DNA from: Paracoccus sp. IB05
Lineage (GTDB): Bacteria; Pseudomonadota; Alphaproteobacteria; Rhodobacterales; Rhodobacteraceae
Direction of reading: 5' to 3'
NCBI RefSeq assembly: GCF_016405985.1
Contig: NZ_JAEFCF010000050.1
Span: 1 to 38,517 of the forward strand
Length of the DNA stretch: 38,517 nucleotides
Numbering within the stretch: the first letter of the stretch is position 1; the number at the start of each line of letters is the position of its first letter. A program made the position numbers and the translations under genes. Under the pieces are notes generated by a model. The model ran no database searches. It was not told where the DNA came from and saw only the letters and a list, made by a program, of their open reading frames with translations. Shown in pieces: positions 1-38,517 of this stretch.

Positions 1-131
1 CCGGCAAGATCATGCGCCGCATCCTGCGCAAAATCGCCGAAAACGACTTCGCAGCCCTGGGAGATACCTCAACCCTCGCAGATCCCACCGTCGTCGAAGA
101 CCTCATCGAGAACAGGATGAACAAGGGATGA
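1..131 (+). CDS. acs: Acetyl-CoA synthetase, C-terminal end (partial)
   Basis: Only the last 42 codons are present, read in frame from base 3 to the TGA at 129-131. The peptide begins [15 protein letters not shown] and ends in a conserved tail ([16 protein letters not shown]). This matches the C-terminal domain of AMP-forming acetyl-CoA synthetase, including the glycine-lysine of the GKxxRR motif; that lysine is the usual acetylation-controlled catalytic residue. The enzyme makes acetyl-CoA from acetate, ATP and CoA, releasing AMP and pyrophosphate. Its stop codon overlaps the start of the adenylate kinase gene (ATGA at 128-131), so the two are probably translationally coupled. The family call is firm for so short a stretch, but a propionyl-CoA synthetase or other close relative cannot be fully excluded. 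Confidence 0.85.
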
Positions 132-799
132 CACGCGAGACCCCGGTTCTGATCCTCCTCGGCCCCCCCGGTGCAGGCAAAGGCACCCAGGCCAGGATGC
201 TGGAGGAAGAGTATGGCCTCGTCCAGCTCTCAACCGGCGATATGCTGCGCGCCGCAGTGAGCGCCGGCACGCCCGCAGGTCTTGCCGCGAAAGCGGTGAT
301 GGAGGCCGGAGCGCTTGTTTCGGATGAGATCGTGCTGGCGATCCTGCAGGACCGTATGGCGCAGCCCGATTGCGGCAAGGGGATCATCCTGGACGGCTTT
401 CCGCGCACCGGGGCCCAGGCGGCGGCGCTGGATCAGCTGCTGGCGGCGCAGGACCGGCGGATCACGGCGGCGGTGAGCCTTGAGGTCGATGACGAGGCGA
501 TGGTGGAGCGGGTTTCGGGCCGCTACACCTGCGGATCCTGCGGCGAAGGCTATCACGACAGGTTTCGCAAGCCCGCTCATGCCGGGAGCTGTGACAAATG
601 CGGCGGCACAGAGATGAAGCGCCGCGCCGATGACAATGCCATCACCGTGCGCGAAAGGCTGAAGGCCTATCACGCCCAGACCGCCCCGCTGATCGCCTTC
701 TACGAGGCGAAGGGCGTGCTGGAAAAGATCGACGCGATGCAACCCATCGCCGAGGTGACCGCTTCGCTGGGCCGGATCACCGGCCGGGTTGCGGTCTGA
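128..799 (+). CDS. adk: Adenylate kinase, long form with zinc-finger-like LID
   Basis: A 223-residue adenylate kinase (ATP + AMP to 2 ADP, cytosolic). Visible features are the P-loop GPPGAGKGT at residues 12-20, the AMP-site LSTGDMLR at 34-41, [10 protein letters not shown] at 85-94, and a LID carrying Cys135, Cys138, Cys155 and Cys158. These four cysteines form the zinc-binding set found in many Gram-positive and some proteobacterial enzymes but absent from E. coli Adk. The arginine pair at 165-166 and DDN at 168-170 follow as expected. The start overlaps the acs stop by four bases, which fixes it. Rhodobacteraceae usually keep their main adk in the ribosomal-protein/secY operon, so this may be a second copy used to recycle the AMP made by Acs; that is inference and needs the rest of the genome. 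Confidence 0.95.
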
Positions 800-1070
800 G
801 AACCCGCTTTCCGGGGGAAGGAGGGCCCCTGGTGCGCGGATGAGGAGACAGGGCGCGCGGGATCCTGCGTATGCCCGTCACACAAAAAGTGCCGGATCCC
901 GAATGGACCGGCGGGCGGAGGGTTCCTCATGGGACTGATCCGCCTGAAGACCGCCCGGGCGCATCAGACGCTTTCGGGCGCGGGCCCGTCTTTGCCCCGT
1001 GAACCGGGACACAGGCGGGATGGACAGGGAGAGGCCGACCCGGCAGGGCGGTCAAAATGGAGGACGCCAG

Positions 1071-2855
1071 ATGGCAGCATCAACACCGGACGTGCGCGAC
1101 CGCTCACGCCCCATGACCCGGGAAGAGAAGAAGGTCATTCTCGCCTCTTCTGCGGGCACGATCTTTGAATGGTATGATTTCTACCTCTACGGATCGCTGG
1201 CCGCGATCATCGGTGCGCAGTTCTTCACGCCATTCCCCGAAGCGACGCGCAACGTTTTCGCGCTGCTGGCTTTCGCGGCGGGCTTCATCGTGCGCCCGTT
1301 CGGCGCGCTGGTCTTCGGGATGCTCGGCGATATTGTCGGGCGGAAATACACCTTCCTGATGACGATCCTCATCATGGGCTTCTCGACCTTCATCGTCGGT
1401 ATCCTGCCCAGCTACCACAGCTGGGGTGTGGCGGCGCCGATCATTCTGATCATCCTGCGTATGCTTCAGGGCCTGGCGCTTGGCGGCGAATATGGCGGGG
1501 CGGCGGTCTATGTGGCGGAACATGCGCCGCAAAACCAGCGCGGCTATTTCACCGCCTTCATCCAGACCACGGCGACGCTTGGTCTGCTGCTCTCGCTGAT
1601 CGTCATCCTGATGGTGCAGGGCTATGTGAACGGCAACTATCCCGACCAGCCGGTGCTGGACGCGGCGAGCGTTCCCGTTCTGCTGGCCGATGGCACACCG
1701 CAGATGATGAAGGCCTTCAACGCCTGGGGCTGGCGCATTCCGTTCATCGGCTCGATCGCGCTTTTGGCGGTTTCGCTCTATATCCGTCTGACGATGAATG
1801 AATCCCCCGCCTTCAAGAAGATGAAGGAAGAGGGAGCGGCCTCGAAAGCGCCGCTGCGCGAAGCATTCGGCAACTGGAAAAATGGCAAGATCGCTCTGAT
1901 CGCGCTGTTCGGTCTGACCGCGGGCCAGGCTGTGGTCTGGTATTCGGGCCAGTTCTACGCGCTGTTCTATGTGCAGAACGTCATCAAGGTCGACAGCTTC
2001 ACCGCCAATGTCTTTGTGGCCTGGTCGCTGATCCTCGGCACCTATGGCTTCATCTTCTTCGGCCGCCTCTCGGACCGTATCGGCCGTAAGCCGATCATCC
2101 TTGGCGGCTGCCTGATCGCGGCACTCACCTATTTCCCGGTCTTTGGGTTCCTGACCAAAACCGCGAACCCGATGCTTTATGCAGCGCATCAGACCCAGAT
2201 CACCGTGACCGCAGACCCGGCTGACTGCTCGTTCCAGTTCAACCCGGTCGGCACCGCGAAATTCACCAACAGCTGCGACATCCTGAAAGCCGGTCTGACC
2301 GCGCGTTCGGCGAATTCGGAGACGGTCGATGCGCCTGCGGGCACCATCGCTTCGGTGAAAATCGGCGAGACCGAGATCCAGGGCTATTCCGGCTCGGCCG
2401 CGGATGCGGCGGATCAGAAGGCCCGTTTCGACAAAGAGCTGAACGACGCGCTGAGCGCCGCTGGCTACCCGATCACCGGCCAGGCGAATGAGTCTGTGGC
2501 TGTGGCGAAGAACTTCTTCGATATCTTCACCGGCCAGAAGATCACCATCGTGCTGACCCTCACCTATCTGATCATCCTTGTGACGATGGTTTACGGCCCG
2601 ATTGCGGCAATGCTGGTCGAGCTTTACCCGACCCGGATCCGCTATTCCGGCCTGTCGCTGCCCTACCATATCGGCAATGGCTGGTTCGGGGGCCTGCTGC
2701 CGGCGACCGCTTTCGCGATCTCGGCGCAGTCGGGCAACATCTATGCGGGTCTGTGGTACGCAATCGTCATCGCGCTGATGACGGTGGTGATCGGGGCGCT
2801 GTTTGTTCCGGGCGGCACGCATAAGAAAGACATCTTCGCGGATCAGAACCAGTAA
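1071..2855 (+). CDS. MHS-family (metabolite:H+ symporter) MFS permease with large periplasmic insertion
   Basis: A 594-residue inner-membrane permease. The first helix carries GTIFEWYDFYLYG, a hallmark of the MHS branch of the major facilitator superfamily (ProP, ShiA, KgtP relatives). The loop after helix 2 has the GxxxDxxGRK-type motif (GMLGDIVGRKYT), repeated as GRLSDRIGRKP in the second half. The start at 1071 is preferred over an upstream ATG at 999 because GGAGG at 1059-1063 sits seven bases before it and the upstream extension is unlike a permease N-terminus. Between two late helices (about residues 363-488) lies a polar insert of roughly 125 residues with two cysteines, far longer than in ProP; it probably faces the periplasm. 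The substrate is unknown; proximity to acs suggests a small organic acid but does not show it. Confidence 0.88.
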   Translation: MAASTPDVRDRSRPMTREEKKVILASSAGTIFEWYDFYLYGSLAAIIGAQFFTPFPEATRNVFALLAFAAGFIVRPFGALVFGMLGDIVGRKYTFLMTILIMGFSTFIVGILPSYHSWGVAAPIILIILRMLQGLALGGEYGGAAVYVAEHAPQNQRGYFTAFIQTTATLGLLLSLIVILMVQGYVNGNYPDQPVLDAASVPVLLADGTPQMMKAFNAWGWRIPFIGSIALLAVSLYIRLTMNESPAFKKMKEEGAASKAPLREAFGNWKNGKIALIALFGLTAGQAVVWYSGQFYALFYVQNVIKVDSFTANVFVAWSLILGTYGFIFFGRLSDRIGRKPIILGGCLIAALTYFPVFGFLTKTANPMLYAAHQTQITVTADPADCSFQFNPVGTAKFTNSCDILKAGLTARSANSETVDAPAGTIASVKIGETEIQGYSGSAADAADQKARFDKELNDALSAAGYPITGQANESVAVAKNFFDIFTGQKITIVLTLTYLIILVTMVYGPIAAMLVELYPTRIRYSGLSLPYHIGNGWFGGLLPATAFAISAQSGNIYAGLWYAIVIALMTVVIGALFVPGGTHKKDIFADQNQ

Positions 2856-2875
2856 TCTGACGCAGGCGACAAAAG

Positions 2876-2905
2876 AAACGGGCCGGGGATTTCCCCGGCC
2901 CGTTT
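2876..2905. terminator. Bidirectional factor-independent terminator
   Basis: A perfect 13-bp stem, AAACGGGCCGGGG paired with CCCCGGCCCGTTT, closes on an ATTT loop. It has a terminal A-run on one side and T-run on the other, so it can work on both strands. It sits between the convergent MHS permease (plus) and small membrane protein (minus) genes. Confidence 0.9.
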
Positions 2906-2926
2906 CCATTTGCCGCCCGCTGAGGC

Positions 2927-3211
2927 TCAGCGCCGCCGCGCCCGGTTCACCGCTTCCCAGATCCCAAGGACGATGCCGGTGATCACCGTATTCGTCACGA
3001 GGCCCGCAAGGATCTGGTCCCTGACCGGGATCTCGCTTGCAGCTGTCAGGGTCATCGGGATCAGCACCGCGACAAAGACGATCCCCGCGCCAAGCGGGAT
3101 CAGCGTGCCACTGGCCGCGCGGGTGCGCATCATGGTCCAGACGAGGCCGATCAGCAGAATGATGCGGAACGGATCCGCGAATTGCGAGACGATGATCTGG
3201 CTGAATGTCAT
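2927..3211 (-). CDS. Small inner-membrane protein of unknown function
   Basis: A 94-residue protein with about three hydrophobic segments: residues 14-26 around IILLIGLVWTMM, 36-55 around LIPLGAGIVFVAV, and 68-88 around GLVTNTVITGIVLGI. It ends in the basic tail NRARRR, which favours a cytosolic C-terminus. The start ATG at 3209-3211 follows a purine-rich stretch (AAGGGAAAG). I recognise no named domain; similar short membrane proteins occur in Rhodobacteraceae without assigned function. It reads toward the shared terminator at 2876-2905 and is transcribed in the same direction as pth, about 70 bases downstream of it, so the two may share a transcript. Confidence 0.7.
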   Translation of the reverse strand: MTFSQIIVSQFADPFRIILLIGLVWTMMRTRAASGTLIPLGAGIVFVAVLIPMTLTAASEIPVRDQILAGLVTNTVITGIVLGIWEAVNRARRR

Positions 3212-3280
3212 GATATCTTTCCCTTTTCCCTTGTTCCGGGATAAGGCAAAGCAGGCCGTTGGTCTATGATTTCATAGGGT

Positions 3281-3997
3281 TCAGCGAAAGCGATCCATCA
3301 GCTTTTGCATGGCGCTGCGCGCATCTGGCTCCGGTTCGGGCTTTGGCACAGGTTTCGGCCCGGGTGGCAGCTTGCGGCCCGGAGGGCCCGCCGCCGGGCC
3401 AGCGGAAGCCTCCCCGCCAGATGAGCGCGGCGGCGCGGTACGCAGGCTGACCGCATTCATGAATTTTTGTCCGTCGCCCTCGGCCAGCGCCACCGCGCCC
3501 TCTGAAATACCGCGCAAGAGATCATCCAGCCAGGCCTGGTCCGCCTTGCTGAAATCACTCAGCACATAATGCGCGACCGCATCCTTATGGCCGGGATGCC
3601 CGATCCCAAGCCGCACCCGGCCATAGGCCTCACCCAGATGCGCATGGATCGACCTGAGCCCGTTATGTCCGGCATGGCCGCCGCCCTGTTTGACCCGGAG
3701 CTTCCCGGGCGCCAGATCCAGCTCGTCATGGAAAACCGTGATATCCGCGAGGTCGATCCTGTAGAAATCCACCGCCGCCCTGACCGACTGGCCCGAGAGG
3801 TTCATAAAGGTCGCGGGTTTCAGCAGGATGACCTTCTCGCGCCCCAGACGGCCCTCTGACACCTCGCCCTGAAACGCCTTACGCCAGGGGGTGAAGCCGT
3901 GATCCGAGGCAATCCGTTCCAGCGCCATGAAGCCGATATTATGGCGGTTGCCGGCGTATTTCGCGCCCGGATTGCCAAGGCCGACAAAGAGTTTCAT
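3281..3997 (-). CDS. pth: Peptidyl-tRNA hydrolase with long C-terminal tail
   Basis: Cytosolic esterase that frees tRNA from peptidyl-tRNAs dropped by the ribosome. The 238-residue product starts MKLFVGLGNPG and carries the expected catalytic set: Asn9, His19, the MNLSG loop with Asn66, Asp91 in the FHDELDL motif, and GGGHAGHNGLRS at about 106-116. The start at 3997 is chosen because the family begins exactly here and a GGAG lies a few bases upstream; the open frame continues 42 codons further upstream without family resemblance. After the roughly 185-residue core comes a proline- and glycine-rich tail (about 188-225) ending in a basic amphipathic segment, DARSAMQKLMDRFR. Such tails are frequent in Rhodobacteraceae Pth and have no assigned role. 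pth is usually beside rplY in alphaproteobacteria; here two opposite-strand genes separate them. Confidence 0.95.
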   Translation of the reverse strand: MKLFVGLGNPGAKYAGNRHNIGFMALERIASDHGFTPWRKAFQGEVSEGRLGREKVILLKPATFMNLSGQSVRAAVDFYRIDLADITVFHDELDLAPGKLRVKQGGGHAGHNGLRSIHAHLGEAYGRVRLGIGHPGHKDAVAHYVLSDFSKADQAWLDDLLRGISEGAVALAEGDGQKFMNAVSLRTAPPRSSGGEASAGPAAGPPGRKLPPGPKPVPKPEPEPDARSAMQKLMDRFR

Positions 3998-4138
3998 TCG
4001 CGTCTCCATATCTGTCCGCCGCATCGCCCGGACCCGCCGGGGAGGCGCTGGACCTTGGCCGTCATTGCGCTTAGCCTCGCCTATAGCGCCCGAACGGGCT
4101 TCGCTCAACCTGACACGATCCATCCGCTACGAGGCAAT

Positions 4139-4834
4139 ATGGCCGGTCTCGCCCATTTCACCATTCGTGGGATCAGGCTTTCCCTGCCCGAGGGGACTTT
4201 CTCGGGGCGCCTTGCGGACGCGCTGGAGGCCGGCCGCTATGAGAATACCGAAGCCGCCGCGCTGTTGAAACATCTGCGCCCCGGGGACCGGTTCGTGGAT
4301 TTCGGGGCCGGGATCGGGTTTCTTTGCGCGCTTGCTGCCGGGGTGGTCGGGGCGGAACATGTCACCGGCGTCGAGGCCGGCGAAACGACGATGGCGCTGG
4401 CGCGCAACACGCTGGACCAGAACGGTTTTCCTGTCGCCCGCCTGATCCATGGCGCGGTGGTCGGCACACCGAGGCCGGGCAATGTGGTCGAATTCGGCCT
4501 CAGGGGGAATTTCTGGTCATCAGGGCTGAAAAAGGGCGGGACCTGGCTGCGCGGCATCGAGGTTCTGACCGTGCCGGCACATGCCGCCGGGCCGCTTCTG
4601 GCCGAACTCGCGCCGACGGTGCTGAGCTGTGATATCGAAGGGGCAGAGCTTGAGGTGCTGGCGGTCGAACTGCCGGCCTCGCTGCGGCTGATCGTGACGG
4701 AAATCCATCCCGGCAGCTATGGGCCAGAGGGCACCGGGCGGATCTTTGACGCGCTGTTGCGCCAGGGCTTCGTCTATGAACCGGACGGCTCGCGCGGGGC
4801 GACGGTGGTGTTTCGCCGGATCGGCAGCGCCTGA
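4139..4834 (+). CDS. FkbM-family SAM-dependent methyltransferase
   Basis: A 231-residue predicted methyltransferase. The SAM-binding motif I is VDFGAGIGFLCALAAG, followed by an acidic VEAGE at the end of strand two. Further on is SCDIEGAELEVL, the DIEGAE signature of the FkbM (Methyltransf_21) family, and an EIHPGSYG stretch near the end. FkbM-type enzymes methylate hydroxyl groups on sugars, polyketides or other small molecules; the substrate here is unknown. The start at 4139 follows GAGG at 4131-4134. The frame stays open upstream to 3899, but that part overlaps pth antisense and looks non-coding. It lies between pth and rplY on the opposite strand, 48 bases before a monooxygenase gene with which it may be cotranscribed. 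Confidence 0.85.
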   Translation: MAGLAHFTIRGIRLSLPEGTFSGRLADALEAGRYENTEAAALLKHLRPGDRFVDFGAGIGFLCALAAGVVGAEHVTGVEAGETTMALARNTLDQNGFPVARLIHGAVVGTPRPGNVVEFGLRGNFWSSGLKKGGTWLRGIEVLTVPAHAAGPLLAELAPTVLSCDIEGAELEVLAVELPASLRLIVTEIHPGSYGPEGTGRIFDALLRQGFVYEPDGSRGATVVFRRIGSA

Positions 4835-4882
4835 GGGCGATGTCCGAAACCGGGCCCAGTTGAACAGGCAGGGAGCAAAGCC

Positions 4883-5197
4883 ATGTATCTCACCATGAAC
4901 CGTTTCAAAGTGAAGGCGGGCGAAGAAGCCACATTCGAGGCGATCTGGAAAAACCGCGAAAGCCATCTGCCACAGGTGCCGGGCTTTGTCAGCTTTCACC
5001 TGATGAAGGGGGCCGAGGCAGACGGCGCCCGCCTCTATGCCTCACATACGATGTGGGAGAGCGAGGCGGCGTTTCGCGACTGGACGAAATCAGAGGCGTT
5101 TCGGACAGCCCATGGCGGGGCCGGCGGCCATAAGGGGGTGATCCTGGAACACCCGAAACTGGAAGTCTTCGAATCCATACAGTTCATCGGCACCTGA
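4883..5197 (+). CDS. ABM/IsdG-like monooxygenase (possible heme-degrading enzyme)
   Basis: A 104-residue single-domain protein of the antibiotic-biosynthesis-monooxygenase fold. It has the pattern of the IsdG/HmoA heme-degrading branch: an N-terminal strand with Asn6 (MNRFKVKAG), the KNRESHLPQVPGF loop, a central MWESEAAFRDW containing two tryptophans, and SEAFRTAHGG supplying a histidine at the IsdG axial-ligand position. The Asn-Trp-His set of IsdG is therefore plausibly present, but assigning residues by eye is uncertain. If real, it would release iron from heme in the cytosol. GGGAG lies about seven bases before the ATG. No heme transporter is adjacent, although a TonB receptor with features of heme/lactoferrin receptors lies some 23 kb away. 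An alternative is a generic quinol-type ABM protein. Confidence 0.75.
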   Translation: MYLTMNRFKVKAGEEATFEAIWKNRESHLPQVPGFVSFHLMKGAEADGARLYASHTMWESEAAFRDWTKSEAFRTAHGGAGGHKGVILEHPKLEVFESIQFIGT

Positions 5198-5232
5198 GCC
5201 GCGAAGCCGCGCCGCACATCTCGTAAAAATGA

Positions 5233-5258
5233 AAACGGGGGGCAAAAGCCCCCCGTTT
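5233..5258. terminator. Bidirectional factor-independent terminator
   Basis: An 11-bp perfect stem (AAACGGGGGGC with GCCCCCCGTTT) around an AAAA loop, flanked by A-rich and T-containing edges. It lies between the convergent monooxygenase gene (plus) and rplY (minus) and can end both transcripts. Confidence 0.88.
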
Positions 5259-5280
5259 CATAGTCTGCGATCCGAAAGGA

Positions 5281-5880
5281 TCACTCTTCGTCGCCAGCCG
5301 AGGCCGCAAGACCCGACGGCGCCGCGATATTCGCGATCACGAAGTTGCGGCCGATGGTCGGCTTCACGCCTTTGGGCAGCGCGACATCTTCGATATGGAT
5401 CACATCGCCGATTTGCTTGCCTTCCAGATCCACGGTGATCTGGGCCGGGATGTCGGATGCGACAACTTCGAGCTCAACCTCGGCGCGCACGACGGTCAGG
5501 GTGCCGCCACGCTTGATGCCAGGTGCTTTATCCGCATTGATGAAATCAACATGGATGAAGAGGTTGATGCGCGAATTGTCGTGGATGCGCATGAAGTCGA
5601 CATGGGTCGGCAGGTCTTTGACCACATCGCGCTGCACGCCGCGGCAGATCACGTGCTGATCAGCCTGGCCTTCAACCTTGAGGTTGAACAGCGTCTGCAG
5701 GAAGCGACCCTTGCGCAGGTTCTTCAGCAGGTAGTTGTAATTGACCGAAATCGGCGTCGGCTCTTTGCTGTCGCCGTAGATGATGCCGGGTACGTTGCCC
5801 TCACGACGGGCTTGACGGGCGGCCCCCTTGCCTGTCCCCGTCCGCACCACGGCCAGAAGATCAGGGATCTCGCGTGCCAT
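5281..5880 (-). CDS. rplY: 50S ribosomal protein L25, general stress protein Ctc form
   Basis: A 199-residue 5S-rRNA-binding ribosomal protein of the long, two-domain Ctc type. The N-terminal RNA-binding half includes [20 protein letters not shown], and the C-terminal TL5-type beta domain includes [17 protein letters not shown] and ends in an acidic GDEE. The start ATG at 5878-5880 follows GGAGA; an in-frame extension of 12 codons upstream is unlike the family. It binds 5S rRNA in the central protuberance. It faces the monooxygenase gene across a shared terminator and is oriented like pth, the usual neighbour, from which it is separated by the FkbM and ABM genes. Confidence 0.95.
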
Positions 5881-5991
5881 TGGTATTCTCCATATGATAA
5901 AACCGCCACCCTCCAAGGGTGCGTGGCGGATGCGCGCCTATAGCGGGAAAGCGGGGGGAAGAAAAGGGAAAACCTGTTTGCGGGGGCAGGC

Positions 5992-6031
5992 GGCGGATGC
6001 CTCCGGCGGGAGTATTTTGGTCAAGAGGAAA
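5992..6031 (+). repeat. Rhodobacterales-type short intergenic repeat, copy A
   Basis: Reads GGCGGATGCCTCCGGCGGG then AGTATTTTGGTCAAGAGGAAA. The same element, with a few changes, occurs as an inverted pair at 10333-10411. The core palindrome CCTCCGGCGGGAGT can fold, and the T-run follows it. From memory, closely similar short elements are widespread between genes of Rhodobacteraceae. It lies between divergently transcribed rplY and an MFS gene. Confidence 0.7.
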
Positions 6032-6123
6032 GGCGCAGGCGAAATCCCGCAGGGGCCGTGTCGCTTACGGGATGGACGGGGGGGGGCCGGGCCTGGCAGA
6101 AGGGCGGGGATCGGAGGCGCCGC

Positions 6124-7269
6124 ATGTCTTTTCTGAAAACCGTAGTGACCGCGCGGGCGGTGGTCTTTGCTTTTGCGGCGATGGGGATCCTCTGGGGCTC
6201 GTTTGCGGCGGTGATGCCGGATCTCAAGGCGCAGCTTGGCGTTGATGAGGCACGGCTGGGCGGGCTTTTGCTGTTCACGCCGCTGGCGGCGGTAACGGCC
6301 ATGCTGCTCGCGCCGCTGATCGGGCACCGGCTGGGCAAGGTGGCGCTGCCGCTTTCGGCGGGGGCGATGGCGCTGGCTTTCACCTTGCCGGGAACGGTGG
6401 TGGTGCCCTGGATGTTCCCGCTTGCGATGATGGTTTGTGGTTTTGGCACCGGGCTGACCGATGTTCTGATGAATGCCCGTACCGCGGAGCTTGAAACCAC
6501 GCGCAAGGTGCATCTGATGAACCTTGCCCATGCCGCCTATTCCTTTGGCTATGGCGGCGGGGCGATCTGTACCGGGCAATTGCGCGGGCTCGGATGGACG
6601 CCGGATCTGGTTCTGGGGACGATGGCACTGCTGGCGCTGGTCTTTGCAGGTCTGACCTTTGAGCGCGATGGCGCCATTCACGGGCTGAAACGGCCCGAGG
6701 CCGGCGGGCCGGGTCTGGGCCTCGTGCCTCTGATCGGTGGCGGCATGGTGCTGATCGCGTTTCTGACCGAGAATGCGGCGGAAGGCTGGTCGGCTTTGCA
6801 TATTGAAAAAACGCTGGGCGGCAGCCCGGAGGAGGGCGCGCTTGGCCCGGCGGTGCTGGCGCTGACCATGGGGGTGGCGCGGCTGTTGGGGCAGGGGCTG
6901 GTCGCGCGGCTGGACCCGTTCCGTCTGCTGATGGGCGGCGCGCTGGTTGCGGCCTGCGGCGCGCTGATCGCGTCGCAGGCGGGGACGCCCAATGCGGCCT
7001 ATGCCGGCTTTATCATCATGGGGGTGGGGTCTTCGGTGATCGCGCCGACCGCCTTTTCGCTCGTTGGCCGGCATTCGGCGGAAGGTACCCGGGCGCGGGC
7101 CGTGGCGCGGGCCACGCTTTACGGCTATTTCGGCTATTTCGTCGGGCCGCCGGCGCTTGGGATTATCGCGGGCACGTTCAGCCTGCGCGCGGCCTTCATC
7201 TTTGCCGCAGGGATGCTGATGTTCATCCTGGTGCTGGCGCCGCTGATGCGGCGGGCGGCGCGCAGCTGA
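6124..7269 (+). CDS. MFS transporter of unknown substrate
   Basis: A 381-residue integral membrane protein with about twelve hydrophobic helices. The start ATG at 6124 follows GGAGG at 6113-6117; the open frame continues upstream but that part is low-quality sequence. The first helix leads into FAAMGILWGSFAAVMPDLK, and the region before helix 5 has GFGTGLTDVLMNARTAELE, a pattern seen in the YbjJ/FucP-like MFS branch (proteins annotated as sugar or fosmidomycin-type permeases). Around residue 300 is IIMGVGSSVIAPTAFSLVGRH. No substrate can be read from sequence. It converges with the aminotransferase gene 32 bases away and has no other plus-strand partner. Confidence 0.85.
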   Translation: MSFLKTVVTARAVVFAFAAMGILWGSFAAVMPDLKAQLGVDEARLGGLLLFTPLAAVTAMLLAPLIGHRLGKVALPLSAGAMALAFTLPGTVVVPWMFPLAMMVCGFGTGLTDVLMNARTAELETTRKVHLMNLAHAAYSFGYGGGAICTGQLRGLGWTPDLVLGTMALLALVFAGLTFERDGAIHGLKRPEAGGPGLGLVPLIGGGMVLIAFLTENAAEGWSALHIEKTLGGSPEEGALGPAVLALTMGVARLLGQGLVARLDPFRLLMGGALVAACGALIASQAGTPNAAYAGFIIMGVGSSVIAPTAFSLVGRHSAEGTRARAVARATLYGYFGYFVGPPALGIIAGTFSLRAAFIFAAGMLMFILVLAPLMRRAARS

Positions 7270-7301
7270 GGATCTTCAGATGGCTGGTTCGGGCGGCTGC
7301 T

Positions 7302-8489
7302 TCAGGCAGCGGCCATCTGCGCCTGAGCATGGGCGAGGATCTGCGTGCAGGCCTCGGCGATGGCCTCATCGGGCTGGGTCAGCGAAAGCCGCAGCCAGCC
7401 CGCCAGCCCGTCGCCAAAGCTCTCGCCGGGCATGACCGCGACATGGCGCTCGCGCAGGAGCCCAAGCGCGAACTCCTGGCCCGAGAGGCCGGTGGCGCGA
7501 ATATCCACAAGAGCGAACATGCCGGCTTCGGGGCGGTGAACCTTCAGCCCGGCCTGACCCTCCAGTGCATTCGCCACCAGATCTGCCCGGCGCGAGAAGC
7601 GTTCGACCATGCCGGCCGCGACCGGCGAAGGTCGCGAAACGGCAAGTTCGGTCATGTCAGCCAGGAAGGGCTGATTGCCGAAAAGCATGATTTCTGAAAG
7701 CGGCAGCAGCCTGGCGGTGAAATCGCGTGGCCCGATCACCCAGCCCGACCGAAAGCCCGGTGCAGCATGCGATTTCGAGATCGAGGCGGCGCAGATGACA
7801 CGCTCTGCCAGTTCGGGCAGGTCAAGCGGCGAGGTGAAGGTGACGCCCGGGAAAATCAGATCCTCATAGACCTCATCCGAGACGATCCAGAGATCATGTT
7901 TCACCGCAAGCGCGCCGATTTCCGTGATATCCTTGCGGGTCAACACGGCACCCGTGGGGTTATGGGGCGTGTTGAGGAAGATCACCCGAGTCGCCGGCGT
8001 GATCTTTGCCGCCAGATCCGATGCCCGCATCCGAAAGCCATGCTCAGGGCGCAGCGCCACCGGCACCGGTCTGGCACCGGTCTGGCGGATCAGCCCTTCA
8101 TAGGTCGCATACATCGGATCGCCGACCAGCACCTCATCGCCGTTTTCGACAAGGGTGCGGAGGATGCCATAGAGACAGGTCTGGGTTCCTGGCAGGCAGA
8201 TCACCTGATCGGGCCCGATCTCGCGGCCGCGCCGTTCGGAATAACGTTTCGCCAGTGCCGCGCGCAGGCCGGGCTCGCCCCTGCCATCGGAATAGCCCAG
8301 ACGTCCGGGGCGCATCGCGGATTTCGCGGCCTCGATCAGTTCGGGGGGCGTGGGAGAATCCGGCTCGCCGATGGTAAGCTCGATGACCGGGATCCCTTCA
8401 GCCGCCATCTCGCGCGCGAGGCGATGCACCGCCCATTTCGCCGAACCGAGGCCGGACAGCCGTTCATGCACCGCGGAATAACGCATCAT
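7302..8489 (-). CDS. PLP-dependent aminotransferase, class I/II (AspC-like)
   Basis: A 395-residue cytosolic aminotransferase of fold type I. Visible are the substrate-binding N-terminal segment (IELTIGEPDSPTPP, residues 36-49), the NPTG motif with Asn177, SDEVYEDL with Asp205, and the Schiff-base lysine in SISKSHAAPGFRSGW, Lys239. The conserved carboxylate-binding arginine is in the C-terminal GWLRLSLTQ. The start codon ATG at 8487-8489 overlaps the stop of the upstream TetR gene and follows GGAGAGAA, so both genes form an operon with translational coupling. The amino donor is not readable; relatives act on aspartate, tyrosine or branched amino acids. Control by the adjacent TetR protein is likely. 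Confidence 0.9.
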   Translation of the reverse strand: MMRYSAVHERLSGLGSAKWAVHRLAREMAAEGIPVIELTIGEPDSPTPPELIEAAKSAMRPGRLGYSDGRGEPGLRAALAKRYSERRGREIGPDQVICLPGTQTCLYGILRTLVENGDEVLVGDPMYATYEGLIRQTGARPVPVALRPEHGFRMRASDLAAKITPATRVIFLNTPHNPTGAVLTRKDITEIGALAVKHDLWIVSDEVYEDLIFPGVTFTSPLDLPELAERVICAASISKSHAAPGFRSGWVIGPRDFTARLLPLSEIMLFGNQPFLADMTELAVSRPSPVAAGMVERFSRRADLVANALEGQAGLKVHRPEAGMFALVDIRATGLSGQEFALGLLRERHVAVMPGESFGDGLAGWLRLSLTQPDEAIAEACTQILAHAQAQMAAA

Positions 8490-9205
8490 TTCTCTCCTGG
8501 TCTGTGCTGCCTGCCGGCGGGGGCGGTAAAGGCTGCGAGCGTGATGCCCAGAATTGCACCGACTGAGCGCAAACCGATCTGGATCACCTCGTTTTCAGCG
8601 AAGTGACCGGGCAAAACCGAACCTTCGAGCCAGAGCCCGTCAAGCACCGCATTGCAGGCGATGGCCTCCTGTCGCAGCTGCCCGTCCGCGACCGGGCGGT
8701 CAAGATCGGCGATCAGCTGTTGCAGGCGGTCTCGGTAATGCAGATACGAACTCTCATGCTGCGCCAGAAGCCCCGGATCGGACTGAACCTGGTGCAGATA
8801 GCCCGCCCAGAGCCCGACCGCTTTCGGATCCAGCACCGGCGGGCGCAAGGCCGCGGCAACAAAGGCCGCCAGCCGTTCGGCCGGGCCGGCACCGACGCTG
8901 TCAAGCGCTTCCTCGCCTTTGTTGGTCATGCCATCCATCAGCGCGACATAGGCTGCGCGCAACAGATCTTCTTTCGATCCGAAGTAATGACGGATCAGCC
9001 CCGGAGTCACCCCCGCCCGCGCCGCAATCGCCCTGACCGTTGCCGCCTGGCGCCCGCCCTCGGCCACCAGAGCCTGCACCGCCGCCACAAGCGATTCGCG
9101 GCGGTTCTCTTCAGTGTCACGAATATAGGGGCGGCGTTCGGATCCGGACTGGCGCATGTCACCTGGTGGGACAGCTTTCTTATCCGGTCTGTCGGAACTG
9201 GTCAT
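8486..9205 (-). CDS. TetR-family regulator, BetI-like
   Basis: A 239-residue repressor-type protein. After a charged, probably disordered lead of about 30 residues comes the helix-turn-helix TVRAIAARAGVTPGLIRHYF followed by GSKEDLLRAAY, the standard TetR N-domain. The C-terminal part (GLWAGYLHQVQSDP, ALDGLWLEGSVLPG-like) resembles the BetI_C ligand domain. The ATG at 9203-9205 has only a weak ribosome site (AAAGG); an internal ATG at 9155-9157 preceded by AGGTG would remove 16 residues and is possible. Its stop overlaps the aminotransferase start. A promoter and a near-perfect palindrome just upstream suggest autoregulation. The ligand is unknown; a substrate or product of the aminotransferase is the simplest guess. 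Confidence 0.88.
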   Translation of the reverse strand: MTSSDRPDKKAVPPGDMRQSGSERRPYIRDTEENRRESLVAAVQALVAEGGRQAATVRAIAARAGVTPGLIRHYFGSKEDLLRAAYVALMDGMTNKGEEALDSVGAGPAERLAAFVAAALRPPVLDPKAVGLWAGYLHQVQSDPGLLAQHESSYLHYRDRLQQLIADLDRPVADGQLRQEAIACNAVLDGLWLEGSVLPGHFAENEVIQIGLRSVGAILGITLAAFTAPAGRQHRPGEK

Positions 9206-9248
9206 CGGCGCCTTTCTGTGACGGCTGCAGGGAACGGGATCCGCCGGG

Positions 9249-9268
9249 AATTACACGATCGGATAATT
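9249..9268 (-). promoter_or_regulatory. Candidate TetR operator
   Basis: A 20-bp palindrome, AATTA-nn-CGATCG-nn-TAATT, matching its complement at 16 of 20 positions. On the minus strand it begins five bases downstream of the candidate -10 of the tetR-aminotransferase operon, so a bound repressor would cover the transcription start. Position and symmetry are typical of TetR-family autoregulation; binding is inferred. Confidence 0.5.
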
Positions 9269-9272
9269 GCCT

Positions 9273-9300
9273 ATTCTACACAGGCAGGATTTTGCGGCAA
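9273..9300 (-). promoter_or_regulatory. Candidate sigma-70 promoter of the tetR-aminotransferase operon
   Basis: On the minus strand TTGCCG (9300-9295) and TAGAAT (9278-9273) are separated by 16 bases, in an AT-richer stretch within the 174-base gap upstream of tetR. The match is fair and the position suitable. Confidence 0.45.
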
Positions 9301-9379
9301 GATCGTTGCTTGTCCAGTGCCAGGATCGCCGGACCGCATTCCGGCCCCCGGGTGGGGGGCTGAGTATAGCGCAAAGACC

Positions 9380-10282
9380 TCAGGTGCCGGGCCGCCCATC
9401 CGCAGCCGCGACATCCTTGTGGATGATCACATCTGAACCAGGCCAGCGCCGCAGGATCTCGCGGCGCAGTGCGGCGCCGATGTCATGGGCCTCGCGCAGG
9501 CTCTGATCGCCGTCGAGCTCGATATGGAGGTTGACGAAGACCCGGCTGCCACTGGTGCGGGTCTTGAGGTCGTGAAAGCCGCGCACACCGGGCCAGCTGC
9601 CGGCGAGTTCGGCGATACCGCGGATGATCTCGGGATCGGCCCGGCGGTCCATCAGCGCATCCCAGGCAGATTTGCCGATGCGCACCCCGCCGATCATCAT
9701 GACCCCGGCGGCCAGCAGCGCGACCCAGGAATCGAGCCCGGTGATGCCAAGGTGCTGCGAGGCCTGCAAGGCGATCACCGCGCCGACCGCGGGCATCAGA
9801 TCACCAAGGTAATGCAGCCGGTCGGCCGCCACAACGCGGTTGCCGGTCAGCTTTGCGACCCGCCCCTGCCACCAGACCAGCGCCAGCGTGAGCAGGATCG
9901 AGACGACCATCACCAAAGTGCCGGTCCCCTCGGCGCCAAGGCCGGGCACGCCGCCATTGAGCAGCCGGTCCAGTGCTGACCAGGCGATGTAACCGGCCGA
10001 ACCGGTGATCAGAAGCGCCTGTGCCAGCGCGGTCAGGTCTTCGGCTGAGCTGTGCCCGAAGGCGTGATCATCATCCGCCGGACGCGCCGCATAAAGGATC
10101 GCGGTGGCGGCCGCGAGCGACATGACCAGATCCACCGCACTGTCGGCCAGCGAGGCCGCGACCGAAAGCGCGCCGGTCGCCACCACAGCCCAGAGCTTCA
10201 GCCCGACCAGCACGGTCGCAACCAGAACCGATGCGATGCCGGCAGAAAGGCTCAGCGTTGTTCGGGTGTCTTTGTCGGTCAC
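9380..10282 (-). CDS. Cation diffusion facilitator metal exporter (FieF/YiiP-like)
   Basis: A 300-residue inner-membrane divalent-cation/proton antiporter. Six helices are followed by a cytosolic domain. The transport-site ligands match YiiP: Asp47 and Asp51 in LADSAVD, and His157 and Asp161 in LHYLGD. The helix 2-3 loop has DDDHAFGHSSAED with His73 and His77, the second zinc-site region. The C-terminal cytosolic part (VRGFHDLKTRTSG, VNLHIELDGD, AHDIG) is the usual dimerisation and metal-sensing fold. The substrate is probably Zn(II) or Fe(II)/Mn(II); sequence alone does not settle it. It is transcribed alone, downstream of a repeat-rich spacer. Confidence 0.92.
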   Translation of the reverse strand: MTDKDTRTTLSLSAGIASVLVATVLVGLKLWAVVATGALSVAASLADSAVDLVMSLAAATAILYAARPADDDHAFGHSSAEDLTALAQALLITGSAGYIAWSALDRLLNGGVPGLGAEGTGTLVMVVSILLTLALVWWQGRVAKLTGNRVVAADRLHYLGDLMPAVGAVIALQASQHLGITGLDSWVALLAAGVMMIGGVRIGKSAWDALMDRRADPEIIRGIAELAGSWPGVRGFHDLKTRTSGSRVFVNLHIELDGDQSLREAHDIGAALRREILRRWPGSDVIIHKDVAAADGRPGT

Positions 10283-10309
10283 GTCGGGCTCCTGATGGCG
10301 GGCGGAACA

Positions 10310-10324
10310 GGGGGCGCTGCCCCC
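10310..10324. repeat. GC-rich mini-hairpin GGGGGCGCTGCCCCC
   Basis: A perfect 6-bp inverted repeat around a 3-base spacer, just upstream of the CDF gene. The minus strand at 18942-18962 carries the near-identical GGGGGCGCAGCCCCC. Together with the adjacent CCTCC...AGTATTTT element this forms a composite intergenic repeat. Confidence 0.6.
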
Positions 10325-10332
10325 GTCATCCT

Positions 10333-10411
10333 GGCGGATGCCTCCCCCGGAGTATTTTTATCAAGAGGAATGCGACTTCCTCTTGACGAAAATACTCCCG
10401 CCGGAGGCTCA
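10333..10411. repeat. Inverted pair of the short intergenic repeat (copies B and C)
   Basis: Copy B (10333-10370, plus) contains CCTCCCCCGGAGTATTTTT then ATCAAGAGGAA. Copy C (10377-10411, minus) contains CCTCCGGCGGGAGTATTTTC then GTCAAGAGGAA. The two face each other across a six-base spacer (TGCGAC) and would form a hairpin of about 25 bp in RNA. It lies between the end of the SH3-protein gene and the start of the CDF gene, both minus strand, and may terminate or process the upstream transcript. Confidence 0.7.
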
Positions 10412-10433
10412 GGCTGGCCAGAGGATGCTGGGG

Positions 10434-11066
10434 CTATTCGATGGTCTCGCCCGCATCAACGCCCCAGATCGCGGTTTTCGGCACCCAGCCGCGCTCGCCG
10501 CCAGAGGAAATCCGGCACCAGTCGGCATCGCATTGCAGGATACGCGCGACCACACCCATTTCTGCCTGGGCGCTGACCCGCGCATCCGCGCGCGGCGCAT
10601 CGCGGAATTCCGCCATATCGGTGGTGATCAGCACCGAGCGCACCCCAGAAAGCAGCGCATAATGCACCCAGCCGCCGGCGCCGTCCTGATCTTCAACGCG
10701 GCGCCAGTTCTCATATTCAGCGGTCACCCGCAGCGGCATTCCGGGCCGGGTGAACACCCAGTCGATGCGATGCGTGAGCCCGGGGCCGCGCCGCGCATTG
10801 CCCTGATCGCCCTTGAGCGACACATAGCGTGGCAAAGGCAGATTGGTCACACAGCCGATACCGGGCTTGCATTCCTTGACCATGCGCGCGGTCGGGGCGG
10901 TGCCAGCGGTTCCCGAAGCCGCTCCGGACGAGGTGGCGGCCACTGCGGTTTCGATCGCGGTTTCGGTGGTTTCATCGGCATTCGCGCTTTTCGGCGCGCC
11001 GGTCAGGACGAGGGAGGCAGATAGAAGGACCGCCGCCAGCATCGGGTGTCTGGTCTGGCGGCTCAT
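10434..11066 (-). CDS. Secreted SH3-domain protein
   Basis: A 210-residue exported protein with two bacterial SH3-like modules. From the ATG at 11064-11066 it has a signal peptide: basic MSRQTRH, a hydrophobic core LAAVLLSASLVLTG, and likely cleavage after KSANA. A Thr/Ala-rich linker follows, then a module around VSLKGDQGNARRGPGLTHRI with WRRVEDQDGAGGWVH, and a second around RDAPRADARVSAQAEMGV with WCRISSGGERGWVPK. These are paired SH3_3/SH3_4-type repeats that often bind cell-wall peptides. Cysteines near residues 65 and 70 and in LQCDADWC may form disulfides. Longer starts at 11108 or 11144 are possible but would bury the signal peptide. The cellular role is unknown; periplasmic or envelope-associated. 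Confidence 0.85.
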   Translation of the reverse strand: MSRQTRHPMLAAVLLSASLVLTGAPKSANADETTETAIETAVAATSSGAASGTAGTAPTARMVKECKPGIGCVTNLPLPRYVSLKGDQGNARRGPGLTHRIDWVFTRPGMPLRVTAEYENWRRVEDQDGAGGWVHYALLSGVRSVLITTDMAEFRDAPRADARVSAQAEMGVVARILQCDADWCRISSGGERGWVPKTAIWGVDAGETIE

Positions 11067-11239
11067 CTGCTCCGGCTTCTGGCCGTTCTTTAAAGATGCG
11101 ATGCTCATATCCGTTGCCTGCTCTTGCGGGCTGTGCCCCCGCATTTTTTATGACCTCAGAGACGGGGGCTTGTGGTCCGCCCCGCTTGACCCCACTGTGC
11201 ACCCAAGACGCGCCTGATGGAAGAGTTGAGGGAGACGCC

Positions 11240-12226
11240 ATGCCATCGCCACGCCTGACTGTTGTTGTGACGCGACGCTTGCCAGAGCCGGTCGAGACCC
11301 GGATGAAGGAATTGTTCGACGTCCGGCTGCGGGATCCGGATGTGAAAATGACCCGCGACGAATTGCTGGCCGCGATGCAGAGCTGCGACGTTCTGGTGCC
11401 GACAATCACCGACCAGATCGATGCCGGGCTGATCGGCCAGGCGGGGGACCGGCTGAAACTGATCGCGAATTATGGCGCAGGGGTTGATCATATCGATGTG
11501 GCCACGGCGCGCTCGCGCGGCATTCTTGTCTCGAACACCCCCGGTGTGGTGACCGAGGACACTGCCGATATGGTCATGGCGCTGATCATGGCGGTGACGC
11601 GGCGCATCCCGGAAGGCATTGCCTCGATGGCGAGTGGCAAATGGGAGGGCTGGACGCCGATGGCCTTCCTTGGCTCGCGGCTCGCGGGCAAGCGGCTGGG
11701 GATTTTGGGCATGGGGCGGATTGGCCAGGCCGTGGCGCGGCGTGCCCGCGCCTTTGGCTGCCAGGTCCATTACCACAACCGCCGCCGCGTGCGCCCCGAG
11801 ATCGAGGCCGAGCTGGAGGCGACCTGGTGGGAAAGCCTCGACCAGATGCTCGCCCGGATGGATATTGTCTCGATCAATTGCCCGCATACGCCTTCGACCT
11901 TTCATTTGCTGAACGCGCGCCGCCTCAAGCTGATGAAGCCCACTGCGGTGGTGGTGAATGCCTCGCGCGGCGAGGTGATCGACGAGAATGCACTGACCCG
12001 TGCGCTGCGCGCAGGCGAGATCGCGGGCGCGGGCCTCGACGTCTATGAGCGCGGCAATGAGATCAACCCGCGCCTGCGCGAGGAACCCAATGTGGTCCTG
12101 CTGCCCCATATGGGATCGGCGACCATTGAGGGTCGGATCGAGATGGGTGAGAAAGTTCTGATCAATATCAAGACTTTCGCCGATGGTCACCGCCCGCCGG
12201 ATCAGGTTGTTCCGGGGATGATGTGA
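11240..12226 (+). CDS. D-2-hydroxyacid dehydrogenase (D-glycerate dehydrogenase/glyoxylate reductase type)
   Basis: A 328-residue NAD(P)H-dependent oxidoreductase. The N-terminal catalytic part contains NYGAGVDHIDV; the Rossmann motif is GILGMGRIGQAVARRA at about 154-169. Catalytic Arg243 is in NASRGEVID and His290 in LLPHMGSAT. The usual acid partner in the D-V-F-x-x-E-P motif is unusual here: the segment reads DVYERGNEINP, so the glutamate may be shifted or supplied differently. HNRRR after the second strand suggests NADP(H) preference because of basic residues. The ATG at 11240 follows GAGGGAG at a normal distance. Likely reactions are glyoxylate/hydroxypyruvate reduction. It is divergent from the SH3 gene and stands alone. 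Confidence 0.9.
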   Translation: MPSPRLTVVVTRRLPEPVETRMKELFDVRLRDPDVKMTRDELLAAMQSCDVLVPTITDQIDAGLIGQAGDRLKLIANYGAGVDHIDVATARSRGILVSNTPGVVTEDTADMVMALIMAVTRRIPEGIASMASGKWEGWTPMAFLGSRLAGKRLGILGMGRIGQAVARRARAFGCQVHYHNRRRVRPEIEAELEATWWESLDQMLARMDIVSINCPHTPSTFHLLNARRLKLMKPTAVVVNASRGEVIDENALTRALRAGEIAGAGLDVYERGNEINPRLREEPNVVLLPHMGSATIEGRIEMGEKVLINIKTFADGHRPPDQVVPGMM

Positions 12227-12253
12227 CGCGGGTCTGTTGTCCGCTATGCGGGA

Positions 12254-12418
12254 GATGCTGTTGAAAAACTCCGGCGGCCCTTCAGGACAGGGAGAAACCC
12301 GGGAAGTCGTTCCGATCCAGCGCGCGGGATTGCCGAAAACCAATGGGAGTTCGGTCTTCGGGAGACGTATATTCCAGACTTTTGGTGCTGCCTGATAGTC
12401 TTCTGCGTTTTTCAACAA
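12254..12418. mobile_element. MITE-like element or IS remnant with inverted ends
   Basis: An 11-bp perfect inverted repeat, TGTTGAAAAAC at 12259-12269 and GTTTTTCAACA at 12407-12417, bounds a non-coding insert of about 160 bases. It is flanked by a 9-bp direct repeat TATGCGGGA at 12245-12253 and 12419-12427, resembling a target-site duplication, although five bases intervene on the left and only one on the right. The inside has no transposase. The GTTGAAAAA end resembles ends of several IS groups, but I cannot assign a family. Confidence 0.5.
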
Positions 12419-12439
12419 TATGCGGGACGGAGCAGACGG

Positions 12440-12871
12440 TTGATCGACTTTCAAATTTCGACAAGGGGCAAGCAGTTGCTGAGAAAGCAGTATCATTTTC
12501 GCAGAGTGAATGGGGAGCTCTGCGCGTGGGATATTCACCGTCTGATCCGACTTTCAAAACAGATCTCATCAACGCTTGTCCGCCTGGATGATATTCCCGA
12601 ACTGGATCAGAACTGGTGGTATGAGGATCAGACTGTTTCACCAACTCCGAGGGCACTTGCTGCCCATATGAAACTGGTGCAGCAGGTTGATTTATCCTTT
12701 CCGATCCTTCTCTGTGCGGACGGTCGATTGATGGACGGGATGCATCGCCTCGTGAAAGCCGTGCTGGAGCAAAGGGATTCTGTCCCAGCCATCAGATTCC
12801 CGGCGACGCCCGAGGCTGATTACGTCAACGTCGCGGCAGATGACCTGCCTTACCCCGACGAAGAAGTCTGA
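12440..12871 (+). CDS. Conserved hypothetical protein, TTG start
   Basis: A 143-residue protein of unknown function. It starts at a TTG codon preceded by GGAG at 12429-12432; no in-frame ATG precedes the conserved part. The text AWDIHRLIRLSK, LDDIPELDQNWWYED, FPILLCADGRLMDGMHRLVKAVLEQ and DYVNVAADDLPYP resembles a conserved family of stand-alone bacterial proteins whose DGRxMDGMHR motif recalls ParB-like nuclease/kinase domains, but no function is assigned. Base composition is visibly more A/T-rich than its neighbours, and it sits just downstream of the MITE-like element, so recent acquisition is plausible. It has no operon partner. Confidence 0.75.
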   Translation: MIDFQISTRGKQLLRKQYHFRRVNGELCAWDIHRLIRLSKQISSTLVRLDDIPELDQNWWYEDQTVSPTPRALAAHMKLVQQVDLSFPILLCADGRLMDGMHRLVKAVLEQRDSVPAIRFPATPEADYVNVAADDLPYPDEEV

Positions 12872-12919
12872 GGCCGACCGTCCGCAATGGGCTCAAACCG
12901 CCTGTTCCGTCTTGCCTGA

Positions 12920-13618
12920 CTATAACCGCAGGTCCGCCAGCAGCGGCAGGTGATCCGAGGCGCGGCTGGCCTCCGGGCTGCGATAGACCGTGGCCTCGGC
13001 GCTGGCAAAAGCATCGGAAACCGCGATACGGTCCAGCGCGAAAACCGGGTGGCGGGAATGATAGGTCGGGCCGCCTGACAGGATACGGAACCGCTTCGAC
13101 AGCCGCCCCAGGCCGACCTCCAGCGAGCGCTCGTTGAAATCGCCCGCAATCAGCATGGCGGTGTCGTCTTCCTCGGGCAGCATGTCCAGCAGCGCGGAGA
13201 GTTGCCTGCGCCGCGAATGGCGCAACAGGCCGAGATGCACTCCGGTGACGCGCAGGCGCTGGCCGCCGCGATCCAGCAAGGCCGAGACAAGGCCGCGCGG
13301 CTCCAGCCCGGGCAGATCGTGATGGCTGTACGAGATCACCTTGAACCCGGGCGAGACCAGAAGCGCATTGCCGTGCCAGCCCAGGCTGTCGCGGCCATGG
13401 TCAAAACGGATCGGATGCAGGCCGGTGCGGCGAAACACCTCGGCCTCGTCAAAGACCGGGCGGCGCTGACCGAGGCGCAGATCGGCCTCCTGCAGCGCGA
13501 CCACATCGGCGCCGAGATCGGCGATCACCCGCAAGACCCGCGCCGGATCGCGCCGCCGGTCGGTGCCAAGGGCTTTGCGGATATTGTAGCTCGCGATGCG
13601 CAGCGAAGTGTCGGTCAC
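12920..13618 (-). CDS. Endonuclease/exonuclease/phosphatase (EEP) family protein
   Basis: A 232-residue Mg-dependent phosphodiesterase-fold protein without a signal peptide. All family motifs are visible: SYNIRKA near residue 10, VALQEADLR with the metal-binding Glu, GVHLGLL, AGDFNERS with Asp-x-Asn, LDRIAVSD and the terminal SDHLPLLADL with catalytic Asp-His. The start ATG overlaps the cardiolipin synthase gene: the two share four bases (13615-13618), with this gene downstream. That pairing is recurrent in alphaproteobacteria, which suggests a phospholipid-related phosphodiesterase or phosphatase rather than a DNA-repair enzyme, but the substrate is unknown. Confidence 0.88.
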   Translation of the reverse strand: MTDTSLRIASYNIRKALGTDRRRDPARVLRVIADLGADVVALQEADLRLGQRRPVFDEAEVFRRTGLHPIRFDHGRDSLGWHGNALLVSPGFKVISYSHHDLPGLEPRGLVSALLDRGGQRLRVTGVHLGLLRHSRRRQLSALLDMLPEEDDTAMLIAGDFNERSLEVGLGRLSKRFRILSGGPTYHSRHPVFALDRIAVSDAFASAEATVYRSPEASRASDHLPLLADLRL

Positions 13619-14970
13619 AATATGGGCGCTCCGAGACGGAAGACGCCTTCGGTCAGGCGCCGGACGAAACCGGGGGCGGGCAGGCTGTCATCGCAATCGG
13701 GCAGCAAACGGTCGAACCAGCGGCTGATGGCCGCGACGGTGGCCGGGTCCCAGGCCATCACCGCCAGCTCGAAATTCAGCAGCATCGAGCGGACGTCGAA
13801 ATTTGCCGATCCGATCCAGCAGGCATCGTCGATCAGACCGCATTTCGCATGCATCATCCCGGGGCGGAAAAAGTGAAAGCCGACGCCGGTTGGTTGCAGC
13901 GCGCGGATATAGGGGCCGCGCGCCAGATCGGTGGTCCATTGGTTCGACTTCAGCGGCAGAAACACCCGGACATCGACCCCGCTGCGCGCCGCCGTCGCGA
14001 GCGCCTGGGCCAGCGCATCGGTCGGCACGAAATAGGGCGTCGCGATCCAGACCCGGCTCCGGGCGCGGTAGATCGCGGCGACCAGCCCGTCGTGAAGCAC
14101 ATCCTGCGGCTCGTCCGGCCCGGCGGGGACCAGCTGCAACAGCGCCTCACCGCGAGGTGCGACGGCGGGCGGCACCGGATCAGGCAGGGGATCGCCCGCC
14201 ACTTCCCAATCCGAGGCGAAGACCGCGTTGAAACTGTCGACCACCGGCCCCTCGGCGGTAAAGCTCAGATCCACCCATTTGCCGGGCGGCGAGGCGAGAT
14301 ATTCGTCGCCGACATTGCGCCCTCCCGACCAGGCTCGGGCACAATCGGCGATCACCATCTTGCGGTGATTGCGCAGATTCAGATGGGCAGTGTCGGTCAG
14401 ATGGTCGAGCGGCGAGAAATAGCGCAGCTCGCCCCCGGCGGCGACGAATTCGCGCAGCGCGCGGCGCGGGCGGGAATGGCTGCCGAGCCAGTCGACCGAG
14501 AGCCGCACCCTGACCCCTTCATGCAGCTTGCGCTTGAGAAGGTCGAGAAACCGGTAGCCGCTTTCATCGCGGGCCAGAACATAGATCAGGATATCCAGCC
14601 GCGCATTCGCGCCCAGGATCACCTCGTCCAGCGCGGCGCTCGCGGCCTCTGGCGTCTCGTGCAGGCGGATGAGATTGCCGCCCACCGCGGGCGGCGCGCC
14701 AAGACTGGCGAAGACATGCGCAAGCGGTGGCGGCGCGGTCTCTGGCAGGGCGGGATGCGGCGAAAAGCGGATCGGTGGAAAACTGCGGCCCGATTTGCGG
14801 AAGCCTAAAACCAGAAACACCGGCACCGCGACATAGGGCAGCATGATGATGAACAGGATCCAGGCGGCCGAGCTTTGCGGCGTGCGGCGCGGCTGCAATG
14901 CAAGCACCATGGCGCTCGCAACCGCGAGGACACCAGACACGATCAGGAAATGTTCGAACAGGTAATACAT
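13615..14970 (-). CDS. cls: Cardiolipin synthase (phospholipase D superfamily)
   Basis: A 451-residue inner-membrane enzyme that joins two phosphatidylglycerol molecules into cardiolipin and glycerol. Two N-terminal helices (about 8-24 and 35-57) are followed by two HKD catalytic motifs: His202-Lys204-Asp209 in NHRKMVIAD with SGGRNVGDEY, and His374-Lys376-Asp381 in MHAKCGLID with GSANFDVRS. Length and helix arrangement match ClsA. The ATG at 14968-14970 opens directly into the first helix. Its 3' end overlaps the EEP gene by four bases, so the two are cotranscribed. Confidence 0.93.
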   Translation of the reverse strand: MYYLFEHFLIVSGVLAVASAMVLALQPRRTPQSSAAWILFIIMLPYVAVPVFLVLGFRKSGRSFPPIRFSPHPALPETAPPPLAHVFASLGAPPAVGGNLIRLHETPEAASAALDEVILGANARLDILIYVLARDESGYRFLDLLKRKLHEGVRVRLSVDWLGSHSRPRRALREFVAAGGELRYFSPLDHLTDTAHLNLRNHRKMVIADCARAWSGGRNVGDEYLASPPGKWVDLSFTAEGPVVDSFNAVFASDWEVAGDPLPDPVPPAVAPRGEALLQLVPAGPDEPQDVLHDGLVAAIYRARSRVWIATPYFVPTDALAQALATAARSGVDVRVFLPLKSNQWTTDLARGPYIRALQPTGVGFHFFRPGMMHAKCGLIDDACWIGSANFDVRSMLLNFELAVMAWDPATVAAISRWFDRLLPDCDDSLPAPGFVRRLTEGVFRLGAPIL

Positions 14971-15047
14971 GGCCGCTTTGTCTGAACCGGGCTCATGCTA
15001 ACCGCTGGCTGCGGCAAGGGAAAGCCGCCGCTTCGGCAGCGCCGCCC

Positions 15048-16298
15048 CTAGAACCGCGACGGCAGCGCCGGGGTGAGTTCCGCGCCCGGGCTGCGGCCCT
15101 GGATCAGATCAGTGATCAGATCGGCGGTCTTTGGCGCCAGTGTCAGGCCGATATGACCATGCCCGAAGGCCAGGAGCACATCGGCGCCGCCTTTCGACGG
15201 GCCGATCACCGGCACTGAATCGGGGATCGAAGGGCGAAACCCCATCCAGCTGCGCGAGGGGGCGGGCAGGTCGGGAAACAGCGCCCGCGCGCCCTCGACC
15301 AGTTTCGCGATGCGATGCGGCGAGCGGGGCAGCCTGAGGCCGCCAAGCTCGACCGTGCCCGCCACCCGCAGCCGCCCCTGCATCGGGCACAGGTAAAAGC
15401 CGCGTTCGGTCACGCAGGCGGGGCGGGTGAGCGGCAGCTCGGCCATATCCCATTCGACATGGTAGCCCCGTTCGGTTTCCAGCGGAATCCGGTCGCCGGC
15501 CTGGGCCGCGAGGGCGCGGGAATGGGCGCCGGCGGCGATGACGACCCGGCGCGAGAGGATCTGCAAAGGGCGGCCATCATCGGACCGGCCATTGAGCACG
15601 ACACCGGTGATGTCGCGCCGGAGCTGGTCGATGCGGCCCCGGATCAGCTGCGCGCGCGGCGTCACAAGGGCGGCAAGGCGCTGCATCATCTGCCCGGGAT
15701 CCGAGAGGAAAATCGCCTGTGGGAAATAGGCGGCGCCGGCATGGAAGGGCAGGCCCGGTTCCAGCCCGGCGAGCTGCCCGCCGGTCAGCATCTCGACCTG
15801 AACGCCCAGCCTGCGCCGCGCCTCCATCTCGATCCTGGCGGGACCGATCTGGCTTTCCTGGCGGAAGATGTAGAGACAGCCGCGCGGCTGGATCAGATCG
15901 GTGGCGCCCGCCTCGGCCGCCAGCGCTTTCCACAGCGGATTGGCGCCGGCAAGCAGCCCCGCAATCGCCGCCGAATTGCGCTGTGCCGGGCCGGGCAGGC
16001 ACTGGCGTGCGAATTTCATTAGCCATGGCGTCAGTGAAAGCAGGGCCGAATGGCGGATCGCCAGCGGTGAATTGCGGTCGAAAAGCAGCGAGGGCAGGGA
16101 TTTCAGCACATCCGGCGTGCCAACCGGCGCCACCGCGTAATCGGCCACTGTCCCGGCATTGCCATATGAGGCACCCATACCCGGCTCGCCCGGCTCGATC
16201 AGAGTAACCTCGCGCCCCTCGGCGATCAGCCGCGCGGCGATGGTGAGGCCGATCACTCCGGCGCCGATAATGGTGATGTCGGAGGAGAGACGACCCAT
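15048..16298 (-). CDS. DadA-like FAD-dependent oxidoreductase (DAO family)
   Basis: A 416-residue flavoprotein. The FAD Rossmann motif is ITIIGAGVIGLTIAARL with the acidic strand end TLIEPG, followed by GASYGNAGT, typical of D-amino-acid dehydrogenase relatives. Late motifs include ERGYHVEW, WMGFRPSIPDSVPVIGPS and FGHGHIGLTLAP, where the arginine is the usual substrate-carboxylate binder. It probably oxidises an amino acid or secondary amine and passes electrons to quinone. The ATG at 16298 is preferred; a GTG at 16310 would add four residues, and neither has a strong ribosome site. It is the last gene of the TRAP/GS/ALDH/ADH cluster but is set off by a hairpin at 16324-16349. Confidence 0.85.
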   Translation of the reverse strand: MGRLSSDITIIGAGVIGLTIAARLIAEGREVTLIEPGEPGMGASYGNAGTVADYAVAPVGTPDVLKSLPSLLFDRNSPLAIRHSALLSLTPWLMKFARQCLPGPAQRNSAAIAGLLAGANPLWKALAAEAGATDLIQPRGCLYIFRQESQIGPARIEMEARRRLGVQVEMLTGGQLAGLEPGLPFHAGAAYFPQAIFLSDPGQMMQRLAALVTPRAQLIRGRIDQLRRDITGVVLNGRSDDGRPLQILSRRVVIAAGAHSRALAAQAGDRIPLETERGYHVEWDMAELPLTRPACVTERGFYLCPMQGRLRVAGTVELGGLRLPRSPHRIAKLVEGARALFPDLPAPSRSWMGFRPSIPDSVPVIGPSKGGADVLLAFGHGHIGLTLAPKTADLITDLIQGRSPGAELTPALPSRF

Positions 16299-16323
16299 GC
16301 CTGCTTGCACTTTTCGAACAAAT

Positions 16324-16349
16324 GCCGGCCCCGCAATGGCGGGACCGGC
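16324..16349 (-). terminator. Hairpin between alcohol dehydrogenase and DadA-like genes
   Basis: GCCGGCCCCGC and GCGGGACCGGC pair with one mismatch around AATG. On the minus strand it is followed by ATTTGTT, a weak T-tract. It could end or dampen the upstream transcript before the FAD oxidoreductase gene. Confidence 0.5.
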
Positions 16350-16368
16350 GGTTTCAGTTCACATTATC

Positions 16369-17538
16369 TTACATGCAGGCCTGATAAAGCGCGCGGGTAT
16401 TCTCGCGCGTCATGGCAATCGGATTGCCACCGCAGGACGGATCTTCCAGAGCCATTTCGGTAAGCTCGTCAAGGCGTGCAGCCTCGACCCCCATCGCGGT
16501 CAGATTGGCCGGGATCGCCAGTTGCTCGCGCAGTTCCATGATCCAGGCGCGGAACCCGTCAAAGCCTTTCAGCCCCAGATAGGCGCTTGCGGCATTGATG
16601 CGGTCTTCGATCACCGGGCGGTTGAAATCCAGCACCATCGGCATCACGACGGCATTGGTGGTGCCGTGATGGGTGCCGTAGACCGCGCCGACAGGGTGCG
16701 ACAGCGAATGGATCGCGCCAAGCCCCTTCTGGAAGGCAACCGCCCCCATCGCCGCCGCTGACATCATATGACCGCGCGCCAGCAGATTGCCCGGATCGTT
16801 GTAAACGGTGACCAGGTTCTCTTTGACCAGCCGCAGACCTTCCAGAGCAATGCCCTGGCTCATCGGGTGGTAGAAGGGCGAGGAATAGGCCTCGAGGCAA
16901 TGCGCCAGCGCGTCCATCCCGGTGCCAGCCGTGATGAATTTCGGCATGCCAACGGTCAGAGCCGGGTCGCAGATGGTGACAGCCGGCAAGAGCTTCGGAT
17001 GGAAGATGATCTTTTTCTTATGGGTCGCGAGATTGGTCAGAACGCCTGCGCGCCCGACCTCAGATCCGGTGCCGGCGGTGGTCGGAACCGCCACCATCGG
17101 CGCGATTTTGTCGCTGTCGGCGCGGGTGTACCAGTCGTCGATATCTTCCAGATCCCAGACCGAAAGATCCGCGCGCTGATGCGCCATCAGCGCAATCATC
17201 TTGCCCAGATCCAGCGCCGAACCGCCCCCGAACAGGATTACGCCGTCATGGCCACCCGCCTTATAGACGGCGATGCCTTCGGCCATGTTCTTGTCATTCG
17301 GGTTCGGGTCGACCTCGGAAAACACGGCGCGGCCAAGGCCGGCAGCCTCGAGCACATCCAGCGCCTGCGCGGTGATCGGCAGGGTGGCGAGCGCTTTGTC
17401 GGTCACCAGCAGCGGCTTTTTCATGCCGGTGGATTTGGCATGTTCGGCCAGTTCGGCAATCCGGCCCACGCCGAATTTGATCGCGGTCGGGTAAGACCAG
17501 TTGCGGTCGGGAACGCCCTGTTTGTCAACGGTGGACAT
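16369..17538 (-). CDS. Iron-containing (group III) alcohol dehydrogenase
   Basis: A 389-residue NAD(P)-dependent dehydrogenase. The nucleotide site is FGGGSALDLGK (103-113), and VPTTAGTGSEVGR (151-163) is the family signature. The metal ligands Asp209, His213, His277 and His291 keep the same spacing as in lactaldehyde reductase FucO. The C-terminus ends ALYQACM. It likely oxidises an alcohol to an aldehyde, or reduces the aldehyde. Only one base separates its ATG from the stop of the upstream aldehyde dehydrogenase, so the two enzymes act on consecutive steps: alcohol to aldehyde to acid. The substrate is unknown; the gamma-glutamyl ligase in the operon suggests an N-glutamylated amino-alcohol. 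Confidence 0.92.
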   Translation of the reverse strand: MSTVDKQGVPDRNWSYPTAIKFGVGRIAELAEHAKSTGMKKPLLVTDKALATLPITAQALDVLEAAGLGRAVFSEVDPNPNDKNMAEGIAVYKAGGHDGVILFGGGSALDLGKMIALMAHQRADLSVWDLEDIDDWYTRADSDKIAPMVAVPTTAGTGSEVGRAGVLTNLATHKKKIIFHPKLLPAVTICDPALTVGMPKFITAGTGMDALAHCLEAYSSPFYHPMSQGIALEGLRLVKENLVTVYNDPGNLLARGHMMSAAAMGAVAFQKGLGAIHSLSHPVGAVYGTHHGTTNAVVMPMVLDFNRPVIEDRINAASAYLGLKGFDGFRAWIMELREQLAIPANLTAMGVEAARLDELTEMALEDPSCGGNPIAMTRENTRALYQACM

Positions 17539-17539
17539 A

Positions 17540-18922
17540 TTACACCTTCTTGAGATGGTAGGATTTCGGGCGGGTCACCGAATGGTAACCCAGATATGAG
17601 AGCGAGCCGCCGCGACCGGTATCCTTGGTGCCGGTCCAGCACAGAGCCGGGTCGAGATAGTCGGCGCGGTTCATGAAAACGGTACCGGTCTCGACCTGTT
17701 GACCCAGTTCGGCAGCGGTGTCGTAATCTTCGGTCCAGATCGAGGCGGTGAGACCATAGGGGCTGTCGTTCATCAGCCGCAAAGCCTCCTCATCCGAGGA
17801 AACTTTCATAATTCCGACAACCGGGCCAAAGCTCTCTTCAGTCATCACCGACATGGAGTGATCGACATTGACGAGGATCTGCGGCGCGAGATAGGCGCCG
17901 CCATCATCGGCAGGGAACTGCGCCGGATCGACCAGCGGCTTTGCGCCTTTTGCGATGGCGTCCGCGATCTGGTCGCGCACGACTTTCGCAAACCGGATAT
18001 GCGCCATCGGGCCAAGCGTGGTGGTCTGATCGTTCGGATTGCCGAGCTTCAGCCCATTCACCCAGGCAACCGCTTTCTCGACAAAGGAATCATAGAGCGA
18101 TTCATGGACATAGATCCGCTCGATCCCGCAGCAGCACTGTCCGGAATTGAACATCGCGCCATCCATCAGCGTATCGACCGCCGCATCGACATTGGCATCG
18201 GCGCGGACATAGCCCGGGTCTTTGCCGCCAAGCTCCAGCCCGAGCGGCGTGAAGGTGCCGGCCGCCGCGCGCTCGATCGCCTTGCCACCATTCACCGAAC
18301 CGGTGAAATTGACAAAATCGAACCTGCGATCCGCGATCAGCTTTTCGGTTACGGCGTGGTCGAGCACCAGATTCTGGAACACATCCGCCGGAATCCCGGC
18401 GGCATGGAACGCCTCGGCAAGACGTTCACCTGCCACAAGCGTCTGGCTCGCATGTTTCAGAACAATGGTATTGCCAGCGATCAGGCCGGGGATGATCGTA
18501 TTGATCGCGGTCAGGAACGGGTAGTTCCAGGGCGCGATGACAAAGATCACCCCAAGGGCTTCGCGTGCGAGATAGCGGCGGAATTTGTCACTGTCTTCAA
18601 CGATTTTCGGCGCCAGCGTTTCTTCTGCGATGGACGCCATATAATCGGCGCGCGCCGTGACGCCGCCAAATTCGCCAGCGCCGAACTTGACCGGGCGGCC
18701 CATCTGGGCGGCGAGTTCCGGCACGATTGCGTCCTTCAGCCCGGTCAGTTTCGCGACGCCGGCTTTCACCAGCGCGATGCGTTCAGCCAAAGGGCGCGCG
18801 GCCCAGGCAGGTTGTGCCGCGCGGGCGCGGGCAACCGCAGCCTCGGCGCTGGCGAGGTCGAGCGGCTGGCGCTCGACATAAGTCGAGCCGTCAACCGGCG
18901 AGATCAGTTTGATCGGGGTCAT
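17540..18922 (-). CDS. NAD(P)-dependent aldehyde dehydrogenase
   Basis: A 460-residue soluble dehydrogenase of the ALDH superfamily. Seen are Asn133 in the APWNYP motif, general-base Glu230 in LELGGKDP, and the catalytic cysteine in NSGQCCCG, where Cys264 occupies the usual position and two further cysteines flank it. The C-terminal EESFGPV and NDSPYGLTASIW motifs are intact. It would convert the aldehyde made by the neighbouring alcohol dehydrogenase to the acid. A 21-base hairpin lies between it and the glutamine-synthetase-like gene upstream. Relatives include succinate-semialdehyde and gamma-glutamyl-aminoaldehyde dehydrogenases. Confidence 0.92.
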   Translation of the reverse strand: MTPIKLISPVDGSTYVERQPLDLASAEAAVARARAAQPAWAARPLAERIALVKAGVAKLTGLKDAIVPELAAQMGRPVKFGAGEFGGVTARADYMASIAEETLAPKIVEDSDKFRRYLAREALGVIFVIAPWNYPFLTAINTIIPGLIAGNTIVLKHASQTLVAGERLAEAFHAAGIPADVFQNLVLDHAVTEKLIADRRFDFVNFTGSVNGGKAIERAAAGTFTPLGLELGGKDPGYVRADANVDAAVDTLMDGAMFNSGQCCCGIERIYVHESLYDSFVEKAVAWVNGLKLGNPNDQTTTLGPMAHIRFAKVVRDQIADAIAKGAKPLVDPAQFPADDGGAYLAPQILVNVDHSMSVMTEESFGPVVGIMKVSSDEEALRLMNDSPYGLTASIWTEDYDTAAELGQQVETGTVFMNRADYLDPALCWTGTKDTGRGGSLSYLGYHSVTRPKSYHLKKV

Positions 18923-18941
18923 GTTTCACCTGTGGAAGAGG

Positions 18942-18962
18942 ATAGGGGGCTGCGCCCCCTAT
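18942..18962. repeat. Intra-operon hairpin ATAGGGGGC-TGC-GCCCCCTAT
   Basis: A perfect 9-bp stem with a triloop, placed between the glutamine-synthetase-like and aldehyde dehydrogenase genes. It is the second copy of the GGGGGCGC(A/T)GCCCCC element also seen at 10310-10324. No T-run follows on the coding strand, so mRNA processing or stabilisation is as likely as termination. Confidence 0.65.
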
Positions 18963-18989
18963 GTCGGAAATGTGCAGGTTTGCAGCGGT

Positions 18990-20357
18990 TCAGGCGCGTT
19001 CAAGCAGCCGTTTCAGTTCGAAATCTGTAACCATGCGATCGGTCTCAGAGATTTCCCATTGCGCTGCATGATGGTAGTGATCGACCACGTCATCGCCAAA
19101 GGCCTTGCGCAGCATCGCCGAGGATTTCAGCTTTGCCGCCGCATCGCGGAGGTTTTTCGGGATCTCGCGCACACCGGCGACAGAGTAGAGATCCCCGGTC
19201 ATTTCGGGTTCCAGCTCCAGCTTGCGCTCGATACCGTCAAGGCCGGCTGCGAGCAGCGCGGCGCAGGCGACATAGGGGTTCACATCCGAACCGGGGATAC
19301 GGCATTCGACGCGGACGGCCTTGGTGCCCTCGCCGCAAACGCGGAAGCCCGCGGTGCGATTGTCGCCGGACCAAACGATTTTGGTCGGGGCAAAGAGGCC
19401 GACGCAGAACCGCTTATAGCTGTTCACATAGGGGGCGAAAAACACCGTCATTTCTTCGGCCGCTTCCAATTGGCCGGCAATGAAATGGCGCATGACCTGG
19501 GACATGGTGTGATCGGCGTCTTTATCGAAAAAAGCCGGTTTGCCATCGAGGGTCCAGAGCGACTGGTGGACATGGGCGGCGGAGCCGGCTTTATCCGTCT
19601 GATATTTCGCCATGAAGGTCACGGATTTACCCATGGTCCAGGCAATCTCTTTCACGGCCTGTTTGATGATGGTGTGATTATCTGCCGTATCCATCGCATC
19701 GGAATAGCGGTAATTCACTTCGCCCTGACCGCTGTCAGCTTCGCCCTTGGTGTTTTCAACCGGGATACCGGCAGCATAAAGATCATTGCGCAACTTGCGC
19801 ATGACCGGTTCTTCTTTCGAGGTCTGGAAGATATGGTAATCTTCATTATAGGCCGAAATCGGGCGCAGATTGCCGAAGCCATCATCGCGCAGATTTTCAT
19901 AGCTGTTCTCGAAAAGATAGAATTCCAGCTCGGTCGCCATCATGGGTTCAAACCCCATGGCGCGTGCACGCATGACCTGCTTTTTCAGGATCGCACGCGG
20001 AGAGATGGTGATCTCTTCATGGGTGTGGTGATCCAGAAGATCACACATCACCATCGCCGTGCCGGGAAGCCAGGGCAGGCGGCGCAATGTCGCGAGATCG
20101 GGCTTCATGACGTAATCGCCATAGCCCTGCGACCAGCCGGCGGATTTATAACCCGGCACGGTGTTCATTTCCATGTCGAGTGCCAGCAGGTAATTGCAGC
20201 AATGCGTCTCGTTATAGCCGCTGTCGAGGAAGAAACCGGCATGGAAGCGTTTTCCCATCAGCCGGCCCTGCATATCCGGGGCGACGACCAGGACGGTGTC
20301 GATCTCTCCGGTTTCAAAAGCGGCTTTCAGGGTTTCGAGCGTAAGATTCGCGGGCAT
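18990..20357 (-). CDS. Glutamine synthetase-family gamma-glutamyl ligase (PuuA/IpuC-like)
   Basis: A 455-residue ATP-dependent ligase of the glutamine synthetase fold. The N-terminal domain has DMQGRLMGKRF, the D-x-x-G-x-x-x-GKR pattern of gamma-glutamyl-amine ligases rather than canonical GlnA. Catalytic-barrel motifs are ATELEFYLF, GQGEVNYRYSDA, SAAHVHQSLW, NSYKRF and VECRIPGSDVNPYVACAALLAAG. No adenylylation-loop tyrosine motif of GlnA is obvious. Such enzymes attach glutamate to putrescine, isopropylamine, ethanolamine or similar amines, protecting the nitrogen for oxidation. The neighbouring aldehyde and alcohol dehydrogenases fit an amino-alcohol. The ATG follows GAGG by only three bases. 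Confidence 0.88.
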   Translation of the reverse strand: MPANLTLETLKAAFETGEIDTVLVVAPDMQGRLMGKRFHAGFFLDSGYNETHCCNYLLALDMEMNTVPGYKSAGWSQGYGDYVMKPDLATLRRLPWLPGTAMVMCDLLDHHTHEEITISPRAILKKQVMRARAMGFEPMMATELEFYLFENSYENLRDDGFGNLRPISAYNEDYHIFQTSKEEPVMRKLRNDLYAAGIPVENTKGEADSGQGEVNYRYSDAMDTADNHTIIKQAVKEIAWTMGKSVTFMAKYQTDKAGSAAHVHQSLWTLDGKPAFFDKDADHTMSQVMRHFIAGQLEAAEEMTVFFAPYVNSYKRFCVGLFAPTKIVWSGDNRTAGFRVCGEGTKAVRVECRIPGSDVNPYVACAALLAAGLDGIERKLELEPEMTGDLYSVAGVREIPKNLRDAAAKLKSSAMLRKAFGDDVVDHYHHAAQWEISETDRMVTDFELKRLLERA

Positions 20358-20521
20358 ATTGGCCTCAGTATTTTGTCAGAAGGATCAGGAATTGGATGCG
20401 GGAGCGGATAAAAACCCACCACCACCGAATTCCGGCTTTCTGGGCCAGCAATCCTCAGCAATCCGCATCACAATCACGTCCTTTTCTCTCCCCGCAGGTC
20501 ATTCACCTGCCCGAATGTAAC

Positions 20522-20552
20522 GGGGCAGGGTGGACCTTGCCACCACCGCCCC
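20522..20552 (-). terminator. Imperfect hairpin after the TRAP binding-protein gene
   Basis: GGGGCAGGGTGG and CCACCACCGCCCC pair around ACCTTG with a small internal mismatch. It lies just past the dctP-like stop codon on the minus strand. There is no clear T-tract, so it may be a 3' stabiliser that keeps the abundant binding-protein mRNA separate from the enzyme genes. Confidence 0.4.
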
Positions 20553-20559
20553 GACTGGA

Positions 20560-21603
20560 TCAGCCGTAACGATAAGGACGGCCGGCTTTGGACATCACAT
20601 CGTTGTATTTCTTGAAGATTTCGACGACCTTCGCTTTGGTCTCGGATTCAGCAGCAACCTCATCCCAGAAGTCGCGGGCTTTCGCCTCGACCGTATTCCA
20701 TTCCTCATCCGGGATCGAGGTGAGCTGCAGTTTCGGGCCATTGACGCGCAGATCGGCCTCGCCACCCCAATACCACCACTGACGGTAGTAATGCGATTGC
20801 TCGAAGCAGACTTCCATCAGCGCTTTCAGATGGTCAGGAACTTCGTTCCAGCGGTCGGCATTGGCGAAGAAATGGCCAATCCAGGCGCCCGAGATATTGT
20901 TGGTCAGGAAGTATTTGGTCACATCGGCCCAGCCGACCGTGTAATCCTCGGTGATCCCCGACCAGGCAATTCCGTCCAGCTCGCCGGTTTGCAGCGCGAC
21001 CTGGATATCTTCCCAGGGCAATTGCATCGGCACCACGCCGAATTGCGCGAGGAAGCGGCCGGCGGTCGGGAAGGTGAAGACGCGCTTGCCCTCAAGATCC
21101 TTCAGCGAATTGATCGGATCTTTGGTGGCGAAATGGCAGGGATCCCAGGAGCCGGCCGAAATATGCTTCACGCCGACCTTGGCATATTCCTCTTCCCAGA
21201 TCTGCTTCAGCCCATATTGGTTGAACAGAACCGGCACATCGAGCGAATAGCGCGAGGCAAAGGGGAAATAGCCGCCGAACACGGTCACTTCGGTCGGCGA
21301 TTGCATGGAATCGTCATCCGATTGCACGGCGTCGATGGTGCCTGATTGCATGGCACGGAACAGTTCCGAGGTCGGAACCAGCTGATCGGCGTAATAAAGT
21401 TCGATCTCCATTTGCCCGGCAGCAATCTGGTTGAACTTGTCAATCGCGGGCTTGCAGACATGCTCGCCAAGCGCCGCACCGGCATAGGTCTGCATACGCC
21501 ATTTGATCGGCGCGGCTTGCGCGCGAACGGCAGGGGCGGCGAGGGCGGCTGCACCGGCGGCAAGCGCCCCGCTGGTCAGGAATTTCCGTCTGTTCGTCGT
21601 CAT
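20560..21603 (-). CDS. TRAP transporter substrate-binding protein (DctP family), Tat signal
   Basis: A 347-residue periplasmic binding protein. The N-terminus TNRRKFLTSGA followed by an Ala-rich hydrophobic stretch and AVRAQA is a twin-arginine signal peptide. The mature protein has DctP features: KWRMQTYAGAALGEH, GQMEIELYYADQLVP, and LEGKRVFTFPTAGRFLAQFG, where the arginine usually grips a substrate carboxylate, then AWSGITEDYTVGWADVTKY. GGAGG sits five bases before the ATG. It captures the substrate and hands it to DctQM. Conservation of the arginine favours an organic anion or zwitterion, which constrains models of the pathway. Confidence 0.93.
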   Translation of the reverse strand: MTTNRRKFLTSGALAAGAAALAAPAVRAQAAPIKWRMQTYAGAALGEHVCKPAIDKFNQIAAGQMEIELYYADQLVPTSELFRAMQSGTIDAVQSDDDSMQSPTEVTVFGGYFPFASRYSLDVPVLFNQYGLKQIWEEEYAKVGVKHISAGSWDPCHFATKDPINSLKDLEGKRVFTFPTAGRFLAQFGVVPMQLPWEDIQVALQTGELDGIAWSGITEDYTVGWADVTKYFLTNNISGAWIGHFFANADRWNEVPDHLKALMEVCFEQSHYYRQWWYWGGEADLRVNGPKLQLTSIPDEEWNTVEAKARDFWDEVAAESETKAKVVEIFKKYNDVMSKAGRPYRYG

Positions 21604-21649
21604 CTTTACCTCCGTTGGTGGGTTCTCAATTGAATGCCGGTTGCCCCGG

Positions 21650-22996
21650 CTATTGTCCGTAAACCTGATGTGGCAGCCAAAGTGCGATCTCGGGGAAGAT
21701 CATGATCACGGCCAATGTCAGGATCATAATCGCGACAATCGGTACGATGGAGCGGTAAATATCGGAGAGTGAAACATGGTCCGGCGCCATGGCGCGCATC
21801 AGGAACAGGTTATAGCCGAAGGGCGGCGTGATATAGGCCACCTGGCAGGTGATGGTGTAAAGCACCCCGTACCAGATCAGCACATCCTGCGGCGGCATGC
21901 CGAGATCCAGTTTCGCGACCAGCGGAATATAGAGCGGCGCCACAATCACCAGCATGGCCGTGTCGTCAAGGAACATGCCCATAATCAGGAACGAGACCTG
22001 CATCAGGATCACGATGCCCCAGGGACCAAGGCCCAGATCCTCAAGGAAAAAGCCCTCGATGGCCCGCACGGCACCCAGCCCGTCGAAAACTGCGCCAAAG
22101 GCCATTGCCGCGAGCAGGATCCACATGAACATGCAGGTGACGCCCAGCGTATTGACGAGGCAGTTTTCCCAGACCTTTTTCGTGATACGTCCTTTGAACA
22201 GGGCGACCAGGGTGGCGATCAGCGCTCCGACCACCGAGGCCTCGACCAGGCTGACATAGCCCATCACGAAGGGACCCATCATCGAGGCAAAGATCACAAC
22301 CGGCAGGATCCCGGCGCGCAGCAGCCGGATTTTTTCGGCCCAGGTGATGGAGTTGCGCTCTTCTTGCGACAAAGCCGGGCCAAGCTTTGGGTTGATGCCG
22401 CAGCGGATCACCACATAAAGCAGGAAGAACCCGGCCATCAGCAGGCCCGGGAAGACCCCCGCCAGCCAGATCTGCCCGACCGGCTGGCGCGCGATCATCG
22501 AATAAAGCACCAGCACGATCGAGGGCGGCACCAGAATGCCCAGGGACGAGCCGCCCTGGATGATGCCGGTGACCATCCGCTTGTCATAGCCGCGCTTCAG
22601 AAGCTCGGGCAGGGCGATGGTGGCGCCGATGGCAAGACCTGCGACCGACAGCCCGTTCATGGCAGAGATCAGCACCATCAGGAGGATCGTACCAATCGCC
22701 AGACCGCCGGGGATCGGCCCGAACCAGACATGGAACATCTTGTAGAGGTCATCGGCGAGGCGCGCCTCGGACATCACATAGCCCATCCAGACGAACATCG
22801 GCAGGGTGAGCATCGGATACCAGTTCATCAGCTTGATGGTGGTGGTGAAGGCGATGTCATAGCCCCCCCGATCCCCCCAGAGTGCGATGGTGGCGACCAC
22901 GGCGACAAAACCGATGCCGGCAAAGACCCGCTGGCCGGTCATGAGCATGGCCATCATGCCCATGAACATGACGATGGCGATATATTCGTAGGGCAT
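21650..22996 (-). CDS. TRAP transporter large permease (DctM family)
   Basis: A 448-residue sodium-driven permease with about twelve helices and no signal peptide. Family motifs include MVLISAMNGLSVAGLAIG, GIIQGGSSLGILVPPSIVLVLYS, MGMFLDDTAMLVIVAPLYIP and QVAYITPPFGYNLFLM. It forms the transport channel with the DctQ subunit. Its ATG shares one base with the stop of the DctQ gene (TGATG at 22996), indicating translational coupling, and it precedes the binding-protein gene by 46 bases. Confidence 0.95.
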   Translation of the reverse strand: MPYEYIAIVMFMGMMAMLMTGQRVFAGIGFVAVVATIALWGDRGGYDIAFTTTIKLMNWYPMLTLPMFVWMGYVMSEARLADDLYKMFHVWFGPIPGGLAIGTILLMVLISAMNGLSVAGLAIGATIALPELLKRGYDKRMVTGIIQGGSSLGILVPPSIVLVLYSMIARQPVGQIWLAGVFPGLLMAGFFLLYVVIRCGINPKLGPALSQEERNSITWAEKIRLLRAGILPVVIFASMMGPFVMGYVSLVEASVVGALIATLVALFKGRITKKVWENCLVNTLGVTCMFMWILLAAMAFGAVFDGLGAVRAIEGFFLEDLGLGPWGIVILMQVSFLIMGMFLDDTAMLVIVAPLYIPLVAKLDLGMPPQDVLIWYGVLYTITCQVAYITPPFGYNLFLMRAMAPDHVSLSDIYRSIVPIVAIMILTLAVIMIFPEIALWLPHQVYGQ

Positions 22997-23502
22997 CAGA
23001 TTTTCACTCCGCGCAAAGTCGCAATGTCGCGGATGAGAAAGGCGATGGATTGCAGGATCATCAGGAAAACGCCGGTGCAGATCACGATCTTGATCGGTGC
23101 CATATAGGGCCGCCAGACGGTGCGGGACCGCTCACCGAATTCGAAGGAGTAGATCGTGCTTTCGATCCCGCCCCACAGGACGACGACGAGGAAGAAGATC
23201 ATGCAGAAAACGGTAACACAATCGACCAGGGCCTGGGTTTTCACACTCCAGCGGCCGTAAAGCAGGTCCATCCGCACATTGGCGCCAAGGATCAGCGAAT
23301 AGGCGCCGCCAAGGACGAAATAGCCGACCATGGTGAACTGGGCCATTTCCTGGGTCCAGAGCGCGGGGTGGAAAAACGCCTTTGCGATCACCGAGTACAG
23401 CAGGACGCCGGCCAGCGCGAAGATCAGATACATCGCGAGGCGGCCGATGACGGTGTTGATCTTTTCGATGATCAGCACGAGCCGGATAAAAAAGAGTGGC
23501 AT
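22996..23502 (-). CDS. TRAP transporter small permease (DctQ family)
   Basis: A 168-residue protein with four helices. It contains WTQEMAQFTMVGYFVLGGAY and GANVRMDLL, the conserved DctQ core. The start at 23500-23502 is chosen because GGAGG lies eight bases upstream and the protein begins directly before helix 1; the 40 extra codons upstream look non-coding. It is the first gene of the catabolic operon and is divergent from the RpiR regulator. Confidence 0.92.
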   Translation of the reverse strand: MPLFFIRLVLIIEKINTVIGRLAMYLIFALAGVLLYSVIAKAFFHPALWTQEMAQFTMVGYFVLGGAYSLILGANVRMDLLYGRWSVKTQALVDCVTVFCMIFFLVVVLWGGIESTIYSFEFGERSRTVWRPYMAPIKIVICTGVFLMILQSIAFLIRDIATLRGVKI

Positions 23503-23652
23503 CGGGTCAGCCTCCGCAGCCGGCAGGGAACAGAGGGCGACAGGCTTGACCCGCCTGGCAGAGCCGGCAGGAGGAGGATCCCGGAAAGGACATGGACGAG
23601 TCGGCTCCCTGATTTTTCCCAAGCGTCACCCTGTGGCGGGGGCGCTGTCAAG

Positions 23653-23682
23653 ATTATTTCAGAATGCTGTTTCCTGTTACAA
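23653..23682 (-). promoter_or_regulatory. Tentative promoter of the TRAP/gamma-glutamyl operon
   Basis: On the minus strand TTGTAA (23682-23677) and AATAAT (23658-23653) are 18 bases apart in the most A/T-rich part of the 254-base divergent spacer. A likely RpiR control region; the boxes are weak and no clear operator palindrome was found. Confidence 0.3.
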
Positions 23683-23756
23683 TCTTTTCTGCAACCCTGC
23701 CCGTGACATTTCCGGGGTAACGAAGCCCCGGGGGACGCTGCCGCAAAGGGGGACGC

Positions 23757-24635
23757 ATGGATCAGGGCCTGAGCATCGAAAACAGAATGCGGGCCTCGCT
23801 CAATGATCTGACCCGGGCCGAGCGCCAGGTCGCGACCCATATCCTGTCGCATTTTCCGATGTCGGCGCTTGGCTCGATCACTACGCTGGCGCGGGCGGCG
23901 GATGTGTCCTCGCCCACCATTGTGCGGCTGGTGCAAAAGCTGGGCTTCAAGGGCTGGTCGGATTACCAGGCGGCACTGCGGGTCGAAGTCGAAGACCTGC
24001 TCGTGACCCCGCTTGGCCCCCCCGGGGTGCCGGGAGAAGGGCGGAGCCACCCGCTCCAGGGCTTTGCCGCGCAGGTCGTGGCCAATATCGGCGCCACACT
24101 GAACCTGATCCCGGCGGCGGATTTCAACGGATCTGCGGCGCTGATGGCGGATATGTCGCGCCGCGTGGTGGTGATGGGCGGGCGGCTTACCCATGCGCTG
24201 GCCGATTACATGGCGACGCTGCTGAGGGTCATCCGCCCCGATGTCACCTGGATCGCCGACCACCTCACCGACTGGCAGCAGGCGCTGCTTGATCTCACGC
24301 CCGGCGATGTGGTGGTGATCTTTGACATTCGCCGCTACGAATCGAATGCGGTGCAATTTGCCGAATTCGCGGCGGCCCAGGGGGCCGAGGTGGTGCTGAT
24401 CACCGATCGCTGGCTTTCACCCGCGGCCTCGCATTCCCGCCATGTGCTGCCCTGCCATATCGAAATGCCCGCGGCCTGGGATTCGACCGCTGTGCTTTTG
24501 ATGGTGGTCGAGGCGCTTCTGGCGCAGATCCAGTCCCATATGCCGGATCAGGTCAGGGACCGGCTGAACCGGCTGGAAGATTGTTTTGCCCGCACCCGTG
24601 TCTTTCGCGCGCCGAAAATGGCCCAGGGGCGGTAA
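23757..24635 (+). CDS. RpiR/MurR-family transcriptional regulator
   Basis: A 292-residue regulator with an N-terminal RpiR helix-turn-helix (LTRAERQVATHIL, then ITTLARAADVSSPTIVRLVQKLGFKG) and a C-terminal SIS domain (about 125-260: RRVVVMGGRLTHALADYM, GDVVVIFDIRRYESN, VVLITDR). SIS domains classically bind phosphosugars, but RpiR regulators beside amine or TRAP clusters use other ligands. The ATG at 23757 follows AGGGGGA. Its divergent position to the TRAP operon makes it the probable local regulator. Confidence 0.9.
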   Translation: MDQGLSIENRMRASLNDLTRAERQVATHILSHFPMSALGSITTLARAADVSSPTIVRLVQKLGFKGWSDYQAALRVEVEDLLVTPLGPPGVPGEGRSHPLQGFAAQVVANIGATLNLIPAADFNGSAALMADMSRRVVVMGGRLTHALADYMATLLRVIRPDVTWIADHLTDWQQALLDLTPGDVVVIFDIRRYESNAVQFAEFAAAQGAEVVLITDRWLSPAASHSRHVLPCHIEMPAAWDSTAVLLMVVEALLAQIQSHMPDQVRDRLNRLEDCFARTRVFRAPKMAQGR

Positions 24636-24704
24636 GGGAAGGCCGGGCCTTGACCCCGCCGCGCGGGCGGCGAAACTGCCCATCACTTCAGGACGGAGCC
24701 CGGA

Positions 24705-26363
24705 ATGTTGCGTTGGCGCAGAGTTAAAGATGCCTCACTTTTTGGCCGGCCCTCGGCGGCGGGTCTGGCATTGGGGGCGCTTTTCTTCGCGGTCTCCCTG
24801 TCGCCCTCGCTGATTCCGCGCGCGGCTCTGGTGCAGGGCGCGCTTGGCGGCATCTGTTTCGCGATTGGCTATCTGGCGGGATATACGCTGATGGTGCTGC
24901 GCCATTGGGTGGTCGAATCCGGTCCCGCCGCGCCCAGGGTGCTGCAGATCAAGATGGCGCTCGGGCTGCTGATTGCGGGGGCGGCGATCCTCTGGGCGCT
25001 GTGGAATGTCACCGGCTGGCAAAATGACATCCATGCCGCGATGGGGATCCCGCCGGTCGAGACCGCGCGCCCTTTCACGATTCTCGCCGTCGCGGGCTTT
25101 GTCGCGCTGGTGCTGGTGTTTCTGGGCCGGCTGTTCCGGCGGCTCTGGCGCGTGATTGCGACCCAGCTTGAAGCGTTCATCCCGCGCCGGCTGGCGAAGC
25201 TGACCGGGATCACGCTGGCGCTGCTGCTCTTCTGGGCGGTCGGCAATGATGTGATGCTGGGCCGGGTGTTGCAGGCGCTGGACGAGACCTATGCAGCCCT
25301 TGACCGGCTGATCCCGCCGGAAAAGGCGGCGCCGGACGATGCGTTGAAATCGGGTTCTGCCGCCTCGCTTGTCGGGTGGGAGGGGCTGGGCGCGGCCGGG
25401 CGTGACTGGGTCCTCGCCGAGCCCGATGCGGCGGCGATCACTGCGGTCACCGGGGCGCCTGCCCTGGAGCCACTGCGCATCTATGTCGGGCTGAATTCTG
25501 CCCCTGACGCCGATCAGAGGGGGCGGCTGGCGCTGGAAGAGGCCCTGCGCGTCGGCGCTTTTGACCGCCGCGTGCTGGTGATCGCAACCCCCACCGGCAC
25601 CGGCTGGATGGACCCGGCGGGGATGCAGCCGCTGGATTACCTCACCGGCGGCGATCTGGCGGTGGTGGCAGTGCAATATTCCTATCTGCCCAGCTGGATG
25701 TCTTTGATTTTGCAGCCGGAATATGGCGCCGAAAGCGCGGTCGCGGTGTTTCGCGAAATCTATGGCCACTGGCGCAACCTGCCGGAGGCGAGCCGGCCCG
25801 AGCTTTATCTGTTCGGCCTCTCGCTGGGGGCGCGCAATGGCGAATTGCCGATCTCCTGGCAGGATCTTTTGTCAGACCCGCCCCAGGGCGCGCTCTGGGC
25901 CGGACCGCCCTTTGCCATGCGCGGCTGGCAGCAGCTTCTGGCCAGCCGTGTACCGGACAGCCCGGCCTGGGCCCCGCGTTACCGCGACGGTTCGGCCATC
26001 AGGGTGATGACGCAGGAGCCTCAGACCCACACCTACGCCCCCTGGGGGGTGATGCGGATGATCTACCTTGAATATCCCTCTGACCCGATTGTGTTTTTCT
26101 CGACCGGGACTTTGTGGCGCGCGCCGGACTGGCTCAGGGGATCGCGGGGCCCCGATGTCAGCCCGAGCCTCAGATGGTGGCCGGTGGTGACCTTTCTTCA
26201 GCTTGGGTTTGACATGATGACCGCGACCACCACGCCGCCGGGCCATGGCCATGTCTATGCCGCGAAACACTATCTCAGGGCCTGGGCCGAGGTTCTGGGC
26301 GGCGATTATGACCCGGAGATGATGACGCGTCTTGAGGCGATTTTCGCCGGACAGGGCATCTGA
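24705..26363 (+). CDS. Membrane-anchored alpha/beta-hydrolase family protein (Abhydrolase_9 type)
   Basis: A 552-residue protein with a four-helix membrane N-terminus (roughly 15-60 and 80-175, including LSPSLIPRAALVQGALGG) and a C-terminal alpha/beta-hydrolase domain. The latter has PTGTGWMDP, AVQYSYLPSWMS and LFGLSLGARNGE; the serine of GLSLGA is in nucleophile-elbow position, and GHGHVY near the end could supply the histidine. The arrangement matches the paired Abhydrolase_9_N/Abhydrolase_9 family, whose substrate is unknown; the active site probably faces the periplasm or membrane surface. GGAG lies about eight bases before the ATG. It follows RpiR by 69 bases but is likely functionally unrelated, and it ends at a strong terminator. 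Confidence 0.87.
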   Translation: MLRWRRVKDASLFGRPSAAGLALGALFFAVSLSPSLIPRAALVQGALGGICFAIGYLAGYTLMVLRHWVVESGPAAPRVLQIKMALGLLIAGAAILWALWNVTGWQNDIHAAMGIPPVETARPFTILAVAGFVALVLVFLGRLFRRLWRVIATQLEAFIPRRLAKLTGITLALLLFWAVGNDVMLGRVLQALDETYAALDRLIPPEKAAPDDALKSGSAASLVGWEGLGAAGRDWVLAEPDAAAITAVTGAPALEPLRIYVGLNSAPDADQRGRLALEEALRVGAFDRRVLVIATPTGTGWMDPAGMQPLDYLTGGDLAVVAVQYSYLPSWMSLILQPEYGAESAVAVFREIYGHWRNLPEASRPELYLFGLSLGARNGELPISWQDLLSDPPQGALWAGPPFAMRGWQQLLASRVPDSPAWAPRYRDGSAIRVMTQEPQTHTYAPWGVMRMIYLEYPSDPIVFFSTGTLWRAPDWLRGSRGPDVSPSLRWWPVVTFLQLGFDMMTATTTPPGHGHVYAAKHYLRAWAEVLGGDYDPEMMTRLEAIFAGQGI

Positions 26364-26398
26364 CGGCACAGGTCGCACCGCATCCGATGCTTATAAAA

Positions 26399-26430
26399 AA
26401 AACCGCAGCCGGGTCGCCGGCTGCGGTTTT
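26399..26430. terminator. Bidirectional factor-independent terminator
   Basis: A perfect 14-bp stem (AAAACCGCAGCCGG with CCGGCTGCGGTTTT) around GTCG, preceded by an A-run. It separates the convergent hydrolase and beta-propeller genes. Confidence 0.92.
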
Positions 26431-26442
26431 CAGATGGTCTGC

Positions 26443-26482
26443 CGTCACAGAGTTGCGTCACAGAGCTGCCGTGACAGATCTG
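26443..26482. repeat. Three tandem 13-bp repeats
   Basis: CGTCACAGAGTTG, CGTCACAGAGCTG and a degenerate CGTGACAGATCTG follow one another between the terminator and the stop codon of the beta-propeller gene. Probably replication slippage; no function is evident. Confidence 0.6.
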
Positions 26483-26488
26483 CGGTGA

Positions 26489-27916
26489 TCAGTTCGCCTT
26501 CTGGATCAGCGCGATATGGTCGGCGGTCGCATCCTCGGCGCCGAGTGATTTGTTGGCGGCAAAGATATTGCCTTTCCCGTCACTCGCCACATGGTTCGGA
26601 TAGCTGCCGCCATCGAGATTGGCGACGACCTCGCCCTCGGGTGACACCACCGTTACCGTGCCTGCACCGCGGTTCGACACGAAAGCGAGCTTTTGCACCG
26701 GGTCAAACACCACATTCAGCGCGCCTGCGCCGGTGGTGACATCATGCTTCACCTCACCCGAGGCCAGATCGACGATCAGCAGGTTGTCGCTGTCTTGCGA
26801 GGCGACATAGATCGTGCCGGTCGCCGCGTCGAAATCGACGCCGGAGGCATTTTTCGCGCCCGGCAGCGGCAGGACCCGGGTCACGGTATTCGTGGTCAGG
26901 TCGATCTCCGCGAGCTCGTTCGATTTGCGGCTGACCGCGAAAAGGCGGTTGCCGTCCGGATCGACCGCGATGCTCATCAGCGAGAATTCCCCGCCGCGAA
27001 TGCCAGAGGTGATCTCGATAACCGCAACCTTCTCAAGGGTTTCGGTGTCGAACACATGCACGCCATTGGTGGCCGAGGCCGAGACATAGGCGCGGCCGCG
27101 CTTTGCATCCACCTTGACGTCGCGGGCATGATAGACCTCGCCCGGCGGGAATTGTTTGATCAGCGCCAGATCGTCCTGGGCATAGACCGCGACCGAATTG
27201 TCAAAGGTGTTGGTGCCCCAGATCGTGCCTTTCTCGTCATCGACCGCCAGGCCGAACAGCGCCACCGGCTGCGGGCCATTATCGGGCTGACCTTCCGCCG
27301 GCGCGCGGCGCTGGTCTTCGGGCAGGGGCGGCGGCGTGACTTCGGCGACCACGTCCAGCGTTTCCGGGTTCAGCTTCAGCAATGCAGCAGCCGGCGGCCG
27401 GAAATTCGCGGCGGCCACAAAGAGCGCATTCGATTTCGCGCTATAGACCGACTGATAGAGGCCGGGCGCCGATTTCACGCGGGTCACGCTGAACCCGTCC
27501 GCGCCCGAAAGCGGCACATCCTTTGACACTTTCACATCGAAAAGCGAGGTCGAGGAGGGCTGGTCCATGATGGCAATCACCGGATGCAGGCCGGTTGCGG
27601 CATCTGCGGGCAGGGTGAAGGTAAAGCTGACGGCGCCCTTGTCATCGGCGGTCAGGGCATCGCTGCTCAGGACCGTAGCGCCGCGTTGCAGCACGAGCGT
27701 CTGACCCGGTTTCAGGCCCGAGCCTTCGATGGTGACGCTGCTGCCGGGAAGAACGGGCTTGCCGGGTTCAGCGGGGACGACCCGGAATCGACCTTCGAAT
27801 TCCACCGGGGCGGGGAAGCTGTTTTCGGCGAAAACCGCGCCGGGCAGCGTGAGGGCCGCAAGCGTAAGCCCGAAGACAGATTTACGATAACCGTTTGTCA
27901 GGAAAGGGAAACCCAT
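26489..27916 (-). CDS. Exported YncE-like beta-propeller protein
   Basis: A 475-residue secreted protein. A signal peptide (basic NGYRKS, hydrophobic VFGLTLAALTLPGAVFA, cleavage before ENSFP) is followed by an Ig/IPT-like domain (about 45-140, with GSSVTIEGSGLKPGQTLVL). Then comes a seven-bladed propeller of YVTN/NHL type, seen in repeated strands such as GRAYVSASATNGVHVFDTE, NRLFAVSRKSNELAEIDL, GTIYVASQDSDNLLIVDL and KLAFVSNRGAGTVTVV. The start at 27914-27916 follows AGGAG by seven bases. It is divergent from the TonB receptor gene, echoing E. coli yncE beside yncD (pqqU). It may bind a ligand in the periplasm or assist the receptor; the function is unproven. Confidence 0.85.
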   Translation of the reverse strand: MGFPFLTNGYRKSVFGLTLAALTLPGAVFAENSFPAPVEFEGRFRVVPAEPGKPVLPGSSVTIEGSGLKPGQTLVLQRGATVLSSDALTADDKGAVSFTFTLPADAATGLHPVIAIMDQPSSTSLFDVKVSKDVPLSGADGFSVTRVKSAPGLYQSVYSAKSNALFVAAANFRPPAAALLKLNPETLDVVAEVTPPPLPEDQRRAPAEGQPDNGPQPVALFGLAVDDEKGTIWGTNTFDNSVAVYAQDDLALIKQFPPGEVYHARDVKVDAKRGRAYVSASATNGVHVFDTETLEKVAVIEITSGIRGGEFSLMSIAVDPDGNRLFAVSRKSNELAEIDLTTNTVTRVLPLPGAKNASGVDFDAATGTIYVASQDSDNLLIVDLASGEVKHDVTTGAGALNVVFDPVQKLAFVSNRGAGTVTVVSPEGEVVANLDGGSYPNHVASDGKGNIFAANKSLGAEDATADHIALIQKAN

Positions 27917-28408
27917 CACATGACTCCTGTTCAGATTGACCGAGAGGGACCGGCTGGAACCTGGCAGGTGCGGCGCAGGGCGCGGCGGCGGGGGACCGGA
28001 ATACCATGCGCGAAAGACCGCGAGCGGAGGGGGGATGTCAAGCTGCAATGACATTGCGGCCGGTCATCCGCCGCGCCGCGCGTTCTTTGCGGCTGGCCTC
28101 TCCTGTCGCTGACTGGCCCCGGCCAGCATAAGGCCCGGCCCGGCGCCAGGCACATGCCGAGGCCCGCCTGAGGCCGTTTACAGCAGCGGCGAGGGGGCAG
28201 AGTTACCCGGATGTCACACCGGTGCAACGCGAGGTTCCGGCAGCTGCATGGCAAATCTTGACAGTTACACCAGGATTAAGCAGTTATGCCCCGTGCCCAT
28301 GATCAGCCGGCAGACTCAGTTTGCAAGGCATCAGGACAGAAACAGGCACATCCGCCAGCATCCGACCGCCAGCGCTCTCCCAAAATTCTGACCCGAAGCG
28401 AGGCGGTA
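27917..28408. promoter_or_regulatory. Divergent control region of the receptor/reductase cluster
   Basis: A 492-base spacer between the divergent beta-propeller and TonB-receptor genes. It holds no convincing gene. A consensus -35 box TTGACA lies at 28258-28263 on the plus strand, with only weak -10 candidates about 17-18 bases on (around CAGTTAT). Several GC-rich inverted repeats occur at 28100-28170 (GGCCCCGGCC and GGCCCGGCCC stretches). I found no clear Fur, Irr or RirA box and no cobalamin riboswitch core. Confidence 0.4.
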
Positions 28409-30412
28409 ATGACTGGACGCAATTCATTGCGCGCGGCTCTTTTGAGCAGTTGCGCGCTTCTTTCCCCTGTGGCGGCACTCGCCCAGACGACCGGAGAGCC
28501 CGAGGCCCTCGGCACCATCATCCTGGACACCAAACGTGACGTGGCCACCCATACCGGCGTTGCGGTGACCACCATCGATCAGGAAGAGATGGATGACCGC
28601 CAGGCCTCGACCATCGCGGAGCTGATCTCCTCGGTGCCGGGGGTCACGCTGATCAACGGCGCGACGCCGCTTGGCGGCGGCATCAATATTCGCGGCTTTG
28701 GCGCCGGCAATACCTATGGCACCAACCAGAAGGTGCTGATCACCATTGACGGCGCGACGCAGGGCTCGGAAGAGCTCTATCGGATCGGCACGCAGCTGTT
28801 CACCGATCCGGAGCTGTTCAAAAGCGTTTCGGTGATGCGCGGCACCATCGGCAGTTTTGAATATGGCTCAGGCGTGGTCGGCGGCATTGTGCAGCTGGAA
28901 ACCAAGGATGCCTCGGATTTCACCGGCGGCGAGATCGGCTACAAGCTCCGCCAGGGGCTGAATTTCAACTCGAATGGCGACGGCATCACCTCTTCGACGA
29001 TCCTTGCCTGGCAGCCTTCGGAAAACGCAGAATTCGTGGCCAATTATATCTGGCGCCGCCTGGGGGAACAGGTTGATGGCAGCGGTGTCGACCTCGGTGC
29101 CGAAGGCTTCAAAACACCGTCCTGGGGTCTTAAGGGCAAGTTCACCTTCGGCCAGGAACGCGACCAGTTTGTCAGCCTCTCGCTGGCAAATACCACCATG
29201 GCCGAGCGCGACGTGCCCTATGACGCGATCGGGGGCAATCCCTTCGGCAATGTCGACCGCGATGTTGAAAGCCGCAACGCGGTGCTGACCTATGGGTGGA
29301 ATCCGCTCGACAATGACCTGGTCGACCTGCGGGTGGTCCTGTCCTATGCCGATCAGCAGATCGACAGCACCTCGGTGCCCTATGTCCCCACCGATGGGCT
29401 CAGGAATGCCGATCACCGCTATGAGACGACCAAGCTCACGGTGAAAAACACCGCGCGCTTCACCTTCGGCAGCATCGAAAACGAACTGCGCGCCGGTGTT
29501 GAACTCATCCGGAAAGAGCGCAAGACCGCCAGTTCGGCTCCGGGTGGCACGGATGACCGCACTGCCTTCTTCCTGATCAACAAATTCGATTTCGGCAACG
29601 GTCTGACCATCACGCCCGCGATGCGGTATGAGACCCAGGACATTTCGTACAAAGGCGATCCGCAGGCGCGCATCCCGGCGACCAGCTTTGACAATGACGC
29701 GCTGATGGGCGGCGTTGATATGCGTTACGAATTCGCCAATGGCGCAGCGGTGTTCGGCAGCGTGGCCTATACCGAAGGACTGCCGATCCTTGATGACTTC
29801 GAGAATCAGAACCAGCCCTGGATCGGCGGTTTGCCCGCCAATTACATGACCACCAACGAACAGTCGCGCACCGTTGAACTTGGTGCCTCCTGGCGGACGG
29901 CGGATCTCTTCTCGGCAGGAGATGCCTTCAGCATCAAAGGGAATATCTACGACACCAATGTCTGGAACGCGACTTCCGAGCCCAGCACGGCATGGATCGC
30001 GGGCACCGGGTTCGAGCTCGAGGCCGCCTATAGCATGGAAAGTGGCTATTACGGCGAACTCAGCACCAGCATTGTGAATTTCGAGTCAAAGACCATCCAG
30101 CTTGTGAACCGTTCGAACTATGCGCAGACACCGCCGAATTCGCTGCGTGTCGTCGCCGGGAAACGCTGGGACCGCGAACTCGATCTGAGCTGGGAAATGG
30201 TTGCCTATGACCGTTACGACGAATCGGTGATCCGTCCGGGCTTTGCCGTTCACAACCTGCGCGCAACCTACCGTCCGCAGGAAGGCGTGCTTGAAGGCAC
30301 CGAAATCCGCTTCGGCGTCGAGAACCTCTTCGACCGCGATTACATGCAGGCGCTGGCCACCCGCAACGGCCCGGGCCGCAACTTCAAGGTTGGTATTATC
30401 AAGACCTTCTGA
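28409..30412 (+). CDS. TonB-dependent outer-membrane receptor
   Basis: A 667-residue receptor. It has a signal peptide (LRAALLSSCALLSPVAALA, cleavage after AQ), a candidate TonB box GTIILDT, and a plug domain (IAELISSVPGVTLINGA, INIRGFG, VLITIDGATQG, SVSVMRGTIGSFEYGSGVVG) whose end GGIVQLETKDASDF resembles heme/transferrin/lactoferrin receptors. A beta-barrel follows and ends in aromatic Phe, as outer-membrane proteins do. GAGG lies before the ATG at 28409; an upstream frame to 28286 lacks a ribosome site. It leads the EF-hand/DUF2271/PepSY/ApbE/reductase genes. The substrate is probably a ferric or heme-type chelate, but this is not shown. Confidence 0.92.
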   Translation: MTGRNSLRAALLSSCALLSPVAALAQTTGEPEALGTIILDTKRDVATHTGVAVTTIDQEEMDDRQASTIAELISSVPGVTLINGATPLGGGINIRGFGAGNTYGTNQKVLITIDGATQGSEELYRIGTQLFTDPELFKSVSVMRGTIGSFEYGSGVVGGIVQLETKDASDFTGGEIGYKLRQGLNFNSNGDGITSSTILAWQPSENAEFVANYIWRRLGEQVDGSGVDLGAEGFKTPSWGLKGKFTFGQERDQFVSLSLANTTMAERDVPYDAIGGNPFGNVDRDVESRNAVLTYGWNPLDNDLVDLRVVLSYADQQIDSTSVPYVPTDGLRNADHRYETTKLTVKNTARFTFGSIENELRAGVELIRKERKTASSAPGGTDDRTAFFLINKFDFGNGLTITPAMRYETQDISYKGDPQARIPATSFDNDALMGGVDMRYEFANGAAVFGSVAYTEGLPILDDFENQNQPWIGGLPANYMTTNEQSRTVELGASWRTADLFSAGDAFSIKGNIYDTNVWNATSEPSTAWIAGTGFELEAAYSMESGYYGELSTSIVNFESKTIQLVNRSNYAQTPPNSLRVVAGKRWDRELDLSWEMVAYDRYDESVIRPGFAVHNLRATYRPQEGVLEGTEIRFGVENLFDRDYMQALATRNGPGRNFKVGIIKTF

Positions 30413-30419
30413 TCCATCC

Positions 30420-30447
30420 GGGCCGGCCGTCTGACGATGGCTGGCCC
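30420..30447 (+). terminator. Hairpin after the TonB-receptor gene
   Basis: GGGCCGGCC pairs with GGCTGGCCC (one G-U pair) around a ten-base loop, starting eight bases past the receptor stop. The following CTCTTT is only a weak T-tract, so partial termination or transcript stabilisation is likely, setting receptor levels apart from downstream genes. Confidence 0.5.
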
Positions 30448-30503
30448 GCTCTTTCCCGGCCGGGACCCCGGCCAGACCACAGCCAGAGGAACGGAGTCCC
30501 CCC

Positions 30504-31118
30504 ATGGCCGACCGCAGCAAAACCACCCTGAGCCTCAGCCTCGCGCTGATCGTGGCCCTGTCCGGCGCCGCTTTCGCGCAAAGCGAAGAGACCACAGCCG
30601 CCGAATCCGGCACCAAGACCGAAACGGCGACCGACAATCCGGGCGATGCCTCGCCGAAGCCGGGCATAGCCGGCGGCCACAGCCAGGCGGCCTTCATCGC
30701 CTCTTATGACAAAGATGGCGACGGCAAGGTCTCGCTTGACGAGCTGATCGAGGTGCGGACCGAGCGTTTCCGGGGTGCCGATAAGGATGGCGATGGCAAG
30801 CTCAATGAGGCGGAATATGTCGCCGAATTCGAGGGTCGCCTGCGCCAGCAATATGCTGATCAGGGGCGCGATCCGAGCGGTGAGCGTTTTGAGGCCAGCC
30901 TGAAACAGGCCGCTGTGCGGTTCGCGCTGCTCGACCGTGACCGGGACGGGTTCCTGTCGCTGGAAGAAGATCTCGACTCCGCCCGCAAGACTTTTGCCCG
31001 CAATGACACCGATGGCGATGGCTTCGTCTCGGCCGCCGATCCGGCACCTGTCCGCGAGGATGACGGCAATGATCAGGCCGCTAAGAAAGACGAGAAAAAG
31101 GACGGCGCTGCGAACTGA
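30504..31118 (+). CDS. Periplasmic protein with four EF-hands
   Basis: A 204-residue exported protein. The signal peptide (LSLSLALIVALSGAAFA, cleavage after AQ) is followed by a Thr/Glu-rich linker and four EF-hand loops: residues 69-80 (DKDGDGKVSLDE), 93-104 (DKDGDGKLNEAE), 144-155 (DRDRDGFLSLEE) and 168-179 (DTDGDGFVSAAD, with Asp instead of Glu at position 12). The first two have ideal Ca-binding residues. The tail is Lys/Asp-rich. It probably binds calcium in the periplasm and may regulate or scaffold the neighbouring receptor and redox proteins. None of the loops has proline at position 2, so it does not look like a lanmodulin. A GGAG precedes the ATG. Confidence 0.88.
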   Translation: MADRSKTTLSLSLALIVALSGAAFAQSEETTAAESGTKTETATDNPGDASPKPGIAGGHSQAAFIASYDKDGDGKVSLDELIEVRTERFRGADKDGDGKLNEAEYVAEFEGRLRQQYADQGRDPSGERFEASLKQAAVRFALLDRDRDGFLSLEEDLDSARKTFARNDTDGDGFVSAADPAPVREDDGNDQAAKKDEKKDGAAN

Positions 31119-31134
31119 TCGCAGCCCCGTCCCT

Positions 31135-31175
31135 GGCCTCGCGGCGGGTGAAGGCTTCCCGCCCGCCGCGAGGCC
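31135..31175 (+). terminator. Strong intergenic hairpin between EF-hand and DUF2271 genes
   Basis: GGCCTCGCGGCGGG pairs with CCCGCCGCGAGGCC, a 14-bp GC-rich stem with a short loop. The following CTTATGCCGCTTTT holds a late T-run. It may terminate part of the transcription, so the DUF2271-PepSY-ApbE-reductase genes could be expressed at a lower level or from another promoter. Confidence 0.55.
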
Positions 31176-31220
31176 CTTATGCCGCTTTTGCTCCCCGGGT
31201 GTTGATGATGACTGGTGCTG

Positions 31221-31766
31221 ATGATGACAGATGACAATGCCCGCCCGATGCCGGCGGCACGCCTGGCCGTTGCCGCGACGCTGGCGCTGGTGAGCGGCCC
31301 GGCTCTGGCCGCCGGGCTGGAATTCGAGGTGACGCTGCCGCAGCCCGAGGCCAGCCCTGCCTACCGCCCCTATCTCGCGGCCTGGATCGAAGAGCCGGGC
31401 TCGAAAGAGATCCGTGGCACCGTGGCGGTCTGGTATGACACAAGGCTGCGCGACAATCTTGGCCGCGGCTTCCTGCGCGATCTGCGCAGCTGGTGGCGGG
31501 CCGAGGGCGAAAAGCTTGATCTTCCGGCCGATGGGCTGAGCGGGCCGACGCGTGGCCCCGGCACCCATAAAGTTGCGGTCGCCCCTGAAAATGCCGTGCT
31601 CACCGGGCTGAGCGCCGGCGACTATGTGCTGGCGGTCGAGGTCTCGCGCGAGGATGGCGGGCGGGAAACCCTGCGCGCGCCCTTCAGCTGGGGCGGCGCC
31701 GAAAACAGCGCCGAGGCGACCGGCGAACGTGAGATCACCCGGTTGAAAGTGACCGCGAAACCCTGA
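31221..31766 (+). CDS. DUF2271 periplasmic protein with ApbE flavinylation motif
   Basis: A 181-residue exported protein (starts at 31221 or the next ATG at 31224; no strong ribosome site). The signal peptide RLAVAATLALVSGPALAA precedes a beta-rich DUF2271 domain: AWIEEPGSKEIRGTVAVWYD, LRDLRSWWR, then DGLSGPTRGPGTH. The last segment fits the ApbE target motif D-x-x-S/T-G-A-T, with Pro in place of Ala; the threonine would carry the FMN phosphoester. DUF2271 is reported as an ApbE substrate in comparative work on extracytosolic flavinylation. The neighbours PepSY, ApbE and reductase supply the electron path and the modifying enzyme. It likely acts as a soluble periplasmic flavoprotein electron carrier. 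Confidence 0.85.
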   Translation: MMTDDNARPMPAARLAVAATLALVSGPALAAGLEFEVTLPQPEASPAYRPYLAAWIEEPGSKEIRGTVAVWYDTRLRDNLGRGFLRDLRSWWRAEGEKLDLPADGLSGPTRGPGTHKVAVAPENAVLTGLSAGDYVLAVEVSREDGGRETLRAPFSWGGAENSAEATGEREITRLKVTAKP

Positions 31767-31780
31767 GGAAAGGGCAGCTT

Positions 31781-32416
31781 ATGCAAGCAGACAATCTGCT
31801 GGCGACAGCTTCGGGGCGCAGCTTCTGGCTGCGCCAGTTCCGTTTGTGGCACTGGGTTTCCGCAGCGATCAGCCTTGCGGGGATGTTCCTGTTCGCGGTC
31901 ACCGGCTTTACGCTTAACAATGCCGGCCTCTTCGCCACGCGCCCCGAGACGGTCGAGCAAAGCGCGAGCCTGCCGCCTGACCTTCTGGCCGCGATCAGTA
32001 CAATGCCGGAAGAGGGCGAGACCCCGGTGCCTGCTTCTGTCGCCGCCTGGGCGGCCGGTGAGTTTCGCGTGACGCTTGATCATCGCCCGACCGAGACCAA
32101 TGCCGGTGAGGTCTATATCGCCTTGCCGCGCCCCGGCGGCGACGCCTGGCTGGCCATTGACCGCGCCAGTGGCGATGTCACCTACCGGCTGACCGATGGG
32201 GGCTGGCTGGCCTGGCTCAATGATCTGCATAAGGGCCGCAATGCCGGGCCGGTCTGGTCCTGGTTTATCGACCTGCTGGCGCTGGCCTGCGTCATCTTCA
32301 CCCTCACCGGCTTTGCGCTGCTCTGGATGCATGCGAAATCGCGCCCGGCCACCTGGCCGCTCGGCTGGGCGAGTTTTGCTCTGCCGCTGATCATCGCGCT
32401 TTTGTTCATCCATTAG
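31781..32416 (+). CDS. PepSY-family three-helix membrane protein
   Basis: A 211-residue inner-membrane protein. Helix 1 (about 24-46, after LRQFRLWHW) ends in TGFTLNN, a PepSY-associated motif. A periplasmic PepSY domain follows (about 55-140, VYIALPRPGGDAWLAIDRASGD region given in parts: VYIALPRPGG, WLAIDRASGDV). Then come LNDLHKGRNAGPVWSW, helix 2 (about 160-183) and helix 3 (about 192-210), ending at the residue FIH. Histidines 24, 150 and 184 lie at helix ends and could hold heme or other cofactors. PepSY proteins of this type are proposed transmembrane electron conduits. AGGAAAGGG precedes the ATG. Its TAG stop is in the same frame as ApbE, four codons upstream of it. Confidence 0.85.
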   Translation: MQADNLLATASGRSFWLRQFRLWHWVSAAISLAGMFLFAVTGFTLNNAGLFATRPETVEQSASLPPDLLAAISTMPEEGETPVPASVAAWAAGEFRVTLDHRPTETNAGEVYIALPRPGGDAWLAIDRASGDVTYRLTDGGWLAWLNDLHKGRNAGPVWSWFIDLLALACVIFTLTGFALLWMHAKSRPATWPLGWASFALPLIIALLFIH

Positions 32417-32428
32417 GGCCGGTCCGCG

Positions 32429-33466
32429 ATGCAAACCCTGTCGCGCAGCCGCGTTATCCTGCCGCCTCTGGTGGCCCGGGGGCCGGTTCTGCCGCCGCCG
32501 CCCGGCTGGGTCGAGACCCGTCTTGTGGGCGAGACCATGGGCACAAACTGGTTGCTGATCGCCTGGGCGCCGCCCGGCGCGGGCCCCGGGCTGCAGCACC
32601 TGGTCGAGACGGAATGCGCGCGGGTGATTGCGCTCTTCAGCCCCTGGGCCCCGGAAAGCGAGGTCTCGCGCCTGCATCGCAACCGGGCAGGAGCGGCGGA
32701 GCTGTCTGACGGCTTTCTGGCGCTGCTCACGCCGCTTTTGCAGCTGGTGTCTGAGACCGGAGGTGCTTCGGATCCGACGCTGGGCGCGCTGGTCGATCTC
32801 TGGGGCTTTGGCCCGCCGGGGCCGCGTCCCGCCCATATTCCGCTGCCACAGCCGCCAGAGATCGCGCAGGCGCGCGAACTCAGCGGCCATGCGCGGCTGC
32901 GGCTCGAGGGCACCCGGCTGCATTTCCCGCCGGGGTTGCGGTTCGATTTCAGCGGCAGTGCAAAGGGCCATGCCGTCGATCTGGTCAGCGCGCGCCTGAC
33001 GGAGGCCGGGATCGGCTCGCATCTGATTGAAATCGGCGGGGAATTCTACGGTCGTGGCCTCAGGCCCGATATGCGGCCCTGGTGGGTCGGGATCGAATCT
33101 CCGCCGGGGGGGCTCCGTAACGGCCAGCGCCCGCCGGTGATCGCGCTGAACGGCTGGGGGCTGGCAAGCTCGGGCGATTACCGGCGCGGCTTTCAGCATG
33201 GCGGGCGCCGCTATGCCCATACGATCGACCCCGCGACCGGCTGGCCGGCGGAAAATGACCTCGCTTCGGTCTCGGTGCTGGCGCCAACGGTGATGCAGGC
33301 CGATGCCCTGGCGACGGCGCTTCTGGTGCTGGGGGCTGTGCGCGGCATGGCATTTGCGCGCATCGCCGGGATTGCCATCGTGATGATCCGGCGCGGGCCG
33401 GAAGGTGCAGTGACCGAAGTTTCCCCCGCCTTGCAGGAGATGCTCGACGATGATCCTCAGCGTTGA
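32429..33466 (+). CDS. apbE: FAD:protein FMN transferase (ApbE)
   Basis: A 345-residue Mg-dependent enzyme that transfers FMN from FAD onto Thr/Ser of target proteins. Motifs visible are RLVGETMGTNW, SPWAPESEVSRLHRN, FDFSGSAKGHAVDLV (a variant of the usual GxIAKGYAVD), LIEIGGEFYG, ASSGDYRR, HTIDPATGWP and QADALATALLVLG, the metal-binding end. The start is fixed on the upstream side by an in-frame TAG only 12 bases before the ATG. Remarkably, no Sec signal or lipobox is present; the N-terminus is SRSRVILPPLVARGP. The adjacent DUF2271 protein is the probable substrate. The 3' end overlaps the reductase gene by 17 bases. Confidence 0.93.
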   Translation: MQTLSRSRVILPPLVARGPVLPPPPGWVETRLVGETMGTNWLLIAWAPPGAGPGLQHLVETECARVIALFSPWAPESEVSRLHRNRAGAAELSDGFLALLTPLLQLVSETGGASDPTLGALVDLWGFGPPGPRPAHIPLPQPPEIAQARELSGHARLRLEGTRLHFPPGLRFDFSGSAKGHAVDLVSARLTEAGIGSHLIEIGGEFYGRGLRPDMRPWWVGIESPPGGLRNGQRPPVIALNGWGLASSGDYRRGFQHGGRRYAHTIDPATGWPAENDLASVSVLAPTVMQADALATALLVLGAVRGMAFARIAGIAIVMIRRGPEGAVTEVSPALQEMLDDDPQR

Positions 33467-34787
33467 TCCGCTGCACTGGACGATGGCGGCGCTGACCGGT
33501 GCCGCCTGGTCCGGGCTCACAGTCCGGACCCTGATCCGTGCGCGGCGGGCGGGGCAGGCGGCAGCGGTGGCCGGTCCGGGCGGTCTCCTGATCGGTTATG
33601 CCAGCCAGAGCGGCAGTTCCGAGGCGCTGGCGCGCGCTGCCGCTGCGCAATCTCCGGGCGCGCGTCTTTTGTCGCTGGACCAGATCGGGGCAGCGGATCT
33701 CGCCAGCACGGCGCAGGCGCAATTCTACATCAGCACCACCGGCGATGGCGACGCGCCCGACAATGCCACGGGTTTCCTTGCGCGCGTGATGAGCCTGCGC
33801 CCGGAGCTTGGCAGGCTCAGCTATGCGATGCTCGCACTGGGCGACCGGAACTATCCGCGCTTTTGCGGTTTTGCGCATCGGCTGGACCAATGGCTGCGGG
33901 CCTGCGGCGCCACGCCCCGTTTCCCGCTGACCGAGGTCGATCGCGACCAGCCGACCGCGCTTGCCACCTGGCGCGCCCGGATGGGGGAGCCCACGCGCAC
34001 CGGAGCGCCGGCTCCGGGCATCGCACCCGAATCCACGCGGTGGAGTCTGGCGGCGCGGCACCATCTGAACCCCGGCAGCCCGGGCGGCCCGCTCTGGCAT
34101 CTGGTGCTGGACCCCGAAGGCCCCCTGCCGGACTGGCGGGCCGGGGATATCGCTGAAATCAGCATCCCCACCCAAGACGGTCCGGTCAGACGCGACTATT
34201 CGCTGGCCTCGCTGCCGGTCTCCGGGCGCGCTGAACTGATTCTGCGCGAGGTGATCTCCCGCGAGGGCCGTCCCGGTCTCGGCTCGCACTGGCTCTGCCG
34301 GCAGCTGGGCGAGGGCGATGCCATTGACCTGTCGATCCGCGCCAATCCCGGTTTTCATGCCGCGGATGACGCGATGCCGATGCTGCTTATTGGCAATGGC
34401 TCGGGTCTGGCGGGCCTGCTGGCGCATCTGCGCCACCGCGTGGCCCAGAAGGCAAGCGGCCCGGTCTGGCTGATCCATGGCGAGCGCAGCCCGGACCATG
34501 ACGCTGTTTTCACAGAGGAACTTTCCGGTCTTGTGGCCATTGGCGGGCTTGCGCGTCTTGACCGCAGCTTCTCGCGCGGGGGGGAAGGGCCGCGCTATGT
34601 GCAGCATATCCTGCGCGCGGCGGCGACGGAGGTAAGGGCGCATGTCGCCGCCGGTGGCGGTATCTGGATCTGCGGTCGGCGTGAGGGGATGGCCACAGAT
34701 GTGCAGCAGGCGCTGGAAGACGTGCTGGGCCAGGACGAGACCGCGCGCCTGATGACAGAGCGCCGTCTGCGCCGGGATATCTATTGA
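33450..34787 (+). CDS. Membrane-anchored flavodoxin/FNR-type flavoprotein reductase
   Basis: A 445-residue protein resembling the sulfite reductase flavoprotein or cytochrome P450 reductase. One N-terminal helix (about 8-26) anchors it, with basic RTLIRARR after it favouring a cytosolic catalytic part. A flavodoxin domain follows: IGYASQSGSSEALA, ISTTGDGDAPDNA, LALGDRNYPRFC. Next is an FNR-like domain with the FAD motif RRDYS (247-251), then the NAD(P) site LLIGNGSGLAGLLA, YVQHILR and ICGRREGMATDV, ending RRDIY. It probably moves electrons from NADPH through FAD and FMN to the PepSY membrane protein. It is the last gene in the operon. Confidence 0.9.
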   Translation: MILSVDPLHWTMAALTGAAWSGLTVRTLIRARRAGQAAAVAGPGGLLIGYASQSGSSEALARAAAAQSPGARLLSLDQIGAADLASTAQAQFYISTTGDGDAPDNATGFLARVMSLRPELGRLSYAMLALGDRNYPRFCGFAHRLDQWLRACGATPRFPLTEVDRDQPTALATWRARMGEPTRTGAPAPGIAPESTRWSLAARHHLNPGSPGGPLWHLVLDPEGPLPDWRAGDIAEISIPTQDGPVRRDYSLASLPVSGRAELILREVISREGRPGLGSHWLCRQLGEGDAIDLSIRANPGFHAADDAMPMLLIGNGSGLAGLLAHLRHRVAQKASGPVWLIHGERSPDHDAVFTEELSGLVAIGGLARLDRSFSRGGEGPRYVQHILRAAATEVRAHVAAGGGIWICGRREGMATDVQQALEDVLGQDETARLMTERRLRRDIY

Positions 34788-35240
34788 CGTCCCGACCTGC
34801 CGCCTCATCGCGGCGACAGGCAGGCGCAGCTTCCCTCCCCGCCGGACACCGCCTGCAGCGGCCGTCTGGCGCAGTGGCCTCGTCGAGGCCCCGGCTTCAC
34901 CAAGGCTTCCCCCTGCTTGCCCCTTTGCGGGCCTTCCCTGCGCCTCTCAGGCACAGTGCTGACGCGGGGCCCGGGCCTTCCGCTCTCAAACGCCACATGC
35001 ATCATCCGTGAGCCGGGCAGCGGCAGGCCTCGTCCCGGTTCGGCGAATTTGGGCGGAACTGACAGGCACCCTGTCACATGCAACAGAGCCCGCTCCCGCG
35101 GATCATTGATCTGGTCCCGATGGCCGGGTTCCCGGGCCGCAATGCTCGGGGCGTGCAGGAGACCGCTGGCCGAAATGGCCGCAGTTTCCAGGAAAATCGC
35201 CTCCGGAAGAAATTTGTTTGAGAAATTTCAGCCGTGGGTA
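34788..35240. other. Non-coding spacer upstream of tRNA-Lys
   Basis: No convincing gene in this gap. It contains a perfect 7-bp inverted repeat TGACAGG-CAC-CCTGTCA at 35060-35076, a GGCC-GAAAT-GGCC palindrome near 35169-35181, and an A/T-rich inverted repeat GAAATTT-GTTTGAG-AAATTTC at 35209-35229 immediately upstream of the tRNA promoter, where it may act as an UP element. Confidence 0.5.
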
Positions 35241-35268
35241 TTGACCCTCCCGGCGACCTTCCTTAAAC
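35241..35268 (+). promoter_or_regulatory. tRNA-Lys promoter
   Basis: TTGACC at 35241-35246 and TTAAAC at 35263-35268 are 16 bases apart; the mature tRNA starts 15 bases later. The A/T-rich stretch just upstream would strengthen it. Confidence 0.6.
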
Positions 35269-35282
35269 GCCAGATCCACAGT

Positions 35283-35358
35283 GGGCCCGTAGCTCAGTTG
35301 GTAGAGCAACTGACTTTTAATCAGTGGGTCACAGGTTCGAATCCTGTCGGGCTCACCA
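35283..35358 (+). tRNA. tRNA-Lys (anticodon TTT)
   Basis: A 76-base cloverleaf with encoded CCA. Acceptor GGGCCCG pairs with CGGGCTC (one G-U); the D arm is GCTCAGTTGGTAGAGC. The anticodon loop CTTTTAA has anticodon TTT at 35316-35318, and the T arm is ACAGG-TTCGAAT-CCTGT. The discriminator is A at 35355. tRNA 3' ends are common phage integration sites, and phage-like genes follow. Confidence 0.97.
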
Positions 35359-35366
35359 CTGAATTC

Positions 35367-35398
35367 AAAGGCTTAGACAGAAATGTCTAAGCCTTTTT
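35367..35398 (+). terminator. Factor-independent terminator of tRNA-Lys
   Basis: A 12-bp stem AAAGGCTTAGAC with GTCTAAGCCTTT around AGAAAT, followed by further Ts. It lies eight bases past the tRNA. Confidence 0.92.
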
Positions 35399-35485
35399 CA
35401 GTTGGTCAGGATTGCCAGGGGAACGTTTGGGGTAGCGGTCTGACGGGGTGATGCACTTACCTTGACCTGACTGTTGCCGCGCGCC

Positions 35486-35518
35486 AGCTTTGGCAGAAGT
35501 GACGGTTAGCTTTGGCAG
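35486..35518. repeat. Two direct 11-bp repeats, 22-bp period
   Basis: AGCTTTGGCAG at 35486-35496 recurs exactly at 35508-35518, two helical turns apart, in the 219-base gap between the tRNA terminator and the phage genes. It could be a protein-binding site such as an arm-type site; no integrase is visible here. Confidence 0.45.
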
Positions 35519-35617
35519 GAAAATTTTTGCCGTCAGGAACGGCCAGACGCGGACCAGAGCTGTCACTATCCTGACATCCTTCCTCCCTCCCTGAGGGCCT
35601 GGCCGGCAGCAGTCAGA

Positions 35618-36010
35618 TCAGGCGCTTTGGCTGCGGGTCAGGCCCAGGACCATCAGCGCGGCCTGAGGGTCATCACCGATCACCGCCGCGATTCGGGCCG
35701 GTGCGGCGAATGGTTCGGGCATGACCTCGGGATCCTCGGGCGGCTGCCAGATCGCGATCAGGGCCTGCGCACGGGCGGCGGCGGCCATGTCGGCGCCCCA
35801 GGCGGACGCGATCAGAGGCGAGACTGCATCCGTCAGATAGACGCCGGCCACCAGCCCCGAGGCCACGCGGCAGAGGTTGCCTGCCGCGTCGCGGTATTCG
35901 GGCGCGAGGGTGAAGGTGAGTTCATCCTCCGGACCATAGCCGGTGGCGCGGCTGAATTGCGCCGCGTCGGCCAGATGCGCCACCCGGCATGCGATGGTGA
36001 TCCTGATCAT
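35618..36010 (-). CDS. Phage-associated hypothetical protein
   Basis: A 130-residue soluble, acidic/Ala-rich protein starting MIRITIACRVAHLADAAQF. No domain is recognised. The ATG at 36008-36010 overlaps the stop of the upstream gene (TCAT on the plus strand, an ATGA overlap), which fixes the start and ties it to the tail-fibre operon. The middle segment includes LTFTLAPEYRDAAGNLCRVASG, seen only in parts here: EYRDAAGNLCRVASG and YLTDAVSPLIASAWGAD. It is the last gene before the tRNA-proximal edge. Probably a structural accessory or tail-associated protein; function unknown. Confidence 0.65.
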   Translation of the reverse strand: MIRITIACRVAHLADAAQFSRATGYGPEDELTFTLAPEYRDAAGNLCRVASGLVAGVYLTDAVSPLIASAWGADMAAAARAQALIAIWQPPEDPEVMPEPFAAPARIAAVIGDDPQAALMVLGLTRSQSA

Positions 36011-37122
36011 GCGGCATATCTCCCGGCCCAATAGCTGCGGATCTGCGCCTCTTCGGCGGAAGTGAACGTGCCCTGGCGCAAGATCACATCGGCCTGACGT
36101 TCAGCCCTGAGCAGATCGACCGGCGTAGTGCCGTCCGAGGTCACAGAGCTGACGGTCATTTCCCCGAGAACATCGACCCAGGCAAGGCCATATGTGCCAG
36201 CCGGAACCGGGGTAGCGTCCAGACTGTCGCCGCCATCACTCCACAGATACCAGACCTCGGGATTTCCGGTCTCAGTGACATCATTGGCCGCAGCAACGTG
36301 CTGATAAGGGCTCACAAGCGGTGCTTTCTCGATCTGCACCTTTCCCGCCCGAATGGTGAAACTCCAATCGGCAGTTGCCGCGGTGAACCTCAGATAGGTC
36401 AGTATGTGCGCAACAGGCCCGGAACCCACAGGCCCCTGCGAGTCCAGGAAAGTCTCCGGGCCGGTTATGACCCGACTGCGACCGGATGAAGGCAGTGGAG
36501 TGACCATCCCCCCGGATTTGTTCCCGCCGCCCGCCACACGCGACGACTGCTGAATGGCGAGCTGCTGCACGTTACGCGCGTCGAGCAATTCGCAATCAAA
36601 GCTGGAAACCCAGGCCTGACCATCAGAAGCGGCCACGCTGGTATTGCCATGCAAGTTGATGAAGAAGGCACCGGTGGTAGTCCCGCTGAACCGGATTACG
36701 GATATGTCGTCCTCAACCGCTATGACCTCACGACCTGCGGAAGAGGTCCAGCCGGTCGGCAGCGCGCCGGGCTGACCGGACCCGATCAACCCAGGAGCTG
36801 CACCGACACCCGACGCGGGCACAACATTCCTGCGCCCGCCTTTCGGCCAACGCGCCAGCGTCGGGCGAGAGAGCGCCGTGGCCTGCGAGGCGTTGACCGA
36901 TCCCACGAGGCGCCGCACCAGTCCGACAGGCTGATCAGGGAGGATTGCGGGCACAGTGCCGGCGCTGTCTAGCGACAGGCGGCCCGCCGCAGGATCATGC
37001 CCGCCCTGCCAGTGACCCGCAGGACCGGCGGCAAAGAGGTGCGATGGGGTGAAGGTCTCCGGGTCAGGCCCGCCGGCGACCGCCTTGCCCGCCCCACTGA
37101 AGGCGCGGAAGGGCTTAAACAT
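36007..37122 (-). CDS. Phage tail fibre/spike-like protein
   Basis: A 371-residue protein. It starts MFKPFRAFSGAGK; an upstream 21-codon extension overlaps the preceding gene and is less likely. Pieces such as LVGSVNASQATALSRPTLARWPKGG, quoted in part as ALSRPTLARWPKGGRRN, are followed by a beta-sandwich carbohydrate-binding-like region (FINLHGNTSVAAS, YLRFTAATADWSFTIRAGKV, APLVSPYQ) similar to phage spike or fibre proteins. The C-terminus DVILRQGTFTSAEEAQIR resembles tail-fibre ends. It overlaps both neighbours. It probably recognises a surface glycan; the host receptor is unknown. Confidence 0.7.
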   Translation of the reverse strand: MFKPFRAFSGAGKAVAGGPDPETFTPSHLFAAGPAGHWQGGHDPAAGRLSLDSAGTVPAILPDQPVGLVRRLVGSVNASQATALSRPTLARWPKGGRRNVVPASGVGAAPGLIGSGQPGALPTGWTSSAGREVIAVEDDISVIRFSGTTTGAFFINLHGNTSVAASDGQAWVSSFDCELLDARNVQQLAIQQSSRVAGGGNKSGGMVTPLPSSGRSRVITGPETFLDSQGPVGSGPVAHILTYLRFTAATADWSFTIRAGKVQIEKAPLVSPYQHVAAANDVTETGNPEVWYLWSDGGDSLDATPVPAGTYGLAWVDVLGEMTVSSVTSDGTTPVDLLRAERQADVILRQGTFTSAEEAQIRSYWAGRYAA

Positions 37123-37402
37123 GGCTGACCGAGATCTCGCCGCCCGAGGCAGACCAGACCCAGACATGATCTGCGCCGGCCACACCTGGGAAAAGCTGCG
37201 CCAGCGGCCGGTCGGGCAGGATCGCCTCCTGATAGCCGAGGCTCAGCGCGCCCATGGCATTCACCGGCTCGGCCGTGCCGGCGGTGGCCTGCACCTCGAG
37301 CGCCTCAAGGCCCCGGTTTTGCAGCCGGAGCGCGGTGATGGCGGCGCTGGTGACGCGGGTCCAGGCGCGCGGCTGGATCTGAAGGGTGGCGTGTTGCGGC
37401 AA
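37115..37402 (-). CDS. Small phage-structural protein, TTG start
   Basis: A 95-residue beta-rich protein with no recognised domain name. The TTG start at 37402 has AGGAG seven bases upstream and lies one base after the previous stop, a convincing layout for a rare start codon. Text such as LQIQPRAWTRVTSAAITALRL and GADHVWVWSASGGEISVSHV, seen in parts, resembles small proteins that accompany tail fibres in Rhodobacteraceae prophages. It overlaps the next gene by eight bases. Confidence 0.65.
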   Translation of the reverse strand: MPQHATLQIQPRAWTRVTSAAITALRLQNRGLEALEVQATAGTAEPVNAMGALSLGYQEAILPDRPLAQLFPGVAGADHVWVWSASGGEISVSHV

Positions 37403-37403
37403 G

Positions 37404-37931
37404 TCAGGTCTCCTGAGGGGTAAGGGTGGCGATGGCCGCCGTGATGTCTTCGGGGCTCTCAGCGGCGGCGATGGCGCCCTGTGTCGAGAGGCGCAGCGCC
37501 TCGAGGCCGGCGGCGGCAGATCGCCAGAGATCGGCCATATTGAGCCAGAGCTGCGCCAGCTGATCCGGGTCTGGCGCGGTGATCCCGGTCTCGGCCGAGA
37601 GCAGCGGGAAGGCTGCGAGATCGGGATCCGTGGCCCCGACCCAGGCGCGCGCCTCGGCCTCTTTGGCGAGATAGATCATATCCTGCCCCGGCAGCGCGGT
37701 GATCAGCCCGGCGCGGGCACGGGTGATGGCGGCGGTCAGCGCGACCCGGGCCACCTGGCGCAGCGGCTCGAGCGAGGTCCGGACCAGTTCACCGCCGATC
37801 ACCGCCCAGCCGGTAAGATCGCCCAGAACCTCCGCCGTCAGATCCGTCCCGATATACTCGCCCGGCAGGTCGGCCGCGCAGCTCAGAGTATAGAGGATCC
37901 GGCCATCCGCCGGGTCATACCAGATCCGCAT
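37404..37931 (-). CDS. Phage tail fibre assembly-like protein
   Basis: A 175-residue protein. The N-terminus MRIWYDPADGRILYTLS is a short beta module; the C-terminal half is mostly helical with Ala-rich stretches (EAEARAWVGATDPDLAAFP, AQLWLNMADLWRS). This two-part layout recalls tail-fibre assembly or DUF4376-type phage proteins; the identity is tentative. Its ATG shares one base with the stop of the upstream gene (TGATG), and its stop precedes the TTG start of the next gene by one base. Confidence 0.6.
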   Translation of the reverse strand: MRIWYDPADGRILYTLSCAADLPGEYIGTDLTAEVLGDLTGWAVIGGELVRTSLEPLRQVARVALTAAITRARAGLITALPGQDMIYLAKEAEARAWVGATDPDLAAFPLLSAETGITAPDPDQLAQLWLNMADLWRSAAAGLEALRLSTQGAIAAAESPEDITAAIATLTPQET

Positions 37932-38517
37932 CAGCCCCAGCTCCCCATCGCATAGAAGGCATAAAAGACGGTGTAGCTGGCCTCGCCGCCCGTATAGGTC
38001 GGGGTCTGGCTGCTGATCAGCGTGGAGGAGCCGTCCTGATAGGCCCGCACCACAGTGCCGGGCGAGAGCGTGACATAGCCGAGGCCGATCCCGTTGGCGG
38101 CAGTGTTGCGGTGCAGGATCCAGAGCCCGGCGCCAAGGTTCGGAAAACTGCCGCTTCCCGCAGTGACAAAGGAGCCTGTCGCGGTCGGCTCAAGTGGCAC
38201 CACATCGGCCTTCACATCGCGCGCGGCGCTATAGGACATGACCACCCGGCCCGGCGTTCCCGGATCCCCGGAATTCCAGCCCGCGCCGCCGGCCCCGGGC
38301 AGGCCACCGGCCCCGACAACGACCCTGATCCGGGGCGAGGCATAGCCGCTCAGATCGATCCAGCCGGTGACAACCGCAGCCGCAGCCCATCCGCCCTGGG
38401 ACGGAACTCCGCCGCTGCGCTCAGGCCGTCTTTGCCGCCGCTGCCCCAGGCCGCGCCATCGGTGACCTTCCCCCACGGAGTGGACCGATTGGTTTGTTAG
38501 TGGATTAAGCCCATCGC
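37931..38517 (-). CDS. Glycine-rich phage tail protein, partial at window edge, possible frameshifts
   Basis: The frame is open from the stop at 37931 to the window edge; a GTG at 38476 is the first start-like codon, but the gene probably continues outside. The C-terminal half (GGLPGAGGAGWNSGDPGTPG, SYTVFYAFYAMGSWG) is typical of glycine-rich fibre tips. The first part in this frame reads as Arg-rich GHRWRGLGQRRQRRPERSGG, whereas the neighbouring minus frame over 38400-38470 reads the phage-like VTDGAAWGSGGKDGLSAAAE with better third-position G/C. One or two frameshifts, by mutation or sequencing error, are therefore suspected. Confidence 0.55.
   Translation of the reverse strand, partial: DGLNPLTNQSVHSVGEGHRWRGLGQRRQRRPERSGGVPSQGGWAAAAVVTGWIDLSGYASPRIRVVVGAGGLPGAGGAGWNSGDPGTPGRVVMSYSAARDVKADVVPLEPTATGSFVTAGSGSFPNLGAGLWILHRNTAANGIGLGYVTLSPGTVVRAYQDGSSTLISSQTPTYTGGEASYTVFYAFYAMGSWG

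Follow-up and report, generated by a model that had tools for sequence, protein, structure and literature searches.

A candidate flavin-dependent, TonB-coupled system for periplasmic iron reduction with a heme-receptor-type TonB receptor in Paracoccus sp. IB05

Six consecutive genes on the + strand of a 38,517-nucleotide stretch of Paracoccus sp. IB05 DNA (referred to here as the window) encode a TonB receptor, a four-EF-hand protein, a DUF2271 protein, a PepSY_TM protein, ApbE, and a flavodoxin-type reductase (28409-34787). We propose, with a probability of roughly 0.6, that they form a periplasmic reductase that depends on flavin, is coupled to TonB, and serves to acquire iron; this variant would employ a TonB receptor of the heme-receptor type. 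The gene content and families agree with those given in the initial annotation, and every Pfam family match in the cluster exceeds its curated cut-off. The intergenic gaps are 91, 96, 14, and 12 bp in gene order and the ApbE and reductase genes overlap by 17 bp; given these short distances, the six genes are likely to be carried on a single transcript.

The comparison set consisted of the 23 loci of the window's DUF2271 clade (11 rhodobacterial and 12 burkholderial), with family content of the fetched loci assigned by HMM-based annotation. Conservation of the six-gene order, which had been suggested as a check, was observed in 16 of the 23 loci, spanning Paracoccaceae and Comamonadaceae and thus two bacterial classes; an order that recurs in this way is not due to chance. 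In all 23 loci, the EF-hand gene adjoins the DUF2271 gene and a receptor gene lies directly upstream, so the receptor and the EF-hand protein are indeed part of one conserved unit, as had been claimed. Four loci (three Acidovorax and one Burkholderiales MAG) contain the receptor, EF-hand, and DUF2271 genes with no PepSY, ApbE, or reductase gene nearby. Two degenerate copies were found among the clade loci, indicating that the system is dispensable. Neither the window nor the portions fetched for the 23 EF-type loci gave a DUF4198 match.

The DUF2271 protein (31215-31766; PF10029, 4.2e-32, 111.2 bits) is a predicted periplasmic flavinylation substrate. In a tree built from 51 of 52 rows (L051 was left out as a near copy), the EF-linked DUF2271 proteins group together on one side of a single branch (support 100/100), separately from the DUF4198-linked form that is usual. 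The DGLSGPT motif (31530-31550, + strand) had been read as the site of FMN attachment. Its last residue, T112, is the predicted FMN site, and this threonine is kept in all 51 aligned rows that cover the column; the window protein has SGPT in place of the [S/T]GA[S/T] flavinylation motif. Among the 22 EF rows covering the position before the final threonine, 12 have alanine and 10 proline, and the 29 others have alanine in 18 and proline in 11. For the A. ursilacus DUF2271 protein, flavinylation on the motif threonine has been reported on the basis of mutation (PMC8238504).

The neighboring ApbE, an FAD:protein FMN transferase (32429-33466; PF02424, 5.5e-69, 233.1 bits), was the only one found in a whole-genome search, and N-terminal hydropathy revealed no convincing signal peptide for ApbE in the window or the other loci looked at. 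The PepSY_TM_like_2 inner-membrane protein (31781-32416; PF16357, 3.3e-69, 233.3 bits, cut-off 27) has three hydrophobic segments, and its His24, His150, and His211 are conserved in 26/26 aligned sequences, the window included. The last gene encodes a CysJ-like flavodoxin/NAD(P)H reductase of the diflavin type (33450-34787; Flavodoxin_1 9.9e-21, NAD_binding_1 8e-6), which scores 156.9 bits against the NCBIfam cysJ model (cut-off 668) and whose N-terminal hydrophobic anchor stands out more in relatives than in the window protein. The electron path put forward in the initial annotation, from the reductase through PepSY to DUF2271 with ApbE as the flavinylating enzyme, is a prediction from sequence that is supported by these components and by their conserved order.

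The receptor gene is assigned to 28409-30412; its longest open reading frame begins at 28286, and a signal-like segment follows the ATG at 28409. Its product (Plug 5.3e-19) is related to heme/hemoglobin receptors in the tree as well as in profile and structure searches: TIGR01785 is the best NCBIfam profile, at 218.8 bits and under the cut-off of 316.85, and ShuA is the nearest solved structure (6.5e-17). The same profile was best for the five of 11 rhodobacterial EF-locus receptors run on NCBIfam (218.8-245.5 bits, again with a cut-off of 316.85), while the two of 12 burkholderial receptors that were run both pass TIGR01786; the nearest structures to the tested EF-locus receptors are ShuA and PhuR. 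When receptors linked to the window's EF-hand family are taken together, heme-type models are the best profile in all 10 tested, with the receptor of the EF-linked relative L122 reaching 399.1 bits against TIGR01785. The heme-type receptors to which the EF-hand family is linked come from three lineages, and the family also lies near such receptors in three loci that lack an EF-type DUF2271. The FRAP/NPNL region, which we take to be a motif of heme receptors such as ShuA, is absent from the window and L122 receptors. It is likewise absent from a Leisingera receptor that belongs to the window's group in the tree, has no EF-hand gene, and lies beside heme-uptake genes; the missing motif therefore does not exclude heme, and we dropped it as decisive evidence against this cargo. 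Heme or a hemoprotein is a plausible cargo of the receptor. The earlier idea of a receptor for a metal chelate is retained with respect to the metal, which is likely iron, but not with respect to a generic chelate type, as the best profile, albeit below its cut-off, and the nearest structures are those of heme/hemoglobin receptors.

The exported EF-hand protein (30504-31118; Pfam EF-hand_1, 7.3e-18) contains four loops at residues 69-80, 93-104, 144-155, and 168-179, preceded by a GGH motif that is invariant in 18/18 aligned sequences. Its gene family occurs together with DUF4198 near a heme-type receptor in L101, L122 (Sphingobium), and L123 (Novosphingobium), and this co-occurrence weakens the notion that the EF-hand protein is a simple replacement for DUF4198. 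Lanmodulins are characterized by a proline at loop position 2 and by 12-13 residues between adjacent loops. The 12-residue spacing in every adjacent pair found fits the latter property, lanmodulin is the best NCBIfam match of the protein (38.4 bits), and lanmodulin 8fns is the sole Foldseek match of its model (pLDDT 74.6) at E <= 0.001 (7.2e-4, TMt 0.62), so that a lanthanide or calcium system could be envisaged in which the receptor feeds a lanmodulin-like carrier. The 38.4 bits, however, compare with a LanM cut-off of 135, and the loops show proline at position 2 in 0/70 and aspartate at position 9 in 2/70. The spacing is also ordinary: with the window protein as query, 24 control EF-hand ORFs were found, of which 15 showed at least two loops, and all 15 had a 12-residue first gap. 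Together with the fact that a trivalent lanthanide has no obvious use for a redox chain, these data make the lanthanide reading very improbable, and it was rejected on the cut-off, the loop residues, and the spacing control.

The initial parts list, correct for the six genes, overlooked a divergently oriented gene on the - strand (26489-28054, likely start near 27916) that encodes a YncE-like beta-propeller (Pfam YNCE 31.8 bits, cut-off 27.1). This seventh gene is found near the EF-hand/DUF2271 pair in 17 of the 23 loci and is missing nearby in six, and its product, which is likely exported, is likely a further component of the system. The AF2 model (pLDDT 85.8) predicts a seven-bladed fold, with E. 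coli YncE as the top-ranked Foldseek match (TMt 0.85). The two proteins share the propeller but differ in that the window protein scores 90 bits against NCBIfam YncE, under the equivalog cut-off of 400, and carries an additional N-terminal beta-rich (Ig-like) domain, which is present in the rhodobacterial proteins.

The propeller and receptor genes share an upstream region (28055-28408) in which an alignment of relatives revealed a conserved TTGACA-containing stretch from 28258. Consensus scans for Fur and Irr boxes over 25 upstream regions, compared with shuffles, detected no significant site upstream in the window. Fur-like sites were most prominent in L068 (15/19, with 0/200 shuffles as good) and L063 (14/19, p about 0.010), and L058 and L061 reached 12/19 each (p 0.010 and 0.005); the p values are per region and 25 regions were scanned. 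Four burkholderial (Comamonadaceae) loci contain sigma-like genes with FecR-like genes upstream of the receptor, identified by Pfam for one pair, and two of these four have Fur-box-like sites. The sequence TGA-N9-TCA occurs once each in L059, L067, and the L063 fecI upstream region, and twice in L060. A scan for sigma-70 sites yielded two versus 1.1 expected.

Earlier publications describe the core of PepSY, DUF2271, and ApbE and connect it with TonB receptors and with iron (PMC8238504, PMC7190382, PMC12004947). The eLife 2021 study (PMC8238504) reported a TonB receptor in 231 PepSY-like clusters and proposed extracytosolic iron reduction. That system and the window both combine PepSY, DUF2271, and ApbE in one cluster, whereas the window lacks DUF4198, has the EF-hand gene beside DUF2271 and DUF2271 ahead of PepSY, and has a linked propeller; the hyphenated term EF-hand does not occur in the main text of that paper, and its supplementary tables may hold such clusters. 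In Caulobacter, CC_3059-3063 encode PepSY, DUF2271, DUF4198, ApbE, and a sulfite reductase flavoprotein (PMC3751524, PMC12004947), an electron-transfer core in common with the window but with no receptor or EF-hand gene listed. These genes are induced by iron limitation and Fur-repressed, with Fur binding to the promoter (PMC3751524), and transposon insertions in them are reported to lower fitness under EDTA (PMC3751524, PMC12004947). At a separate Caulobacter locus, the EF-hand and DUF4198 genes CC_2193/2194 adjoin the hemin receptor gene hutA and are likewise induced by iron limitation and Fur-repressed (PMC3751524). As described, this layout resembles the window in placing an EF-hand gene beside a heme receptor, and Sphingobium L122 and Novosphingobium L123 have similar layouts; in the window's group, by contrast, the flavin core is in the same cluster. 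Iron is likely the metal of the system, judging by the Fur-regulated Caulobacter relatives (PMC3751524) and the ECF-sigma/FecR-like genes that lie upstream of the receptor gene in some Comamonadaceae loci.

The combination had been considered little described. This applies to the EF-linked DUF2271 proteins, which look to be a new group of their own, with heme-type receptors in those tested, but not to the core, its TonB/iron link, or an EF-hand gene beside a heme receptor, all of which are in print. As a fixed set, the core together with an EF-hand protein, a propeller, and a receptor of the heme type seems to be a variant that has been little described. A literature search for EF-hand, ApbE, and TonB in combination found none, but its hyphenated spelling misses PMC3751524, which writes EF hand for the related Caulobacter genes; absence from print is therefore not established.

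The alternative that deserves the most weight, although we regard it as less likely, is that the receptor no longer shares the heme function of its relatives and that its cargo is a different iron chelate, such as a ferric siderophore, with the rest of the system acting as in reductive siderophore uptake of the HiuABC/FoxB type. Caulobacter HiuABC and Pseudomonas aeruginosa FoxB also pair a TonB receptor with a PepSY protein for reductive iron release, and their cargo consists of hydroxamate siderophores (PMC13001220, in the text of which DUF2271 does not occur); PepSY systems thus serve siderophores. The sub-threshold TIGR01785 score and the unconserved ShuA FRAP/NPNL region of the window receptor are consistent with this alternative, as are the FecI/FecR-type genes of some burkholderial loci, PiuC near the DUF4198 form in 9/23 DUF4198-type loci fetched with flanks, and two DUF4198-form receptors that pass a siderophore model. 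No HemS was found in the genome in a search with a working control, which also favors it. The heme-type best profile in 10/10 tested receptors linked to the EF-hand family argues against it, and the Leisingera receptor shows that the motif can be missing beside heme-uptake genes. A search without a control found no HmuS-like match in the genome either, and no FeoB_C domain was found there; given the lack of HemS and FeoB_C, the genome showed no sign of the customary cytosolic pathway for heme or of the customary importer for ferrous iron. A more specific and rather unlikely version of heme use is that heme or hemoprotein iron entering through the receptor would be reduced in the periplasm by the covalently flavinylated protein with electrons from NADPH, instead of heme being broken down in the cytosol, and that a dedicated calcium-binding protein and the propeller would handle the heme. 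The missing HemS and HmuS-like matches and the three receptor lineages linked to the EF-hand family are compatible with this version.

It is improbable that the operon has a non-iron target (copper, or redox repair of proteins or the envelope) and that the receptor is merely a neighbor. Iron as the substrate is itself a prediction, in Bordetella a PepSY_TM protein has reportedly been tied to copper oxidase function (PMC13038864), and the receptor-EF-DUF2271 trio stands alone in the three Acidovorax loci and the Burkholderiales MAG. Against this are the receptor gene directly upstream in 23/23 loci and the published finding that Fur controls both Caulobacter modules (PMC3751524).

We hypothesize that the cluster encodes a periplasmic iron reductase coupled to the heme-type receptor, and for its electron flow, flavinylation, metal, cargo, and EF-hand and propeller roles we infer the following scheme. 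The CysJ-like flavoprotein would be reduced by NADPH at the inner membrane, and electrons would cross the membrane by way of one or more PepSY-bound hemes and reach an FMN that the neighboring ApbE would have attached covalently to Thr112 of DUF2271. Flavo-DUF2271 would in turn reduce ferric iron in the cargo that enters by the receptor. The EF-hand protein may be stabilized by calcium and may dock either the cargo or the periplasmic face of the receptor onto DUF2271, and the YncE-like propeller may be a periplasmic cargo binder. Several observations weigh against this scheme: ApbE shows no convincing signal by hydropathy, the window receptor scores below the TIGR01785 cut-off and lacks a conserved FRAP/NPNL region, HemS and FeoB_C were not found in the genome, the Fur and Irr scans gave nothing significant in the window, four loci have the receptor-EF-DUF2271 part alone, the propeller is missing near the pair in six loci, and two copies are degenerate.

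The periplasmic release of iron from its carrier in bacteria is, to our knowledge, largely unexplained, and few substrates have been assigned to DUF2271/PepSY systems; we know of no role for the window-type periplasmic EF-hand family or the YncE-like propeller. The EF-linked group provides a genetic context for both of these proteins. It also ties a DUF2271/PepSY system, in a compact conserved cluster, to receptors of a type that likely binds heme and hemoproteins. Such ligands can be purchased, and through this link experiments in harmless environmental strains can directly test which substrate flavo-DUF2271 reduces.

The six genes between 28409 and 34787 all lie on the + strand and encode a TonB receptor, an EF-hand protein, a DUF2271 protein, a PepSY protein, ApbE, and a flavodoxin-type reductase. 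The open reading frames and their Pfam assignments, each over cut-off, bear out the gene set proposed in the initial annotation. The window is a complete contig of 38,517 bases from a 5.3-Mb genome that holds one copy each of PepSY_TM_like_2 and ApbE. The reductase resembles the sulfite reductase flavoprotein subunit (cysJ, 156.9 bits versus a cut-off of 668), and its N-terminal hydrophobic segment, weak in the window, is more distinct in relatives. Elsewhere on the contig, the genes at 17540-24635 (an aldehyde dehydrogenase, a glutamine-synthetase-like enzyme, a DctP-type solute-binding protein, and an RpiR-type regulator) look like amine or amino-acid catabolism. The tRNA-Ser called by ARAGORN at 15690-15779 (+) is probably spurious; it falls inside a FAD-dependent oxidoreductase gene of the - strand (15048-16310; Pfam DAO, 5.8e-60). 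The contig end (35618-38476, -), where ORFs of unknown function adjoin tRNA-Lys (35283-35358), is possibly a prophage edge; one of four ORFs tested there (37407-37931) matched a family of phage proteins with no assigned function (3e-17).

Scanning the genome_contigs collection once with an alignment of EF-type DUF2271 returned 23 loci, 20 with an EF-hand gene adjoining DUF2271 (the EF type) and three, from Variovorax, with DUF4198 in that place. The 20 together with the window and the loci of genomes G007 and G012 made up an EF-type set whose size, also 23, is coincidental: six loci very likely from Pseudogemmobacter (the window, G007, G012, L058, L060, and L074) plus L059, L061, L062 to L073, L075, L077, and L080. 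The receptor stood directly 5' of the EF-DUF2271 pair in 23/23. Conservation of the six-gene order, which the initial annotation had proposed to check, was found in 16/23 loci as receptor, EF-hand, DUF2271, PepSY, ApbE, and reductase, sometimes with a beta-propeller gene between DUF2271 and PepSY. The 16 include G004, divided between two contigs; L061, where the contig end cuts the last gene; and L053 (the G012 locus), with frame breaks in the receptor, EF-hand, and ApbE genes that are possibly assembly errors. Outside the 16, L058 has a truncated PepSY gene, with ApbE and reductase not found 3' of it; L059 has the front of PepSY fused to the back of the reductase and lacks ApbE; and the contig stops in L073. 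PepSY, ApbE, and reductase were absent from the fetched stretches of L064, L075, L077, and L080, and these four genomes carry PepSY-DUF2271-DUF4198 elsewhere. PepSY_TM_like_2 was present in 6/13 genomes of the window's genus and, at E <= 0.001, in 9/295 of a family-wide sample, exceeding 180 bits only in the window's genome and one other (the remainder scored below 36 bits); this patchy spread suggests gain and loss.

In an unrooted maximum-likelihood phylogeny built from 51 DUF2271 sequences, a 100/100 branch separated all 22 EF-linked rows from 29 others (27 DUF4198-linked and two other). Most EF rows came from the scan aimed at that group, so their count is no guide to frequency. In less biased samples, DUF2271 was over cut-off in 15/289 alphaproteobacterial and 13/150 Burkholderiales genomes, from which, excluding the window and the chosen centre, 14 and 12 loci were fetched. 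The EF type accounted for 0/14 and 0/12 of these, and it is thus a minority variant among DUF2271 loci; the DUF4198 type accounted for 8/14 and 9/12, and the remainder had other arrangements or lay beyond the resolution of the profiles used. One of these loci, L101, has an EF-hand gene relative about 6 kb away; its arrangement (8413-16293) is mixed and outside the EF group, with PepSY-DUF2271-ApbE-reductase ahead of a receptor gene, a DUF4198 gene, and a gene of this EF-hand family. ApbE, DUF2271, and PepSY stood together with a DUF4198 relative in L102 and L115. For L103-L105, L116, and L117, the profiles found only reductase and ApbE, though a Pfam search gave DUF2271.

The predicted FMN threonine of DUF2271 was kept in 51/51 rows, and the preceding position was Ala or Pro both inside and outside the EF group, so the window's Pro is no special defect. 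PepSY His24, His150, and His211 were kept in 26/26 aligned sequences and fit the heme-binding PepSY protein described in a passage of PMC11334425. By hydropathy, ApbE shows no signal peptide that convinces, either in the window (32429-33466) or in the other EF-type and DUF4198-type clusters examined, though its presumed substrate is exported. Flavin would have to be attached to DUF2271 before export, or ApbE would be exported by an unrecognised route.

The window receptor scored 218.8 bits against the heme/hemoglobin model TIGR01785, under its cut-off of 316.85, and 91 against the siderophore model; its nearest solved structure was the heme receptor ShuA (6.5e-17), and further heme receptors and transferrin receptors came next. 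The ShuA FRAP/NPNL region is absent from it and from a Leisingera receptor with which it groups in the receptor tree; the Leisingera receptor is encoded next to genes for a heme ABC transporter and a ChuX/HutX-family protein. Two of the 12 burkholderial receptors were run, those of L066 and L062, and both passed TIGR01786 (348 and 335 versus a cut-off of 323.75); the L066 receptor has an STN signalling domain and is nearest to the heme receptor PhuR (6.2e-57). In contrast, the receptors of the DUF4198-type loci L048 and L049 passed the siderophore model. The EF-linked label did not form one group in the receptor tree (three changes; 58/500 shuffles gave as few), so there is no tie between EF genes and a single receptor lineage. 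Members of the EF-hand family also occurred near heme-type receptors without EF-type DUF2271 in L101 (112 bits), L122 (138), and L123 (115), where control bacterial EF-hand proteins scored at most 46; the L122 receptor (399.1) was over the heme cut-off, and those of L101 (224.1) and L123 (203.9) were under it. The window's genome, rated 100% complete, gave no match to HemS (PF05171; control positive in E. coli) or FeoB_C (PF07664; control positive in seven genomes). Heme is a plausible cargo of the receptor; that the cluster processes heme we consider unlikely. A TTGACA-containing stretch 5' of the receptor (28258-28285), conserved in Pseudogemmobacter loci and more loosely in P. siganidrum, could be a promoter.

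The EF-hand protein has four loops as two pairs, spaced 12 residues within and 38-41 between pairs (the loop pattern missed the last loop in 2/18 sequences), and an invariant GGH precedes the first loop in 18 sequences. These loops make calcium binding likely. The nearest fold to its model was lanmodulin; specific lanmodulin features fail and the loop spacing is ordinary, and we rejected that identity. Burkholderial members have, by eye, a lipoprotein-signal-like N-terminus (LSAC or similar). The YncE-like propeller (26489-28054, -; model pLDDT 85.8; best structural match E. coli YncE, TMt 0.85) is of a kind found near the pair in 17/23 EF-type loci, the window included: divergent beside the receptor in 5/6 Pseudogemmobacter loci and Paracoccus siganidrum, and past the reductase in three Pseudooceanicola and, on the opposite strand, in L060. 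Seven Comamonadaceae have it immediately 3' of DUF2271; PepSY comes next in six of these, and the contig ends in the seventh, L073. None was found near the pair in L061 (where the contig stops within the reductase), L062, L064, L075, L077, or L080, or in any fetched DUF4198-type locus. Since identity to the window propeller is only 25-29%, the Comamonadaceae propellers belong to the same kind without being close orthologues.

The individual links of the initial annotation have precedents in passages of published work: in PMC8238504, ApbE, DUF2271, and DUF4198 occur in PepSY-like clusters, 231 PepSY-like clusters have a TonB receptor, and one DUF2271 is shown to be flavinylated, and PMC7190382 places DUF2271/DUF4198 beside iron-responsive receptors. 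The cited passages of these two papers, PMC3751524, and PMC12004947 gave no instance of the single cluster, of the EF-linked group of DUF2271, or of the propeller. In Caulobacter, CC_3059-3063 (DUF2271, DUF4198, ApbE, and sulfite reductase flavoprotein) is induced by iron limitation and Fur loss (PMC3751524), and an EDTA fitness effect is given for this operon in PMC12004947, which names HutA, by citation, a hemin transporter. CC_2193, which adjoins the hemin receptor gene CC_2194, is induced under the same two conditions (64.8- and 167.7-fold). This old entry spans two ORFs, one for an EF-hand protein and one for DUF4198; the authors credit its induction to the DUF4198 ORF, so that passage has no separate value for the EF-hand gene (PMC3751524).

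Taken together, the gene content, order, and DUF2271 grouping of the cluster are solid. The roles proposed for the EF-hand protein and the propeller are guesses. By analogy with published relatives, the reading that the cluster would perform iron reduction is well supported.
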